This document shows positions 1 through 64,000 of a stretch of DNA of 64,000 bases, one piece after another (the stretch's first letter is position 1; each line of letters begins with the position of its first letter). The notes below the pieces were generated by a model. That model searched no databases and had not been told where the DNA came from. It was given only the letters and a program-made list of their open reading frames with translations. The translations under genes and the position numbers were made by a program. This DNA comes from an uncultured Enterobacterales bacterium (GTDB taxonomy: Bacteria; Pseudomonadota; Gammaproteobacteria; Enterobacterales; CALYQQ01): contig CALYQQ010000008.1 in NCBI GenBank assembly GCA_945288535.1, forward strand, positions 62,001 to 126,000, given 5' to 3'.

Positions 1-2
1 AG

Positions 3-1940
3 TGGTATCGTTTCCTTGGTGTTGAGCCGGCGGTGATGATTGGGCATAGTTTGGGTGAATATGTTGCCGCATGTATTGCTGGTGTATTTTCATTAGAAGA
101 TGCACTTAAGCTGATAATTAAACGTGGTGCACTATTGGCCAACACCGCACCGGGAACGATGTTGGCAGTCAAACAATCAGCGGAAACGATAAGCGAACAA
201 GCTGCTTTGTTAGGTGTAGATATCGCTGTTGTTAATGACGCAGGAAGCTGTGTCATTTCCGGTGCTGTATCGGCAATTGCCTCTTTGCAGGCAAGTTTAA
301 GTACTCAGGGGGTGTCTTGCTATCCGGTTAAGGTTTCACACGCATTTCATTCGCGTTTATTGGATCCCGTGTTGGCAGAGTTTAAAGGCACACTACAAGA
401 GATTACTTTCAACACACCATCGTTGCCGTTTATTTCTAATTTAACCGGTCAACTGGCAACAGCGGACCAGGTTTGTCAGCCCGAATATTGGATACAGCAT
501 TTACGACATACAGTGCAATATGATGACGGCTTGAGTACATTGCTTGAGCAATGCGCTAACAATAATTGGGTATTGCTGGAAGTAGGGCCGCGTCAAATAT
601 TGAGCACTTTGGCATTACGGCATCCGGCATTGGGGAATACGGCCGTTATCGTCTCTTCGCCACGTAATGCTATAGATGCAAAGCAGGTTACTCAGATGCT
701 ATGGCACTCCATTGGTGCACTGTATATGTCTGGGGTTGATATCAACCAGACTCGTTTCTGGCGGTGTACAAAGCAGGCATCTTTGTCTTTGCCTGCCTAT
801 CCTTTTGCATCTCAGCGGTATTGGTTTGGTGTGGTAAATTCACCTACTCATCTGCAGATAGTACAAACGGACGCTGTCGTCGGACATGAATCAGATATGC
901 AACAACAGGTTGCGATGTTGTTTAAAGAGATTTTGGGTTATGAGACGGTCGATCTACAGCGTGGATTTTTTGAGCTAGGCGGTGATTCACTAAGTGCATT
1001 GCAATTGATCGGGCGCCTACAAAAACTGACGGGTGTACGGGTTGAGCTTATGACTATGGAGCAGCCGAGTGTCACGCAAATAGCGAAAGCGTTGGAGGAC
1101 CATGCAGCAGGGCAATACCAAAGTGAAAACTGTTTGGTAAAACTGTGTAACGGTGAAGATAAGAACCAATTACCCCTTGTATTGATCCATCCTATTGGTG
1201 GTGATATCTATTTTTACCGAGAGTTGGCTCAACGTTTAGGGAGTCGTAGAACGATTTATGCCATACGCTCGCCACTACTTAATGATGCGGATACTTTTGC
1301 TTTTGAGAGTATCGAGCAGCTTGCAGGTGAGTATTTAGCTTTGCTGAAACCACATCTTGAGCGAAGTGAGTGTTGTCTGGCAGGTTCTTCATTCGGGGGT
1401 ATTATCGCGTTTGAAATGGCACGACAATACCAAGAAAGGAAACATGTATCTCTGCCAGTAGTAATGATTGATTCCCCTGGTCAGGGAAATCTGCCTGAGG
1501 CCATGACAGAAGAGCAAATTTTGGACTATCTTCTTTCATTTGGCCTAATATCATTGGATATTGATTGGGATGTATGGAAAACAATGAGCAATGTAGTAGA
1601 TAAAATCAATTATTTATCTGAGATCACTAAAGGCACTGTAGCAGAAACAATTTTTTCCTCAACGTTCTTACCTCGTTATTTGCGTACCTGGCAACGGCAT
1701 AATGTTATGATGCAGCATTATTTCCCGAATAAGTTGATAAGTGATGTATTGTTTTTCTCTCATCGTGAGATTATTGCAGATTTTCCTGAAAATCAAAGTA
1801 AATTTTGGTATCCGTGGGTACAGGGACGCTTTGAAGAACAGATAGTTCCGGGAAATCACTTGACGATGAACGCGGGAGAGGGCGCGGCAATGATGGCGAA
1901 AAAAATGACTTCATGGTTAGGGCAGTGGACACAGGCTTGA
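3..1940 (+). CDS. Type I polyketide synthase, C-terminal part (AT-ACP-thioesterase)
   Basis: The gene is open at the left edge; the frame reads through from base 3, so the GTG at 33 is not a real start. Numbering residues from that GTG, an acyltransferase domain occupies about 1-265, with the GHSLGE nucleophile Ser at 6 and a HAFH signature at 103-106, which in known AT domains goes with malonyl-CoA. The usual post-AT linker (PAYPF) follows near 255. An acyl carrier protein spans about 290-355, with phosphopantetheine Ser319 in GGDSL. A thioesterase spans about 380-630, with GSSFG nucleophile Ser453, Asp480 and His609. No ketoreductase or dehydratase lies between AT and ACP. This is therefore a terminal module that loads an extender and releases the chain by hydrolysis or cyclisation. 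The upstream ketosynthase must lie outside the window. The product is unknown. Confidence 0.93.
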   Translation, partial: WYRFLGVEPAVMIGHSLGEYVAACIAGVFSLEDALKLIIKRGALLANTAPGTMLAVKQSAETISEQAALLGVDIAVVNDAGSCVISGAVSAIASLQASLSTQGVSCYPVKVSHAFHSRLLDPVLAEFKGTLQEITFNTPSLPFISNLTGQLATADQVCQPEYWIQHLRHTVQYDDGLSTLLEQCANNNWVLLEVGPRQILSTLALRHPALGNTAVIVSSPRNAIDAKQVTQMLWHSIGALYMSGVDINQTRFWRCTKQASLSLPAYPFASQRYWFGVVNSPTHLQIVQTDAVVGHESDMQQQVAMLFKEILGYETVDLQRGFFELGGDSLSALQLIGRLQKLTGVRVELMTMEQPSVTQIAKALEDHAAGQYQSENCLVKLCNGEDKNQLPLVLIHPIGGDIYFYRELAQRLGSRRTIYAIRSPLLNDADTFAFESIEQLAGEYLALLKPHLERSECCLAGSSFGGIIAFEMARQYQERKHVSLPVVMIDSPGQGNLPEAMTEEQILDYLLSFGLISLDIDWDVWKTMSNVVDKINYLSEITKGTVAETIFSSTFLPRYLRTWQRHNVMMQHYFPNKLISDVLFFSHREIIADFPENQSKFWYPWVQGRFEEQIVPGNHLTMNAGEGAAMMAKKMTSWLGQWTQA

Positions 1941-1975
1941 TAGCATAGAGTATTTATTGTATTAGCGGATCAATA

Positions 1976-1998
1976 AGCGGGATAAAAACTATCCCGCT
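1976..1998 (+). terminator. Hairpin after the PKS gene
   Basis: A perfect 9-bp stem AGCGGGATA/TATCCCGCT with loop AAAAC begins 35 bases after the PKS stop. No T-run follows immediately, so it may be a weak terminator or an mRNA 3' stabiliser. Confidence 0.5.
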
Positions 1999-2091
1999 GA
2001 AGTTATGATAATATTAATTTTTTGATAATCCCACGTATATTTATTTTGATGCTGTAGGAAATATTACTTTTATAAAAGTAGAGGAAGCCGT

Positions 2092-2826
2092 ATGTGGTTT
2101 GTGCAAATAAAAAGGAGTTACACTAGAAATGATGAGCATATTTTATTTTGTTTTCCTTATGCAGCCGGAAATGCTGAGATATTCGAACCATTTTCTCGCT
2201 ATGTCAATAGCAATACGTCAGTGTATGCTATGCAACTCCCTGGCAATGGGCGCCGTTTTTCAGAAGCGTTAAGTAATGATGTCTGCAAAATTTTACATCA
2301 GGTTGAACAAGAAGCGGCGAGTCTTATGTCGGGAAAAACTTACTCATTTCTAGGTCATAGTAATGGTGGATTATTCGCCTTTGAATTGGCGAGTAGATTT
2401 ATCGCTCAGAATAAACCACCAGTGCGAATTTTTATCGCGGCGGAAGCGCCACCTCATATTATGGATTTTAAAGATGACCCGATACATTCAGATGATAATG
2501 AAATGGTTAAGGTATTGCGTCGTTATGGTGGAACACGAGCAGATATTTTAGATAACGTTGATTTCAGAAGTTTATTTCTTCCTATTATACGTAACGAGCT
2601 GTCAATTAATTTTCATATGAAACGTGCATTAAAAGATAAAACAATCGATTATCCTTTGGTATTGATCCACGGCAGCTGTGATAATACTATTTCAAAGCAG
2701 GATATGGCAGCTTGGGCACGCTATACCAGCGCGCATATTATTCTACATACTGTGTCATCGGATCATTTTTTTATCAACCATAAGCCGAAAGATGTGGCAA
2801 ATATCATCAATCAAATGCTGGCGTGA
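2092..2826 (+). CDS. Type II thioesterase of PKS/NRPS pathway
   Basis: This 244-residue alpha/beta hydrolase matches the stand-alone GrsT/RifR-type thioesterases that strip mis-primed or stalled acyl groups from carrier proteins. Visible landmarks are FCFPYAAGNA near the N-terminus (oxyanion loop), the nucleophile elbow GHSNGG with Ser90, Asp197 in HGSCDN, and His225 in SDHFF. Length is typical for the family. A strong GAGGAAG ribosome-binding site stands in front of the ATG. It lies 151 bases downstream of the PKS gene on the same strand and almost certainly edits that synthase. The cytoplasmic location fits the absence of a signal peptide. Confidence 0.92.
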   Translation: MWFVQIKRSYTRNDEHILFCFPYAAGNAEIFEPFSRYVNSNTSVYAMQLPGNGRRFSEALSNDVCKILHQVEQEAASLMSGKTYSFLGHSNGGLFAFELASRFIAQNKPPVRIFIAAEAPPHIMDFKDDPIHSDDNEMVKVLRRYGGTRADILDNVDFRSLFLPIIRNELSINFHMKRALKDKTIDYPLVLIHGSCDNTISKQDMAAWARYTSAHIILHTVSSDHFFINHKPKDVANIINQMLA

Positions 2827-4433
2827 GTGAGGTCCATCCTGAATGGATTTATCCTATAAATAAAGTTTTGGATTTTCATTCATCTGACCTAGGATTATTA
2901 TAAGTTAGTTGCAGTGATGCACATAACGCTACTTTTAATGAAGATTACCAATAAACGTTAATTGAGTATATTTATGCAATTATTACTGGCGTACTCATTA
3001 AAGTTAGCAAAATAGATTCTTTAGATAATTTTTAAAATGGCTGTAGCTATGATAAGACACTATTCTGGAATAGCTAATGCATTAAAAAAGTTTTCTCATT
3101 TAATTTAGTAATCTTTATAAAGTTAACTCACTCTTCATACATATAATATTTATCTTTCTATGTCAGTTCGTTTTCTCTACAATTTTCTGATTAACTTTAT
3201 TTTATAGCTTTACTTTTTTCAATATTATTATATAACGAGTGATAATAAATATAATACTTTATTTTTTAGGCAGATAAAAAAAGAAGAAAATAGAAAGGAT
3301 AAACCAAACTAAAATATATAATATACTTTCATTAAAATGTATGAAAAGAATCCATATATAATCAATGAAAATTAAGATTATCCATTAGAAGAATATCTCT
3401 AATATGATAAAAATTACTATCCAAAAGTAAAATTATTTTAATTAATCTAGTTATTTTTTATTTAAATAAATTTGCTATAAAATAATTAGTAAAAGTATAA
3501 GGTTATTTTATCTGACATAATTATAACAAAATTTATAAAAATTAATTAATGTTAAGTTAGATAGTTATACTTTCGATGAGAAAACATCAAGAATAATAAT
3601 AATCTTTATAGTACCAATAGGATTATGACTCTATTAAAAGTATTTCCTATAGAAATTCCTCTAATAAATAAAATAATTGATGATATAGCAAAAAATGATC
3701 TTAGCTATATAAGTACGCATATCCATAAAAATTACCATACTTTATCAAAGAAATTTAAATCACATAGCAACGATAACTTATTTGTATTACTTTCCGATTT
3801 TAGACATATTTTATCCCTAACGTATTCATATAATTATCTATAACAAGCGCTATATTTTTTCTGCAGGGTAGAGCAATTGTAATATAGAAATACGGATGTA
3901 ACCGATTAATAAATTTATAAAAAACCGGAGGTGTGATTTATTTAATGACTAAAACTAACCTGCAGTTTTTTTACGTAATCGTGTTTTTCCCACCCACAAA
4001 GGAAGAGCCTCATTCTTAAAACACCGTTTTATATTAATTGTATCGTTTGATAGCTATTTTTATGATTATATTGATATTATTCTAAATAAATTTTCTCAGA
4101 ACACATGGAATCGCCAGTTAATGTCTTATCACTTGCACGCTTTCGCACTAAACTTATGTCTAATAGAATACGCTCCTTAAGTTATTTTCATTTTAATCGA
4201 ACATTACAAAAAAACTTGCGGATAACCAGCAAAGATTAATCGTAATATTTTACTTAAAATGCTAGTTAAAATAATACAGTGCGGACTTATCTTTTGAACA
4301 AGTAAATTGTTTTAATATCAATGGAAGTATAAGGTATTAACGAGAGTTTGCATTACAAATGACTACATCTTGATAAGACTTAATTAGATTTTATGCCTTA
4401 TTAGACTTGCGAAGAAAGCGTTAAGAATAAAAA
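2827..4433. other. 1.6-kb AT-rich stretch between thioesterase and tRNA-Phe
   Basis: Very AT-rich, with stop codons in all frames apart from one 72-codon ORF (annotated separately). A small inverted repeat TAGCTAT/ATAGCTA lies at 3044-3076 and a weak hairpin TCCAT/ATGGA just after the thioesterase stop. I see no transposase, integrase or recognisable gene remnant. Confidence 0.6.
3625..3843 (+). CDS. Small hypothetical protein (72 aa), doubtful
   Basis: An isolated 72-codon ORF in otherwise non-coding AT-rich DNA. The product would be basic and Ile/Lys/Ser/Asn-rich, without a signal peptide or membrane helix, and I recognise no family. An AGG lies six bases ahead of the ATG, so translation is possible. 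It may be a real small island gene, the remnant of a longer gene, or chance. Being on the PKS side of the tRNA it would belong to the putative island. Confidence 0.25.
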   Translation: MTLLKVFPIEIPLINKIIDDIAKNDLSYISTHIHKNYHTLSKKFKSHSNDNLFVLLSDFRHILSLTYSYNYL

Positions 4434-4509
4434 TGGTGCCCGGACTCGGAATCGAACCAAGGACACGGGGATTTTCAATCCCCTGCTCTACCGACTGAGC
4501 TATCCGGGC
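4434..4509 (-). tRNA. pheV: tRNA-Phe (anticodon GAA)
   Basis: The reverse complement folds as a 76-nt tRNA beginning GCCCGGATAGCTCAG and ending in a genomically encoded CCA. The anticodon loop TTGAAAA sits in a five-pair GGGGA/TCCCC stem, and the T-arm contains GGTTCGATTCC. As far as I can recall it is identical to E. coli tRNA-Phe. In E. coli pheV lies beyond mltC, and pheV is a well-known insertion point for pathogenicity islands. The 3' end here points toward the polyketide genes. The symbol is given by position only. Confidence 0.97.
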
Positions 4510-4520
4510 AATGGCCTAGT

Positions 4521-4549
4521 ATTAAAGCTGAACTATTCGATGTCGTCAA
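4521..4549 (-). promoter_or_regulatory. Sigma-70 promoter of tRNA-Phe
   Basis: Reading the minus strand, TTGACG (4549-4544) and TTTAAT (4526-4521) are separated by exactly 17 bases. The start point would fall a few bases before the tRNA 5' end at 4509. Confidence 0.7.
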
Positions 4550-5159
4550 TCACTTTTTTAGTGAATGATTAAAATAGTGACATTGTTGATCATTAAATAT
4601 ACATTTAATATATTACTGGAAGCCGTGCTTAGAATAAACTCATTGCAATATTATAGTTAAGTATGCCTTTCCTAACTAAAGACATCTTGTTTACGCTTTT
4701 TATTTATTACACGTCAATTATACTAAACTGAGTAAATAAGGAAATGGTTATTAGGTTAGATGAAATAATATCGTTTTAATAATAAATAGATTTTTCTAAA
4801 TAAAAAGAAAATCGTTTTTAGCTTATAATAATGATAATTGTTGTAACTATTTTATATTATAGATTATTAGCATAATTATAATTGACTTATACAATAACAT
4901 TTTTTGTGCTATATGATTTTAATAAAAATTTATTAACTATAGATTATCTTTTTATTAAAGATATATTGCGTAATATTTTTTAAGCGTATTTTTCATTCAT
5001 CTATGATAAGAACTCATTTTTAATGACCTAATAAAATTTTTTCAGAATATTATTATCTATAATATGACAATATGTTTAATATAATTATTTTTCTTATGTC
5101 ATAAAAAAGAATTAATTTTTTATGACAATTCCGCATTGTTAAAATGCAATTATCTACAT
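4550..5159. other. AT-rich upstream region of the GH3 gene
   Basis: About 600 bases with no ORF of note. I see no defined operator. It presumably carries the promoter of the downstream glycoside hydrolase. Confidence 0.5.
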
Positions 5160-5174
5160 GGAGAGTATGACTAC

Positions 5175-7550
5175 ATGTTAATGAGGATAATTAAAGTAAG
5201 TTGTACAATTACTATTATATTTATGGTGCTAAATGCTTTTTCTGCAATTACATTAACAGATGAAACATCTATTGATTTTATTTTACATGAACTAACGCCG
5301 GCAGAAAAAGCTAAATTAGTTGTTGGTTCTGGGGTAAATAATGCTGTATTAGTACAAGGTGGTGCGGGTGCTACTTCAGCTATACCACGTTTAGGTATTC
5401 CACAGATCGTTATGGCTGATGGCCCAGCGGGTGTCAAGCTTGGTGGTGAACCTATAAATGTTATACCACGTTATGCTACAGCTTTTCCAATTCCTACAGC
5501 ACTAGCTGCCAGTTGGAATGAAAATTTAATTTTTCAAGTTGCTTCTGTGATGGGCGATGAAGCAAAAAGTTACGGTATTGATCTCCTATTAGCACCGGTA
5601 CTTAATATTCAACGAGATCCACGTAATGGTCGTAATTTTCAATCTTTTTCCGAAGATCCCTACTTATCAGGAAAATTAAGTGCTGCTTTTGTTAATGGTA
5701 TTCAGTCCCGTGGTGTAGGGGCAACTTTAAAGCATTTTGTTGCTTATAATCAACAAACGTACCGTTACTCTATTGATCAACAAATTGATGAACGCGCATT
5801 ACGTGAGATTTATTTAGCCGGTTTTGAATATGCTGTAAAAAAGAGTAAGCCTTGGGCTGTTATGAGTGCTTATCCTTCGATAAATGGTACGCTTGTTTCG
5901 CAGAATAGCCGCTTTCTTAAAACAATTTTACGCGAGGAGTGGGGATACACTGGCGTGGTGATGTCATCGTGGTATGGTATTAATGATCCACTAAAAGCAT
6001 TGCCCGCGGGAAATGATCTGATCATGCCAGGTGATCCGTTTAAGAAAAATCAGCATCGATCAATAGAAAAAAGTATTTTAGATGGATTAGAACAGGGATT
6101 TTTACAAGAAAAGCATATTGATGAAAATATTAGAGCTATTCTTGGTATGGTAATAAAAACGCCTATTTTCAAAGGTAACCAGCCAGAAGGTAATCCACCG
6201 CTAGATAAGCATATCAGATATGCACATAATGCTGCGGTTGAAAGTATGGTATTGTTAAAAAATAATTATCAAACGCTTCCTATCCTCATGAATAATAAAA
6301 TTGCATTATTTGGTCATAATATTCAGCATATTTATATTGGGGGGGATGGTAGTACTAAAGTAAATATTAAGCCTGGTCGAGAAAGTCATTTGATTGAGAA
6401 TATGGCTAAAGTAGGGTATAGGTTAATTAGTCAGGTTAATGATGTCCCGCTGCAAGAAGGAATTTCATCACATAATATTATTGATGCAGCTAATCAGTCA
6501 GATATCGCGATCATTTCTATTGGTCGCAATTCATCAGAAGAGGTGGACCGATATTCGATGGAGTTGACACCACAAGAATTGCAACTTATTAAAAATGTGT
6601 CTGGCATTTATCATGCGCAAAATAAAAAGGTGATCGTCTTATTAAATATTGGTACGCCAATTGAAATGGTAACTTGGGATATGTATGCCGATGCAATACT
6701 TTTGTTATGGCAGCCAGGTCAAGAAGCTGGAAGTGCTTTAGCCGATATTTTATCTGGTAAAGAAAGCCCTTCAGGTAAATTACCAATGACATTTCCGAAA
6801 TATTATCGGGATGTCCCTTCTTACGGAAACTTTCCTGGCTATAGCAATAAAGTGAATTATGGTGAAGGAATTTATGTTGGTTACCGTTTTTATGATAGTA
6901 AATATATCCAACCAATGTATCCATTTGGGCATGGTTTATCTTATAGTACATTTACTTATTCAAATACTCGATTAAGCCAACCTATATTTAATCTTGATAA
7001 AGATGAAAGTATTTCTATCTATGTTGATGTTCAAAATAATGGTTCTATAACAGCTAAAGAAATTATTCAACTTTATGTTCATGATAAAGCCTCTAGAATT
7101 GACAGGCCTTTACAAGAGCTTAAAGGATTTAAAAAAATAGAATTAATGCCCAATGAGAAACAGACTATTTCATTTAATATTGATAAAAGCGCCTTATCTT
7201 TTTTTGATGTAACGTTGGATCGCTGGATTGTCGAACCTGGGCGTTTTACACTTCGTATTGGTAGTTCATCACGTGATATTCGTCATGAAATTGAATTCAA
7301 AGCGATTAGTGAAAAAGCCCCAGCCATTACATTAAAAACATGCTGGACGGATATTCAACAATACAGTAAAGCTGCCATGATTGTTGCCAAATATATTGGT
7401 ACTGACGAGGTGAATAGTGGGATAGAAGGTGAATTAACATTAAGTGATAAAATGGACATATATTTTTCGCGTCAACCTACTTTAAAAGATAATAAAGTCG
7501 TGCAACACGAGTTGCTGCATAAATTATTAAGTGAATTGAATGATCTTTAA
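5175..7550 (+). CDS. Secreted glycoside hydrolase family 3 protein lacking the usual nucleophile Asp
   Basis: The ATG at 5175 is chosen over an upstream TTG at 5136 because GGAGAG stands nine bases before it and the product then starts with a clean signal peptide (MLMRIIKV, hydrophobic stretch, NAFSA). The mature protein has the GH3 TIM-barrel (MADGPAG, NGRNFQSFSEDP, LKHFVAYN), the alpha/beta sandwich domain (VESMVLLKNN, SSEEVDR with the likely acid/base Glu, SGKLPMTFP) and a C-terminal fibronectin-III-like domain (PFGHGLSYSTF). At the nucleophile site the family reads M-S/T-D-W; here residues 263-266 are MSSW, with Ser encoded by TCG at 5967-5969. The remaining substrate-site residues look intact. 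It would act in the periplasm or outside the cell, on beta-glucosides if active. An extra C-terminal tail of about 80 residues has no family I know. Confidence 0.88.
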   Translation: MLMRIIKVSCTITIIFMVLNAFSAITLTDETSIDFILHELTPAEKAKLVVGSGVNNAVLVQGGAGATSAIPRLGIPQIVMADGPAGVKLGGEPINVIPRYATAFPIPTALAASWNENLIFQVASVMGDEAKSYGIDLLLAPVLNIQRDPRNGRNFQSFSEDPYLSGKLSAAFVNGIQSRGVGATLKHFVAYNQQTYRYSIDQQIDERALREIYLAGFEYAVKKSKPWAVMSAYPSINGTLVSQNSRFLKTILREEWGYTGVVMSSWYGINDPLKALPAGNDLIMPGDPFKKNQHRSIEKSILDGLEQGFLQEKHIDENIRAILGMVIKTPIFKGNQPEGNPPLDKHIRYAHNAAVESMVLLKNNYQTLPILMNNKIALFGHNIQHIYIGGDGSTKVNIKPGRESHLIENMAKVGYRLISQVNDVPLQEGISSHNIIDAANQSDIAIISIGRNSSEEVDRYSMELTPQELQLIKNVSGIYHAQNKKVIVLLNIGTPIEMVTWDMYADAILLLWQPGQEAGSALADILSGKESPSGKLPMTFPKYYRDVPSYGNFPGYSNKVNYGEGIYVGYRFYDSKYIQPMYPFGHGLSYSTFTYSNTRLSQPIFNLDKDESISIYVDVQNNGSITAKEIIQLYVHDKASRIDRPLQELKGFKKIELMPNEKQTISFNIDKSALSFFDVTLDRWIVEPGRFTLRIGSSSRDIRHEIEFKAISEKAPAITLKTCWTDIQQYSKAAMIVAKYIGTDEVNSGIEGELTLSDKMDIYFSRQPTLKDNKVVQHELLHKLLSELNDL

Positions 7551-7679
7551 GAAATAAATATTGCAAAATAGGCATGACCTCATGATCAAGCGTAATCGAT
7601 AATGATCTTTTTTATGGTGATAGTTTATGTTTTAACTGTCTGTTGATAATTCATTACGGTAAAATCGTAATAAATAATA

Positions 7680-7706
7680 TTGCCCCCAATAAGGAGGCAA
7701 ATTTTT
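7680..7706 (+). terminator. Terminator of the GH3 gene
   Basis: Stem TTGCCCCC/GGAGGCAA with one mismatch and loop AATAA, followed by ATTTTT on the plus strand. It lies between convergent genes and may also stop mltC transcription. Confidence 0.7.
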
Positions 7707-7716
7707 CAATAGACAA

Positions 7717-8796
7717 CTAGCGATATTGACTTTTACGATAAACGCTATCAACTTTATATAAATAGCGGCGAGCTTCTGAAGAGGGATGATTATTGATCAA
7801 TTTTTTGTAGAGTTGCTCGGGTGTCAATTGATTGATCAGTTGCATAGCTTTAGTTCTATCATCAGAAAAGACACGTAATACGCTACCAGCACCGGCATTA
7901 TAAGCGGTGATTGTTGCATAATGTTTTAATTTAGGATGATTGATATCAGCAAGATAATGTGTTTGCAGCAGTGCTAAATAGGCCGTACCTGTATCAATAT
8001 TATTTGCTGGATCAAATAAATAATTTCGGCTAGGTTGACCAGAGCGTCCTTGCATAGCAAAAACATCACGTCCAGCCGTATGACTGACAACTTGCATTAA
8101 GCCCAACGCGTCAGCATGACTGACTGCATAAGGATTAAAACTGGATTCAATTTCCATAATCGCCAGAATTAGACGTTCATCTACATTATATTTTTTCGCT
8201 GCTTTACGGATATACGGCAAATATTTATGTGCACGTTTATCAACATGATTTGCAACGAGCTGAATATTCACCCCCCAAATCGTCTTTAATCCTGATTGGC
8301 GTTTTTGTAGATGTGTTTCTAAAAGGTAATCGGCAAAGCGTGCAGCTCGCCATTCCCATCGAATAGGCTGATTGTCCTGATCGACAACTTGGCCAAATAA
8401 AAAAGGCTCTTGGCTAATGAATATATCATTGCGTGCTGAATAAAGATCCACTGAGCCCGGATCATCACCCATTAATAATGTTGAAATTATTGTTTGGCGT
8501 AAATGTTGTCGTGTATCTACTTGCTCTATTGTTTCAACTGTAATGGTACCATTATCAAAATTAATATGACTACGTGTTTTATAGTTGTCAGTATACTTTA
8601 CATAATCTTTTGTTCCTGCAATGAGCACTTCCTGGCGACCCCAGATAGTTTCGATATTATTAGCAAACTGACCAATCAAAATATCAAAAGCATTAACATC
8701 TTTTTCTATAACAATTGGCGGAGATTTTTGTTTTGGTGTATTTGTACAGGCCGTTAATATCAGAGAAACTGCAAGTAATAGTAAGAATCTTTTCAT
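7717..8796 (-). CDS. mltC: Membrane-bound lytic murein transglycosylase C
   Basis: A 359-residue outer-membrane lipoprotein that cleaves the MurNAc-GlcNAc bond of peptidoglycan with formation of 1,6-anhydroMurNAc. The lipobox LTAC puts the acylated Cys at residue 17. The C-terminal half is the SLT lysozyme-like domain, with ESSFNP carrying catalytic Glu217, then GLMQV and the TAYNAG motif. Length equals E. coli MltC. It is the last gene of the minus-strand set mutY-yggX-mltC, the same order as in E. coli. Confidence 0.97.
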
Positions 8797-8832
8797 TATA
8801 CTGTATGAACTTCCAACATAACTAATAATTAT

Positions 8833-9105
8833 TTATTTGTTTTGGGGAACGTAGCCTTCAATATGAACGTCTTTACCTTCAAAAAGAAATTTAAGCATTT
8901 CCTCTTCCAACAGTTGACGGTGTTGTACATCCATCATATTTAACTTGTGTTCATTAATTAGCATTGTTTGTTTATTCATCCATAATGACCATGCTTCTTT
9001 TGATATTTCATGATAAATCCGTTGTCCAATTTCGCCGGGATAAAGCTGAAAATCCAAACCTTCACTGTCTTTCTTTAAAAAATGGCAATAAATAATTCTA
9101 CTCAT
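8833..9105 (-). CDS. yggX: Fe(2+)-trafficking protein YggX
   Basis: A small cytosolic protein linked to iron-sulfur cluster protection under oxidative stress. The ATG at 9105 is preferred to an in-frame TTG two codons earlier because the product then begins MSRIIYCHF like its homologues (Cys7), with GAGAG upstream. The family block [14 protein letters not shown] and the C-terminal [13 protein letters not shown] are intact; length is 90 residues, family about 91. It lies directly downstream of mutY, an Fe-S glycosylase, as in E. coli. Confidence 0.96.
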
Positions 9106-9146
9106 AATCAACTCTCAATTGCATAACATTTAATTTATTATACCTT

Positions 9147-10196
9147 TTAATCAATAAAATGCTTAAGTTGTTTCAATAGATTCTTAACGGGGGCAGCTAA
9201 TCCTATTGATGGTGGTGCATATAAATTGTACCAAAGGCCATTATTGGTTTCCGTTATTTTTATTGGTTTTTTCAGCATAAGCCGTATTGGTATAATATCT
9301 AAATGGAAATGACTAAATGTATGTCGAAATGCCGATAATTGTTGGTGGTTTGCAGTAATATTATAGTTATTTAACCATTGTGAAAGTAAGGCTTCATTAT
9401 CCACTTGTGGAAAACAAAATAAACCACCCCAAAGACCAGAGGTTGGACGTTGCTGTAGCCAGACAGTTTCATTGTATTGTAATAAGATAAACCACGTTGT
9501 TTTTTCAGGTAATCTCTTTTTAGGTTTTTTACCAGGATAGTCAGACCAATTGTTTTTGCTATAAGCAAGACATAATTTATTTAGAGGACATAAGTCACAT
9601 TTAGGTTTAGTGCGAGTACAAATCAATGCACCAATATCCATCATAGCTTGATTAAATTGTGCGACCTCTTGCTCAGGCGTGACGTGTTGGCTTAATTGCC
9701 ATAGCTGATCTTCCACCTGTTTTTTCCCAGGCCAGCCCGCAATATTATAACAACGTGCTAAAACCCGTTTAACATTACCATCAAGAATGGGATAAGGTTG
9801 GTTAAGTGATAACGATAAAATAGCACCGGCGGTGGAACGCCCAATACCTGGTAATGCGTTAATATGACTAAATGTTGTTGGGAACTGTCCATCAAACTGG
9901 CTGGCTATTTGTTTTGCAGCACTATGTAAGTTACGGGCTCTGGCATAATATCCCAACCCAGTCCAAAGATGTAAAACATCATCTAATGATCCATTCGCGA
10001 GATCAGTAATTGTAGGAAAGCGTTGTATAAAACGTTGAAAATAAGGAATAACTGTAGCAACTTGTGTTTGTTGTAACATGACTTCAGAAAGCCAAACATG
10101 ATAAGGTGTTTTTTCTTTTTGCCAAGGAAGATCTTTTCGACCGTATTGATGATACCAGACAAGTACCATCTGAGAAAATTGTTTATATGATGTCAT
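9147..10196 (-). CDS. mutY: A/G-specific adenine DNA glycosylase
   Basis: Removes adenine mispaired with 8-oxoguanine or guanine. The catalytic domain shows Glu38 in SEVMLQQTQ, the helix-hairpin-helix [10 protein letters not shown] and catalytic Asp139 in LDGNVKR. The 4Fe-4S ligands are Cys193, Cys200, Cys203 and Cys209 (C-X6-C-X2-C-X5-C). The C-terminal domain resembling MutT, which reads 8-oxoG, carries the [10 protein letters not shown] segment. 349 residues matches the family. It heads the mutY-yggX-mltC group and is divergent from trmB. Confidence 0.97.
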
Positions 10197-10513
10197 CGTT
10201 AATAATAAGCCAAGGTAACTAAAAGATAAGCAATATTCGTTTGTTTATCTATTGATAAGATTATTTTCTATAAGTATTGCTATACATAAAAAGTGTGATA
10301 GATCCCATCATATTGTTCAATTTATGTAAACTTAAACTTGCTCAACACATATTTCTTTACATAATACGTAGTTTACCTTATGGGATGTATACTTATGATA
10401 CGAATGCTAGGTATTAAGCGAATTTAGTAATAAAAATTCGTGAGTTAGTGTTAAACTAACTTTTTAATAAAATAATCTACATAATTCCGGAAAATGTTCA
10501 GGTAGCGCTAACA
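10197..10513. other. Divergent promoter region mutY/trmB
   Basis: 317 AT-rich bases between divergent genes; must contain both promoters. I cannot single out a convincing -35/-10 pair. Confidence 0.5.
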
Positions 10514-11239
10514 ATGACCAAAAAAAGTGTAATAACCGTAGAATTTGACGAGCAAGGTAAAGCTTTACGTAGTATTCGTAGTTTTGTAAGGCGTCAGGGG
10601 CGCTTAACTAAAGGCCAGCAAATGGCCATGGAAAATTATTGGCCACAAATGGGCGTAGAGTTTTCTAATGATTTTATTGATTTTGAAAAGCTATTTGGTC
10701 GCTCTTCCGCGGTTGTCTTAGAGATTGGGTTTGGTATGGGAGCCTCTTTAGTTGAGATGGCTACACATTACCCAGAGAATGATTATTTCGGAATCGAAGT
10801 GCATTTACCGGGCGTTGGTGCCTGTTTAGCGCAAGCACATGAAAATAATTGCCCTAATTTACGTGTTATGTGCCATGATGCGGTCGAAGTCTTAGAGCAC
10901 ATGATCCCTGATGAAAGCCTTGATCGTGTACAGCTCTTTTTCCCTGATCCTTGGCATAAAGCACGACATCATAAACGCCGTATTGTTCAAGTCCCTTTTG
11001 CCCAGTTGATTCAGCAAAAATTGAAAACAGGGGGAATTTTTCATATGGCTACTGACTGGCAAAATTATGCTGAACATATGCTAGCAATAATGGATTCTAT
11101 TGATGGTTATCGTAATTTAGCAGCAAATAATTTTTATGTCGAACGACCAGCGTTCCGACCTCTTACTAAATTTGAACAGCGAGGGCATCGGCTCGGGCAT
11201 GGTGTTTGGGATTTAATGTTTGAAAAAATAGAGAAATAG
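10514..11239 (+). CDS. trmB: tRNA (guanine-N7)-methyltransferase
   Basis: Makes m7G at position 46 in the tRNA variable loop using SAM. The SAM-binding motif I is [11 protein letters not shown] (about 68-80); the family signatures [15 protein letters not shown] (about 143-155) and the C-terminal TKFEQRG are present. At 241 residues it is normal length. It lies alone on the plus strand between mutY and hemW; the E. coli neighbours yggL, yggN, ansB and yggM are absent. Confidence 0.97.
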
Positions 11240-11280
11240 GCTAGTTAATAGCCTATTTCATATCATAATTATTATGATAT
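11234..11280 (+). terminator. Double hairpin terminating trmB and hemW
   Basis: AAATAGGCTA/TAGCCTATTT (11234-11258) overlaps the trmB stop. It is followed by a second perfect inverted repeat ATATCATAAT-T-ATTATGATAT (11260-11280) just before the hemW stop on the other strand. Probably acts in both directions. Confidence 0.65.
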
Positions 11281-11287
11281 TCATGTG

Positions 11288-12418
11288 TTAAAGAAATAAT
11301 TCAAGCAATGAATTTAAAAATAATTTACCTTTGTTTGTAATTTGCCAATCTGTAGAGGTCTCCACAATATAGCCTTGCGAAATAGCCTGATCGAGAGCGG
11401 GTCGAATACTATCTTCATTTAGATTTGTTAAGTCGCTAAAGGCTTTTCGCGGGGTTGGCTCCAGTAAACGAAAGCGATTCATAAAGAATTCAAATGGACG
11501 TTCTTCTTTACTCACCCAATGTTGTTGATCTAAATAACGCCCAGCCATATACCCTTTAGGATGACGCGTTTTCATCATTCTAATGATACGTCTATCGGTA
11601 AGTGTTATTTTACTATGAGCACCACAACCTATTGCGAGATAGTCACCAAATCGCCAATAGTTAAGGTTATGTTGACATTGATAGCCTGGTTTTGCGTATG
11701 CAGATATTTCATATTGTTGATAACCTGCTGATCTGAGCAGTTCATCGCCTTCTTGATAGATTTCCCATAGTATATCTTCATCAGGTAATTTAGGGGGCTT
11801 TGATCCAAATAGTGTATTTGGTTCAATAGTTAGTTGATACCAGGATAGATGAGGTGGGGCTAAAGCAATAGCCTGCCTAAGATCTGCTAAGGCGTGAGAT
11901 AATGTTTGCTCAGGTAAGCCGTGCATTAAATCGAGATTAAAACTTGCTAAGTTTAACTTGCTGCAAATAGCTGCAGCATATTTGGCTTGTTTTGCATCAT
12001 GAATGCGACCAAGTTGTTGTAGCTTTTGATCATCAAAACTTTGGATACCAATAGAAATGCGCGTGATACCGGCTTGCTGGTATTGCTGAAAACGTGATGT
12101 CTCTACTGTACCAGGGTTAGCTTCCATGGTTATTTCAGCCTTTGGCGATAAATTGATTCGATCTTTTATCCCCTTTAATAACTGATATATAGCCGTAGCG
12201 CTAAATAAGCTAGGTGTTCCTCCGCCAATGAATAATGTTAATACTTGTCTGTCACCGATCAGTTGCTGATCTTGACTAAGATCATTTAGTAAATGTTGGA
12301 TATAGTCATCTTGGGGTATTTCAGCTTTACGCGTATGTGAATTAAAATCGCAATAAGGGCATTTTTGTATACACCAAGGGATATGAATATATAAACTAAG
12401 AGGCGGTAGTTTAGGCAT
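11288..12418 (-). CDS. hemW: Radical SAM heme chaperone HemW
   Basis: 376-residue radical SAM protein of the HemN-like family; known HemW proteins bind heme and deliver it to respiratory enzymes rather than oxidising coproporphyrinogen. The 4Fe-4S motif is C-X3-C-X2-C (CIQKCPYC, near residue 16), followed by the GGGTPS SAM-binding motif and a C-terminal HemN domain. It overlaps the end of rdgB by eight bases, indicating translational coupling in the yggS-proC-yggT-yggU-rdgB-hemW string, the same order as in E. coli. Confidence 0.95.
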
Positions 12419-13004
12419 TGCTGAGTTTATCCAATAATTCTTTTACCGCACGACCTCGGTGTGATATGCGATTTTTTTCTTCGCGATCGAGCTCTGCAGC
12501 AGTACAATCCAATTCTGGAATATAAAATATCGGATCGTAACCGAATCCCCCTTTACCTGAAGGCGAAAAAGTAATTTCACCTGGCCAGCGACCATAACAG
12601 ACTATTGGCGTCGGATCCTCCGCATGGCGGATATAGACGAGTGCGCAATAAAATTGTGCTTGTCGCTTTCCAGCAGGAACATCTTTTAAGGCATCAAGTA
12701 GCTTTAATACATTTTGCTCATCATTAGCCTGTTTACCGGCATAACGTGATGAATAAATTCCGGGAGCACCAGCAAGTATATCAACAGCTAAACCTGAATC
12801 ATCTGCAATAGCCGGTAATCCACTACATTTAGCGGCATGACGTGCTTTTAAAAGCGCATTTTCAATAAATGTGAGTCCAGTTTCTTCAATACTATCAATA
12901 GTTAAATCACTTTGGGCCACCAGTGTTAAACCAAAATCACTCAGTAATTTGCCAAGCTCTTTTACTTTACCCTGATTGTTGGTGGCGAGAATAACTTTTT
13001 TCAT
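12411..13004 (-). CDS. rdgB: XTP/dITP diphosphatase (non-canonical purine NTP pyrophosphatase)
   Basis: Hydrolyses dITP, XTP and related deaminated purine nucleotides to monophosphates, keeping them out of DNA. The start is placed at the ATG at 13004, which gives the family N-terminus [12 protein letters not shown] and has AGGA six bases upstream; an earlier in-frame ATG at 13022 adds six residues with no support. Motifs: [18 protein letters not shown] (catalytic Asp), GGFGYDPIF and the C-terminal SHRGRA. 197 residues equals E. coli RdgB. Confidence 0.96.
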
Positions 13005-13304
13005 GAAAAATCCTGTCTGCAATAAATTGAATCAACTATCTATAACATAATTACGAACAGATTTATAGTTATCGCTTAATAAACAGAGAGATAAATCTTT
13101 ATAGAATAGGTGAATTTATGCCATGCTGGTGAACAATATTATAAATGTTTTGTTATTACGTATTTTAATAAAATTAGATAATTTAAGAAAATTGAAACGT
13201 CAAAGAGATAAGAATTAATCATGATCATCAACGTGATATCAATTAATAGCGAATAGGCTCCACTTTCATATTTATTTTAAATTGCGTGATAATAGGCGCA
13301 TCAT
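13005..13304. other. Gap between yggU and rdgB
   Basis: 300 AT-rich bases; no ORF or strong hairpin seen. In E. coli this spacing is nearly nil, so an extra promoter for rdgB-hemW may lie here. Confidence 0.4.
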
Positions 13305-13604
13305 TTAACTCTCATAAATATAGGATATTAGTTCTAGAGGAATGAATTCGGGTTGGCAAATTCTAACTTGCTTATGCCGTCCTAGTTCACCTTTTTCAAT
13401 ATGAATTCGACTTTTGGCAACCTTAAACTGCTTAGATAAAAATTTTATTAAGTGACTATTGGCTTTACCGTCAACTGGGGGGGCAGTAATAGCTATTTTG
13501 ACTTCATTATTATGCAAACCAACAATTTGATCTCGACTGGCTTTAGGTTGAATATAAAGCTTCATAATGAGATCTTGATTTTTTTTGATTAATGGATCTG
13601 TCAT
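13305..13604 (-). CDS. yggU: DUF167 family protein YggU
   Basis: 99-residue protein of the YggU/DUF167 family, of unknown biochemical function. The conserved core [10 protein letters not shown]...[14 protein letters not shown] and EKGELGRHK is nearly identical to E. coli YggU. Located after yggT as in E. coli. Confidence 0.94.
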
Positions 13605-13632
13605 GTAATGGCCTATTACCTAAATAATAAAG

Positions 13633-13664
13633 CCAATAACCAGATAATTTTTTCTGGTTATTGG
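13633..13664 (-). terminator. Strong hairpin between yggT and yggU
   Basis: Perfect 12-bp stem CCAATAACCAGA/TCTGGTTATTGG with an eight-base loop. On the minus strand it follows the yggT stop and is followed by CTTTATTATTT, so it may terminate or attenuate transcription into yggU-rdgB-hemW. Confidence 0.6.
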
Positions 13665-13687
13665 TTAAAACTATATATTAGCTTAGT

Positions 13688-14236
13688 CTAAATAGCGATC
13701 CAGGCTAAAATATCCATGGCTAAATAGTATAAAGCATACAAGATAAAGATAAATACCATAGGAGAGAAATCAAGCATACCAAATGAAGGTAAAATACGGC
13801 GTATAGGGGCGAGAAAAGGTTCTGTTAATTGGATCAACATATAATTGACAGGATTACGATTAGGGTTAATCCAACTCATAATAATCATTAAAAATAAGAC
13901 CCACATAATAAGTGTACCTGCAATAATTAACATTTTAATGAATGCAATTAAGAGTAAGGGTAGTAGATTGGGTAAGGGTCTTGACATCAAATAAAATGTG
14001 AAGACGAGGCTTAAAAGCGAGCCTAGCCACGCTAATAAAACACTTGCAGTATCAATTGAACCTAAGGGCGGAATAATACGGCGTAATGGCTTTAATATAG
14101 GTTGTGTGAGCTTTACTACCGCTTGAGCAAGTGGATTATAAAAGTCAGTGCGCGCCCATTGCATCCAAACCCGTAAAATAAATAACCAAATAAATAAGTT
14201 AATAAATGACGAAAAAATAAACGAAATAAATTGCAT
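13688..14236 (-). CDS. yggT: YggT family integral membrane protein
   Basis: 182 residues with two YGGT repeats, each having hydrophobic helices and a conserved block (NPLAQAVVKLTQPILKPLRR, then NYMLIQLTEPFLAPIRR). Roughly four membrane segments. Inner-membrane protein of uncertain function, proposed to matter in osmotic or turgor adaptation. Lies directly downstream of proC as in E. coli and many gamma-proteobacteria. Confidence 0.93.
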   Translation of the reverse strand: MQFISFIFSSFINLFIWLFILRVWMQWARTDFYNPLAQAVVKLTQPILKPLRRIIPPLGSIDTASVLLAWLGSLLSLVFTFYLMSRPLPNLLPLLLIAFIKMLIIAGTLIMWVLFLMIIMSWINPNRNPVNYMLIQLTEPFLAPIRRILPSFGMLDFSPMVFIFILYALYYLAMDILAWIAI

Positions 14237-14372
14237 GTTACTTCCTCAATATCTAGTGAATGCAATAGTAAATTTATTATGTCATCAGATTCTCATTATA
14301 ATAAATTCAAAGTAATAAATGAGTTTTACGTCTAATAAAGTCGCTAAATCTGATCACTATGAGATAACGTAT

Positions 14373-15191
14373 TTAAAATTGTTTTTCCATCTCTATTGCG
14401 CGTGCTATTGCAGCATCCATAGCTTGGGCCACCGTCTCGGAAAGATGATGTTGTTGAAAAATAGCAATTGCTTCCGCTGTTGTTCCACCTTTTGAGGTAA
14501 CTTGTTCACGCAATGTACTGATTGGTAATGAAGGCTTATTGATGATGAGTTGCGCAGCACCAAGTGCAGTTTGCTCGATTAAACTGCGAGATGTATGTGG
14601 ATCTAAGCCTAATTTTTCTGCATGTTGTTGCATTGCCTCCATAAATAGAAAAAAATAAGCGGGAGCGCTGCCGGCTACGGCAATGATGAGGTTAATCTCG
14701 TCTTCATTTTCGAGCCAGCATATTTTACCAACGGATTGCATTAGTTGTTGGCAATACTCTTTTTCTTCATTAGTTACTTGAGGTGCTGCATATAAGCCAC
14801 TCATACCAAAACCTATAAGTGAAGGCGTATTAGGCATTACACGGATAATAGGAAGATTATTACCTAATAATTGGTAAAAACGTGTAATAGAAATACCTGC
14901 TGCAATTGAAATAATAAGTTTTCCGGTTAAGTCTACCTGTTGTAATTGTTGGCATACTTCAGCCATAATTTGCGGTTTTACTGCCAAAACAATCACTTCA
15001 GCTTGTTGTACCGCAGCGATATTATTTGCCGTTTGATTAATCTTAAGCTGTTTCTCCATTTGACAGCGATTTTTTTCAGAAGGAGCAGAAACAGTAATTA
15101 AATGTGCTGGATAACCCGTATTAACCATGCCATATATAATGGCCTGTGCCATATTACCTGCACCTACAAACGTAATTTTGCGATATTGCAT
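14373..15191 (-). CDS. proC: Pyrroline-5-carboxylate reductase
   Basis: Last step of proline synthesis: reduces 1-pyrroline-5-carboxylate with NAD(P)H. Rossmann motif VGAGNMAQAII at residues 9-19; family motifs RVMPNTPSLIGFGMSG and, near the C-terminus, EQVTSKGGTTAEAI. 272 residues is normal length. It stands between yggS and yggT; in E. coli proC lies elsewhere, but the yggS-proC-yggT arrangement is common in other gamma-proteobacteria. Confidence 0.97.
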   Translation of the reverse strand: MQYRKITFVGAGNMAQAIIYGMVNTGYPAHLITVSAPSEKNRCQMEKQLKINQTANNIAAVQQAEVIVLAVKPQIMAEVCQQLQQVDLTGKLIISIAAGISITRFYQLLGNNLPIIRVMPNTPSLIGFGMSGLYAAPQVTNEEKEYCQQLMQSVGKICWLENEDEINLIIAVAGSAPAYFFLFMEAMQQHAEKLGLDPHTSRSLIEQTALGAAQLIINKPSLPISTLREQVTSKGGTTAEAIAIFQQHHLSETVAQAMDAAIARAIEMEKQF

Positions 15192-15332
15192 ATGTTCCCT
15201 TACTTTATTTTTACCCTGTTTTAGAGGATCATAGACTTAATGTCATTTGCCAGGGGTGATAAATTATTTAATTAATCTACTGTATTTAGAGATTAAATTC
15301 ATTAAGATAAATAATAAGTCACTATTTCTACA

Positions 15333-16037
15333 TCAAGAATAGTAGCGTTCACCGAAAATAGCTGTGCCAATTCTAACCAGATTACTGCCGGCAGTAATCG
15401 CTGCAGGCATATCATCACTCATCCCCATTGATAAAGTATCAATTCCATCAAAATGCGCTTTTAGCTGCTTATAAAGCGATGCAGCATGCGTAAAGGTGGC
15501 AAGTTGATTAGTGACATCTTTTTCAGGCGCGGGGATCACCATTAAACCGCGTAATTTTATTCTATCAAATTTATGTATTTTATAGGCTAGTTCTAATAAT
15601 TCTGATGTCGATACTCCAGATTTAGTTTCTTCTTTACTAATATTTACTTGAATAAGTGCATTTAAAGGCGGTTTATCTATAGGGCGCTGTTCGTGCAATC
15701 GCCGAGCTAATTTTTCACGATCGATCGTATGGATCCAGTCAAAATGTTCAGCAACTAATTTGCTTTTATTGGATTGCAAAGGGCCAATAAAATGCCATTC
15801 GAGTTGATTGGCAAAAGGCGTTGCCGAAAAATGGATGATTTTATCAATACCTTCCTTTACATAATTCTCACCAAAGCGTCGTTGTCCTGCCTGTATAGCA
15901 AGTTCGATAAGGCTAACAGGTTTAGTTTTACTAACTGCAACTAGTGTAATTTCTTTTGGATCTCGACCGCAATGATTAGCGGAATTGACGATACGTTGGG
16001 TTACTTCGGCCAAATTTTGTTGGATAGTTGTGCACAT
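15333..16037 (-). CDS. yggS: PLP homeostasis protein YggS (PLPBP/COG0325)
   Basis: Pyridoxal-phosphate-binding protein that buffers cellular vitamin B6 and amino-acid pools. ATG at 16037 is preferred over a TTG at 16055, matching the family N-terminus. The PLP-lysine motif VAVSKTKP is near residue 35, followed by FGENYVKEG and the C-terminal LSMGMSDDMPAAI. 234 residues. It is divergent from pilT, whose start lies only 19 bases away, so the two 5' regions nearly overlap. Confidence 0.96.
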   Translation of the reverse strand: MCTTIQQNLAEVTQRIVNSANHCGRDPKEITLVAVSKTKPVSLIELAIQAGQRRFGENYVKEGIDKIIHFSATPFANQLEWHFIGPLQSNKSKLVAEHFDWIHTIDREKLARRLHEQRPIDKPPLNALIQVNISKEETKSGVSTSELLELAYKIHKFDRIKLRGLMVIPAPEKDVTNQLATFTHAASLYKQLKAHFDGIDTLSMGMSDDMPAAITAGSNLVRIGTAIFGERYYS

Positions 16038-16056
16038 AATTATTGGGGAGCTCAAT

Positions 16057-17064
16057 ATGAATTTCAGTCAATTAATTGACTCTAGTGTAAAACAAAATGC
16101 ATCAGATCTGCATCTTTCTGTTGGTCATTTGCCTGTTTTCCGTGTTGACGGACAATTAATTTATTATGGCGATACATTAATTACATCAGATTGGTTCAGT
16201 AAACAAATTATATCAACGTTAACAGTTAAACAACAACAACAACTCATAGCATGTAAAGAATTTGACTATATTTTTACCTCTGAACAAGGCTATCGACTAC
16301 GGGGAAACATTTTTTATCAACAGCAAGGATTATCTGTGGTTTATCGTTATATACCTTCGTCTATACCTTCATTAGCGGAGTTACATGCACCATTTATTCT
16401 ACAAGAATTTGCCGCATATACATCTGGATTGATCTTGATTACGGGGGCGACAGGAAGTGGTAAATCAACTACGCTTGCAGCATTAATTCAATTTATAAAT
16501 CAACATTATTCTCGACATATTATTACTCTTGAAGATCCTATAGAATTTTTGCATGATAGTGCCCAATCATTAATTCAGCAAAGGCAAGTGGGTACGGATA
16601 CCAAATCATTTAGCCATGGATTGTATGCCATATTACGGCAAGACCCAGATATTATTATGTTAGGTGAATTACGTGATCATGATACGCTTCGACAAGCATT
16701 GACTGCAGCGGAAACGGGGCATTTAGTACTGGCCTCTTTACATACGAGAAGCGCAATACAAAGCATCGAAAGAATTGTTGATGCATTCACACCTCCAGAT
16801 AAACCCTTTATTCGCTCTTTATTAGCAGGGAGTTTACGTACGATTATTTCTCAGCGCTTATTGCCAAAAAAGGATGGGGGGCGCATAGCTGCCTATGAAA
16901 CGTTAGTAAATACCCCCGCCGTTGCTAATTTAATTAGAGAAGGGAAGACACACCAAATTTTATCTATTTTGACAACAAATCGATTAGCCGGAATGCAAAC
17001 AATGTCACAAGCAGTACAGGATTATATCGAACAAGGTATTGTTGAACCTGCTATTACGAGTTAA
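16057..17064 (+). CDS. pilT: PilT-like type IV pilus retraction ATPase (YggR)
   Basis: Hexameric secretion ATPase family. The start at ATG 16057 is supported by GGGGAG seven bases upstream and gives MNFSQLI; the longer frame from 15985 runs back into yggS. Walker A GATGSGKSTT, Asp box TLEDPIEF, Walker B IIMLGELRD and the His box SLHTRSA are intact, so the ATPase is probably functional. 335 residues versus about 326 for E. coli YggR. No pilin or assembly genes are present in the window, so a pilus role is uncertain. Confidence 0.93.
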   Translation: MNFSQLIDSSVKQNASDLHLSVGHLPVFRVDGQLIYYGDTLITSDWFSKQIISTLTVKQQQQLIACKEFDYIFTSEQGYRLRGNIFYQQQGLSVVYRYIPSSIPSLAELHAPFILQEFAAYTSGLILITGATGSGKSTTLAALIQFINQHYSRHIITLEDPIEFLHDSAQSLIQQRQVGTDTKSFSHGLYAILRQDPDIIMLGELRDHDTLRQALTAAETGHLVLASLHTRSAIQSIERIVDAFTPPDKPFIRSLLAGSLRTIISQRLLPKKDGGRIAAYETLVNTPAVANLIREGKTHQILSILTTNRLAGMQTMSQAVQDYIEQGIVEPAITS

Positions 17065-17201
17065 AAACATCTAATTAATTGTTCATATAAAAGCAAAAAT
17101 ATACATATTATTGTGTTTAAATAACGTAATAATGCGGTATTATATTCTCAATATAGAAATAGTTAGCAAGTTATATGGTGCATGAGGGTATTAAATCATA
17201 T

Positions 17202-17624
17202 TCAATACCCTTGCTTGTCAAACCAACTTTCTAAAATAATCGCCGCTGATTTCGCATCAATACGATTTTTAGTTAATGCTTTAAAACCACCTTTATAAAA
17301 TAATTCAGCCTTTGCTTCAACGGTCGTTAAACGTTCATCATGTAATTCAACCTGTACACCAAAACGACCATGTAAACGATTAGCAAATTTACGTGCCTGT
17401 GCAGTTACTAATTGCTCGGTACCATCCATATTTAAAGGAAGCCCAACAATAATTTTAGTGGGTTGCCATTCTTTAAGAATTTTTTCAATTTGAGTCCAAT
17501 CAGGAATCCCCTCTTTTGCTTTCAAGGAGAGTAATGGTTGAGCCGTACCGGTAATAAGTTGACCAACTGCAATACCTATACTACTTGTGCCAAAATCGAA
17601 GGCCATAATTGTTAAAATGCTCAT
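17202..17624 (-). CDS. yqgF: RuvX/YqgF family RNase H-like nuclease
   Basis: 140 residues with the RNase H-like fold: [14 protein letters not shown] (first catalytic Asp), [16 protein letters not shown] and the C-terminal DAKSAAIIL. Proposed Holliday-junction resolvase, with evidence in E. coli for processing 16S rRNA precursor. Its ATG overlaps the yqgE stop (TAATG), so translation is coupled. Partner order gshB-yqgE-yqgF is as in E. coli. A GGGTATT/AATACCC hairpin (17186-17210) overlaps the stop. Confidence 0.95.
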
Positions 17625-18187
17625 TAAGCGTGACCTATCTGATAACTCATAGTATTAATATCAAAGCCTAATTTTTGGGCTGCTTTTTGTCTACGTAAAT
17701 GAGGTGGAGTTTTATAAAGAATTTCATAGTCTGCTTCAACTATTAGCCAAGCATTATTATAAATTTCCTGTTCTAACTGATTTTTATTCCAACCTGCATA
17801 GCCTAAAGTAATAAGTAAATTATTAGGATGCTGAGCATGACTAAATGATGTAAGAATATCTTTCGATGTTGTGACCATAACATCATCGGTTATTTTAATA
17901 CTGGATGAATAATCATCACAAGGTGTATGCAGAACAAATCCGCGTTCATCCGACAATGGTCCACCATTCAGTATCGGCGTATTCGCTAGATAATCACGTG
18001 TCGAAAAAGAAATACCGATATCTAATCTATCTAATAATATATTTAAATTAAGTTCTTCAATTGGTTTATTAATAACCAATCCCATTGCACCTTTATTGTT
18101 ATGCTCACAAATATAGATAACCGATTGTTTAAAAAGAGGATCAGTTATAGTTGGTGTAGCAATAAGTAGATGATGCTGTAAATTCAT
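17624..18187 (-). CDS. yqgE: YqgE/AlgH family protein
   Basis: 187-residue UPF0301 protein; function not established. Typical N-terminal [12 protein letters not shown] and GLVINKP, GGPL and the central [12 protein letters not shown] motifs are present. Translationally coupled to yqgF. No signal peptide. Confidence 0.95.
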
Positions 18188-18230
18188 AATAGTAAACCAA
18201 TCGATGAGTTAATATATCCTTTTATTTTAC

Positions 18231-18254
18231 TTTGCAGCTGAGTTTGCTGCAAAA
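18231..18254 (-). terminator. Hairpin between gshB and yqgE
   Basis: TTTGCAGC/GCTGCAAA stem around a seven-base loop directly downstream of the gshB stop; followed on the minus strand by a mixed A/T stretch. Possible attenuator within the operon. Confidence 0.45.
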
Positions 18255-18262
18255 GTAATATG

Positions 18263-19219
18263 TTATTGTTGTTGATTTGTTAAATGCGCTTCGATTGCAT
18301 CCATTAGCATGGCTGTAATTGATATTGGAAATGCTGCTTCGATTTCTCTGATACAGGTTGGACTGGTCACATTAATTTCAGTCAATCGATTTCCAATAAC
18401 ATCTAATCCAACGAAAATTAATCCTTTTTGCTTTAATATTGGTGCAATTATGTTAGCAATATGCCAATCACTTTCACTAAGAGGCCTCGCTTCACCTGTA
18501 CCACCTGCGGCTAAATTTCCTCGAGTCTCTCCTTGTTTGGGGATCCTAGCTAAACAATAAGGAACTGGTTGGCCATCAACAATGATTATTCGTTTATCAC
18601 CTTGTGTTATTTCGGGTAAATAAGTTTGTGCCATACAAAAGCGTGAGGCATTTTCTGTTAATGTCTCGATAATAACAGCGGTATTTGGATCGTTTTCTTT
18701 GATTCGAAATATTGATGTTCCTCCCATACCATCAAGGGGTTTTAAAATAATATCGTGATATTTTTGGTGAAACTCACGAATAAGCTGTGCATTACGTGTC
18801 ACTAATGTCGCAGGTGTCAAATCAGAGAACCAAGCAGTAAATAGCTTTTCATTACAGTCACGCAAGCTTTGTGGTTTATTAATTATTAATGTACCACGCT
18901 CTTCCGCGCGTTCAAGAATATAAGTAGCATAAATAAACTCCGTATCAAAAGGAGGATCCTTGCGCATTAAGATGACATCTAATTCATGTAATGCAATATC
19001 TTGCTGTTGGATGAAATCAAACCAATGTGTTTTATCATATTGGATTGATAGTAATTGAGTTTTAGCTCTTGCTTGTCCTTGATAAAGATAGAGATCATTT
19101 ATTTCCATATAATGTATTTGCCAACCACGTTTCTGTGCTTCTTGTAACATGGCAAAGCTAGAATCTTTTTTTATGTTAATGGAATGGATTGGATCCATTA
19201 CGATGCCGAGCTTAATCAT
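18263..19219 (-). CDS. gshB: Glutathione synthetase
   Basis: ATP-grasp ligase joining gamma-glutamylcysteine and glycine. 318 residues; N-terminal KLGIVMDPI, the RKDPPFDTEFIYAT substrate block, KPLDGMGGTSIF (ATP-grasp glycine loop) and the C-terminal DVIGNRLTEINVTSPT metal/ATP site are intact. Lies between rsmE and yqgE as in E. coli; gshA is not in the window. Confidence 0.97.
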   Translation of the reverse strand: MIKLGIVMDPIHSINIKKDSSFAMLQEAQKRGWQIHYMEINDLYLYQGQARAKTQLLSIQYDKTHWFDFIQQQDIALHELDVILMRKDPPFDTEFIYATYILERAEERGTLIINKPQSLRDCNEKLFTAWFSDLTPATLVTRNAQLIREFHQKYHDIILKPLDGMGGTSIFRIKENDPNTAVIIETLTENASRFCMAQTYLPEITQGDKRIIIVDGQPVPYCLARIPKQGETRGNLAAGGTGEARPLSESDWHIANIIAPILKQKGLIFVGLDVIGNRLTEINVTSPTCIREIEAAFPISITAMLMDAIEAHLTNQQQ

Positions 19220-19236
19220 TATTTTTCCTTTAGTTA

Positions 19237-19968
19237 TTAACCTAGATCGCCAAATTGGGTTTGTAATGCAGTGATCGCTGTTAAAGCAGCTGTTTCTGTA
19301 CGTAATACACGCGGACCTAATAATATATCAGTAAAACCGTTTATTGCGGTTAGCGCAATTTCGTCATCAGTAAGCCCACCTTCTGGGCCAATTAATAAAC
19401 GAATACGTTTGACAGTTGGTTTAAGGGTTGAAATGCGTTGTGAAGCATAGGGATGTAGATTTAATTTTAGACAATCATCCATTTCAATACGCCAATCAGC
19501 TAATTGCATTACAGGACGAATTTCCGGAATTTGATTTCGACCACATTGCTCACAGGCCGAAATGGCAATTTTTTGCCACTGTGAGCGTTTTTTTTCTAAT
19601 CTTTCTTGATCCAATCGTACGCCACAACGATTTGATAATAGTGGTGTAATAATATTAACACCAAGTTCAGTTGATTTTTGTATAGTGAATTCCATTTTTT
19701 CACCGCGCGAAATCACCTGACCTAAATGAAGATGTAATGGCGATTCGCGATCGCAGGGAGTAGCGGATTCAATAGAAACGCTAACATTTTTTTTATTGAT
19801 AGCCGTAATCACAGCTGAAAATTGTGTGTTTGTACCATCAAATAATTCAAGCTTATCATTTACTTTCATGCGTAATACACGACCTATATGATTAGCGGCA
19901 TCATCACTTAAATTTAATTCATGGCCAATAAGAAGAGGTGCGGATTGATAAATACGTGGTATTCGCAT
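19237..19968 (-). CDS. rsmE: 16S rRNA (uracil1498-N3)-methyltransferase
   Basis: SPOUT-class methyltransferase acting on the 30S subunit. The start is set at ATG 19968, giving MRIPRIYQ as in homologues; an earlier in-frame start at 20007 adds 13 unsupported residues. N-terminal PUA-like domain, then the knotted domain with [14 protein letters not shown] and [11 protein letters not shown]. 243 residues, same as E. coli. Confidence 0.96.
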
Positions 19969-20007
19969 AGCGTCTCGATTCCTAAATATTATACTGCTGA
20001 ATAGCAT

Positions 20008-20355
20008 TGCATCCTACCATAATAAATTTACTGTACTCAAAGATTTGATGACGATAATTTTTTATGTAAAAGTGCATCATTTACGATCATGTAAACAGAT
20101 GATTAAATTAACATAATTATATACTTTTATATCAAATTGATTTTATTTGCTTAGCTTGCGTTAAATTTTTATTCATTAATGAGTATTAGTAGTTAACTTA
20201 ATGATAAAAGGAAATGTTCTTTTATTTGATCGCTAAAATAGAATTAGCCAATAGGTATTATTTATTTTGAAATATTACGATAAATTCCATAACAGTATGA
20301 CAATACGTTATTATTTGGTAAATTTATAGTGATATAAATATTGTCCATCAAAGCA
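20008..20355. other. Gap where endA would be expected
   Basis: About 350 AT-rich bases between rsmE and the sprT remnant. E. coli has endA here; I see no trace of an EndA reading frame. Confidence 0.5.
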
Positions 20356-20861
20356 TTATTTAGTTATCTGGATAAGTTGTCCTTTACAATAATGGCACCA
20401 ATATTTCGCTTTACCTTGCGTGACACGATTGTGACGGCGAATAGTTAATAAATGTTGTCTACAATGGCAATGATATAGCCAGGTTTTATCTTGTACAGAG
20501 TGAATATCAAAAGAATGAGTCCGTTTTGCGATAACTCCAAGTATGTTTGTCATCATATATCGCCACTCCTAGCCATGTGAAGAAACACGACCAAAATGAC
20601 GAAAAGTTAATAAATGAGCAAGTTCGTGTGGAACCACTTCGTCAATAAATAACTGACCATTCTCTACTAATAGAATTGAATTTAACTGAATTTCCCAACG
20701 ATGTAATGATGCAGAGCCAGCAATAGTATCTTTTTTTTAAAGCGGATAAGCGGTTCGGGGTAGTTTGTGTCTAGCTGTTGGTTCGCTTCAGTTAAATCTG
20801 CTCTTAGACGTTTCATAACAGCATGTTGTAGAGAAAATGGTAGCTGAAGCGTTTTTACCAT
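20356..20861 (-). pseudogene. sprT: sprT pseudogene (SprT-family zinc metalloprotein)
   Basis: Read from ATG at 20861 the minus strand encodes MVKTLQLPF..., aligning with E. coli SprT. After LIRFKK the frame breaks in a run of eight A (plus-strand T8, 20731-20738); one more A would restore DTIAGSASLHRW, FIDEVVPHELAHLL (HExxH site present) and FGRVSSHG. There an in-frame TAG (20569-20571) occupies the position of a Lys codon. The remainder reads EWRYMMTNILGV...RRHNRV and the zinc-ribbon-like tail YWCHYC. So two independent lesions disrupt a full-length gene; 506 bases is 168 codons plus two, consistent with one lost base. The 66-codon ORF at 20356-20556 is only the tail of this gene. Position next to metK matches E. 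coli. Confidence 0.92.
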
Positions 20862-21027
20862 AAAAACGAAAATATCGCCTTATAATTAATGTACTACTAT
20901 AAAACGTTTGATATAGATTTTAACGACGCATTAGGTCGTAAATATGATATTACTATATACTATATTATTGAGTGAAAATTAGCCATCATATTGATAAAAA
21001 GATAAAAATGCTGACTTTTGATAGTCA

Positions 21028-21050
21028 TGAGCGGACAAACCACCCGCTCA
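21028..21050 (-). terminator. Hairpin after metK
   Basis: TGAGCGG/CCGCTCA stem with nine-base loop about 40 bases beyond the metK stop. No U-run follows on the minus strand, so termination activity is uncertain. Confidence 0.4.
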
Positions 21051-21088
21051 ATTTAAATTACTTTATGACTAAATTTGATCACAAAGTA

Positions 21089-22249
21089 TTATTTTAGGCC
21101 AGCAGCTTGAAGCAGCAACTCAACTTTATCTGTTTTTTCCCAAGGTAAATTAAGATCTTCACGACCAAAATGCCCATAAGCAGCTGTAGGTTGATAAATA
21201 GGTTGAATCAAATCTAACATCTTAATTAAACCATAAGGTCGTAAATCAAAAACGTCGCTAACAAGTGCGGATAATTTTTCAATAGCGATTTTTTCTGTGC
21301 CAAATGTTTCTAGCATAATAGACGTAGGTTGTGCTACACCTATAGCATAAGAAATTTGAATTTCACAACGTTCTGCTAAACCTGCAGCAACGATATTTTT
21401 AGCAACATAACGCGCGGCATAAGCGGCTGAACGGTCAACTTTAGATGGATCTTTTCCAGAAAAAGCACCACCACCATGGCGCGCTGCACCACCGTAAGTA
21501 TCAACAATAATTTTTCGACCAGTTAATCCACAGTCTCCCATTGGACCACCAATAACAAAACGACCCGTTGGATTAATAAAATATTTTGTTTGTTTTGTTA
21601 ATAACTCAGCCGGTAAAACAGGTTTAATGATTAATTCCATTACAGCTTCTTGCAATTCGGGTAACTGAATTTCTTCTGCATGCTGAGTAGAAAGAACGAC
21701 TGCATCAATACCAACAATTTTACCTTGCTCATAAGCAAAGGTCACTTGACTTTTGGCATCTGGACGTAACCATGGTAAAGTCCCTTCTTTACGTACTTGT
21801 GCTTGACGTTGCATTAATCGGTGTGCATAGGTAATTGGTGCGGGCATTAATACATCTGTTTCATTAGTTGCATAACCAAACATGATCCCTTGATCACCCG
21901 CACCCTGTGCAAGAGGATCTGCGCGATCAACACCCTGATTAATATCAGGTGATTGTTTTCCAATAGCATTTAATACCGCGCAAGAACGGCCATCAAATCC
22001 CATATCAGAGTGAGTATAACCAATATCGCAGACAACTTGACGAGCAATTGCTTCAATATCAACCCATGCGGTTGTAGTAATTTCACCACCGACTAAAACC
22101 ATGCCTGTTTTAACGTAAGTTTCGCAAGCGACACGCGCTTTTTTATCTTGTTGCAAAATCGCATCTAAAACCGCATCAGAAATTTGATCTGCAATTTTAT
22201 CCGGGTGTCCTTCAGAGACTGATTCAGACGTAAACAGATAGTTAGCCAT
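21089..22249 (-). CDS. metK: S-adenosylmethionine synthetase
   Basis: Makes SAM from methionine and ATP. ATG at 22249 is preferred to the TTG two codons earlier because AGGAG stands six bases before it. Signatures: [29 protein letters not shown] and [19 protein letters not shown]. 386 residues, near the E. coli length. It presumably serves many methyltransferases, including RsmE and TrmB in this window. No methionine (MetJ) operator was identified. Confidence 0.98.
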
Positions 22250-23200
22250 GGACAACTCCTTTAATAATCAAATATAAATAAGGCTTCATTGTAACTAATG
22301 AATAAGATATACATTGAATTGATATGTATAGTTATCTGTATATAGTCACTTGAAAATAAATGTTACTTATTATAATAGTTCTTCAGTAACTTTGGAAGTT
22401 TTAACTTCTAGACGTCTATATTATGTATTTGTTAATGAGTATCATGTATCACATTCTCTAATTGAATAATATATATTTTATAATAATATTTTTTAGTCAG
22501 CTAATAGTAGGCATAATAATGCCATTAATAAGGTATGTTTATTTATTTTTCTTACTATTGTCTTTTTAGATTATTATTCTGAATAAAGTAGATATATATT
22601 AAATAGTAGATTATTGATCTTAATATTTTAATAGATTATTTCATTTAATATAAATAAAGTTATAGTTTTTATATAGGTATAATTAATTAAATATGTTTAA
22701 AATAAAAAATATAACTTACTATTTTTATTAAAATTAAATTTAATTTGTATATTATTATGCTAATTATTATAATTTTTATGCTATTTTTAATGACAAAGTT
22801 AAAATTTTCTATAATTATTATTATAAATATAACTTTATTATTTGGATTAATTAATATTGTGCAAAATAAATAGTATTATATAGCATGATTTTATCTTAAT
22901 ATTTGATATTTTATTATTATTTATTTTTATTTAAAATAAAACAATGTGTTACATTAAAGTAGGGGTGTTTTAATAATTATCAGTTAATTAATGTTATATT
23001 AATACAGTTGTTAATTTTTTATTTTTTTCAAAACATTATAAAGTAAATGAAATTATATAAATTTTATATTTTTACTATTATTTAAAATAAGCATATTATT
23101 TGTATACATTATTTTTTATAACTTAATTATTTATTAGGTTGTTATCTAACAAGTAAATTAAATGTCATTTGGAAAATAATAGAATATAGAGGGATTACTA
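22250..23200. other. AT-rich spacer before the RTX gene
   Basis: About 950 bases of extreme AT content without an ORF. E. coli has speA and neighbours on this side of metK; no remnant is visible. GAGGGAT sits just ahead of the RTX ATG. Confidence 0.5.
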
Positions 23201-24640
23201 ATGATAAAAACAAAAAGGAGTTCGTTAGATAAATATGCTGCTAATAATGGCTCAATTGATAAAATATTAGTAGGCAATAAAGGTAATAATAGACTTAGAG
23301 GAGGAAAAGGAAATGATACACTGATCGGTGGTAAAGGTAAGGATGATTTATATGGAGGAACGGGTGCAGATACTTATGTATTCAGCCGAGGTGATAATTT
23401 TGATAAGGTATATACCGGTGATAATGGTGTTGACACCATTCAAATAAAAGATGTTCCCTTTTCTGAATTGATTGGTCTTGTTCGTAATGGTAATGATTTG
23501 ATTATCGTTTATGATGCAGATCCATCAATTAAAGAAGATCTGAAAGCAGGAAAAATGTCAGATAGCAAAATTAGAAGAGCTGTTAGTAAAGGTCAAATTG
23601 ACTGTATCATGATTAAAAATCATTATGCAGGCTCTGCCATCGGTTATATCCAATTTGGTGAAGATCCAAAAATTCCTTTTGATGTATTTACACAAAAATA
23701 TCCGCTTGTTTTATCCAATGAGCGTAATAATTTTACTTTCGGTAATAATACAGATTTTGTTATCGGTGGTAAACGAAGGAATATTATTCATGCCGGCGGT
23801 GGGGATGATTTAATTATTGGCGGAGAATCTAATGACATCTTATATGGTGATAATGGTGACGATGCCTTATATGGACAGAATGGAAATGATACTTTATATG
23901 GTGGTAATGGAAGTGATGCCTTGTATGGCGGTGAAGGTAATGACATCTTATATGGTGAAGCGGGTAGCGATTATTTAGAAGGTGGCGCTGGTAATGATTA
24001 TCTTTACGGTGGTGATGAAAGTGATATGTTGAATGGAGGTACTGGTAATGATCATCTCTATGGGGGAAGAGGCGCAGATCTCTATGTATTCAACCTTGGA
24101 GATGGGCAAGATATCATTTATACAGGCGATAACAATTTAGATATCATTGAATTTAAAGAGATGACACTAAGTGATATTAAAAATATAAAACGTGAAGGTA
24201 ATAATCTTATTATAGAATATGGCATTAATGATAAAATTACTGTTAATAATCATTTTAATAATGAGGCAATTAGTGCAATAAAGATTGATAATAACAGATA
24301 TACTGTTGACGACTTTATTGATGCTTTGATGCCTTCTACTTTTTCAGGAAGATCATTCTCTTCCAACGAATCCGAATCACAATATGAATTTCAACCCAAT
24401 GCGGTTATTCATGATAATCAATCGCAATTATCTGATAAACAATTATTTGTTAAAAAAGAATCCGGTGATTTGGTCAATAATGTTTATGTAAGTGATGCTG
24501 ACATTCAACGAAGTACCGCAAGGATGATTGAATCGCTTTCAAGTTTTGCTGGCGGTGTAAACTATAGTAGTAGCTTATCCAATACTGTATCAAATGAAAG
24601 CCATTATAACGCTACCTTAACAATAAATGCTATTAGCTAA
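23201..24640 (+). CDS. Orphan RTX (hemolysin-type calcium-binding repeat) protein
   Basis: 479 residues, no N-terminal signal peptide. It contains two similar modules: a short RTX array (about 28-53, three nonapeptides of the GGxGxD type), and a longer array (about 196-292, ten or more repeats). Each array is followed by a beta-rich segment of matching pattern (GADxYVF..GD..D..YTGDN..D.I..K), and then N-D/N-L-I-I-x-Y. The modules therefore look like an internal duplication. Residues 375-479 are Ser/Asn-rich with no known domain; the end (TLTINAIS) could be a type I secretion signal. RTX repeats bind Ca2+ and fold outside the cell. No catalytic domain and no hlyB/hlyD-type exporter is in the window. 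A good Shine-Dalgarno (GAGGGAT) supports the start. Confidence 0.85.
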   Translation: MIKTKRSSLDKYAANNGSIDKILVGNKGNNRLRGGKGNDTLIGGKGKDDLYGGTGADTYVFSRGDNFDKVYTGDNGVDTIQIKDVPFSELIGLVRNGNDLIIVYDADPSIKEDLKAGKMSDSKIRRAVSKGQIDCIMIKNHYAGSAIGYIQFGEDPKIPFDVFTQKYPLVLSNERNNFTFGNNTDFVIGGKRRNIIHAGGGDDLIIGGESNDILYGDNGDDALYGQNGNDTLYGGNGSDALYGGEGNDILYGEAGSDYLEGGAGNDYLYGGDESDMLNGGTGNDHLYGGRGADLYVFNLGDGQDIIYTGDNNLDIIEFKEMTLSDIKNIKREGNNLIIEYGINDKITVNNHFNNEAISAIKIDNNRYTVDDFIDALMPSTFSGRSFSSNESESQYEFQPNAVIHDNQSQLSDKQLFVKKESGDLVNNVYVSDADIQRSTARMIESLSSFAGGVNYSSSLSNTVSNESHYNATLTINAIS

Positions 24641-24704
24641 TATTTAATGATAAAAAAGTAGTAAGATATAAAGATAGTTAAATTTTAATTAAGGTTATTT
24701 TAAT

Positions 24705-24741
24705 AAAAAAGACATAGTGTTGTTTACATTATGTCTTTTTT
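24705..24741 (+). terminator. Strong terminator of the RTX gene
   Basis: Ten-bp stem GACATAGTGT/ACATTATGTC (one G-U pair), loop TGTTT, flanked by A6 and T6; a textbook intrinsic terminator. Confidence 0.9.
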
Positions 24742-25064
24742 ATTAAGCTTATTTATTTCATAGAAATAATCATTTTGCTCTTATTAGGATAATTATTATT
24801 TATGAATCAATACATGATGATAAATAAACTTCATTCTATTTAAGATATTATCAAATTAATAAATTAATTATAAAATAAATAATAAGTGATTTATTTAAGA
24901 GTATTACGATAACATCATACAATCAAATGTCATATTATTTTATGATTAATAATTATTTTATAACTTCTATTATAGTTATTACAATAGTTATTTAGATCAT
25001 AATTACTTGTTAAATAATTATTATCTAATTAAATAGTTGTAATAAAATTGCAAGAAAAATTCAA
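24742..25064. other. AT-rich spacer between the RTX gene and loiP
   Basis: About 320 bases with no ORF and nothing recognisable. Confidence 0.5.
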
Positions 25065-25088
25065 AACCCTACCTGTGATGATAGGGTT
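25065..25088 (-). terminator. Terminator of loiP
   Basis: AACCCTA/TAGGGTT stem with ten-base loop; on the minus strand it is followed by TTTTGAATTTTT. Confidence 0.7.
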
Positions 25089-25119
25089 AACGATAAAAAT
25101 ATTAATTAGCTAAATAATA

Positions 25120-25848
25120 TTATTTTTTATCAGCATTGATACGCGCTTGAATATTATCGGCGCGAGTATTGGAATTAGGGTGGGAACTAAACATTTGGTT
25201 TAATACATGATCACTGCCGCCTATAGCAGCAAGTTTTCTAAATGCAGTAACTAAAGCTTCTCTATTTAAATTTTTCTTTTTCAGTAATTCATAAGAATAG
25301 TTATCTGCTTCAGATTCTTGATGCTGGGAAAATTGTGCATTAATAAGATTTTCTGCCAGATCAGCTAATTGGCCTTGCGTCAACTCAGTTACTTTTGAAC
25401 CACCATAGGTATTTAATGCTTCACGTGCCATTGTTGTTGCATAGGCAGTTTGCATGGCTTTTTTAGTATGCCCTAAAGCAACGTGACCAATTTCATGGCC
25501 AAGCACACCTTGTACTTCATCGTCAGTCATCGCATCCATTAAACCAGTGTAAACACGAACGCATCCATTGGCCATAGCCCAAGCATTTATTTCATTGGTA
25601 CGATAAACTTTGTAGTTTAAAGGAATACCATCAACTTGATTACCTAAATTCTTAGCAATCTTATTTAAACGTTTAGTATATTTTGAATTTGCTGGTTCAA
25701 TTTTTGATTGAGAATCATATTCTTTACAAGCTTGTTCACTATATGCACGCACTTGAGCATCATCAATAGTAAAAGCATCAATTAAGTTTCCACAACCCGT
25801 TAATGATGTAGCAAGCGCGATTGCGGTAATAGTTGTACGCATTTTCAT
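25120..25848 (-). CDS. loiP: M48 family metalloprotease lipoprotein LoiP (YggG)
   Basis: Outer-membrane-associated zinc protease; in E. coli LoiP is induced by low osmolarity and cleaves the Phe-Phe bond. The start is set at ATG 25848 (MKMRTTIT), giving a clean lipoprotein signal with lipobox LTGC, and AGGA 11 bases upstream; a start at 25860 would place AGGA on the start codon. Zinc motif HEIGH with the downstream EADNYSYELL Glu. Mature protein matches E. coli LoiP through INADKK. Lies near pgk as in E. coli, though tktA and epd are missing. Confidence 0.95.
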   Translation of the reverse strand: MKMRTTITAIALATSLTGCGNLIDAFTIDDAQVRAYSEQACKEYDSQSKIEPANSKYTKRLNKIAKNLGNQVDGIPLNYKVYRTNEINAWAMANGCVRVYTGLMDAMTDDEVQGVLGHEIGHVALGHTKKAMQTAYATTMAREALNTYGGSKVTELTQGQLADLAENLINAQFSQHQESEADNYSYELLKKKNLNREALVTAFRKLAAIGGSDHVLNQMFSSHPNSNTRADNIQARINADKK

Positions 25849-27244
25849 AATTATTAACATCCTGATTTTATTTAATTATCCAATATATATGATCATTTAT
25901 TAAACTACTTTTGATCGTATATTATTTTAACAGTAAATAATCTAGATACAATATATTTAATAACACATAATGTATTATTTATATTAATAAGTTCACTAAA
26001 AATTGATATATGGTTTAATTATTGAAATAATATTAATATATTATTTATTTTAATAAAATTAATAATTAACCTTATTAATTGTAGTATTGCTTAATTAAAC
26101 TAATTTACAAAATTTTAATTATTATTTTATTAAATAAAATAATTTATAGTAATACGAATATAGACAGCTATAAAATGCTTTCTCATTTTATTCGATAAAA
26201 CAATATATGAGTTATAAATTTTTTCATTATTATTACTAATTATTATATGCCTATCTTAATATAAGATAGGTAATTTTATAATATAAATAGCAATTGTTTT
26301 TATTATTAATAGTAATGTTATGTTTTTATTCTTGCAAAATATTTTAAAAAAGATAAGAGCAATTATATATAGTATTTTATTTCAAAATACGTCCTTAATT
26401 AACATGATATAAATATTACACTTCCTCACTTAACGTCAAAAATTTTTTTATTGACTAGATTATGATATCGCCATTTATGCTTTGTTGGTCAGTACAGTTA
26501 TTCTGCTATGTGTTTCGTTGTCTATAGTGTTAGCAAAAAAAAAGGCGTTAGGGCGTTTGTTTGGCTAATGAACGTATTACAATGATAAGTATATTAGACG
26601 ATAAAATAGACACAAAAAAGAAGATTCTACTGTGGTGATTTGTGCATTAGAGATTTTTTATAAAAGACTATTAAACCAGATAAGCTCGAAGTACTTTGCT
26701 AATAACTCATCAATCATTTTATTAGTATGATGGCGATTGTCTTATAAATCGGGGTAAAACATCATAAAAGATTTTTTAGATAACGCATAATATTATCTAT
26801 TTTATCATAGCCTTTATAATGTCGTTCTTTTTATCAATAGTATCGTTAGCGTTTTTCGTTAGGTTAGATAGCAACAATAAGCATTAAGCCATGTAAATTA
26901 TATGTTTTTAGATGATTACACAATAAAATGATAGATGCTAACTTGATAAAATATTTGTTTTTTATGTAGATAGCTGTTTGCAGATTAAGATAACGAGATA
27001 ATGTATGATACTGTTACTGCATATATAATAAGTATATACAATTAGTCTGATAGACTGTGTTTTTTTCGTGTTATTATGAGTAAATCAAGATATCATACAG
27101 GGTTACTTAGCAGAGTACGTAAGTCGATTATAAAACGAGCTATGTACTATATAAAGATTATGATGAATTGTATGTATATAAATGTATATACTCACTGCAT
27201 AAGATTTAATGATATTTGACTAAATATGAACAAGAGGACTTACT
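25849..27244. other. 1.4-kb non-coding stretch upstream of pgk
   Basis: No ORF longer than 60 codons. In E. coli epd precedes pgk directly; no epd or tktA remnant is recognisable. GC rises slightly after 26450, which could mean old coding DNA or a long pgk leader. Confidence 0.5.
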
Positions 27245-28408
27245 ATGTCTGTGATTAAAATGACCGATCTGGATCTGTCTGGTAAACGCGTATTGATTCG
27301 TGCAGATCTTAATGTTCCAGTGAAAGAAGGTAAAGTAACATCTGATGCTCGTATCAAAGCATCTTTACCTACCATTGAACTTGCTTTAAAGCAAGGTGCA
27401 AAAGTAATGGTAACATCTCATCTGGGACGTCCAACAGAAGGTGAGTATAATGAAGAATTTTCTTTATTGCCTGTAGTTGAATATTTAAAAAATGTTATAA
27501 AAGCCCCCGTTAGGTTGGTTAAAGATTATCTTGATGGTGTTGATGTTGCAGCCGGAGAATTAGTCGTTCTAGAAAATGTTCGCTTTAATAAAGGTGAAAA
27601 GAAAGATGACGAAACATTGTCTCGTCAATATGCCGCATTATGTGATGTTTATGTTATGGATGCGTTTGGTACTGCTCACCGAGCTCAGGCATCAACTCAT
27701 GGTGTAGGTCACTATGCACCAATTGCATGTGCAGGACCTTTATTATCAGGTGAACTTGAAGCATTAAATAAAGCACTAACCAATCCTGCTCGCCCCATGG
27801 TTGCAGTCGTAGGGGGGTCCAAAGTATCAACTAAGCTAACTGTATTGGAATCATTATCTAAGATAGCAGATCAGCTTGTTGTTGGTGGTGGTATTGCGAA
27901 TACTTTTGTTGCCGCAGAAGGGTATAATGTTGGTAAATCACTTTATGAGGCCGATTTAGTTTCTGAAGCTAAAAAACTAATGGAACTAACTAATATTCCT
28001 GTTATGACTGATGCACGTGTAGCTACAGAGTTTTCTGAAACTGCGGAAGCAACCTTAAAATCAGTGAAAGACATCCAGGATAACGAACAAATCCTTGATT
28101 TGGGTGATCAATCAGCTGAGCAATTGGCGGAAATTTTACGTAATGCTAAAACTATTCTGTGGAATGGTCCGGTTGGTGTTTTTGAATTCCCTAATTTCCG
28201 TAAAGGTACAGAAATTGTAGCGCATGCAATAGCTGACAGCGAAGCATTTTCTATTGCTGGTGGGGGAGATACGCTAGCTGCTATTGATTTATTCGGTATT
28301 GCTGACAAGATTTCTTACATTTCAACTGGGGGCGGTGCTTTCTTAGAATTTGTAGAAGGCAAAAAATTACCGGCTGTTGCTATGTTAGAAGAACGTGCGA
28401 AAAGCTGA
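27245..28408 (+). CDS. pgk: Phosphoglycerate kinase
   Basis: Glycolytic ATP-forming step, 1,3-bisphosphoglycerate to 3-phosphoglycerate. 387 residues, same as E. coli. Substrate-binding RADLNVPVK and [15 protein letters not shown], the nucleotide site [10 protein letters not shown]-like [10 protein letters not shown] and the C-terminal GGGDTLAAI and [10 protein letters not shown] are present. AGAGGA ribosome-binding site. Followed by fbaA after 87 bases. Confidence 0.99.
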
Positions 28409-28495
28409 TTTTATTTAATATGTTACTTGATTTTTATTGATAAGCACGTATTAATAAAATGATTGCTTATTTTACTAAATAACGGAACGAGTGTT

Positions 28496-29572
28496 ATGTC
28501 CAAAGTGTTTGATTTTGTTAAACCAGGTGTTATTACTGGTGATGATGTTCAAAAAATTTTTAAAGTTGCTAAAGAAAATAACTTTGCCTTGCCGGCTGTT
28601 AACTGTGTGGGCACAGATTCGATTAATGCTGTAATTGAATCAGCAGCAAAATTCCGTGCGCCGGTCATTGTTCAATTTTCTAACGGCGGTGCACAATTTA
28701 TCGCAGGTAAAGGATTAAAAGCAGAAGGCCAACAAGCAGCTATTCTTGGTGCGATTGCAGGTGCAAAACATGTCCACTTGCTTGCTGAACACTATGGTGT
28801 ACCTGTTTTATTACATACAGACCACTGTGCTAAAAAATTATTACCATGGTTAGACGGTCTGTTAGATGCAGGTGAAAAGTATTATGCTGAAACAGGTAAA
28901 CCGCTATTCTCTTCTCATATGATTGATTTATCAGAAGAATCATTAGAAGAAAATATTGAAGTTTGTTGTAAATATTTAACTCGCATGTCAAAAATAGGCA
29001 TGACACTTGAAATCGAATTAGGTTGTACGGGTGGGGAAGAAGATGGTGTAGATAATAGTCATCTTGATAATTCAGCACTTTATACTCAACCTGAAGATGT
29101 TGCTTATGCTTATGAAAAACTAAATGCAATTAGTCCTCGTTTCACTATTGCAGCATCATTCGGTAATGTGCATGGTGTTTATAAACCAGGAAATGTTCAG
29201 TTAACACCTAAAATTTTAGATAATTCTCAAAAGTATGTTGCTGAAAAATTTGGACTATCTGCTAAACCTTTGGATTTTGTTTTCCATGGTGGTTCAGGTT
29301 CTACACCGGAAGAAATAAAAGAAGCTGTAAGCTACGGCGTAGTGAAAATGAATATTGATACAGATACCCAATGGGCTACCTGGGAAGGTATTTTAAACTA
29401 CTATAAGAAGAATGAAGGTTACTTACAAGGTCAATTGGGTAATCCAGAAGGTGAAGATAAACCAAATAAAAAATATTATGATCCACGTGTTTGGTTACGT
29501 GCTGCACAAGTGAGTATGATCGATCGTCTAGAAAAAGCGTTTAAAGAGCTGAATGCGATTGATGTACTTTAA
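28496..29572 (+). CDS. fbaA: Class II fructose-bisphosphate aldolase
   Basis: Zinc-dependent aldolase of glycolysis and gluconeogenesis. The start at ATG 28496 gives MSKVFDFVKPG as in E. coli; the frame extends 11 codons upstream without support. Zinc ligands in LLHTDHCAKK and FVFHGGSGST, catalytic ELGCTGGEEDG, NIDTDTQWA and the C-terminal LNAIDVL are conserved. 358 residues. Forms the pgk-fbaA operon. Confidence 0.99.
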   Translation: MSKVFDFVKPGVITGDDVQKIFKVAKENNFALPAVNCVGTDSINAVIESAAKFRAPVIVQFSNGGAQFIAGKGLKAEGQQAAILGAIAGAKHVHLLAEHYGVPVLLHTDHCAKKLLPWLDGLLDAGEKYYAETGKPLFSSHMIDLSEESLEENIEVCCKYLTRMSKIGMTLEIELGCTGGEEDGVDNSHLDNSALYTQPEDVAYAYEKLNAISPRFTIAASFGNVHGVYKPGNVQLTPKILDNSQKYVAEKFGLSAKPLDFVFHGGSGSTPEEIKEAVSYGVVKMNIDTDTQWATWEGILNYYKKNEGYLQGQLGNPEGEDKPNKKYYDPRVWLRAAQVSMIDRLEKAFKELNAIDVL

Positions 29573-29597
29573 TTGATAGACATTTAAATCTATCTAA

Positions 29598-29633
29598 TTA
29601 CCCCCTTATATGATCAATAACATAAGGGGGTAA
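29598..29633 (+). terminator. Hairpin after fbaA
   Basis: Perfect 12-bp stem TTACCCCCTTAT/ATAAGGGGGTAA, 25 bases past the stop. No T-run follows, but the stem is strong. Confidence 0.6.
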
Positions 29634-30091
29634 TATACTCTAAAAATTATAGCTTCATTTACCTAACAACGGTTCATTTGCTAATGTCTACCTGACAGCA
29701 TTTTTAGCTATTATGTCAAGAGTCAAACAAGCTATTAATAAAAATATTTTCAATATGCAAATATTTTTATTCTTTTTATTTCCTCAATAGTTAATGTTCC
29801 ATATTTTTTGTTAGTATTATTAATTATCTGTAAATATTTTAATATGTTATTAATAATAGTTTTTTAATTTATTATTTTATATTTTATTAATTTATTACTA
29901 GGGTCTTATTAATTTCATTTGTTAAATGCTATTTAGTGATAGGTAAAAGTTAATATGAACTAAAGTTTTATTTTAAAAAAATGTTATAATTTAGATACTA
30001 GCTGCTTTTATTGAAGGCATAATAATTAAGTTGTTTTATTATTAAAATCATTTTTGGGAATTAAATATTATTTTGATGAGGTAATTATAAT
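29634..30091. other. AT-rich spacer upstream of mscS
   Basis: About 460 bases, no ORF; GAGG precedes the mscS start by ten bases. Nothing else recognised. Confidence 0.5.
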
Positions 30092-30916
30092 ATGGCAGAT
30101 GAGAGAAATATTAATGAAAGTGTAAGGCAGTTAGTGGAGCAACCTGGTCAATGGTTCACTAAATATCAATCGATGATAATTGATTATACCATTCATTTTG
30201 TCATTGCTGTGATCATATTGATTATTGGTATCATGATAGCTAATTTCATTAATCGAACATTAAATGGTGTAATGAAACGACGCAAATTAGATCCTATGGT
30301 GAGTCAATTTTTTGCATCAATTATAAAATATGCCATTTTAGCTTTTGTTGTTGTTGCCGCATTGAGCCAATTAGGGATCCAGACAACATCGTTTGTCGCT
30401 ATCATTGGTGCGGCCGGTTTAGCGGTTGGTCTAGCATTACAAAATTCATTATCTAATTTTGCATCAGGTGTTTTGCTGATCCTTTTCAGACCGTTTCAAG
30501 TGAATGATTATGTTGAGTTAGGAGGGGCTGAAGGAAAAGTAAGAGATCTACAAATTTTTTCTACTACTTTATTAACCTCTGATGGAAAAATTATTATTAT
30601 TCCTAATAGTAAAATTGTATCTAATAATCTAGTAAATTATTCCACAGAGCCCAATCGGCGTCTACAATTATCCATTAATGTTGCTGTTGCTTCAGATATT
30701 GATACAGTAAAAAATATCTTAACTGATGTAGTTAATAGTAATAATAAAGTTATTAAAGAATTAGGAATTAATGTACGATTAAACAATGTAACTTCCTCTG
30801 CAATGGAGTTTGTTATATTTACGTGGGCGACAAATGCTAACTTTGGATCATTAAAATATGATTTACTTGAATCAATTAAGCAAGAGTTAGATAAAAATAA
30901 TATCAAAACAGCATAA
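30092..30916 (+). CDS. mscS: Small-conductance mechanosensitive channel MscS
   Basis: Inner-membrane heptameric channel that opens on hypo-osmotic shock. Three hydrophobic helices lie at about 27-50, 68-90 and 95-125; the pore helix IIGAAGLAVGLALQNSLSNFASG keeps the Gly/Ala packing pattern, here with Asn in place of the usual Gly in ALQGS. The beta domain FRPFQVNDYVELGG follows. At 274 residues it ends at KNNIKTA and lacks the final FPYPQ...-containing segment that forms the small beta-barrel in E. coli MscS (286 aa). Downstream of fbaA as in E. coli. Confidence 0.94.
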   Translation: MADERNINESVRQLVEQPGQWFTKYQSMIIDYTIHFVIAVIILIIGIMIANFINRTLNGVMKRRKLDPMVSQFFASIIKYAILAFVVVAALSQLGIQTTSFVAIIGAAGLAVGLALQNSLSNFASGVLLILFRPFQVNDYVELGGAEGKVRDLQIFSTTLLTSDGKIIIIPNSKIVSNNLVNYSTEPNRRLQLSINVAVASDIDTVKNILTDVVNSNNKVIKELGINVRLNNVTSSAMEFVIFTWATNANFGSLKYDLLESIKQELDKNNIKTA

Positions 30917-30980
30917 TGATCTAGTTAACTTTAGTGCTAAAACTTGATTAGTATTATAATTTAGTATTAAAGATTAATTA

Positions 30981-31013
30981 TAAAAGGCGATTGTTCTATC
31001 GCCTTTTAGTTTT
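30981..31013. terminator. Bidirectional terminator between mscS and the ula operon
   Basis: Stem TAAAAGGCGAT/ATCGCCTTTTA with loop TGTTCT, then GTTTTATT on the plus strand; A-rich on the other side, so it can serve both converging units. Confidence 0.8.
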
Positions 31014-31084
31014 ATTATTGTCAATCAATATATAATAATCTATAAATAAAATGGTCTCTATTACTTATCTTTTTATACTCTTTT

Positions 31085-31969
31085 TTAGCTAAGATAATTA
31101 AATAACTCAAACCCCGCTGCTTGACTTGTTTCTCGAAGTTTCTTTTGGGCAGTTATAATATGTTGTTTCCAATGCTGATCTTTAGCCCACATTTCAATTA
31201 CCATTGGCGCTGTATAATTTATTCGCCTAAGTGTCTGGAAAATTTCTGGGAAATTGACATCACCTTCACCTATCACAAGATCCCGAAATTGGCCTGCATA
31301 ATCTGTTTTAACCTTATAAGTATCTTTTAGATGGAGTTGTACAATATGATCTCGGCTTAAAATTAGTTCGGTACAGGTATCATAATTCCAGCCAGTAATA
31401 TTACCGACATCAGGATAAGCCATAAAATAGGGGGAAACGATCTCTCTCTTTAATATTTCAAATTTACTTAAGGCGTTAAGATACGGTGTATCCATGATTT
31501 CAACTGCAAGCATCATTCCAGCGTGTTCAGCTTGTTTCGCTGCCCATTGCATACCTTTAATAAAATTATCATGTGTTATCTGATTTCCGGTTTCATAGTA
31601 GACATCATAACCTGCTAATTGGATCACCCTAATACCTAATTTATAAGCTAATATAATTGCCTTACTCATAATTTGTTGTGCTTGTTCACGTATTAATGGA
31701 TTGGTTGAGCCAAAGGGGTACTTTCTATGTGCACTTAAGCACATAGAATGTAATGGAATATGTTTATCTTCACACATATGACGTAAAGCATAAATATCTT
31801 TATCAGACCAATCTAAACGCTCTAGACGCGCATCCGATTCGTCAATGGATAACTCAACAAAATCGAAATGTAATGAACGCGCTTCAGATAATTTATCTTG
31901 CCACGACATGGCGGCAGGTAGGGCTTTTTCATAAATACCGATGAGATTGTCTTGTCTTGATTGGTACAT
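31085..31969 (-). CDS. ulaE: L-xylulose-5-phosphate 3-epimerase
   Basis: Converts L-xylulose 5-phosphate to L-ribulose 5-phosphate in anaerobic L-ascorbate catabolism. ATG at 31969 (AGGTG just upstream) preferred to a TTG at 31987. AP-endonuclease-2-like TIM barrel: IGIYEKALPA, FDFVELSIDE, SMCLSAHR(K)YP, IRVIQLAGYDVYYE, AVEIMDTP, PDVGN and MVIEMW. 294 residues. Last gene of the ulaAB-C-F-D-E operon; in E. coli the order is ulaABCDEF. Confidence 0.94.
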   Translation of the reverse strand: MYQSRQDNLIGIYEKALPAAMSWQDKLSEARSLHFDFVELSIDESDARLERLDWSDKDIYALRHMCEDKHIPLHSMCLSAHRKYPFGSTNPLIREQAQQIMSKAIILAYKLGIRVIQLAGYDVYYETGNQITHDNFIKGMQWAAKQAEHAGMMLAVEIMDTPYLNALSKFEILKREIVSPYFMAYPDVGNITGWNYDTCTELILSRDHIVQLHLKDTYKVKTDYAGQFRDLVIGEGDVNFPEIFQTLRRINYTAPMVIEMWAKDQHWKQHIITAQKKLRETSQAAGFELFNYLS

Positions 31970-32038
31970 AGCATCACCTAAACTCAATTCTTATTAATAA
32001 ATCCATTACATCAGTATTACTAGATTGATAACATCGAA

Positions 32039-32683
32039 TTACCAATAATTATCAATTTCTTGGCGTAATGATTCAGCAATCGTTTTACCTTTTTCTCCAA
32101 CAAGCGCTCGGCCAGCAATAAATGCTTTTGTCTGGATCCCCGCAAATAAATGAATATCTTCAGGAACAATGCCCCCTGTAATCGATAAGGCTAAACCTAA
32201 ATCAGAAAGTTGTTGCATTTTTTCTAAATCATTTTTTGTCCAACTAACGCCAGCAAGCTCCGCATCACGAGAGCGGTGGTAAATAGCTTGTTTGATACCT
32301 GAATCACGCCATAACTTTGCATCGTCAAGGGTCCAATGTCCATAAAGTTCAATTTGAATTTCTCCCTTAAATTCATCAGCTACTTTTTTACAAGCTCGTA
32401 TAGTGGCAATATGCGCTGCAGCAGAAACGGTTAGCCAATTGGTTCCAGCTTCAAACGCCATATTGGCAAGTATTGCACCACCATCTGTCGTTTTAAGATC
32501 ACAAACAATAATATGTTGTGGATGATTTTGTTTTAACTGTTTTACAGCATTCATTCCTTCGGCAAAGGCAAGAATGGTGCCAATTTCTATAATATCGACA
32601 TAATTTTCAACATTTTTAGCAACTGAAATAGCTGTGGTGAGATCAGTTTGATCTAATGCGATTTGTAACATTGGTTTGCTCAT
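32039..32683 (-). CDS. ulaD: 3-keto-L-gulonate-6-phosphate decarboxylase
   Basis: Decarboxylates 3-keto-L-gulonate 6-phosphate to L-xylulose 5-phosphate with Mg2+. Member of the orotidine-5'-phosphate decarboxylase suprafamily: IALDQTDL at the N-terminus, ICDLKTTDGGA (Asp-x-Lys-x-x-Asp metal/catalytic motif) and ALSITGGIVPED. 214 residues, near the E. coli 216. It lies 15 bases after ulaF. Confidence 0.95.
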   Translation of the reverse strand: MSKPMLQIALDQTDLTTAISVAKNVENYVDIIEIGTILAFAEGMNAVKQLKQNHPQHIIVCDLKTTDGGAILANMAFEAGTNWLTVSAAAHIATIRACKKVADEFKGEIQIELYGHWTLDDAKLWRDSGIKQAIYHRSRDAELAGVSWTKNDLEKMQQLSDLGLALSITGGIVPEDIHLFAGIQTKAFIAGRALVGEKGKTIAESLRQEIDNYW

Positions 32684-32698
32684 AAGATCTTCCTTCTA

Positions 32699-33391
32699 TT
32701 ATTTTTGTCCATAATAAGCATTAGCACCATGCTTGCGAAAATAGTGTTTATCCGATAATGTTTTTTGAATTTTTATATCGTGATTTAAACGACGAGTTTC
32801 TAATGCCATCATGGCAATTTCTTCTAGTACGACAGCATTATGTACCGCATCTATTGCACTTTTTCCCCAACAAAAGGGAGCATGGCCAGAAACAATTACA
32901 CCTGGCATGGCAGTAGGATCAATATTGCGTTGTTTGAATTCAGATACGATGACATATCCCGTATTTTTCTCATAATCTGTGTTAATTTCTCTGTCAGTGA
33001 GTTGCCGGGTACAGGGAATATCACCATAAAAGTAATCAGCATGTGTAGTACCTAAGGCTGGAATATCCATATCGGCTTGCGCCCAAATAGTGGCATAACG
33101 AGAATGTGTATGAACAATTCCTCCAATTTCGGGAAAAGCTTTATATAACTCAATATGTGTGGCTGTATCGCTTGATGGGTTTAACTTACCCTCAATTCGA
33201 TTACCATTAAGATCGATAATGACAATATCCTCTTTCTTCATGTTATTGTATTCAACGCCGGAAGGTTTTATGGCAATCACATTGTTGCGTCTGTCAATTT
33301 CAGAGACATTACCCCAAGTGAAAGTTACCAGGCCATACTTAGGCAGTGCCAAATTGGCATCAAGTACGTTTTCTTTTAACATATTAAACAT
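32699..33391 (-). CDS. ulaF: L-ribulose-5-phosphate 4-epimerase
   Basis: Zn-dependent epimerase giving D-xylulose 5-phosphate for the pentose phosphate pathway. ATG at 33391 follows the ulaC stop by one base (TAATATG), with GGAG upstream in the end of ulaC; the longer frame from 33427 lies inside ulaC. Class II aldolase family motifs: [46 protein letters not shown] (zinc His), [16 protein letters not shown] and [10 protein letters not shown]. 230 residues. AraD-type paralogues are possible, but the context fixes UlaF. Confidence 0.95.
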
Positions 33392-33392
33392 A

Positions 33393-33866
33393 TTATTTCT
33401 CCGCCAGAGCACTATCAATAACAGCATAAACGTCTTCTTTACTGCGACATTTTCTTAATGGTTCGAGATTAATACCGCTTTCACTATTGTTATCTTCAAT
33501 AATTTGGGTGACCTCGACTAATCCTTCAATATGTTGATCAGATGAACTGCCGGCTAAGGTTACTAATACATCTACAGGTTCTTCCTCACCATCAAAATAA
33601 ATAGGTGATCTTAATGTAACTAGTGCAAATGCTGTACGATTCACACCATCTTCTGGCCTGGCATGAGGCATAGCAAAATTTGGTGCGATGATGATATAGG
33701 GACCACTTTTTTTGATACAGTTTATAATAGCGTCATAATAAGAAGGTTTAATTGCATTTGACGCAATAAGCATGTCAGTGCCCAATTTGATCGCTTGTTG
33801 CCAGGTATCAACTTTAGCTTGTAATAAGATTGAATTATTTTCAATGAGTGATTGTTTAAACGCCAT
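33393..33866 (-). CDS. ulaC: Ascorbate-specific PTS enzyme IIA
   Basis: Cytoplasmic phosphocarrier that takes phosphate from HPr and passes it to the IIB domain. 157 residues of the mannitol/fructose-type EIIA family; phosphorylated His lies in [15 protein letters not shown] (about residue 70). Thirty bases downstream of the UlaA-UlaB fusion and coupled to ulaF. Confidence 0.95.
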
Positions 33867-33896
33867 TCTGTCCTCCTTTCCCTTTTTAAAAGTAAA

Positions 33897-35663
33897 CTAA
33901 TTAGCGGAAACTTTTTTGATCAAATCCAATAATTCATTACCAAATGTATTAGGATTTAACATGTTTTGTACACCTAGGGCATATTGGCCATCTTTGACTT
34001 GTATTTCATGGATGAGATGTTTAGAGGCGACGATGATATCGATGTTAGGTAATCGTGATTTATAATCAGTGATTGCACATGAATCCATAACGTTATTGAT
34101 GTTGTGTTTATCGAGGTAATTAGCAATTTTCATTTTCATCATCATTGATGAGCCTTGACCACTACCACAGACCGCTAAGATCCGAATAGAACGTCCTGTA
34201 CTATTAAGCGGTTGATTAATTTTGAGTGTTTCGATTTGGTGAATTTCTTGATCATCATTATTTTTATTAGTGTTATTTTCGTCTAAGTCTTCTTCTAGAC
34301 GAAGTTGCCTTGCTGCGAAGTACATATAAATCATCGCCAACCCGATAAGGAGATAAATAAATAAGTGAGAAATAGATAGCACTTGCAAGACGGGTGGAAA
34401 TAGAATTGCCCAGTCAGCCATACCCATCCATGAATCAATTGGTGTTCCATGGTGTGCAAAAATATGAATAACCCAGGCAGATCCCATTACCTCAATGATC
34501 CCCATCATAAAACAGATTTTCATGACCGCACGCCAACCACCAAAGTGGTTAGCAAAAACACCAATAGTAGCATTTGAAAAAAACATTGGAATAAAACCTG
34601 GAATAATCATAATGGGGGATTTAAATAGTAATAATAGTGCAATAGCAAAAAATTGGCCGAGTGCCCCCCAAATAAAACCAAAAACGACAGCGTTAGGTGA
34701 AAAGGCATAGATTGCTGCGCAGTCAATAGCTAAAACCGCATTGGGGATTAGTTTTTCAGAGATACCTTTAAATGCCTCTGATAACTCAGCAACAAACATT
34801 CTTACACCACTGACGATAATTTGAATTGCTACAGCAAATTGTAATCCCGTTTCTAAGATATAGATCGTCCAGTGAGTTTTTCCTGCCATAGTTTGAAGAT
34901 TATTAAGCCCAAAAGATAATAAAATAATACCGAAAAAGAAGGTCATAATGATGGTGGTGGCGGCAATACTATCATGAAAAATATGTAACCATTTAGGTAG
35001 TTTTAAGTTATCGACGGAATCATCTTTATTTCCTAATTTAGGTGCGAGCTTGACAGCTATCCACGCGCCTAACTGCTGTTGATGACCAATAGAAAAACCG
35101 GCACCTTCTGTCACGGCTTCTGTAGGTTTAAACATTATATTAGAAAATATCCCCCAATAGAGGGCGATAATAATGGCGGAGTAGATGATGGTTTCCCACA
35201 TTGAATAGCCAAAGAGAAAATAAAATAGAACGATGAGGCCCACCTGCTGAAACATAATATGTCCAGTAAGCATGATCGTTCTAATGCCAGTAATACGGCG
35301 GAAAATAACAAGCATTATGTTGATAGCTAACGCTAATAAAACAGCATAGCCAACCCATGCGTAATTATCACCCATACCTTTTTCTACTGCGACCATAGAG
35401 GCATAGGTATCAATGATCGAGCCGGTAATGTTATGATATTTTGCTAAGTTAGCAATTACAGGTTTAAATGTGGAAACTAAAACACCCGAACCAACTTGTA
35501 ATAACATAAAACCGACAATCGTTTTGATCGTACCATTTAAGATGGTGGTTACATCTTTACGTAATAGGCAATAACCAAGCATAGTCACTAGCCCTAGTAG
35601 TAGAGGCGCTTTCGTCATAACCTGACTGTAAAAGATATAAAAGATGTCATAGATGGCTTCCAT
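33897..35663 (-). CDS. ulaA: Fused ascorbate PTS permease IIC-IIB (UlaA-UlaB)
   Basis: 588 residues. Residues 1 to about 452 are the UlaA-type IIC permease, with around ten membrane helices ([50 protein letters not shown]). A hydrophilic Asn/Asp/Glu-rich linker follows at about 455-492. From about 495 to the end is a complete UlaB-type IIB domain, with the phosphorylated Cys499 in [12 protein letters not shown]. In E. coli these are separate ulaA and ulaB genes. The linker reads through with no stop. AGAGG precedes the ATG by six bases. Transports and phosphorylates L-ascorbate together with UlaC. Confidence 0.95.
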
Positions 35664-35826
35664 ATGTTCCTCTCAATAGTTATCTGTTTTACTTTGCTTA
35701 TATTTATAATTGATATATAAGGTGTAATTTATGAAGTTGCCTTTTTACGTGACTTTTATTCATAACAATTGCTATAGATTTTTCCTGTTAATTAATATCG
35801 TGAGCTGATTTACATTTATATTATAA

Positions 35827-35861
35827 AATCAAAATAAATCATCCGATGATTATTTTTGATT
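35827..35861. promoter_or_regulatory. Palindromic candidate UlaR operator, ulaA side
   Basis: AATCAAAATAAATCAT and ATGATTATTTTTGATT are inverted around CCG, 14 of 16 positions pairing. The right half recurs exactly at 36054-36069. Assignment to UlaR is inference from position in the divergent ulaA/ulaR region. Confidence 0.55.
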
Positions 35862-36034
35862 ATCTTGATGGGGATCACTTTCCTTATTAATTAACCTAAA
35901 TAAGTGGGCGTAACATCACACTATGATGTATATTTTTGGCTAGAAAAGTTTACTTTCCTATAAAAGAAATTAAATTTATTTTCTTTTTAAGAATTATTTA
36001 TAATTCAGTTGACAATAAAATAGATGAAAATTAG

Positions 36035-36069
36035 AATCAAATAGTGATTACTAATGATTATTTTTGATT
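36035..36069. promoter_or_regulatory. Second palindromic candidate UlaR operator, ulaR side
   Basis: Contains an exact second copy of ATGATTATTTTTGATT (36054-36069), with a less perfect inverted half AATCAAATAGTGATT at 36035-36049. It lies about 28 bases before the ulaR start. Two spaced copies about 208 bases apart would suit DNA looping, as known for UlaR with IHF in E. coli. Confidence 0.5.
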
Positions 36070-36096
36070 TCATTAATGTGTAGTATGGAGTAAATA

Positions 36097-36858
36097 ATGA
36101 ATGAAATAACGCGGCATAATGAAATCGTTTCCTTAGTGAATAATAAAGGGATGGTTAGCGTTGCTGAACTCGTCTCTTCTTTTTCAATTTCCCCCGCAAC
36201 TGCCCGACGTGATATCACCAAACTTGCTGAGCAAGGCCGTATAAAAAAAGTCCGTAATGGTATTGTTAAAATTAAACAAAAAAAGACTATTTGGTCCCCT
36301 TTGGATGTTACAAATACAGATAATTATCATGAAAAAGCAAAAATTGCTGTTAGGGCAGCTAAATTATGTCAAGAAGGCGAAAATCTAGTAATTAATTGTG
36401 GTTCCACTGCATTTTTATTAGGTAGAGAATTATGCGGTAAAAATGTCTCTATCATTACTAATTATTTCCCTTTAGCTTGTTATCTAATTGAACAGGATCA
36501 TGAAAACGTGATTATCATGGGTGGATTATATAATAAAACCCAAAATCTTATTTTGAATCCTATTGCTGATATCGCCAATACATATGCAGGTAAATGGATG
36601 TTTACCAGCGGTAAAAGATTAACTACAACAGGACTTTATAAAACAGAAGTTTTGACCGCTATTGCAGAACAACAGATAGTAGAAAAAATCGAAAAATTAG
36701 TGGTTGTTGTTGATAGTACTAAAATTGATCCTTCAGTGGATTCTGGCATGCTTTTTTGCCCTATTTCAAAAATTGATATTTTAATTACCGGTAAACAGGC
36801 CAATAAATACGTTATTGATGAAATTAAGCGCCAAGGTGTTGACGTTATACTGGTTTGA
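36097..36858 (+). CDS. ulaR: DeoR-family repressor of the ascorbate regulon
   Basis: 253 residues. N-terminal winged helix-turn-helix at about 17-45 ([19 protein letters not shown], the DeoR signature) and a C-terminal sugar-phosphate isomerase-like effector domain ([21 protein letters not shown]). In E. coli UlaR is released by L-ascorbate 6-phosphate. It diverges from the ulaA operon and is followed after 23 bases by ulaG, the same pairing of ulaR with ulaG as in E. coli. Confidence 0.95.
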
Positions 36859-36881
36859 CCATAACTAAAAAGGATAAGATG

Positions 36882-37949
36882 ATGAGTAAAATAGATGAAA
36901 TCACACGCGATTCCTGGATATTAAATACGTTTCCTGAATGGGGAACTTGGCTTAATGAAGAAATAGAAAGCACAGTTGTCGAACCAAATACCTTTACTAT
37001 GTGGTGGTTAGCATGTACCGGTATTTGGTTAAAATCCTCGGGTAACACAAATATCTCTGTCGATTTTTGGTGTGGTACAGGTAAAAAAACTCATGCAAAT
37101 CCTTTCATGAACAAACAACATCAAATGATGCGTATGGGGGGCGTTCGTGAATTACAACCTAACTTACGAACCAGCCCCTTTGTCCTTGATCCTTTTGCAA
37201 TTAAAAACATTGATGCCGTAATGGCCACGCATGATCATGCTGATCATATTGATGTTAATGTAGCTGCTGCGGTAATGAAAAATTGCGCACCTACGGTTAA
37301 ATTTATTGGACCTAAAGCATGTGTTGAATTATGGAAATGTTGGGGGGTGCCAGAAGAACGTTGTATTGTAGCAACAGTTGGCGATCGTCTTCAGGTTGGT
37401 GATATTACCATTAACGTACTCGATTCTTTTGACCGAACTTCGCTCGTCACATTACCTAAAGGTGTATCATCCACAGATAAAGCTATTTTAGATGGTATGG
37501 ATGATCGGGCAGTTAATTATCTATTTGAAACCACAGGAGGGTCTCTGTATCACTCTGGGGATTCCCATTATTCAAACTATTATGCTAAACATGGTAATGA
37601 TTATAAGATCGATGTTGCATTGCTTTCTTATGGAGAAAATCCTCGAGGGGTGACGGATAAAATGACCTCTTCGGATATCTTACGGGCAGCCGAATCATTA
37701 AATACACAAGTTGTCATTCCGTTCCATCACGATATTTGGGCTAATTTCCAAAGTGATCCGCGTGAAATAGAGGTCCTTTGGCAAATGAAAAAAGATCGTT
37801 TGCAATATGGTTTTAAACCCTTCTTTTGGCAAGTAGGTGGTAAATATACTTATCCTACAGATAAAAATAAGATGCATTACCAACATTATCGTGGTTTTAG
37901 AGACATTTTTACTGACGAACCTGAGTTACCTTATCGTTCTTTCTTATAA
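36882..37949 (+). CDS. ulaG: L-ascorbate-6-phosphate lactonase
   Basis: Opens the lactone of L-ascorbate 6-phosphate to 3-keto-L-gulonate 6-phosphate; Mn2+ metallo-beta-lactamase fold. The start at 36882 gives [12 protein letters not shown] like E. coli and AGGA lies seven bases upstream; ATG 36879 is an alternative. Metal motif THDHADHID, then [27 protein letters not shown] and [10 protein letters not shown]. 355 residues. It probably forms an operon with ulaR. Confidence 0.97.
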
Positions 37950-38253
37950 CGAACGGTGCACGATTCGTGTTTATTTTGGATTGAATAAAGGTTAATTAAG
38001 ATAACACAATAGATGTGTCTGTGGTTAAAGGCGTAAGTGAAGTTTATTGTCAGGTAAGTAAACCTTTATTTATCCTATTTAAACATAGGTTAGGGTGTCC
38101 AGTAAGCAATTTATTCTGGCTACTTTCTCTTAGTGAAAAGAAGCTCTTTTTTATACGAATCATCATCATTATGATTACATAGCCATTTCTTATTGAATAG
38201 TATTGGATAGTAACGAACAGATTTTTATAAATAAGTAGGGTATTAAATGATAA
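37950..38253. other. Spacer between ulaG and mgtA (convergent)
   Basis: About 300 bases. A weak AGGT/ACCT repeat near 38052 may help end ulaG transcription; otherwise nothing seen. Confidence 0.4.
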
Positions 38254-38274
38254 CGGGCAGAATTATTCTGCCCG
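38254..38274 (-). terminator. Hairpin after mgtA
   Basis: Near-perfect palindrome CGGGCAGAAT-T-ATTCTGCCCG ten bases beyond the mgtA stop. On the minus strand GTTATCATTT follows, a weak T-tract. Confidence 0.55.
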
Positions 38275-38283
38275 CTGATAAGA

Positions 38284-41001
38284 TTAAAACCACTGACCAA
38301 AACGATGAATATAGAATCGTTTCATTGATTGAGAAACAATGCAATAGCTAATTAATATAGCTGCTAACCATGGAAAATATTCCCAAGGTAATGGTACTAG
38401 ACCAACAATATTTCCTAACGGTGAGAAAGGAATATAAATACCAATAGCCATTACAATACCTGTCATTAACATAACGGGTAATGCTGCAACACTCTGAATA
38501 AACGGTATTTTTTGTGTTCGTAACATATGTACGACCAGTGTTTGTGATAAAAGACCTTCAACAAACCAACCAGATTGGAATAAAGCTTGATGTTCAACAC
38601 TATTCGCAGCAAAGACAAACCACATTAATGCATAAGTTGCAATATCAAAGATTGACGAAATTGGACCAATCCAAATCATAAATCGACTAATATTTTGTGC
38701 ATCCCATTTCCGAGGTGTACGTAAAAACTCTTTATCCATCTTATCCCAAGGTAAAGAAAGCTGTGAGACATCATATAATAAATTTTGAATCAATAAATGA
38801 ATCGCCAGCATGGGTAAAAATGGAATAAAAGCACTTGCAACTAAAACAGAAAAAACATTTCCGAAATTAGAGCTTGCTGTTATATTCAAATATTTAATGA
38901 TATTACCGAATGTTTCACGTCCTTTAATAACCCCTTCTTCAAGAACCATAAGATTTTTTTCTAAAAGAATAATATCGGCAGATTCTTTTGCAATATCAGT
39001 ACCGCTATCAACAGAAATACCCACATCGGCATCTCTTAACGCAGGAGCATCATTAATGCCATCACCTAAAAAGCCTACGGTATGGCCATTTGCTTGTAAT
39101 TGTTTAAGTACGCGAGATTTTTGCAGTGGTGTTAATTTAGCAAAAATAGTCCGTTCTTCAACATGGTCAGCGAGCTGTGCATCACTCATGTTCTCAATTT
39201 CATCACCAAGGAGAGGTAATCCAGGCTCTAAACCAACATCACGGCAAATTTTTGTCGTAATGACTGGATTATCACCCGTTAGCACTTTTACCGTTACACC
39301 ATATTTTACTAATGAATTAATGGCTTCTTGTACACTATCTTTTGGTGGATCAAGAAAAGTTAATAATCCATTTATAACAAGATCATGCTCATCTTTAACA
39401 CTTAACAATTGATCGGGTTGATGATGTCTAAGATCACGCGTTGCAATCATTAATACTCTGAAACCTTGCTCATTATAATAATTTGCTAATGATAATAGAT
39501 CACTACGACGCGCTTCAGTAAGTGGTTCTTGCTTACCCTCAATATTGATAAATGAACTGATTTCCAGCATTTCTTCTACAGCGCCTTTACAAATTAACTG
39601 CTGGTGTTGATTTTCATCCTTAACCAAAATAGATAAACGACGTCGGATAAAATCAAAGGGAATTTCATCCACTTTTTGAAAACGGCTTAATGATTCTATT
39701 TCTGGTTTATTTTCAGTGAAACGAAGAATAGCCTTATCCATTAGGTTTTTGAGACCACTTTGATGGAAACTATTTAACCAGGCTAATTGCAAGACATTAA
39801 ACGACTCTTTACCTTGCGTATCTAGGTGATGTTCAAGGATAATTTTATCTTGCGTTAATGTTCCAGTTTTATCTGTACATAATACATCCATTGCGCCAAA
39901 ATTCTGAATTGCATTTAGTCGTTTAACAACAACCTTCCGCTTCGACATGGCAATAGCGCCTTTTGCCAGATTAGAACTCACAATCATAGGTAACATTTCT
40001 GGCGTCAGGCCTACAGCAACTGCCAACGCAAATAGTCCCGCTTCAATCCAGTCACCTTTAGTAAATCCATTAATCAAAAGTACAATTGGTACCATGATTA
40101 ACATAAAGCGAATAAGTAACCAACTTACGCTGTTAACACCTTGATCAAAGGCTGTTTTAGCTCGACTACCTACAATTGATTTAGCCAGAGAACCAAAATA
40201 GGTATTAGATCCAGTTGCAACAACCATTGCTTTTGCTGTACCACTTGATACATTTGTCCCCATCAAACAAATATTCGCCATATCAAGTAGTTTACTTTCA
40301 CTAGGTTCCGCATTGTTCGCAATTTTCTGACTTACGTTGCCAAGTGTGTCATATTTTTCAATAGGGATTGATTCGCCTGTTAAAATAGCTTGGCTAATAA
40401 AAAGATCGCGTGATTCAATTAATCTAACATCAGCAGGTACCATATCTCCTGCAGAAAGATAAATTATATCGCCTGGTACCAACTGCTGTAAGGGTATTTC
40501 TTGTTTAGTACCTTCGTTATTAAATTCACTACGACGTAATACCGTTGCTGTTGTTCTAACCATTGATTTTAAAGCTTCAGCCGCTTTATTTGTTCTAAAT
40601 TCTTGCCAAAAGCGTAATAAAGCACTCAATGTGACCATCGTTGTAATAATGATTACACTCGTTAAATCCGTTGGTTCGCCATGTTGTTGTGGAAACCAAT
40701 AATCCGTAAAAAAACTGATAATAGCTAATATAGCCAAAACATAAATAAATGGATTATTAAATGCTTGAAAGAGTTGTAACAATGCGGCCGGTGCTTTTTC
40801 ATGGGCAACTTGATTTGGGCCATATTGTAAATAACGTTGTTCGGCTTCACTCTCAGATAAACCGTCAAGATTGGCATTTAAACGAGAAAATGTATTAATT
40901 AGTGTCGTTTTTCCGGCATCAGCAATTCTAAATGTTGCTTGTTGTTTGGCATACTTTGTCTTTGATCGTTTTTTTTCTTTTAATTGAGTTGGTTTGGTCA
41001 T
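38284..41001 (-). CDS. mgtA: Magnesium-transporting P-type ATPase
   Basis: P3-type ATPase importing Mg2+ across the inner membrane, 905 residues (E. coli MgtA 898). A basic N-terminal region is followed by helices starting near 84. The actuator motif TGES lies at 208-211, phosphorylated Asp377 in DKTGTLT, the hinge LTGDNP and GDGINDAPALRDADVG, then the six C-terminal helices. AGGAA stands nine bases before the ATG. The leader contains a short ORF and competing hairpins (see separate entries), resembling the MgtL-controlled leader known in Enterobacteria. MgtA and MgtB cannot be told apart with certainty. Confidence 0.96.
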   Translation of the reverse strand: MTKPTQLKEKKRSKTKYAKQQATFRIADAGKTTLINTFSRLNANLDGLSESEAEQRYLQYGPNQVAHEKAPAALLQLFQAFNNPFIYVLAILAIISFFTDYWFPQQHGEPTDLTSVIIITTMVTLSALLRFWQEFRTNKAAEALKSMVRTTATVLRRSEFNNEGTKQEIPLQQLVPGDIIYLSAGDMVPADVRLIESRDLFISQAILTGESIPIEKYDTLGNVSQKIANNAEPSESKLLDMANICLMGTNVSSGTAKAMVVATGSNTYFGSLAKSIVGSRAKTAFDQGVNSVSWLLIRFMLIMVPIVLLINGFTKGDWIEAGLFALAVAVGLTPEMLPMIVSSNLAKGAIAMSKRKVVVKRLNAIQNFGAMDVLCTDKTGTLTQDKIILEHHLDTQGKESFNVLQLAWLNSFHQSGLKNLMDKAILRFTENKPEIESLSRFQKVDEIPFDFIRRRLSILVKDENQHQQLICKGAVEEMLEISSFINIEGKQEPLTEARRSDLLSLANYYNEQGFRVLMIATRDLRHHQPDQLLSVKDEHDLVINGLLTFLDPPKDSVQEAINSLVKYGVTVKVLTGDNPVITTKICRDVGLEPGLPLLGDEIENMSDAQLADHVEERTIFAKLTPLQKSRVLKQLQANGHTVGFLGDGINDAPALRDADVGISVDSGTDIAKESADIILLEKNLMVLEEGVIKGRETFGNIIKYLNITASSNFGNVFSVLVASAFIPFLPMLAIHLLIQNLLYDVSQLSLPWDKMDKEFLRTPRKWDAQNISRFMIWIGPISSIFDIATYALMWFVFAANSVEHQALFQSGWFVEGLLSQTLVVHMLRTQKIPFIQSVAALPVMLMTGIVMAIGIYIPFSPLGNIVGLVPLPWEYFPWLAAILISYCIVSQSMKRFYIHRFGQWF

Positions 41002-41063
41002 AACGCATATTCCTTTTTAGGTACAGCAGGTTCCCCCGTAGGCGAATACGGTATTAACTTACT

Positions 41064-41141
41064 GCGTCAATTAACTAATTAATTGCGTTGCTGACAGGTA
41101 ATTTTAGAAATATTAACCCTGGCAACGCCGGTTATATTTCT
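41064..41141 (-). promoter_or_regulatory. Mutually exclusive hairpins in the mgtA leader
   Basis: Transcribed on the minus strand. Hairpin A: AGAAATATAACC (41141-41130) pairs with GGTTAATATTTCT (41118-41106), one bulge, sequestering the end of the leader ORF. Hairpin B: GCGTTGC (41128-41122) pairs with GCAACGC (41091-41085). Hairpin C: ACGCAATTAA (41088-41079) pairs with TTAATTGACGC (41074-41064), one bulge. B excludes both A and C. This is the geometry of a translation-coupled attenuator. Confidence 0.6.
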
Positions 41142-41160
41142 GTTCGGGGTGCTCGTCCAT
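41113..41160 (-). CDS. Leader peptide ORF upstream of mgtA (15 aa)
   Basis: ATG at 41160, AAGGAG seven bases upstream, 15 codons (MDEHPEQKYNRRCQG) and TAA. The ribosome-binding site is much better than expected by chance. Its last codons lie inside a hairpin that can refold downstream. In E. coli and Salmonella the 17-codon mgtL ORF (proline-rich) controls mgtA; this ORF has the same position but only one proline, so homology is not claimed. Confidence 0.5.
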   Translation of the reverse strand: MDEHPEQKYNRRCQG

Positions 41161-41799
41161 AGACGCTCCTTAATCACAACAGGTGATGGTTTGATTCATC
41201 GATAGCTAGCTTAATACAATCTATATGACCTAAGATTAACTAACGTAACACCTAACGAGATACTATAAATATCCTCCTATTAGGGAGATATAACTTATCG
41301 TTAATGTTATCAATATGTTAGATAAATTTGATAATCAAACTTATAAAAAGTTGCTATAACATTAAAATAATTAACCACCTAAGTGGATTATCGCCCTGGT
41401 GGGGAAGTGTCCGAGTCTCGCTTTGCATTTCATAGTTAAAATGCATATATGCACAATTAAGTAAACTAAGTAAACAAATTTACTTTATTGTTGGGAATGC
41501 AATAGCTCATATTAAGAGGTAAGTGCTGCCCGCCGGATGGCAAGCAACAAAAGATAATGGAGTTGACTTGCCTATTTAATTTTTACATTATGACGCCTAA
41601 AATTTGTGTCCAATGTGTTTCTCCATTTAAATAATCCTTCGCTAATATACGTGTCACTAAATATATTGTAAAGAATAAATTTCTACATTTACGTAAAAAT
41701 TTGTTTACGATTAAGTAAGTTAGCTACAAAATAATAAAAAATAAACAAGATGTTTTGTTGGTTTAGTTATCTATAGTATTTTACCATGCTAATGTAAAT
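41161..41799. other. Long 5' region between queC and mgtA
   Basis: About 640 bases. On the minus strand it has several GC-richer structured segments near 41380-41430, including GCATTT/AAATGC and CCACTTAGGTGG, suggesting a long structured mgtA leader. No canonical PhoP box was found. Confidence 0.45.
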
Positions 41800-42450
41800 T
41801 CACTTACATGACAGATACGCTTGTAATCCTTTGTCTCGTAATAAGCAAGAAGGGCATTTACCACAACCACCTTTTACACCATAATAGCAAGTATGGGTAT
41901 GTTGACGAATATAATCCAAATAACCTAATTGATCGGCAAGTGCCCAGGTTTCTGCCTTTGTCAAATACATTAAAGGCGTCTTAAGATTAAACGTATAATC
42001 CATTGCCAGATTTATACTTACATTCATTGATTTGATGAATATATCTCGGCAGTCAGGGTAACCACTAAAATCAGTCTCACATACACCTAAAATAATATCT
42101 GAGATTTGTTGGGACTTTGCATAGATCGCTGCCATTAAAATAAATAAAGCATTACGACCATCAACAAATGTATTTGGATAGTGGTTGTTATCACCTTGAT
42201 TAATGGTTTGATCTTTATCCATTAATGCATTGTTGGTAATTTGGCCAAGTGAAGAAATATCTAACACATGCTGTTTAATAGCTAAGTCTTTGGCAATCCA
42301 TTCAGCTTGACGAAGTTCAATGTCATGACGTTGTCCATAAACAAATGTGATAGCTTCAACATGTTCAGAACCATATTCATTAATTGCTTGTAGTAGACAG
42401 GTTGTTGAATCTTGTCCACCAGAAAAAATAACCAATGCTTTCTTTGTCAT
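41800..42450 (-). CDS. queC: 7-cyano-7-deazaguanine synthase
   Basis: ATP-dependent conversion of 7-carboxy-7-deazaguanine to preQ0 in queuosine biosynthesis. P-loop-type SGGQDSTTC at residues 10-18, [14 protein letters not shown] in the centre and four zinc Cys at 188, 196, 199 and 202. 216 residues, somewhat shorter than E. coli QueC (231) because the C-terminus ends soon after the zinc site. queD, queE and queF are not in the window. Confidence 0.95.
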
Positions 42451-43257
42451 TCTATTTATCCTTTAGTTAAGTTAGCACCTTCTTATTTGCTAACATAAGA
42501 TTTACATCACCTTAGTAAAAGAAGATTAACCTAGGTAGGAGGTCAATAATTACAACGCGACCTATAAGTAATTTAAATAAAGCATAACATAATTTCATCC
42601 TTATCAATTAAGTAGATATTATGACGTATATGATATTTTATCGTTCCGTTATCTGAAGTAAAAAATGAATGAAATAAATATATTCACTTAATGGGGATGA
42701 TAGTATGTTTTTCACGTTAAGTTGCTCTATATTGGATAGGATAAATAAATCTATTGCATATCTTAATTGTGGGGATAACACTATGATAATTAAGTTATTA
42801 TTCACAATAAAAAGGATTGTTGATTGCCCTCTATATGATTAAATTATTGGTTGGGAATGTTGATTAAAACCTATGTTGAAAAACACCTCTTTTCTATTTT
42901 TTACATTGTTTTGTATTAACTATAACAATTAGTGATATGGCTAAGTTACTTTTTTATGTTGTTTGATCCAATGGTTAGCGGATTTGTTCTATTAAGCGGA
43001 GAAGGTCCTATTGACATATTATAAAAAAGACTAAACGGACCATAAGATAAATTGAAAAATCGTATCTTGATTTAACTGTTTTTAGGTCATCAGATAATTA
43101 AATGCCATATCACACGCTCAATATAGAACTTACTATTAATAAAACACAGGTTAAGCAAATTTGCATCAATTAATTGTAATCTTATGCTCATTCTGATCCA
43201 TTGAATTTAACGAAGGCACTTCAAATTAATAATGGTTACTTACTAAAGATACAATAA
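42451..43257. other. 0.8-kb gap between argP and queC
   Basis: AT-rich; no ORF of 60 codons. In E. coli argO stands next to argP; no remnant of it is visible here. Confidence 0.5.
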
Positions 43258-44151
43258 CTATTCTTGTTGTAGATGATGACGTGCATAACTAACCAATGCA
43301 TCAGTTACTTTACGCATAATATTACTTTCTGGTGCAAAGCGATGCCAATATAACATTCGACGTTGATGTAAACCCGGTGTCAAATTAATGAGTTCACCAC
43401 TACTTAGTTCTTTTGCAATTTGTAGATGGGGTATCATACAGCAGGTAGTTCCTTGCTTAGCTAACTGAACATAAGCTTCTGATGAATTAACAATATGGCA
43501 TGGCACACTGCCTGGCGGTAAATCAAAGTTTTGCTGCAAAAATAACTGATGCATATCATCAATATAATCAAAGGCAACAGCGGGTGCTTTTAATAGTGCA
43601 GAACGAGTAACACCTTTAGGAAAATAACGTGCTGCAAATGCAGGTGAGGCAATAAATAAATAATCTAAGGCGCCAAGCGGGTCAACTAAACAACCTGGTA
43701 ATGGCTGCGATTGACTACTTACTACACCAACCGCTTCACCACGGCGTAAACGTTCAAGAGTGCGCGTTTCATCTTCAACTTGTAAATTTAATCGAATTGG
43801 CAGATCCGTTAACACGTTTTTTAATGCAGGTAACAGCCAAGTCGCCAACGTATCGGCATTAACTGCAATTGATAATAATAATGGCGTACCAGCACTTTGA
43901 TTATTACCAAGCCACTCTTTTTCTAGCATTTCAACCTGATGTAATAAACCGAGCAACTTTTGTCCTTGTTCTGTGGTTTTGGGTGGAACAGTTCGAACTA
44001 AAAGGGGCTGGCCAAATTGTATTTCAAGTTGTTTTATACGTTGTGATACTGCGGATTGAGTAATACACAGTTTTTGTGCGGCTCGTTCAAAACCACGTTC
44101 ACGGATGACGGTATCAAGAGCCTGGAGAGCCCGGTAGTCGAGACGTTTCAT
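43258..44151 (-). CDS. argP: LysR-family regulator ArgP (IciA)
   Basis: 297 residues. N-terminal helix-turn-helix ([23 protein letters not shown], about 20-42) and the LysR substrate-binding domain. N-terminus [22 protein letters not shown] is the ArgP signature. In E. coli it responds to arginine and lysine and activates argO, dapB, lysP and others. Divergent from rpiA as in E. coli; its classic target argO is absent from this locus. Confidence 0.95.
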
Positions 44152-44505
44152 TAAGTTAATTCCTGTTGTTATCGTCGCATCTGGCTTATAATTATCGGAA
44201 ATTTGTCGAAAATCGTCATAATGATTACTGCGTTATTTGATACTTTATTTTTATAGTATGTTGATTGCTCGACGCAAATGGCGCACTTGACATATAATAA
44301 CACTATGCCATTACATCCAATACGAAAGAATATAAAAGTTTTCACCTAAATGATGCAACTTTATTATTTTATTCATAAATCTTTATAGAGCATTTTCTAG
44401 CGGAGCGCAAATAATCTTATTTATATGAAAAATATATTTTATAGTTAATCAAATTATTAAATTAATTGGTTGAAATGGCGATAAATACAACATAGGGTAA
44501 CATAG
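44152..44505. promoter_or_regulatory. Divergent argP/rpiA regulatory region
   Basis: 354 bases between divergent genes; must hold both promoters. GGG lies eight bases before the rpiA ATG. No operator identified. Confidence 0.5.
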
Positions 44506-45165
44506 ATGATGTCACAAGATGAGCTAAAAAAATCAGTAGGTTGGGCTGCACTAAACTATGTAAAGCCTGATACGATTGTTGGTGTTGGAACCGGAACAAC
44601 GGCATTACATTTTATTGATGCTTTAGCAACAATGAAAAATCGTATTATTGGTGCGGTTTCCAGCTCTGAGGCGTCTACGATTAAACTAAAGCAATTGGGT
44701 ATTAATGTTTTTGATTGTAATGAAGTCGATGATCTAGAAATTTATGTTGATGGAGCTGATGAAATTAACCACAATATGCAAATGATTAAAGGTGGTGGGG
44801 CAGCATTAACAAGAGAAAAAATTATTGCAGCTATAGCACGTAAATTTATTTGTATTGTCGATGAATCAAAATGTGTTAACGTTTTAGGTCGGTTTCCCTT
44901 GCCAGTTGAAGTTATTCCTATGGCACGATCTTATGTGGGGCGCGAACTTGTAAAATTAGGTGGGCAACCTGTTTATCGGCAAGGTGTTGTCACCGATAAT
45001 GGTAATATTATTATTGATGTTCGTGGATTATCTATTGTTAATCCAATTGAGCTTGAACATAAGATCAATAATATTGCAGGGGTTGTCAGCGTTGGCTTGT
45101 TTGCAGATAGAGCTGCTAATGTTGCACTCGTTGGTACCGCTAATGGTGTAAAAGTATTGGAATAA
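44506..45165 (+). CDS. rpiA: Ribose-5-phosphate isomerase A
   Basis: Interconverts ribose 5-phosphate and ribulose 5-phosphate. 219 residues; [14 protein letters not shown] (phosphate loop), [23 protein letters not shown] and [12 protein letters not shown] are conserved. There are two adjacent ATGs; the first has better spacing to GGG. It links the ula pathway product and the pentose phosphate pathway. Confidence 0.98.
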
Positions 45166-45193
45166 CTTTTATCAGCTATCCTATGCAAGATGT

Positions 45194-45229
45194 AAACCTG
45201 TCTGTCCTGTAGATAAAGACAGGTTTTTC
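45194..45229 (+). terminator. Terminator of rpiA
   Basis: AAACCTGTCT/AGACAGGTTT, ten-bp stem, followed by TTCT. Confidence 0.85.
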
Positions 45230-45695
45230 TATTTTATCAACGTAATCTTAATTGCTTTTAAATATTCTTCTGTGAATATAAAAAACCTTAGTGTGTAGCG
45301 TGGTAATATAGAATATTGACTCCTATTGGTTAGCAAATTAATGCTAATTTAGTTAGTAATTATTGATCCTATTATTTTGATGGTTATACATTCGAATTAA
45401 TTTTTCTCTATTTTGATACGTGTTAATTTATCTATTTAAATGATTTTTAAAAGTATTATTTTCATGGTATCAGTTTTAGATGAAAATCTCGTAATCAATC
45501 CCGTAATATAGTTTTCTTGAATATATTGTCATTTATTTATTTTTTGTTATGTTGATTACAATAATATTTAATTTCGCTTGATATTAACTTTAAGTTGGTT
45601 GTTTTCATTTATAAAATAGCTTACTAGGCAAATAAATAATCAAACAACCTAATTACAGTATAAATAGCAAGTTAGTTGATGATAGGATCAAATAA
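45230..45695. other. Upstream region of serA
   Basis: 466 AT-rich bases without an ORF; presumably the serA promoter and leader. In E. coli serA is controlled by Lrp; I cannot identify sites by eye. Confidence 0.45.
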
Positions 45696-46928
45696 ATGCA
45701 TAAATATTCTCAAGATAAAAGCACAATAAAATTTCTTTTATTGGAAGGTGTTCACAAAAGTGCGCTCAATAATTTACACCAGGCTGGTTATACGAACATA
45801 GAGTATTATAAAGGTGCTTTATCGAAAGAAGAGTTAAAGAACGCAATCAGTGATGCTAGTTTTGTTGGTATCCGGTCTCGTACACAATTAACGGAAGATA
45901 TTTTTGCATGTGCAAAGAATCTAAAAGCCGTTGGGTGTTTTTGTATAGGAACGAATCAAGTCGAATTACCGGCAGCAACGAAACGTGGTATTCCTGTATT
46001 TAATGCTCCCTTTTCAAATACGCGTTCTGTCGCTGAAATGGTATTAGGTGAAACTTTACTTTTATTAAGAAAGATCCCATTAGTCAATGCTAAGGCTCAT
46101 CGTGGGGAATGGTTTAAATTAGCTGATGGCTGTTTTGAAGCACGAGGAAAAGTATTAGGTATTATCGGATATGGTCATATTGGAACTCAACTAGGTGTTT
46201 TGGCTGAGGCTATTGGTATGAAAGTCTATTTTTATGATATTGAAAATAAACTTCCATTAGGTAATGCTCAACAACTAGCCACTTTATCTGAATTATTGCG
46301 TATCAGCGATGTGGTGAGTTTACATGTGCCTGAAACAACAAGTACGCAAAATATGATTCGATCACATGAAATAAATATGATGAAATCAGGAGCTATTTTA
46401 ATTAATGCGTCTCGTGGATCAGTTGTTGATATTGATGCGTTAAGTGAAGCATTAGATAGCAAACATTTATCCGGTGCAGCAATTGACGTATTTCCAATAG
46501 AACCAGCAACTAATAATGATCCTTTTGAATCGCCCCTATGTAAATACGATAATGTACTTTTAACACCACATATTGGTGGGTCAACATTAGAAGCGCAAGA
46601 AAACATAGGTATTGAGGTCACAGGTAAGTTGATTAAATACTCTGATAATGGTTCAACACTTTCAGCAGTAAACTTCCCAGAAGTTTCATTGCCAACCCCA
46701 TTAGAAAATGTGAGTCGGTTATTACATATTCATCATAATCGTCCAGGTGTATTAAATCAAATTAACCAAATATTTGCGCAAGAAGGGATTAACATTGCTG
46801 CCCAGTATCTCCAAACGACTGCTGACATTGGTTATGTTGTTATTGATGTGGAAACAGATCGTGCTGAAGAGGCATTAAAACATATGAAGAGCATTAAAGA
46901 TACGATTAGAGCGCGTTTATTATTCTAA
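45696..46928 (+). CDS. serA: D-3-phosphoglycerate dehydrogenase
   Basis: First step of serine synthesis from 3-phosphoglycerate, NAD-linked and feedback-inhibited by serine. 410 residues, as in E. coli. Rossmann motif LGIIGYGHIGTQLG (about 151-164), catalytic Arg/Glu/His with HIGGSTLEAQENIG, and a C-terminal ACT domain from about 340 (HIHHNRPGVLNQI), the serine-binding site. Confidence 0.98.
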   Translation: MHKYSQDKSTIKFLLLEGVHKSALNNLHQAGYTNIEYYKGALSKEELKNAISDASFVGIRSRTQLTEDIFACAKNLKAVGCFCIGTNQVELPAATKRGIPVFNAPFSNTRSVAEMVLGETLLLLRKIPLVNAKAHRGEWFKLADGCFEARGKVLGIIGYGHIGTQLGVLAEAIGMKVYFYDIENKLPLGNAQQLATLSELLRISDVVSLHVPETTSTQNMIRSHEINMMKSGAILINASRGSVVDIDALSEALDSKHLSGAAIDVFPIEPATNNDPFESPLCKYDNVLLTPHIGGSTLEAQENIGIEVTGKLIKYSDNGSTLSAVNFPEVSLPTPLENVSRLLHIHHNRPGVLNQINQIFAQEGINIAAQYLQTTADIGYVVIDVETDRAEEALKHMKSIKDTIRARLLF

Positions 46929-46954
46929 TTGTTTGTAATAAATTACCCCTTTTT

Positions 46955-46985
46955 AGAACGGTAATTATGAGTGTGATTACCGTTT
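46955..46985 (+). terminator. Terminator of serA
   Basis: Nine-bp stem AACGGTAAT/ATTACCGTT with ten-base loop, followed by TTG. Lies between convergent serA and ygfA. Confidence 0.75.
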
Positions 46986-47031
46986 TGTAGATAATTTACA
47001 GTAAAGAGAGGTAACCACGAGTAATATGAAA

Positions 47032-47637
47032 TTATTCAAAGCGCCAGATTTTTGATGGCGTAATTACTTCAGGTAAAGGAATATCCCACGAATGGGGCGC
47101 TAAATATTCAACTTGCTGACAATCATGTGCCAAACCAATTGGCCATAACTTTTTCTTTTTCCAATGGTGTAAGGTTCTATCATAATACCCTCCACCCATA
47201 CCTAAACGATTACCGTGGTTATCGAAAGCGACAAGAGGAACAAATAAAATATCTAATTGCGTTAAAGGTAATATTTTGTTTATATCAAGTTTAGGGTGTT
47301 GCAAACCTAAAGCACCAGATACTAGTGTTGAATCAGGTTGATAACGTAGAAATAACAAATTTCCTGGACTAAAAGGATGAATTAGTGGCAGATAAACGCA
47401 TTTATTTTGTTGCCATAACCAGTGAATTAAAGGGGTTGTGTCTAATTCTCCATCAATAGACATAAAAATAGCAATGTGCTTTGCTGTACGGATTTTGGGA
47501 TGTTGACTTGCTAATAAATAGGCTGAGTTAGCTGCTTTTTGTTGTTGATAAGGTGTTAACGTACGTCGATTTTGACGCATCGCTTGCCTGATTATCGTTG
47601 AATTGCTTTTCTCTTCGAAGGTAAGGGCTGTGGCCAT
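47032..47637 (-). CDS. ygfA: 5-formyltetrahydrofolate cyclo-ligase family protein
   Basis: 201 residues. The MTHFS fold is recognisable by FVPLVAFDNHGNRLGMGGGYYDRTL and by the N-terminal basic substrate region. Converts 5-formyl-THF to 5,10-methenyl-THF; in E. coli also linked to persistence. It follows 6S RNA on the same strand, the classic ssrS-ygfA arrangement in which both can be co-transcribed. Confidence 0.96.
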   Translation of the reverse strand: MATALTFEEKSNSTIIRQAMRQNRRTLTPYQQQKAANSAYLLASQHPKIRTAKHIAIFMSIDGELDTTPLIHWLWQQNKCVYLPLIHPFSPGNLLFLRYQPDSTLVSGALGLQHPKLDINKILPLTQLDILFVPLVAFDNHGNRLGMGGGYYDRTLHHWKKKKLWPIGLAHDCQQVEYLAPHSWDIPLPEVITPSKIWRFE

Positions 47638-47640
47638 TAC

Positions 47641-47823
47641 TAAGATCTCCAGGATGCCGTTATCAGTTATAACCCTTGAACCCTAGGCTCAAGGTGAACG
47701 CAACGCCACAACTTTTAGGCTTCCTGGAAAACCAGGTGTGCTCACCAGTTGGAGATCATCACATTCTTATTGTTTGAAATATCGGCTCAGGGGACTCACC
47801 AATAACAAACATCCCAGAGAAAA
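47641..47823 (-). ncRNA. ssrS: 6S RNA
   Basis: About 183 nt on the minus strand, close in length to E. coli 6S RNA (184). The 5' closing strand TTTTCTCTGGGATG pairs with CATCCTGGAGATC at the 3' end, and the highly conserved CCCCTGAGCCGATATTTC, CAAGAATGTG, GGTGAGCA, GAAGCCT and GGGTTCAAGGGTTA segments are present. It sequesters sigma-70 RNA polymerase in stationary phase by mimicking an open promoter. Flanked by zapA and ygfA as in E. coli. End points are estimated by alignment from memory, plus or minus a few bases. Confidence 0.95.
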
Positions 47824-47898
47824 CTGTAATAATATCAAGCTACCATTATAACTAACTGTTTATAGTATACACTAGTTTTATTAGAATAGAATAATTAT

Positions 47899-48207
47899 CT
47901 ATTCAGTTTTATTATTTTGTTCAGGTAGTGATTGTTCTATAAATTTTAACAAATATTGGATTCGAGTATCCATAGCTTGCATATTTATTTTATTCGCTTG
48001 ACGTTCCTGTTCGAGTTCATGGCAAATATTTAGTGCAACAATAAAAACAAGTTGTTCAGCATTGTTTACACCTGTTCTGTTTTTTAGTTCATGTAATCGG
48101 TTATCTAGCTCTTCGGCAGCCTGATGCAAGGCTTCTAATTGTTCTTGCGGACAATTTACTTTTAGTGAACGGCCAAAAACTTTTATTCCGATGGGTTTAA
48201 AAGACAT
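47899..48207 (-). CDS. zapA: Cell division protein ZapA
   Basis: 102-residue FtsZ-ring-associated protein that crosslinks FtsZ filaments. N-terminal beta domain (VKVFGRSLKVNCP) and a C-terminal coiled coil (about 55-98). Upstream of 6S RNA and divergent from ygfB as in E. coli. Confidence 0.95.
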   Translation of the reverse strand: MSFKPIGIKVFGRSLKVNCPQEQLEALHQAAEELDNRLHELKNRTGVNNAEQLVFIVALNICHELEQERQANKINMQAMDTRIQYLLKFIEQSLPEQNNKTE

Positions 48208-48363
48208 ATTCCCAACCTGTTATATAAGAATTAAATGACTAAAATATAGAGTAAACCAGAAAATATCTATTTTGTTTCTGAACATGTAGCTTTCTGGTAT
48301 CTTACATTTGTATATAAGTGATAGCATATCACGAACTTATTGTATCTACGAAATGAATCGCAC

Positions 48364-48942
48364 ATGACCAAAATGAATAATCAATTATCTTATATTATAC
48401 TTGATGAAGAATTAGCCAGACAACAAATTGGTATGACAGCTGCAGAAATGCATGGTTTAATAAGTGGTATGTTGTGTGCAGGTAATAAAAGTGTCTGCTG
48501 GCAACCATTGCTCCATGAACTTACTAATGATGGAGTAGCTTTTTCAGCTCCATTATCACAATATATTCGTCAACTTTACACTGAAACGGCTAAACAGCTT
48601 GATGAAGGCAATTTCACATTTCAACTTTTTCTACCCTCTGATGATGAAGATATTTTTAGTCGAGCTAACGCATTTGCCGGTTGGGTAAATCATTTTTTAT
48701 TAGGCCTAGGTGTAATTCAAACACGTCTGGATAAACTGAGTGGTGATATTCGTGATGTGGTTAATGATTTGAGAAACATAGCGCAATTGGGATGTGACGA
48801 AGATGATAATCCTGAGGAGTTAGCACAAGATTTGGAAGAAGTAATTGAATATGTTCGAGTAGCAGGCATGCTTTGTTATAGTACGTTTACCCAAAACGTT
48901 GTGTTACCACAAGAAACAGCACATAATCCTGTATTGCATTAA
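48364..48942 (+). CDS. ygfB: UPF0149/YecA-like family protein YgfB
   Basis: 192 residues from ATG 48364 (start chosen by length match with E. coli YgfB; the frame opens eight codons earlier at a TTG). Conserved AEMHGLISGMLCAGN, GWVNHFLLGLGV and the acidic EDDNPEELAQDLEE before IIEYVRVA-like IEYVRVAGML. All-helical; molecular function unclear in Enterobacteria, with a regulatory role reported in Pseudomonas. Precedes pepP. Confidence 0.94.
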   Translation: MTKMNNQLSYIILDEELARQQIGMTAAEMHGLISGMLCAGNKSVCWQPLLHELTNDGVAFSAPLSQYIRQLYTETAKQLDEGNFTFQLFLPSDDEDIFSRANAFAGWVNHFLLGLGVIQTRLDKLSGDIRDVVNDLRNIAQLGCDEDDNPEELAQDLEEVIEYVRVAGMLCYSTFTQNVVLPQETAHNPVLH

Positions 48943-49060
48943 TATTAGTTAATTATTTTACCCTATTACATTAATTTAAATAGCAAGAATAGTGGATCGA
49001 TTTGATAATCTCTGTGGAAGATTATTGGAACAATATTTAGTGATAACAAGGTTGTTTATA

Positions 49061-50374
49061 ATGATAACATTAGATGAATTACGGCTGCGCCGTCAGCGTT
49101 TGATTGAACAAATGCATGATCATAGTGCGATGATCATATTTTCTGCACCGGAAAAAATACGTAGTGCTGATACAGAATACCCTTATCGACAAGACAGTGA
49201 TTTTTGGTATTTAACTCAATTTAATGAACCTGAAGCTGTATTAGTTTTACTTAAAGAGACAGGAGCAAATTATCGTACCGTTTTATTTAATCGTGTTCGA
49301 GATATAACCGCTGAAATTTGGTATGGTCGCAGACTAGGTCAGGAATCAGCTCTTGATAAATTAGCGGTTAACGAGGCCTTACCGTTTGATGATATTCGTG
49401 CGCAACTTAGCGGATTATTGAATAATCTAAGTGTTGTTTATCATGCACAAGGCCACTATCAATATGCAGATGAGATTGTATATTCTGTACTAGAACAATT
49501 AAGAAAAGGAACGCGACAAAATAAAAAAGCGCCTGACATAGTAATTGATTGGCGGCCGATGCTGCATGAAATGCGGTTAATTAAATCACCGACTGAATTA
49601 TTAATTATGCGTCAAGCAGGTAAACTCAATTGTCAGGCACACAAGCGTGCAATGCAGCAATGCCGCCCAGGCATGTTTGAATATCAACTTGAGGCGGAAA
49701 TCCTGCATGAATACGCGATGGCTGGTGCCAGATACCCTTCATACAATACGATTGTTGGCGGTGGTAAAAATGGCTGTATTCTTCATTACACTGAAAATGA
49801 ATCTGAATTACGTGATGGTGAGTTAGTACTTATAGATGCCGGGTGCGAATATCAGGGATATGCCAGTGATATTACAAGAACATTTCCTGTAAACGGTCGT
49901 TTTTCCTCTGCGCAACGGGCGGTTTATTCAATTGTTTTGGAGTCTCAACAAATTGCCTTAGCAAATTTTAAAGCTGGGACAAGTATATATGAAGTAAATA
50001 AGCTCGTTATTCGTGTGATGGTTGAAGGACTTATTCGCCTAGGTATTTTAAAAGGGGATAGCGAACAACTCATTGCTGATAAAGCCTGGTTTCAATTTTA
50101 TATGCATGGTCTAGGACATTGGTTAGGACTTGATGTACATGATGTAGGAGACTATCGTTCTGCTCAGCGTGATCGTATTCTTGAACCGGGTATGGTCTTG
50201 ACAGTTGAGCCAGGGTTATACATTGCCCCGCATCCTGATGTGCCAGTCCAATTCCATAATATCGGTATTCGTATAGAAGATAATATCGTTATTACTGAGC
50301 AAGGAAATGAGTGTTTAACTGATGATATAGTAAAAGATCCTGATGCAATCGAAGCATTAATGGCTAACAAATAA
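49061..50374 (+). CDS. pepP: Xaa-Pro aminopeptidase P
   Basis: Releases an N-terminal residue adjacent to proline; Mn2+ pita-bread enzyme. ATG at 49061 (AAGG nine bases upstream) gives the family N-terminus; the frame runs 23 codons further without support. N-terminal domain with SADTEYPYRQDSDFWY, metal ligands in LIDAGCEYQGYASDITRTFPV, HGLGHWLGLDVHD, VEPGLYI and GIRIEDNI. 437 residues (E. coli 441). E. coli continues with ubiH-ubiI; these are missing here. Confidence 0.97.
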   Translation: MITLDELRLRRQRLIEQMHDHSAMIIFSAPEKIRSADTEYPYRQDSDFWYLTQFNEPEAVLVLLKETGANYRTVLFNRVRDITAEIWYGRRLGQESALDKLAVNEALPFDDIRAQLSGLLNNLSVVYHAQGHYQYADEIVYSVLEQLRKGTRQNKKAPDIVIDWRPMLHEMRLIKSPTELLIMRQAGKLNCQAHKRAMQQCRPGMFEYQLEAEILHEYAMAGARYPSYNTIVGGGKNGCILHYTENESELRDGELVLIDAGCEYQGYASDITRTFPVNGRFSSAQRAVYSIVLESQQIALANFKAGTSIYEVNKLVIRVMVEGLIRLGILKGDSEQLIADKAWFQFYMHGLGHWLGLDVHDVGDYRSAQRDRILEPGMVLTVEPGLYIAPHPDVPVQFHNIGIRIEDNIVITEQGNECLTDDIVKDPDAIEALMANK

Positions 50375-51368
50375 GATAACTACTTATTATTTAATAGCGT
50401 TATTTTAGTAGAAAATCTTTTTATGGTCACAATTATCATTATATCTAATGATATTACCGGATTTTTTATTTTACATTTTAGTATGATAGTCATAGTGAAT
50501 TTATCGTGTTTTACTATTTTATTCAAAATTATAGACTGAAACAAATAAAAAACACGATATGTTCACATAATAAAGAGACAAAATTAATTTATCGAATGAG
50601 CTTGCTTTCGATGTAAACAGAAAATAAAAACTAATAACAGAGTCAATTCATGATAGCCGTCGCTGACCTTAAAGCGAATATTACATTGTGTAAGACATTT
50701 TTACTTATACAGTAACTATAAAATTATTTCCGCAATATCCTTATTATTATTTTAGAAATACATTACTCTTTATTCACGTTATTCGCCAGTATTTAACGTC
50801 AGTTGTGATGTAATAGCCCATTTGGAGAATCAATTTTTGCACTACACAGTAAATATAACTGTTGTGTATTGAAGTAATATGTCGATACGAACACAATTCT
50901 ACTTAATAATCTGGAGTATTATTTTGCAAGTTTTGTTATTATAGCACTAATAACACAATATATAGCATGTTTGACAAATTGATATGACACTCCTCTCTCT
51001 CCAATTCAAGATAATATACTTGATTAAAAAATTTTCTTCCTTTTTTATCTTGGCTAATCCTCACCTGGATAGAGGAATATCTTATTAATGTACATTGTTA
51101 CCTATGTAAATCACGATTATGAATATTCTATTTTGGCTTCACTATCAAAAGGGGGCATATTGTGTATTGAGGTATTGGCTTAAGTAGTGTAATCATGATT
51201 GAATAAAAATATATCATAAGCGGATATCTTTTTATTACTTTAATCTATCGCGATATTAATTCATTATCAATGAGTAATAATAGCCGCATTATTACTAAAA
51301 ACGGGTGTATTATGTCTAAAAACACTCCATTATTTATCTCTTCTTACTAGGATTTAGGAACATTTTCC
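50375..51368. other. 1-kb gap between pepP and dcuC
   Basis: No ORF of 60 codons and no recognisable remnant of ubiH, ubiI or gcvTHP, which occupy this place in E. coli. AGGAAC lies eight bases before the dcuC ATG. No convincing FNR box seen. Confidence 0.5.
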
Positions 51369-52742
51369 ATGATCGAAATTATCCTTAGCGTGGTTATTCT
51401 GGTTGGTGCAGGCTATCTGATTGCAAAAAATTATGATGCCAAGATGGTCTTATTTACAGCAGGTCTTCTTCTGATGTTTTTTGCCATTGGGCTGGGTCAT
51501 CCTCTTTTGAATGAAACAATGAGTTCGGGAATTGCCTGGCTTGATCCTTTTAAAAAAATTACGTCTATTTTTACGGAGCAATTAAAAAATGCTGGGTTAA
51601 CCATTATGGTGTTATTCGGTTTTTCTTCGTATATGAGTCATATTGGCGCAAATGATGTTGCTGTACATCTTATGACAACACCGTTAAGAAAAATTAAATC
51701 ACCGTATATTTTAGTTCCAGTTATATTTTTACTTGGTAATCTTTTGTCATTAGTTGTTCCAAGCGCTGCAGGGCTTGCGATATTATTAATGGCAACTTTG
51801 TATCCAGTAATGCGTTCTACGGGAATGACTGCCTTAACTGCAGGTGCAGTAATTGCAACAACCGCAACAATTATGCCAACGCCACTAGGCGCCGATAATT
51901 TAACTGCTGCTGAAAAACTATTAGGTAATAAAAATTTAGTTGTGGATTATGTATTGAATTATCATGCAAAAGTGTCTTTACCTATTTTACTCTTAATGGC
52001 GGTCTTACACTATTTTTGGCAAAAATATATGGATAAACGCCAACATGTATCAGCAATCACGAATGTTAATGATAACCAGTTAAAGATAAGAACAGATTTA
52101 CCTCCTCGTTTCTATGGTATTTTTCCAGTATTGCCTTTAATTTTAGTATTGTTTTTTGGTTTGGCTTTTAAAGGACTAAAAATTGGCCTGATTGAAATTA
52201 CTTTTATATGTCTTATCATTGCGTTAATCGTTGATTTATTGCGAACAGGCAATATTAAGGAAACATCAAAAGAATTATCAATATTTTTTACTGGAATGGG
52301 CACAGGGTTAGCGCAAGTTGTCTCGTTAATTGTTGCGGCAAGTATGTTAGTTGAAGGATTAAAATCTATTGGTGTTATTGATGAATTGATTAATGCAGTA
52401 AAAGATGTCCAGGGTGTAGGTTCAATTCTTATGTTAATTTTTTCCGGTGGAGCGGCATTAATAGGCTTTATTAGTGGAAGTGGTCTTGCAGTATTTTATT
52501 CATTTATTAACATTATTCCGGAAATTACTCATAGTGTTAACGTAAATAGTATTTCTGTTGCGCTACCAATGCAGTTAACATCAAATTTAATTCGTGCTGT
52601 ATCTCCTGTCGCTGCCGTTATTATTGTTGTTGCATCTGTGACAAATAGTAATCCTATTGATATTGTAAAACGGACGTCAGTGCCAATTATTGGTGGTATT
52701 ATTGGTTGTTTATTATTATCTAACTTTCTGTTTGGCAGTTAA
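51369..52742 (+). CDS. dcuC: Anaerobic C4-dicarboxylate carrier, DcuC family
   Basis: 457 residues with about 11-12 membrane helices, close to E. coli DcuC (461). Similar blocks include YMSHIGANDVAVHL, SLVVPSAAGLAILLMATLYPVM, FWQKYMDKRQHVS, SGSGLAVFYSFI and the C-terminal VKRTSVPIIGG. Exchanges or exports succinate and other C4 acids during fermentation. Substrate inferred from family only. Confidence 0.88.
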   Translation: MIEIILSVVILVGAGYLIAKNYDAKMVLFTAGLLLMFFAIGLGHPLLNETMSSGIAWLDPFKKITSIFTEQLKNAGLTIMVLFGFSSYMSHIGANDVAVHLMTTPLRKIKSPYILVPVIFLLGNLLSLVVPSAAGLAILLMATLYPVMRSTGMTALTAGAVIATTATIMPTPLGADNLTAAEKLLGNKNLVVDYVLNYHAKVSLPILLLMAVLHYFWQKYMDKRQHVSAITNVNDNQLKIRTDLPPRFYGIFPVLPLILVLFFGLAFKGLKIGLIEITFICLIIALIVDLLRTGNIKETSKELSIFFTGMGTGLAQVVSLIVAASMLVEGLKSIGVIDELINAVKDVQGVGSILMLIFSGGAALIGFISGSGLAVFYSFINIIPEITHSVNVNSISVALPMQLTSNLIRAVSPVAAVIIVVASVTNSNPIDIVKRTSVPIIGGIIGCLLLSNFLFGS

Positions 52743-52789
52743 TACCCAACAACGATTGCTAATAAATAGTGTCTTCCTAATCAAAGTAA

Positions 52790-52838
52790 TACAAAAACGA
52801 CAATAATGTTATTTGTGAATGTCGTTTTTGTATTTTTT
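52790..52838 (+). terminator. Terminator of dcuC
   Basis: 13-bp stem TACAAAAACGACA/TGTCGTTTTTGTA followed by TTTTTTG. Confidence 0.85.
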
Positions 52839-53652
52839 GTGAATATACGAAAGCATAATTTTCACTTTAATTTTAATAACTATATTTTAGTTTATTGTTA
52901 TTTATTTGTGAAAATAAGATAAACCATCATGCATGATAATTAACGTTTTTTGATATAGCATTCTATTCATTTTATATAAATAATCAAAAATATTATCGTT
53001 ATTTAAAGTAGTCCTTATGCTGTTTATCGATCATTATTTTTATCGTATTTTATTGCCATAATATTATTGCATTATCTATGTTATCTCTCCGTGGAGGATA
53101 CCGTAAATTTTGATTAGTAATGTTGGATAACTATTATATTACGCGCATTTATATACATAAATTTTTAACCAAAAAATCGATAGTGGCTTATAAATGATTA
53201 CGTTAATTTGCTTCAATAGTGCATTTATTATAAAGTATCTAGTGCTGGCCATTTTGTGGTATATCATTTAACTATAAAAGCAAGGCTATTGTCAGCCAAA
53301 ATGTAGCTATAAGCCTAGATAGCAGTACCCTCAAGATTAAGGTAATCATAAATAAGTCGCTTACCTTTAAGCGAAATAATTAAAGTTTTATGAGTTAGTA
53401 TTTGTTATTAGCGTAAATAATAAATACTCAACTTAGTTAACATTAAAATATTATACGTATTTTTATTTTCTCTTCCTTGATTATTTAATCTTGTTTATTT
53501 ATAAGTGGAACTTGTTTTTAAGCTACATAGGACATTTTTATCTTATAGGGGATAATGACTATAAATAGGCTAAATAGTTAAACCTGTATTATCCGTTTAT
53601 AAAAAACAATAAATATCCACCGACAACAGACATACAAGCAGAGTATTTAACT
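52839..53652. other. 0.8-kb AT-rich gap before the AgcS symporter gene
   Basis: No ORF of 60 codons; no recognisable repeats or remnants. Confidence 0.5.
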
Positions 53653-55035
53653 ATGAAACATCTGGATAACTTAGAGGTAGTTATTGATTATGCTAATGGC
53701 GTATTATGGGGATATGTACTTCTATTTTTACTTTGCGGATTAGGCATTTATTTCACGATAAGACTTAATTTTATTCAAGTCAGACAATTTAGAACAGGAC
53801 TATATGCTTTACTTCAGGGGGTATCATCAAAAAGTGATAGGGCAGATAAGCATGGAATGAGTTCATTCCAAGCGGTCACTACTGCTATTTCAGGTCAAGT
53901 TGGTACGGGGAATTTAGCGGGGCCTGCAACAGCGATTATGTTAGGGGGCCCTGGTGCTATATTTTGGATGTGGGTATCTTCTTTCTTAGGAATGTCAACA
54001 ATTTATGTTGAATCCGTATTAGCACAAAAATTTAAAACACATGATAACTACGGCCACATCGTAGGAGGACCCGCATATTATATTGAACAAGGATTAAAAA
54101 AACGTTGGCTAGCGATTATCTTTGCGATCTCATGTATACTAGCATTAGGCTTCGCGGGGATCATGGTACAGTCAAATTCAATCGCATTGGCGTTTAATAG
54201 CGCATTAAATATACCTACTTGGTTGACAGGAATATTGATTGCGATATTAGTTGGTTCCGTCATTATAGGTGGTATTCGAAGTATTGCAGCATTCAGTGAA
54301 AAAATTGTACCTATCATGGCTGTTTGCTATCTTTTGGGAGCGTGTGCAATTTTGTTATTCAACTATGCCTACATACTTTCAGCATTAAAGATGATTTTTG
54401 TTGCAGCATTTAATCCTGAATCCGTGATTGGTGGCGGAACGGGTATTGCGATTCAACACGCCATGCGTTTTGGTATTGCACGTGGATTGTTTGCTAATGA
54501 GGCTGGTATGGGCTCGACACCACATGCTAATGCTGTTGCTAAAGTAGATCATCCAGAACAGCAAGGATTTATTGCTATGATGGGTGTGTTTGTTGTTTGT
54601 ATTATCGTTACGATTACCGCACTCGTCATTATTACATCTGGTTTACGAGCTTGGCAAGATGCTGGGAAGGTAACACACTCTTTTCTGGATGTATTTAAAA
54701 ATTATGAAGGTATTACTATTACTCAACAGGCATATTATTATATTTTTGGTCAGTTTGGGATCTTATTTATTTCTGTATCATTATTTTTCTTTGCATTTAC
54801 CACTATTATTAGTTGGTATTATTATGCTGAGACTAATGTTCGTTATCTTTTCGGACACAAAATTGTGTTAAGAACTTATCAGCTATTATTTTTAGTTAAT
54901 TTATTTTTAGCGACAATTTATCAATCAAAATTTGCCTGGAATATGGCTGATTTCTTCAATGCTATCATGGTACTACCTAATTTAGTTGCCTTATTTATTT
55001 TATCACCTATAGTTATTTCGACGATAAAACATTAA
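53653..55035 (+). CDS. Sodium:alanine/amino-acid symporter (AgcS family)
   Basis: 460 residues with about ten hydrophobic helices. Family signatures: FRTGLYAL, FQAVTTAISGQVGTGNLAGPATAIMLGGPGAIFWMW (split over residues 75-110), YIEQGL, and RGLFANEAGMGSTPHANA. Catalyses Na+-coupled alanine or glycine uptake in characterised members. C-terminus ends at STIKH, slightly short relative to E. coli YaaJ. No upstream glycine riboswitch identified. Confidence 0.92.
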   Translation: MKHLDNLEVVIDYANGVLWGYVLLFLLCGLGIYFTIRLNFIQVRQFRTGLYALLQGVSSKSDRADKHGMSSFQAVTTAISGQVGTGNLAGPATAIMLGGPGAIFWMWVSSFLGMSTIYVESVLAQKFKTHDNYGHIVGGPAYYIEQGLKKRWLAIIFAISCILALGFAGIMVQSNSIALAFNSALNIPTWLTGILIAILVGSVIIGGIRSIAAFSEKIVPIMAVCYLLGACAILLFNYAYILSALKMIFVAAFNPESVIGGGTGIAIQHAMRFGIARGLFANEAGMGSTPHANAVAKVDHPEQQGFIAMMGVFVVCIIVTITALVIITSGLRAWQDAGKVTHSFLDVFKNYEGITITQQAYYYIFGQFGILFISVSLFFFAFTTIISWYYYAETNVRYLFGHKIVLRTYQLLFLVNLFLATIYQSKFAWNMADFFNAIMVLPNLVALFILSPIVISTIKH

Positions 55036-55531
55036 CTATTTTAAATAAAATTATCTTATTTTATACTAATGTAATAAGGGGATTTTATATATAGCTTATG
55101 TTTTTATTAATAAATAAAAGATCAATAGAAAAGTATTTTGTTCATAGAATGACATCGAATAACTCTATAATTAGTTATTAATATTTATAATGAAATTATT
55201 GTTTCTTTAATTATAAATAGATTTTTATTAAATCCTATTATACTAATGCTTCTTGTTCCTTTATTACTCTGATCAATGTATAAAATATTACATGGTAGCA
55301 TTTACGATGAAGATATATAACTTATCTTAGCTTTATTTATGGTAAGATAGGCCTTTTATAAAAGGCTATAATTAAGGTAGTGCTTTTATATAGTGCACTA
55401 GTGCCTATATTTTATTACAACATAAACTATACAAGCAAATTCGAGCTATTAACAAGTAAATTCATCATACGTCTTTATCAAGAAGTGGATTAAATGTAAT
55501 TTAAATAAGCGATGAATTTACTTGTAACCGT
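55036..55531. other. Convergent spacer with tandem hairpins
   Basis: About 500 AT-rich bases between the symporter and ygfZ; no ORF. Holds the hairpins annotated at 55323-55366 and a GCACTAGTGC palindrome shortly after. Confidence 0.5.
55323..55366. terminator. Two adjacent hairpins downstream of the symporter gene
   Basis: TATCTTA/TAAGATA (55323-55349) is directly followed by the perfect palindrome GCCTTTTATAAAAGGC (55351-55366). Candidate bidirectional terminator, though nearly 300 bases past the stop. Confidence 0.4.
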
Positions 55532-56527
55532 TTATAAGTTATTAATTAATGAATATGGTAATGAACGAATTGTTAATAATTCATCTTTTTCTTGAGAGAA
55601 ACGTAAATTTGACATATTGGATGTGTCATTACTTAATATGGCTTGTATCCAATAATAACCATCGTCCATCATCACGTAACTTAAAAGAGTACCTGTTTGC
55701 CGCCAGTCATTGCCAAGTTGTATTTCTAAAGTATCACTAATATGTGGTCTATATATGCTTTTACCCGTTAACCAAAACATTGCTCGTTTATTAATGCCCC
55801 GGTAACGTGCTCGGGCAATCATTTCCTGACCAACATAACAACCTTTTTTAAATGAAATTGCATTTAATAGATGTAAATTAATTGCCTGAGGAAGAAAGGT
55901 TTCACTACAAGGTGTGTCAATAATAGGTATACCTGCTTCAATATCCAGCGCTTGCCACTGTTTACTATCATTTATAGCAACTTTTCCTAACAACATAGTG
56001 TAAAGGCGTTCAGCCTCCTTTTTTGTCGCAATAATAATAAAACGTTCTGTAGGTTGACTAAAATGCAACAAGCTACATTCGGGTAAATGAACAACAGATT
56101 TTGTTAAATTGGGTAACTCAGCATAGTGTTGTTGTAAAATTTCTCGGCAATTATACCCCGCTAATCCTAATAGGATGGAAGAATCATCTTTGTTTATTTC
56201 AACTTTTGAAAAAATAGCATATTTTTTCAATTCTGCCATATCTTTATCTAGGACATTTTCACGCTGTATATAGGATAAACCAGCATTTTTATTTGCAAAC
56301 AGGCAACAAACACTAAACACTTTACCTTTTGCATCACAGTGTGCGGCCAATGTCGAAGTTGAATCTGTTAATTCGTTAATATCACATGTAAATTGACCCT
56401 GTAAATATTGACGACAATCTTGTCCATTTACATTTACTAATGCCCATTCGTCTAATGAAATTAATGTGGCGGATAATGTTTGAGAAGGTTTAGGCAACTG
56501 ATTAGGAAAGGGATAAATAAAAGACAT
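55532..56527 (-). CDS. ygfZ: Folate-binding tRNA-modifying/Fe-S protein YgfZ
   Basis: GcvT-like folate-binding protein needed for MiaB-dependent tRNA methylthiolation and Fe-S enzyme activity. ATG at 56527 has GGAG upstream; 331 residues. Signature KGCYVGQEMIARARYRG (K-G-C-x-G-Q-E) is intact, and the N-terminal AAHCDAKGKVFS is present. Divergent from sdhE as in E. coli. Confidence 0.95.
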   Translation of the reverse strand: MSFIYPFPNQLPKPSQTLSATLISLDEWALVNVNGQDCRQYLQGQFTCDINELTDSTSTLAAHCDAKGKVFSVCCLFANKNAGLSYIQRENVLDKDMAELKKYAIFSKVEINKDDSSILLGLAGYNCREILQQHYAELPNLTKSVVHLPECSLLHFSQPTERFIIIATKKEAERLYTMLLGKVAINDSKQWQALDIEAGIPIIDTPCSETFLPQAINLHLLNAISFKKGCYVGQEMIARARYRGINKRAMFWLTGKSIYRPHISDTLEIQLGNDWRQTGTLLSYVMMDDGYYWIQAILSNDTSNMSNLRFSQEKDELLTIRSLPYSLINNL

Positions 56528-56747
56528 AGCTGACTCCAATAATGGTATACTTCACGTAATAATTTTTTTTCATTGTTTCGTCATTCAGATAATTAGGTGC
56601 TTAAAAATTAGTATAATGTGAATCCGCGCTAACATATAGTATTAACTATTTTAAAATAACTTTATGTAGTATTGAGTGTTCAGGATTCAACTGATACTTC
56701 ATTATTTTTCCAATCAATAACATTAGGTTTAGGTTAAGGCGTACATA

Positions 56748-57014
56748 ATGAATATTCATGATATAGCTAAAATTCACTGGGCTTGTCGCCGAGGTATGCG
56801 AGAATTAGATATTTTTCTAATGCCTTTTTTAAATTGTGATTATGAAGGCTTAAGTGATGAGAATAAGCATATCTTTATTAATTTACTTTCTTATGAGGAT
56901 CCACAACTTTTTAGCTGGTTTATGAATCAAAGCAAACCGCATGATGATCGTTTGATGGATATGATCCTGTTGATTAAACAGCGAAACCAACAACGTGACA
57001 AAATTTTATTTTAA
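56748..57014 (+). CDS. sdhE: FAD assembly factor SdhE
   Basis: 88-residue all-helical protein promoting covalent flavinylation of succinate dehydrogenase and fumarate reductase. The essential RGxxE motif is present in RRGMRELDIFLMPF. Overlaps ygfX by 20 bases, so expression is coupled. Confidence 0.96.
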   Translation: MNIHDIAKIHWACRRGMRELDIFLMPFLNCDYEGLSDENKHIFINLLSYEDPQLFSWFMNQSKPHDDRLMDMILLIKQRNQQRDKILF

Positions 57015-57408
57015 CATTGATATTTCTTTTAATACACAAATTTTGGCTACAGTCGTTTATCTTATTGCTATCATTTTACTCTTGACAGCACCGTGGCCTT
57101 ATGGCTATTGGCCTATTTGGCTATTAGCCTGCATTTTAGTTATCGTTGAATTTTTTCGTTGTCAAAAGCGTATTGCTAAAACAAAAGGGCAACTTATTAT
57201 TACACATGATTATTCTGTTTTCTGGCAAGGTAGTTATTGGGTTATAGTGGGCAATCCATTAATAACGCACTATTTTATTTATTTTATGCTCGAAAGCAAA
57301 GACCCTATAAGACCTGCTTATCAGCGTCTTTGGTTAATGCGTGATTGTGTTACTCATAAACGAGAATGGCATTCTTTAATCTATTTATTTGTTATGCGAA
57401 ATATTTAA
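56995..57408 (+). CDS. ygfX: YgfX (CptA) membrane protein
   Basis: 137 residues with two N-terminal membrane helices (about 15-33 and 37-52) and a soluble C-terminal half. GTG start inside the end of sdhE. In E. coli described as a membrane toxin partner of SdhE (CptAB) acting on FtsZ/MreB, though later work points to a role in SdhE function. Position and size identify it; sequence divergence is high. Confidence 0.85.
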   Translation: MTKFYFNIDISFNTQILATVVYLIAIILLLTAPWPYGYWPIWLLACILVIVEFFRCQKRIAKTKGQLIITHDYSVFWQGSYWVIVGNPLITHYFIYFMLESKDPIRPAYQRLWLMRDCVTHKREWHSLIYLFVMRNI

Positions 57409-57651
57409 AAATGATGAATTACACTTTTGCTGATAATTGTCTTATCATAAAGATAAATGTTATTATTTCTAGAGTAGATAGAGCATGGGCAATTAAATTT
57501 ATAAGGAAATTACGTAAGTAATTTTATTCAATTATAAATAGTCTAAATATAATAAGATAGGTATATAAAATCAGTAAACTCTATTTTAGTTATATTGTTA
57601 CTATATAAATAAAATAACTCTAATTGATTAGATATAGGGTGGACCAAGGAT

Positions 57652-58347
57652 ATGGCCTTAATTTGGTTAGTAGAAGACGAAGCCAGTATTGCTGACACAT
57701 TAATTTATAGTTTAGAGACAGATGGCCATGATGTAGTCTGGTTTGATAGAGGTGAACCAGCACTAACAGGTTTGAATACTTCTCTACCAGCATTAGTCAT
57801 ATTGGATATTGGTTTACCTGATATCAGTGGCTTTGAACTATGCAAAAAAATGATCGCTAAGATAGATGGTTTACCGATAATTTTTTTGACGGCAAGAAGT
57901 GAAGAAATTGATCGTATTGTTGGTTTAGAAATTGGGGCGGATGATTATATTGCTAAACCTTTTTCACCACGTGAAGTTTGCGCCAGAATAAGAACTATTT
58001 TACGTCGTATACAGCCACACCAAATAAATAATTATAACACTAATCCTAATAATAAGAGTGTATTTACGCTTGACGAAGAGGGCGCAACCATTACATTTTA
58101 TGGTCAGCCTCTCATGTTGACGCGTTATGAATATTTATTATTAAAAACGCTCTTAAAATCACCTGGACGAGTGTTTTCTCGCCAACAACTTATGGATTTA
58201 GTTTGGCAATATGCAGAAGATAGTTTAGAAAGAACTGTAGATACCCATATTAAAACATTACGAGCCAAGTTACGTAATATTAATGAGCATGTTAATCCAA
58301 TTCAAACGCATAGAGGGTTGGGATATAGCTTGAGTCACGCTGAATGA
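57652..58347 (+). CDS. creB: Response regulator CreB
   Basis: OmpR-class regulator, 231 residues. Receiver domain 1-120 with acidic pocket VEDE (about 7-10), phospho-acceptor Asp52 in LDIGLPD and Lys in KPFSPREV; winged-helix DNA-binding domain from about 135 (TRYEYLLLKTLLKSPGRVFSRQQL). Block LPDISGFELC and FLTARSEE is CreB-like. Overlaps creC by four bases (ATGA). Confidence 0.93.
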   Translation: MALIWLVEDEASIADTLIYSLETDGHDVVWFDRGEPALTGLNTSLPALVILDIGLPDISGFELCKKMIAKIDGLPIIFLTARSEEIDRIVGLEIGADDYIAKPFSPREVCARIRTILRRIQPHQINNYNTNPNNKSVFTLDEEGATITFYGQPLMLTRYEYLLLKTLLKSPGRVFSRQQLMDLVWQYAEDSLERTVDTHIKTLRAKLRNINEHVNPIQTHRGLGYSLSHAE

Positions 58348-59828
58348 AACTAGGTATACGAATATTACTAGGCTATTTTGTCATTGTGGCCATAGCAGGC
58401 TATTTTATTATGAGTATCTCTGTCCAAGAGATAAAACCGGGTATTCGTCGTGTCTCTGAAAATATGTTAAGAGATACAGCTAATCTTTTCGCTAAATTTA
58501 TTGAACTTGATATTAAAAATGGCGTGATCTCAACATCATTAATTGAAAAGTTTTATGAGGAAATTTCAACAAATTCATCATTATTAAATAGAATTGATAA
58601 TCAAGACATTCAACATTATAGCACCCTAATGCATTTTCAATCAGCTCAAAAACCTACCGAAAAACCCATTTTTAGTTATCAACTATATGTAACTGATCAA
58701 AACGGTATCGTTATTTATGATTCATTACATAAAGCTGTTGGTAAAGATTATTCGCAACTAAGTGACGTATCACTTACATTACGTGGTAACTATGGTACAC
58801 GTACAACAAATAATGATTGGGCGGATGATGATAGCTATACACTTTATATTGCGTCCCCTATAAAGTATGAAGGTAAAATTATTGGTGTGGTTACCGTATC
58901 AAAATCGAGTCAAAGTTGGTCGCCTTTCATTCGTAGCGGTGAATTAAAAATGGAGATAGCAAGTTTTTTTCTTTTAGCTATCTCTTTAATTATTGGGTTA
59001 TTTTTTGTGTGGTGGATTACCTATTCAATTTCTCGTTTAGTTCAATATGCTACTGATGTTGCGGATGGCAAACCGACTAGTTTACCCAAAATGGAAAATT
59101 CAGAACTCAAGTTACTTGGTGAAGCATTACATAAAATGCGTATTAAGCTAGAAGGAAAAAATTATATTGAGAGTTATGTTCATACATTAACACACGAATT
59201 AAAAAGTCCACTTGCAGCCATACGTGGTGCCGCCGAAATATTGCAAGAAATGCCTCCACCAGAAGCAACTAAGCGTTTTTCATTTAATATTGAACAACAA
59301 AGTAAACGGTTACAATTATTAGTAGAACGTATGTTATTGCAGGCCAATGTAGAAAGCCGTTTACGTCTTGAATTACAGCCCGTAGATTTGCGTAACTTAG
59401 TACTTGACGTCGTAGCAAGTAAAGAAGCACAAGCAGCGACACTTCAGATTGAACTTGATTATCGGATCGGTTCCTCCATGATGGTGCTCGGTGATTATTT
59501 ATTACTAAGTCAAGCATTAACTAATTTAATTGAAAATGCATTTGATTTCACGCCAAGAGATGGTATTGTGCAGGTTATTACTCAGCGTAATGGTAATATG
59601 TATGAACTTATTGTAATAGATAGCGGTTCCGGCATTCCTGATTATGCTTTAGATAAAATTTTTGATCGTTTTTATTCTTTACCTAGACCAAGTGGCAAAG
59701 GGAAAAGTACTGGTTTAGGATTAAGTTTTGTCCGTGAAGTTGCGTCATTACACAAAGGCTCTATTATGCTAAAAAATGCCCCTGAACGAGGGGCTATGGC
59801 AATCTTAAGTTTATTACGTTATTCTTAA
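58344..59828 (+). CDS. creC: Sensor histidine kinase CreC
   Basis: 494 residues, two membrane helices (about 8-26 and 204-227) flanking a periplasmic sensor region, HAMP-like stretch, phospho-acceptor His284 in THELKSPLAAIRGAAEIL, then HATPase with N-box Asn398 region, DSGSGIPD (426-433) and STGLGLSF (455-462). Very similar to E. coli CreC over the kinase core. In E. coli CreBC responds to carbon source and growth in minimal medium; creA and creD are not found here. Stands where fldB is in E. coli. Confidence 0.93.
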   Translation: MKLGIRILLGYFVIVAIAGYFIMSISVQEIKPGIRRVSENMLRDTANLFAKFIELDIKNGVISTSLIEKFYEEISTNSSLLNRIDNQDIQHYSTLMHFQSAQKPTEKPIFSYQLYVTDQNGIVIYDSLHKAVGKDYSQLSDVSLTLRGNYGTRTTNNDWADDDSYTLYIASPIKYEGKIIGVVTVSKSSQSWSPFIRSGELKMEIASFFLLAISLIIGLFFVWWITYSISRLVQYATDVADGKPTSLPKMENSELKLLGEALHKMRIKLEGKNYIESYVHTLTHELKSPLAAIRGAAEILQEMPPPEATKRFSFNIEQQSKRLQLLVERMLLQANVESRLRLELQPVDLRNLVLDVVASKEAQAATLQIELDYRIGSSMMVLGDYLLLSQALTNLIENAFDFTPRDGIVQVITQRNGNMYELIVIDSGSGIPDYALDKIFDRFYSLPRPSGKGKSTGLGLSFVREVASLHKGSIMLKNAPERGAMAILSLLRYS

Positions 59829-59906
59829 TGGCACGTATTGTATTACAATGAGTTAATTGTGATATAACATAATCGTTGTACGATTTGATGAGGTTTTTTT
59901 AAGATT

Positions 59907-60812
59907 ATGCCTGACAAGCATAGCGAACAACAATTAATTGAAATATTTCTTGAATATTTGTGGTTAGAAAAAAATTTAGCCGGTAATACGATCGATGCTT
60001 ATAGGTTAGATCTTATTACCCTGAAGAATTGGTTAACAAGTCGGAACATATCTCTATTATCAGTGTCTACATCAGAATTACATTTATTTCTTGCTGATCG
60101 ATTTGATACTGGTTATAAAGCAACTAGCTCTGCGCGCATGTTAAGTTCGGTACGACGCTTTTTTCAATACCTTTATAATGAAAAGCAACGAGAGGATGAC
60201 CCATCTATTTTATTAGTTTCTCCTAAATTACCGCAACGTTTACCAAAAGATCTCAGCGAACAACAGGTGGAATCTTTATTACAAGCACCTAATATTTCAG
60301 AACCAATTGAGTTACGTGATAAGGCAATGCTTGAAGTATTATATGCCACGGGATTACGTGTTACTGAATTAATTAGCTTGACCTTCAGTGATATAAGTTT
60401 ACGTCAAGGTGTCGTACGTATTATTGGCAAGGGTGATAAAGAACGGTTAGTACCTCTGGGCGAAGAGGCTATATATTGGCTTGAATACTATTTACACTAT
60501 GGTCGTAATGAATTGTTAAACAAGCAAACAATAGATATTGTATTTCCAAGTAATCGAGGGAAGCAAATGACCCGTCAAACCTTTTGGCATAGAATTAAGC
60601 ATTATGCGGTCTTAGCAGGTATTAATAGTGATAGTTTATCACCACATGTATTACGGCACGCTTTTGCGACACATTTACTTAATCATGGTGCCGATTTGCG
60701 AGTAGTTCAGATGCTGTTAGGGCATAGTGATTTATCTACAACACAAATATATACTCACGTTGCAACCGAACGATTAAAGCAACTACATCAAAGCCATCAT
60801 CCTCGAGCGTAA
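59907..60812 (+). CDS. xerD: Site-specific tyrosine recombinase XerD
   Basis: Resolves chromosome dimers at dif with XerC and FtsK. 301 residues (E. coli 298). SAM-like N-terminal core-binding domain, then catalytic Arg151, Lys175, His247, Arg250, His273 and nucleophile Tyr282 (THVATERLKQLH follows). Starts the xerD-dsbC-recJ group as in E. coli; a housekeeping recombinase, not an island integrase. Confidence 0.97.
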   Translation: MPDKHSEQQLIEIFLEYLWLEKNLAGNTIDAYRLDLITLKNWLTSRNISLLSVSTSELHLFLADRFDTGYKATSSARMLSSVRRFFQYLYNEKQREDDPSILLVSPKLPQRLPKDLSEQQVESLLQAPNISEPIELRDKAMLEVLYATGLRVTELISLTFSDISLRQGVVRIIGKGDKERLVPLGEEAIYWLEYYLHYGRNELLNKQTIDIVFPSNRGKQMTRQTFWHRIKHYAVLAGINSDSLSPHVLRHAFATHLLNHGADLRVVQMLLGHSDLSTTQIYTHVATERLKQLHQSHHPRA

Positions 60813-61006
60813 ATACGTTATCTTGGCAAGCATTAAATGCGATTTTATTATTAAATATTAGTTTATATTACCAGGTAGGTAGTATGCGTTAATGTATTTT
60901 TTCTTTTTCTTTCAAGGAATAGAAACATTGTGTAAAGTGCTAAATGATGATTATGGTTTATAGAAATTCCCTGACATAACCACTAATAAAAAATGAAGGA
61001 TATATA

Positions 61007-61711
61007 ATGAGAAAAATTTTTTTATTGTTATCAATAATAATCACTACGCTATTTAATATAGCGCATGCAAGCAATACAGAAATTATTAAATCAATACATA
61101 ATTTAGGATTGAAGGCACTTGACATACAAGATTCTCCAATCAGTCAGTTAAAAATGGTGATCACTAATGAAGGAATATTTTATATCTCGACAGACGGTAA
61201 GTATCTATTACAGTCCTCTTTATATGATATAAGTCAAGGTGTTCCAATTAATTTTACGAACCATTTTTTGATAGATAAAGTGGAAGCACTAAAAGATGAA
61301 ATGATTATATATAAAGCAAATAACGAAAAATATGTCGTTACTGTTTTTACAGATGTATCTTGTGGTTATTGTGTTAAATTGCATAATGAAATTGATAAAT
61401 ATAATGCGCAGGGCATTACCATTCGTTATTTAGCTTTTCCCCGGGCAGGGACTGATTCCTCTATTGGTAGGGATATGAAATCTATTTGGTGTTCAGCAGA
61501 CAGAAAACAAGCGTATACTATGGCAACACGAGGTAAACCACTTTCAATTGAAAACTGTAATATTGATTTGGACAAACACTATCAACTCGGTGTTATGTTT
61601 GGTGTACGCGGTACACCAGCTATTCTAGTTGGTGATATATTATTGCCAGGTTATCAGGATGCAAAAACATTGCGAAAAACATTAGACGACTATTATAGTT
61701 CTAAAAAGTAA
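61007..61711 (+). CDS. dsbC: Periplasmic thiol:disulfide isomerase DsbC
   Basis: 234 residues. Signal peptide MRKIFLLLSI...NIAHA with cleavage after about residue 21. N-terminal dimerisation domain, then a thioredoxin-fold domain with active-site CGYC (Cys119, Cys122) and cis-Pro in GTPAIL; two further Cys (about 164 and 187) match the structural disulfide. AAGGA before the ATG. Rearranges wrong disulfides with DsbD. Confidence 0.97.
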   Translation: MRKIFLLLSIIITTLFNIAHASNTEIIKSIHNLGLKALDIQDSPISQLKMVITNEGIFYISTDGKYLLQSSLYDISQGVPINFTNHFLIDKVEALKDEMIIYKANNEKYVVTVFTDVSCGYCVKLHNEIDKYNAQGITIRYLAFPRAGTDSSIGRDMKSIWCSADRKQAYTMATRGKPLSIENCNIDLDKHYQLGVMFGVRGTPAILVGDILLPGYQDAKTLRKTLDDYYSSKK

Positions 61712-61734
61712 TGATCCTTATTCTTTATAACGAG

Positions 61735-61760
61735 AAGTCCTTCTTAAAGAGGACTTTTCG
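61735..61760 (+). terminator. Terminator between dsbC and recJ
   Basis: AAGTCCT/AGGACTT stem, extendable by CTT/AAG with one bulge, followed by TTCG. Only about 35 bases before recJ, so it may attenuate rather than fully stop the operon. Confidence 0.6.
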
Positions 61761-61795
61761 TCAGTTATGTAAATTTTGCAATAGTAAATTGGATA

Positions 61796-63520
61796 ATGAA
61801 TAAATCAATACTACATCGTCGTAAAGCTACTCCGCTATCGACTTCAGAAATAAATAATACTCTGCCAATTCTCGATAGAATATATGCACTTCGAGGTGTG
61901 ATTAAACCCGAGCGTAATCTTACAGGTTTAATTAATTATCAACAACTTAATGGTATTGATGAGGGTGTTATATTATTAGAACAAGCATTGCAAAATAAGT
62001 GGCAAATTATTGTCGTGGGTGATTTTGATGCCGATGGTGCAACCAGTACAGCACTAATGGTTCTTGCATTACGGCGTATGGGATTTAATAAAGTAAATTA
62101 TTTAGTACCTAATCGTTTTGAAGATGGTTATGGATTAAGCCCCGATGTAGTAGAACAGGCAGCAGCATTAAATGCTGAACTTATCATTACTGTTGATAAT
62201 GGTATTTCTTCTTTTTCTGGTGTAAGTGCGGCTAAACAACGTGGGATCAAAGTATTAATAACCGATCATCATTTACCTGGGGAGCAGCTACCGGATGCCG
62301 ATGTTATTATTAATCCTAATTTGAAAAGTTGTCCTTTCCCTTCAAAGTCATTAGCCGGTGTAGGCGTCGCCTTTTATCTTATAGCCGCCTTACGTAGCTA
62401 TTTTCGGCAAAAAGGTTGGTTTGAACAACAGCGCATGGAAGCACCTAACATGACTGAATTTCTTGATTTAGTCGCCTTGGGTACAGTGGCTGATGTTGTA
62501 CCGTTGGACGAAAATAATCGGATTTTAGTGTATCAAGGAATTCACCGTATTCGTAATGGTTATTGCCGACCTGGAATAAAAGCATTACTAGAAATAGCCA
62601 ATTGCAATATTAGTCAATTAACAGCCACAGATCTTGGCTACATAATAGGACCACGTCTTAATGCTGCAGGTAGATTGGATAATATGTCGATTGGAGTTGA
62701 ATTATTACTTAGCGATGATATTGCTACAGTTCGTTCATTAGCAATTGATTTAGATACTCTTAATCAAACAAGACGTGAAATTGAACATAGCATGCAGGCC
62801 GAAGCATTAACGCTATGTGATGCATTAAGCTATAATAGTGAACAATTACCTGCTGGTTTGGCCATATACCATCCCCAATGGCATCAAGGTATCGTGGGAA
62901 TTTTGGCTTCCCGCATAAAAGAACGTTTTCATCGCCCAGTCATAGCATTTGCACCTACAGGTGAGGGAATTCTTAAAGGATCAGGTCGATCCGTTAATGG
63001 CTTGCATATGCGAGATGTACTAGAACGATTACATAGTCAATGCCCTGATCTCATCGTACGTTTTGGTGGCCATGCAATGGCAGCAGGTTTATCGATCAAA
63101 GAATCCAAATTTAACGAGTTTCAACAACGTTTTGCTGAATTAGTTGAGCAATGGTTAGGTGAAGAACAATTAACAGGGATTATTTGGTCTGATGGTGAAT
63201 TAACTAATGATGAGCTATCGTTAGAAACTGCTCAACTTTTACGAGAAGGTGGACCATGGGGACAAGGTTTTCCTGAGCCATTATTTGATGGATGTTTTCG
63301 AATTTTACAACAACGCTTACTTAAAGGTCGACATCTGAAATTATTACTTGAACCTATAAATGGTGGTCCTATATTAGATGCTATTGCCTTTAATGTTGAT
63401 AATCGATTATGGCCTGATAATAGTATTCAAAAAGTTCAACTTGCTTATCAATTAGATATTAATCAATATAAAGATAAATGCAATGTTCAATTATTAATCC
63501 GTCATATTTGGCCGCTATAA
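61796..63520 (+). CDS. recJ: Single-strand-specific 5'-3' exonuclease RecJ
   Basis: 574 residues (E. coli 577). DHH phosphoesterase: motif I DFDADG (76-81), motif II TVDNG (Asp134), motif III DHH (157-159), DHHA1 domain with GRSVNGLHMRDVLE and the FGGHAMAAGLS motif. Acts in recombination, mismatch and base-excision repair. In E. coli prfB-lysS follow; here a minus-strand gene follows. Confidence 0.97.
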   Translation: MNKSILHRRKATPLSTSEINNTLPILDRIYALRGVIKPERNLTGLINYQQLNGIDEGVILLEQALQNKWQIIVVGDFDADGATSTALMVLALRRMGFNKVNYLVPNRFEDGYGLSPDVVEQAAALNAELIITVDNGISSFSGVSAAKQRGIKVLITDHHLPGEQLPDADVIINPNLKSCPFPSKSLAGVGVAFYLIAALRSYFRQKGWFEQQRMEAPNMTEFLDLVALGTVADVVPLDENNRILVYQGIHRIRNGYCRPGIKALLEIANCNISQLTATDLGYIIGPRLNAAGRLDNMSIGVELLLSDDIATVRSLAIDLDTLNQTRREIEHSMQAEALTLCDALSYNSEQLPAGLAIYHPQWHQGIVGILASRIKERFHRPVIAFAPTGEGILKGSGRSVNGLHMRDVLERLHSQCPDLIVRFGGHAMAAGLSIKESKFNEFQQRFAELVEQWLGEEQLTGIIWSDGELTNDELSLETAQLLREGGPWGQGFPEPLFDGCFRILQQRLLKGRHLKLLLEPINGGPILDAIAFNVDNRLWPDNSIQKVQLAYQLDINQYKDKCNVQLLIRHIWPL

Positions 63521-63660
63521 ATTGCCTTAAAACCTATAAATACTCGTGATTTTGCTCATTATTAATTCCCCTTGTTTTATTAGTGGTATATCAATTAAAC
63601 ATAGTATTTTGTTATCAAATTTTTACTAGTACGGATAGTAAGGTGAAGTTATGTTTACGG

Positions 63661-63701
63661 TTATACTCTATCAAGTAATAATAGGTCTTGATAGAGTATA
63701 A
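63661..63701. terminator. Perfect 15-bp inverted repeat between convergent genes
   Basis: TTATACTCTATCAAG and CTTGATAGAGTATAA flank an 11-base loop. Sits between recJ and the converging partial gene, so a bidirectional terminator is likely. Confidence 0.65.
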
Positions 63702-63714
63702 AATATACTACTAA

Positions 63715-64000
63715 TTAATGGTGGTGTGCCCGTTGTTGTTGAATTTGCCAAAGTGTTAACCATTCAAGCAATTCACCGGTTATTTTTTTCTGATTAAAGA
63801 ATAAATTTTGCTGATCACTCATTGGTTTCTCGCCGGCTAATAATATTGAATCTGTATCTTGCCAAGGATAAAACTTACTATCTAAAAGAGAGTAGGCTCC
63901 TTCAGTGGTCAATATGACTTCTGGATTATAACCAAAACACCAATCCTTATTTAATGTAGGTGCTAACATATCACAACTTGTTTGGTAATATGCCTGGTTG
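63715..64000 (-). CDS. C-terminal part of an unrecognised protein
   Basis: The frame is open to the right edge (NQAYYQTSCD precedes the internal ATG at 63969), so only the last 94 codons are seen. The fragment is Trp/Gln-rich, contains two Cys 13 residues apart (SCD and DWCFGYNPE), and ends in QQQRAHHH. I do not recognise the family. Some wording (NPEVILTTEG) is reminiscent of periplasmic substrate-binding proteins of metal or cobalamin transporters, but this is not enough for a call. Confidence 0.6.
   Translation of the reverse strand, partial: NQAYYQTSCDMLAPTLNKDWCFGYNPEVILTTEGAYSLLDSKFYPWQDTDSILLAGEKPMSDQQNLFFNQKKITGELLEWLTLWQIQQQRAHHH

Follow-up and report, generated by a model that had tools for sequence, protein, structure and literature searches.

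The left end of the window analysed here (the whole stretch of 64,000 nucleotides at positions 62,001 to 126,000 of contig CALYQQ010000008.1, hereafter C8, from an uncultured Enterobacterales bacterium; window coordinate = C8 coordinate minus 62000) cuts into a biosynthetic gene cluster that ends close to a tRNA-Phe gene. This raises the question of what the cluster makes, and whether the tRNA was the site at which it entered the genome. The features concerned are as follows.

3 to 1940, plus strand: 3' end of alb5 (NRPS-PKS), a 645-aa open frame; the whole gene, C8:47885-63940, reaches 14 kb leftward beyond the window.
About 15-593, about 903-1094 and about 1173-1904, plus strand: AT, ACP and TE, the C-terminal domains of alb5 (Pfam Acyl_transf_1, PP-binding and Thioesterase).
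2092 to 2826, plus strand: alb6, a type II (editing) thioesterase of 244 aa (Pfam Thioesterase, 1.1e-31), last gene of the operon.
2827 to 4433, no strand: AT-rich stretch between alb6 and the tRNA, 24.8% G+C, with no integrase, Rfam, phage or plasmid match.
4434 to 4509, minus strand: tRNA-Phe (GAA), 76 nt, its 3' end facing the cluster, adjoining the mltC side.
5136 to 7550, plus strand: GH3 glycosidase between the tRNA and mltC, outside the operon, start codon uncertain.
7717 to 12418, minus strand except trmB: backbone genes mltC, yggX and mutY (minus), trmB (plus) and hemW (minus), named by order and by homology to Serratia, Photorhabdus and other loci.

The sequence-only reading of this DNA had described a terminal AT-ACP-TE module, a type II thioesterase and gene-poor AT-rich DNA running up to the tRNA 3' end, and our annotation agrees with it: the three domains occur in that order, the thioesterase has type II size, and the four longest stop-to-stop pieces of the AT-rich stretch, out of ten listed, gave no convincing Pfam match. 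It had also spoken of a polyketide synthase cluster with no known product. Extending the contig leftward, we identified a 27-kb operon at C8:37477-64826 of six co-directional genes, which encode an MFS exporter, an AurF-type N-oxygenase, a methyltransferase, an NRPS, an NRPS-PKS and a type II thioesterase. The PKS module is present, but it is the last of six modules in an NRPS-PKS assembly line. The operon is co-linear, gene for gene, with alb1-alb6, the althiomycin operon of Serratia marcescens Db10, and this match supersedes the view that the product is unknown. Alb4 comprises two NRPS modules, and Alb5 has three more, followed by one PKS module with a TE; together they contain 2 + 3 A domains, KS, AT, ACP, TE and two heterocyclisation domains, the latter with two DxxxxDxxS motifs, which we take to be the Cy motif. 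The oxidase domain of Alb4 gives a weak Nitroreductase match (4.6e-4) under the curated cut-off, as does Serratia Alb4 (8.5e-4, also under it), and no althiomycin-specific model appears among the NCBIfam matches listed.

One gene of the operon is broken. In the assembly alb4 is frameshifted inside its first (Gly) adenylation domain, giving frames of 413 aa and 1955 aa, and the break site is a perfect 8-bp tandem repeat of 2.6 copies (C8:41966-41986). The other five operon genes are open, so that alb4 alone prevents all six frames from being intact, and neither half of alb4 contains a further stop. Values of dN/dS are about 0.04-0.11 across the alb genes, which are rough estimates as dS is near saturation, and the operon still appears to carry the mark of purifying selection despite the break. 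The break is a defect of the present copy, not of the ancestry of the operon. The frameshift probably disables the pathway, and to judge from the sequence this genome most likely does not give rise to althiomycin. Were the frameshift an assembly or sequencing error, the operon would be intact and active, and the five open genes, the lack of any other stop in the alb4 halves and the constrained divergence in every gene are what this explanation would predict. A perfect 8-bp tandem repeat, however, is a usual outcome of true replication slippage and not of a homopolymer miscall, and we regard an error as unlikely, if by no means negligible.

The assembly line is predicted to make althiomycin or a closely related compound. 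If the Db10 orthologues are a guide, Alb4 would load Gly and a Cys that becomes a thiazole by cyclisation and oxidation; Alb5 would then add Ser, a Cys that is cyclised, Gly and one malonyl unit, and its TE would release the chain. Alb2 is expected to oxidise an amine to the oxime, Alb3 to carry out the O-methylation, Alb6 to edit misloaded carriers, and Alb1 to export althiomycin and protect the producer. The resulting compound would be a ribosome-inhibiting antibiotic directed against competing bacteria. Between 17 and 25% of Alb4 and Alb5 residues differ from the Serratia proteins, which may hint at a congener rather than althiomycin itself. Against this, the modules and their order are unchanged, and all five A domains are present in order and, in alignments with the corresponding Serratia and Xenorhabdus domains (four of the five were extracted there), show conserved pocket stretches. 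The carrier, KS, AT and TE motifs and the tailoring enzymes are retained as well, and a congener therefore seems to us rather improbable.

Comparison with the loci of Serratia bockelmannii and Xenorhabdus griffiniae bears on the origin of the operon. Within C8:20001-72000 (E 1e-5), DNA homology to both loci extends from 37515 to 64824 and is found nowhere outside; the block starts at alb1 and stops at alb6. The alb proteins are 75-90% identical to those of S. bockelmannii and 75-88% to those of X. griffiniae (Alb5, 80.3% over 5371 aligned columns and 80.8% over 5370, respectively; Alb6, 84% to both), as against 48-72% for eight backbone proteins of the mltC-side stretch and genes beyond compared with Serratia, a comparison made without Serratia mltC. 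Relative to Serratia, p(synonymous) is 0.48-0.65 in the alb genes and 0.87-1.11 in six backbone genes, and alb dN is 0.06-0.15 while p(nonsynonymous) in the same six genes is 0.16-0.29. Relative to Xenorhabdus, p(synonymous) sets the alb genes (0.48-0.69) only narrowly apart from three backbone genes (0.72-0.74), so that the case for transfer rests there on dN (0.07-0.15, against backbone p(nonsynonymous) of 0.21-0.24) and on protein identity. GC3 of the alb genes is 0.32-0.39, compared with 0.244 +/- 0.036 in 55 other genes of the contig, three of which also exceed 0.31.

The distribution of the operon was surveyed, and an Alb2 tree reconstructed, with our copy and 20 of 21 other loci (L067, with 189 residues matched, was excluded); in the tree our copy groups with those of Serratia, Xenorhabdus and Bartonella (support 100/99). 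Among 394 genomes of the order, which include one member of the CALYQQ01 family, the present genome, a real alb2 is found in this genome alone, the other three matches being 19-21% identical. Because the alb genes diverge from Serratia and Xenorhabdus far less than the backbone does in protein sequence and at nonsynonymous sites, and their GC3 is raised, the cluster looks foreign, and its horizontal acquisition appears well supported by these comparisons. If the donor was Serratia-like, the acquisition would be old enough for G+C to have shifted partway to that of the host. As the operon is nearly equally distant from Serratia and Xenorhabdus, we name no donor.

The sequence-only reading had proposed a probable genomic island, and its foreign character is supported by the divergence contrast and GC3; integration at the 3' end of the tRNA is not supported. 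The tRNA lies, as had been claimed, with its 3' end toward the cluster and beside mltC, a position which we take to be pheV-like, as in E. coli, and the backbone does resume beyond it, from mltC to hemW, once the intervening GH3 glycosidase is allowed for. An integrase-bearing element carrying the operon could have entered the tRNA 3' end and subsequently shed both the integrase and the distal repeat. Consistent with this, the operon ends 1.6 kb from that 3' end, and the DNA beyond the pheV-like tRNA differs among Serratia, Photorhabdus and genome G017. Moreover, a sugar-PTS operon left of alb1 has equally raised GC3, and the foreign block may thus be about 36 kb. The direct repeat and the integrase that were to be looked for did not turn up in the following scans. 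Genome-wide, with as many as 3 mismatches allowed in 20 bases, the 3' end of the tRNA matches two intact tRNA-Phe genes only, on different contigs; the second, an identical 76-nt gene, is on C15 beside frames resembling dsbD and crcB, and the flank of its 3' end is weakly similar to about 4211-4301 of the window. Within C8:2001-126000 the best other match has, in raw mismatch counts, 3 mismatches in 14 or 6 in 20. A Phage_integrase search that read through stops gave three matches in the genome, on C19, on C2 and on C8 at 56 kb on the other side of the tRNA; on C8 no match comes closer to the tRNA than 50 kb. Exact repeats shared by the two intergenic flanks of the operon reach 10 bp in direct and 11 bp in inverted orientation and do not stand out against a chance length of 10-14 bp from 100 simulated direct comparisons.

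The flanks themselves gave no match in the searches made: six left-flank stop-to-stop pieces, out of ten listed, against Pfam, the left flank against plasmid and E. coli DNA, and the right flank against phage and plasmid DNA. An Rfam search recovered the tRNA, and a 6S RNA elsewhere in the window, away from the operon flanks. In Serratia the 60 kb examined around the alb operon contain no tRNA gene, and the tRNA-Phe/mutY locus is on a different contig. Ten order-level stretches were scanned for tRNAs, six of them and an extra G017 stretch were compared by protein, and the frames of G017, Serratia and Photorhabdus were read closely; these neighborhoods are variable and too distant to yield an empty site. 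An insertion into the tRNA accordingly has little chance of being correct, and the tRNA-Phe simply happens to lie nearby or, at most, marks a variable locus.

The alb4 break may reflect decay, an assembly error or a reversible switch. The last is the least likely, and we think it very remote that slippage at the 8-bp repeat phase-variably toggles a costly antibiotic assembly line in subpopulations of this small-genome bacterium.

We conclude, with a probability of roughly 0.88, that the genes at the left edge of the window form the 3' end of a horizontally acquired althiomycin-type operon, alb1-alb6, with alb4 out of frame and with the tRNA-Phe as a bystander. An anonymous PKS fragment thereby becomes a named antibiotic pathway, and the hosts of the althiomycin operon come to include a 2.5-Mb genome of low G+C. 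Comparison of this genome with S. bockelmannii and X. griffiniae shows the six-gene unit in a different neighborhood in each of the three hosts, and a cluster beside a tRNA need not be an integrase-borne island.

Among known systems, the althiomycin genes of Myxococcus xanthus strain DK897 are almA-almF, and the published account reports no detectable sequence identity between AlmF and Alb6 (PMC3445576). The partial contig of M. xanthus AM003 that we compared (L059) shares the order alb1-alb2-alb3-alb4, with counterparts of Alb1-3 at 53-58% identity. The alb operon of X. griffiniae BMMCB, found in this analysis, has all six genes in the same order, and its Alb2-Alb6 are 92-97% identical to those of Serratia; unlike ours, its alb4 is intact. 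Downstream of its alb6 is a possible transposase frame, presumably IS110-like, as named from its residues. An althiomycin cluster had already been reported in X. indica KK26.2 (PMC10676414). The Db10 operon has six genes and six modules, an Alb4 of 2376 aa, an Alb5 of 5347 aa and an alb5-alb6 gap of 146 bp (Gerc et al. 2012, PMC3445576). The operon described here differs from it in that alb4 is out of frame, the operon lies beside a tRNA-Phe and an EntD-like PPTase is 13 kb away, and its G+C is 43%, compared with 55% in the Serratia orthologues (those of S. bockelmannii, standing in for the Db10 sequence). In gene number, order and directions, module number, alb5-alb6 gap (151 bp here) and protein lengths, the two operons agree.

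The left edge of the window is as the sequence-only reading described it: the AT-ACP-TE end of a large synthase, a type II thioesterase, AT-rich DNA and a tRNA-Phe whose 3' end faces the cluster. We extended the analysis leftward along the same contig (C8; window position equals C8 position minus 62000) by reading C8:2001-62000 and assigning genes by Pfam. The draft genome comprises 2.52 Mb in 29 contigs and is 96.6% complete. Co-directional biosynthetic genes continue left of the window, and the product, formerly described as unknown, is predictable, as the six-gene run at C8:37477-64826, in which all genes are co-directional, is by sequence match the althiomycin operon of Serratia marcescens Db10.

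Features of the operon and its surroundings
C8:23734-24516, EntD-like enzyme, candidate PPTase, 13 kb left of alb1
C8:37477-38736, MFS exporter (alb1)
C8:38834-39790, AurF-family protein (alb2)
C8:39806-40717, methyltransferase (alb3)
C8:40744-41985 and 42015-47882, NRPS in two frames (alb4)
C8:47885-63940, NRPS-PKS (alb5)
window 3-1940, AT, ACP and TE domains, end of the large synthase (Pfam)
C8:64092-64826 (window 2092-2826), type II thioesterase (alb6; Pfam)
between thioesterase and tRNA-Phe, AT-rich DNA, 1.6 kb
window 4434-4509, minus strand, tRNA-Phe, 3' end facing the cluster
window 5136-7550, glycosidase of family GH3, between tRNA-Phe and mltC

According to Pfam, residues 1-4500 of the NRPS-PKS contain five condensation-type, three adenylation and three carrier domains and one ketosynthase; the part of the protein encoded inside the window comprises the AT end, the ACP and the TE. 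Elsewhere in the window, 6S RNA (ssrS) is encoded at 47642-47823 on the minus strand (113.8 bits).

A scan of named genomes for Alb2 recovered 21 loci, the nearest being those of Serratia bockelmannii (90%), Xenorhabdus griffiniae (86%) and Bartonella queenslandensis (86%), followed by Photorhabdus and Zooshikella (65-68%) and by Streptomyces, Myxococcus, Legionella and others (47-59%). The whole operon was compared with those of S. bockelmannii and X. griffiniae (below, Serratia and Xenorhabdus). Identities to the two, respectively, are 87.5 and 79.2% for Alb1, 90.3 and 85.5% for Alb2, 86.8 and 87.8% for Alb3, 75.0 and 74.5% for the first 412 residues of Alb4, 83.1% in both for its rest, 80.3 and 80.8% for Alb5, and 84.0 and 84.4% for Alb6. 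A motif scan of the three genomes extracted 13 of the 15 expected adenylation domains, which align in the expected order; the second Alb5 domain escaped detection in Serratia and Xenorhabdus. An overly narrow motif is the probable reason, as the complete proteins align over their full length.

Within C8:20001-72000, DNA homology to both loci runs from 37515 (start of alb1) to 64824 (end of alb6). Compared with Serratia, six backbone genes have changed synonymous sites at a proportion of 0.87-1.11, against 0.48-0.65 for the alb genes. The backbone values are saturated, and proportions above 1 arise as a counting artefact where divergence is high and G+C differs. For nonsynonymous changes, the alb genes have a dN of 0.06-0.15 and the backbone a proportion of 0.16-0.29. 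In the comparison with Xenorhabdus, synonymous sites separate the two groups only slightly (alb 0.48-0.69, three backbone genes 0.72-0.74), while the nonsynonymous difference persists (0.07-0.15 versus 0.21-0.24); the case for transfer is carried by the protein contrast. Horizontal origin of the operon is well supported by these comparisons, and the earlier suggestion that the cluster is foreign is borne out, chiefly at the protein level. Between Serratia and Xenorhabdus, synonymous differences are 0.11-0.14 in alb3-alb6, rising to 0.40 for alb2 and 0.77 for alb1; two backbone genes give 0.85-0.97. The operon was therefore also transferred between these two lineages, and its 5' end is the more diverged part.

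GC3 is 0.32-0.39 in the alb genes, 0.244 +/- 0.036 in other genes of the contig (n=55) and 0.65 in Serratia alb5. Since 3 of those 55 genes also exceed 0.31, GC3 alone is no proof of foreign origin; the intermediate values would represent partial amelioration if the donor was Serratia-like. Among 394 genomes of the order, a sample in which this genome is the only member of its family, a real alb2 occurs in this genome only. Left of the window lies a sugar-PTS operon (C8:29195-36142; 7195-14142 of L010, a stretch of C8) with EIIA, FGGY kinase and GntR by Pfam and, presumably, EIIB, EIIC, alcohol dehydrogenase, aldolase and an HPr-like protein, named from residues. Its GC3 (0.32-0.39 in six genes of at least 150 aa) is level with that of the alb genes, and it is perhaps foreign too.

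Insertion of the operon as an island at the tRNA-Phe 3' end, as the sequence-only reading proposed, would suit a variable locus, and the DNA after this tRNA does differ among Serratia, Photorhabdus and another Enterobacterales genome. The proposal is nevertheless unsupported. The last 20 tRNA bases (up to 3 mismatches) match twice in the draft genome, both times in intact, identical tRNA-Phe genes; C8:2001-126000 holds no convincing attachment-like repeat of the tRNA end, and repeats between the operon flanks do not exceed chance. Of three Phage_integrase matches in the genome, one, a 306-aa frame at C8:122249 and perhaps xerD, lies 56 kb to the right, and the others are on contigs C19 and C2 (the latter with two stops). 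In Serratia, the 60 kb examined around the operon contain no tRNA gene, and the tRNA-Phe/mutY region sits on a different contig. The second tRNA-Phe, on contig C15, adjoins frames that we take from their residues to resemble dsbD and crcB. The 3' flanks of the two genes (window 4211-4301 and C15) share a 93-bp stretch of 72% identity, a weak similarity (44.6 bits versus 40.1 for the highest of 100 simulated sequences). Native trailers would mean that the DNA adjoining the tRNA was at no time displaced, whereas an origin of both stretches from a single element would strengthen the island proposal.

Relative to Serratia and Xenorhabdus, alb4 has eight extra bases in its first adenylation domain. 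They fall within an exact 8-bp tandem repeat (2.6 copies), and no other tandem repeat was reported in L010:15000-20000. Both parts are open apart from the break, and dN/dS is about 0.07 after it and about 0.08 in alb5 (dS near saturation), so the loss, if any, is probably recent. If the Gly-loading module is lost, no althiomycin is expected. The break is possibly an assembly error; a phase variation switch is possible but, given the small number of copies, unlikely.

B. queenslandensis AUST/NH15 (NZ_HE997981.1; positions 1337-4137 of locus L048) retains an operon remnant consisting of alb1, alb2 with one stop and the first half of alb3; identity to our genome is 83-86%. Its G+C is 45%, compared with 37% downstream and 43% upstream, and no alb6 match was found in that genome; the remnant reflects either transfer into an alphaproteobacterium or contamination. 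Just downstream of alb6 in Xenorhabdus is a 327-aa frame, which from its residues we take to resemble an IS110-type transposase, a possible vehicle of the operon in that lineage.

Db10 requires a separate PPTase (PMC3445576). Our genome has four ACPS-family matches, one of them the EntD-like candidate, which scores 93.9 bits, below the NCBIfam EntD cut-off of 169. The same source gives Db10 alb1 as exporter/resistance, alb2 as N-oxygenase, alb3 as methyltransferase, alb4 as two NRPS modules (Alb4 2376 aa), alb5 as three NRPS modules, one PKS module and a TE (Alb5 5347 aa) and alb6 as type II thioesterase; its authors likewise inferred horizontal acquisition, with no obvious mobile-element remnants there (PMC3445576). 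The alb5-alb6 gap is 151 bp here and 146 bp in Db10. An althiomycin cluster has been reported before from Xenorhabdus indica (PMC10676414). The antibiotic operon is a known one, and its host and neighbourhood here are new.

Follow-up and report, generated by a model that had tools for sequence, protein, structure and literature searches.

Introduction

A short open reading frame (ORF) lies just upstream of a predicted Mg2+-transporter gene in the genome of an uncultured Enterobacterales bacterium (GenBank assembly GCA_945288535.1, contig CALYQQ010000008.1). Does this ORF regulate the transporter, and if so, to what does the ribosome that translates it respond? An earlier note on the same DNA had described a new ORF in an mgtA leader and suggested that the position of a ribosome on it could select between competing RNA folds. 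Here we follow up these proposals in the window, meaning the whole 64,000-nucleotide stretch of the contig that was analysed, and in related loci. All features described below are on the minus strand of the window.

Results

The gene downstream of the ORF (38284-41001) encodes a Mg2+-importing P-type ATPase of 905 amino acids (NCBIfam TIGR01524, 1422 bits). Its product shares 54% identity with E. coli MgtA, as against about 70-78% with the products of genes directly 3' of mgtC in Serratia, Yersinia, Xenorhabdus, Providencia, Klebsiella and Salmonella subspecies. The gene is therefore of the mgtB type, and the name mgtA that it had been given does not hold. Several genomes carry one copy of the ATPase at 70-76% identity together with another at 55-56%. 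One contig labelled Bacillus subtilis SK6B4 (locus L084, compared with L085) contains an mgtB locus that closely resembles the one in Pseudochrobactrum kiredjianiae, and is probably mislabelled or contaminated.

The ORF itself (41113-41160) begins with ATG at 41160, consists of 15 codons (MDEHPEQKYNRRCQG) followed by a stop, and sits 159 nt before the mgtB-type gene. Its strong Shine-Dalgarno (SD) sequence, AAGGAG (41166-41171), which the earlier note had pointed out, is placed 5 nt before the ATG. The peptide starts MDEHPE, with acidic residues D2, E3 and E6 and a single proline, P5, one codon later than in Salmonella mgtQ. In 80 named relatives and the window, we counted ORFs that were SD-led, 7-25 codons long and situated 95-290 nt before mgtB, and that encoded acidic residues and an early proline; 54 of the 81 leaders, which are not independent loci, contained one, while 0.03 were expected from dinucleotide shuffles. 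The peptide start M-[DE]-[DE]-H-P recurs in Yersinia, Serratia, Pectobacterium, Hafnia, Enterobacillus and Providencia. It is this acidic N-terminus that is conserved; the C-terminal codons differ between genera.

By its sequence, this ORF is orthologous to mgtQ, a leader ORF published for Salmonella (Choi et al. 2021, PMC8092293), and is thus not new. The leader is a genuine regulatory leader of an already known kind. Orthologs of mgtQ were listed for Erwinia, Yersinia and Serratia in that study, besides which a whole-word search of the literature collection used here returned no paper using the name. Loci L116-L136, L138 and L002 come mostly from genomes of one family, f27. In most of the f27 genomes that we examined, the mgtB homolog is preceded, at a distance of about 410-575 nt, by another SD-led ORF, which is strongly conserved and of the type MDTQSGHPKMWGDKFKHIIIG; most of these genomes lack the mgtQ motif. 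Leaders from Pseudomonas and Phyllobacterium (L060, L068 and L103) carry, at about -185, longer ORFs of 44-45 codons starting MDEPPSRP, MDEPFSRP and MDDYPSRP.

Which property of the ORF would be sensed? The earlier note offered Arg-Arg or Cys codons as one cue, and CGG CGT TGC does occur in the window, within an RNA strand considered below. We nevertheless regard sensing of amino acids, by starvation of the ribosome at Arg-Arg, Cys or Pro codons, as very improbable. Arg-Cys codons are found where the RNA strand GCGTTGC or GCGTTGT is kept (the window, Enterobacillus and some Serratia), and Providencia and Xenorhabdus have no such codons, yet retain equivalent pairings; C-terminal residues thus vary between genera while the pairing persists. 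The window ORF has only one proline, and in Salmonella a synonymous change of the Pro codon of mgtQ had the same kind of effect as missense changes, exerted via the RNA stem (PMC8092293). The other cue that had been suggested, Mg2+ sensed through destabilization of the ribosome by the acidic start, fits the conservation of the acidic N-terminus and, by analogy with Salmonella, may well apply here.

A Mg2+-transporter leader with alternative folds could also be a riboswitch that binds Mg2+ independently of ORF translation. To this reading we give hardly any credence, as the most conserved feature of the leader is an ORF and no known Mg2+ riboswitch family in Rfam matched anywhere in the window, nor in the leader even at relaxed thresholds. 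Elsewhere in the window, Rfam identified a 6S RNA at 47823-47642 (RF00013, 113.8 bits).

Competing RNA pairings

In predicted folds a hairpin, A (41106-41141), covers the second half of the ORF and extends 7 nt past its stop codon; within it, codons 7-10 base-pair with the stop-codon region and the nucleotides that follow. Hairpin A, which would take the role of stem 1:2, holds strand 2, GCGTTGC (41122-41128), lying within codons 11-13. The fold scan and alignments that located strand 2 also define, together with a shuffle test, two further strands: strand 3, GCAACGCA (41084-41091), which includes GCAACGC at 41091-41085 and can pair with either strand 2 or strand 4, and strand 4, TGCGTT (41002-41007), which touches the mgtB start codon. 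Both the ending of the ORF inside hairpin A and the alternative pairing of GCGTTGC with GCAACGC, each noted earlier, were borne out in sequence and folds. In minimum-energy folds the full 3:4 structure (40997-41095) joins GUCA..AACGCA to UGCGUU.A.UGAC, includes the AUG and closes the mgtB start region. Strands 2 and 4 thus compete in silico for strand 3 in mutually exclusive pairings, and the switch extends to 40997, past the end of the segment first proposed (41064-41160).

The overall folding energy of the leader was rejected as a distinguishing signal, being unremarkable (z = -0.83; -2.39 from 41143 on). A shuffle test of all three strands without an anchored strand 3 was modest for the window (p = 0.04) and missed Hafnia, where strand 3 overlaps the end of a longer ORF. 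With strand 3 picked from the ORF alone, its pairing to the mgtB start region had p = 0.004 in the window, and 22 of 35 loci reached p <= 0.05.

Conservation of the helices

The earlier note had named lack of conservation of the ORF and stems in relatives as grounds for abandoning its proposal; both proved to be conserved. In an alignment of 16 taxa (A1), helix 2:3 was paired in 87.7% of cells, compared with 15-65% for slid controls, and helix 3:4 in 91.6%, with G-U retained where A-U was lost; these percentages are favoured by the derivation of the A1 structure from the window. Six Yersinia have a double change of UA to CG in helix 2:3, and two Serratia have one of CG to UA; helix 3:4 displayed no covariation beyond shuffles in these 16 taxa. 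In a separate alignment of Providencia (A2), the paired fraction was 94.1% for helix 2:3, in which two taxa changed AU to GC, and 96.4% for helix 3:4, which had one GC to AU. All such double changes represent few independent events linked to clades. Pectobacterium, Brenneria and Erwinia have kept the ORF and mostly lack pairing of the window type. Several relatives (Yersinia, Serratia, Xenorhabdus and Providencia) are predicted to adopt 2:3 when no ribosome is present, so hairpin A is not a general element of these leaders.

Ribosome position and access to the mgtB start

To mimic the leading edge of a ribosome, we truncated the leader stepwise from its 5' end and refolded the remainder, using models that ignore ribosome kinetics and Mg2+. 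The free leader was predicted to form 3:4 with a probability of 0.92. With codon 8, 9, 10 or 11 as the first free codon, the probability of 2:3 was 0.92, 0.98, 0.99 and 1.00, respectively; codon 12 gave a mixed state, and from codon 13 on 3:4 returned to about 0.9. The leading edge of a ribosome lies approximately five codons beyond the codon in the P site. With this offset assumed, first free codons 8-11 would correspond to a P site at about codons 3-7 (Glu3 to Gln7), on or just past the acidic-Pro cluster.

The predicted accessibility of the mgtB AUG and the preceding 6 nt was 0.51 in the 2:3 state and 0.16 otherwise, a difference that none of 100 shuffles of the window reached. It is mainly these nucleotides that change, as the accessibility of the mgtB SD barely shifts between the states (0.42-0.44). 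Among relatives, the same test gave 1/100 for Enterobacillus (L053) and 0/100 for both Providencia L087 and Xenorhabdus (L070); it was weaker for S. oryzae (L052) and Providencia L102, each 4/100, and not significant for Yersinia (L048), at 16/100. The scan and the shuffle test thus agree, in silico, with the original suggestion that which fold forms can depend on where the ribosome stands on the ORF.

Might translation of the ORF instead control transcription? Ribosome drop-off would then govern access of Rho and hence transcription into mgtB rather than initiation of translation. E. coli MgtL, which likewise begins with acidic residues and proline, sets a precedent, as drop-off there prevents Rho-dependent termination (PMC11282234). 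We nonetheless hold this explanation to be unlikely, considering that strand 4, which is conserved, lies immediately next to the mgtB start codon, that the minus strand has no intrinsic terminator-like site between the ORF and mgtB, and that mgtQ of Salmonella affects translational but not transcriptional fusions (PMC8092293).

An mgtCB leader without mgtC

At the 5' end of the operon, a region at 41517-41633 matches the mgtCB-operon leader, with its mgtM attenuator, over the full length of the Rfam model (RF02887; 30.7 bits, E = 0.00034), although below the gathering score of 48. Homology to that leader, while falling short of the membership cut-off, is supported by a sequence motif common to the window, Serratia and Yersinia (GGAGAAAC..TTGGACA..GGCAAG..TTGCTTGCC..GGCGGGCAGCA) and by a likely promoter, TTTACA-17-TATATT (41644-41672), which matches the consensus at 10 of 12 positions and aligns with a conserved promoter before the equivalent leader in relatives. 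Since 41633-41517 corresponds to the mgtCB leader, the transcript very likely starts near 41637. This removes the main worry of the earlier note, a start downstream of 41160; the start that we predict is far upstream. No convincing PhoP box was found before the promoter.

Within this region we predict an mgtM-like ORF with a TTG start, MDTNFRRHNVKIK (41572-41613), whose frame and place match the TTG- or ATG-initiated mgtM ORFs of relatives. Another candidate for the mgtM equivalent, the ATG ORF MEKHIGHKF at 41626, was rejected: its ATG overlaps the GGAG that would serve as SD for the TTG ORF, and the frame in use among relatives, opened by TTG or ATG, begins MD. Where mgtP would sit, the window has no Pro-Pro ORF with a start codon. 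At about 41410-41380, TCCCCACCAGGG reads Ser-Pro-Pro-Gly in a frame that lacks a start codon, and might be a degenerate mgtP. Our search for Pro-Pro ORFs in relatives applied a strict SD filter, which missed published Serratia and Yersinia cases (PMC3641672).

The operon thus retains the mgtCB leader region at its 5' end and has no mgtC. Neither the operon nor the genome, 96.6% complete, contains the gene, positive controls having been detected, and tblastn revealed no remnant of it between the two leader parts. The same order without mgtC occurs in Brenneria, Hafnia, Enterobacillus and other relatives. A PhoP ortholog was not found in the genome either. The best match is 38% identical, whereas PhoP proteins of the enterobacterial, mgtCB-bearing relatives that we checked share 76-85% identity with the E. 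coli protein; the ortholog is thus probably missing. The genome has one gene for L31, on which the action of mgtQ is described as depending.

The loss of mgtC, the failure to find PhoP and the sub-threshold score of the mgtM part might all indicate that the ORF and pairings are mere relics of an mgtCB ancestor whose regulation has been lost. Such decay seems improbable to us, for the SD, the acidic codons and all the strands are intact in an AT-rich leader, and the computed switch ranks with the strongest that we observed.

Discussion

We conclude, with a probability of roughly three in four, that the ORF represents mgtQ, the leader ORF of mgtB, located in an approximately 636-nt 5' leader that derives from an mgtCB operon minus mgtC, and that it works as a ribosome-position switch. 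Without a ribosome, hairpin A would hold strand 2, strand 3 would pair with strand 4, and the mgtB start would be closed. A ribosome reading the whole ORF would cover strand 2, so that 3:4 would still form. At low Mg2+, a ribosome stalling or dropping off at D2-E3-H4-P5-E6 would break hairpin A and free strand 2, which would then take strand 3 and open the mgtB start. We infer this mechanism for the present organism from conservation of the ORF and helices and from the computed position dependence; the effect of the acidic codons is borrowed from Salmonella, where such codons abort translation of mgtQ and raise that of mgtB (PMC8092293).

These results extend mgtQ from a few published species to most of the sampled enterobacterial mgtB leaders and add comparative support for the 2:3/3:4 switch; by computation, the acidic codons fall in the very range of codons over which the switch flips. 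The novelty lies in a Mg2+-importer gene that retains its mgtQ leader in a genome lacking mgtC and any recognizable PhoP. Tentatively, and as a possibility that we would not favour, the tandem leader ORFs, mgtM-like and mgtQ, might themselves carry the Mg2+ control of mgtB, with ribosome destabilization on mgtQ acting as the main sensor instead of a fine adjustment under PhoP. A natural case lacking mgtC and apparently PhoP could allow the Mg2+ sensing of the leader to be studied alone.

The locus has features of three known systems. The first ~120 nt of its transcript match, at full length, the mgtCBR leader that contains mgtM and mgtP (RF02887; PMC3641672), differing in the score below gathering, the TTG start of the mgtM-like ORF and the lack of a start-codon Pro-Pro ORF at the place of mgtP. 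Like E. coli MgtL, the leader ORF of mgtA, the window ORF precedes a Mg2+ importer and has an acidic-Pro start of the ribosome-destabilizing kind; past that start, however, the peptides are unrelated, and the window ORF, in place of the proline-rich sequence of MgtL, has one proline and precedes a gene of the mgtB type. With mgtQ of the Salmonella mgtCBRU operon it shares a short ORF with a strong SD just before mgtB, an acidic N-terminus with an early proline and, in silico, stems 1:2 and 3:4 opposed to 2:3, the mgtB start region being part of 3:4, the arrangement through which Salmonella mgtQ raises mgtB translation (PMC8092293). The Salmonella ORF has 8 codons, of which Asp2 and Glu5 impede its own translation (PMC8092293), and its proline is at codon 4; in contrast, the window ORF has 15 codons, acidic residues at D2, E3 and E6, proline at codon 5, and strand 2 inside the ORF. 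Because no mgtC lies upstream, the window ORF occupies a 5' leader and not the intergenic region between mgtC and mgtB. That position was not counted as a defining feature of mgtQ, since other relatives also lack mgtC and the Salmonella study itself links mgtQ to mgtB, citing Brucella, where mgtC is not upstream (PMC8092293).
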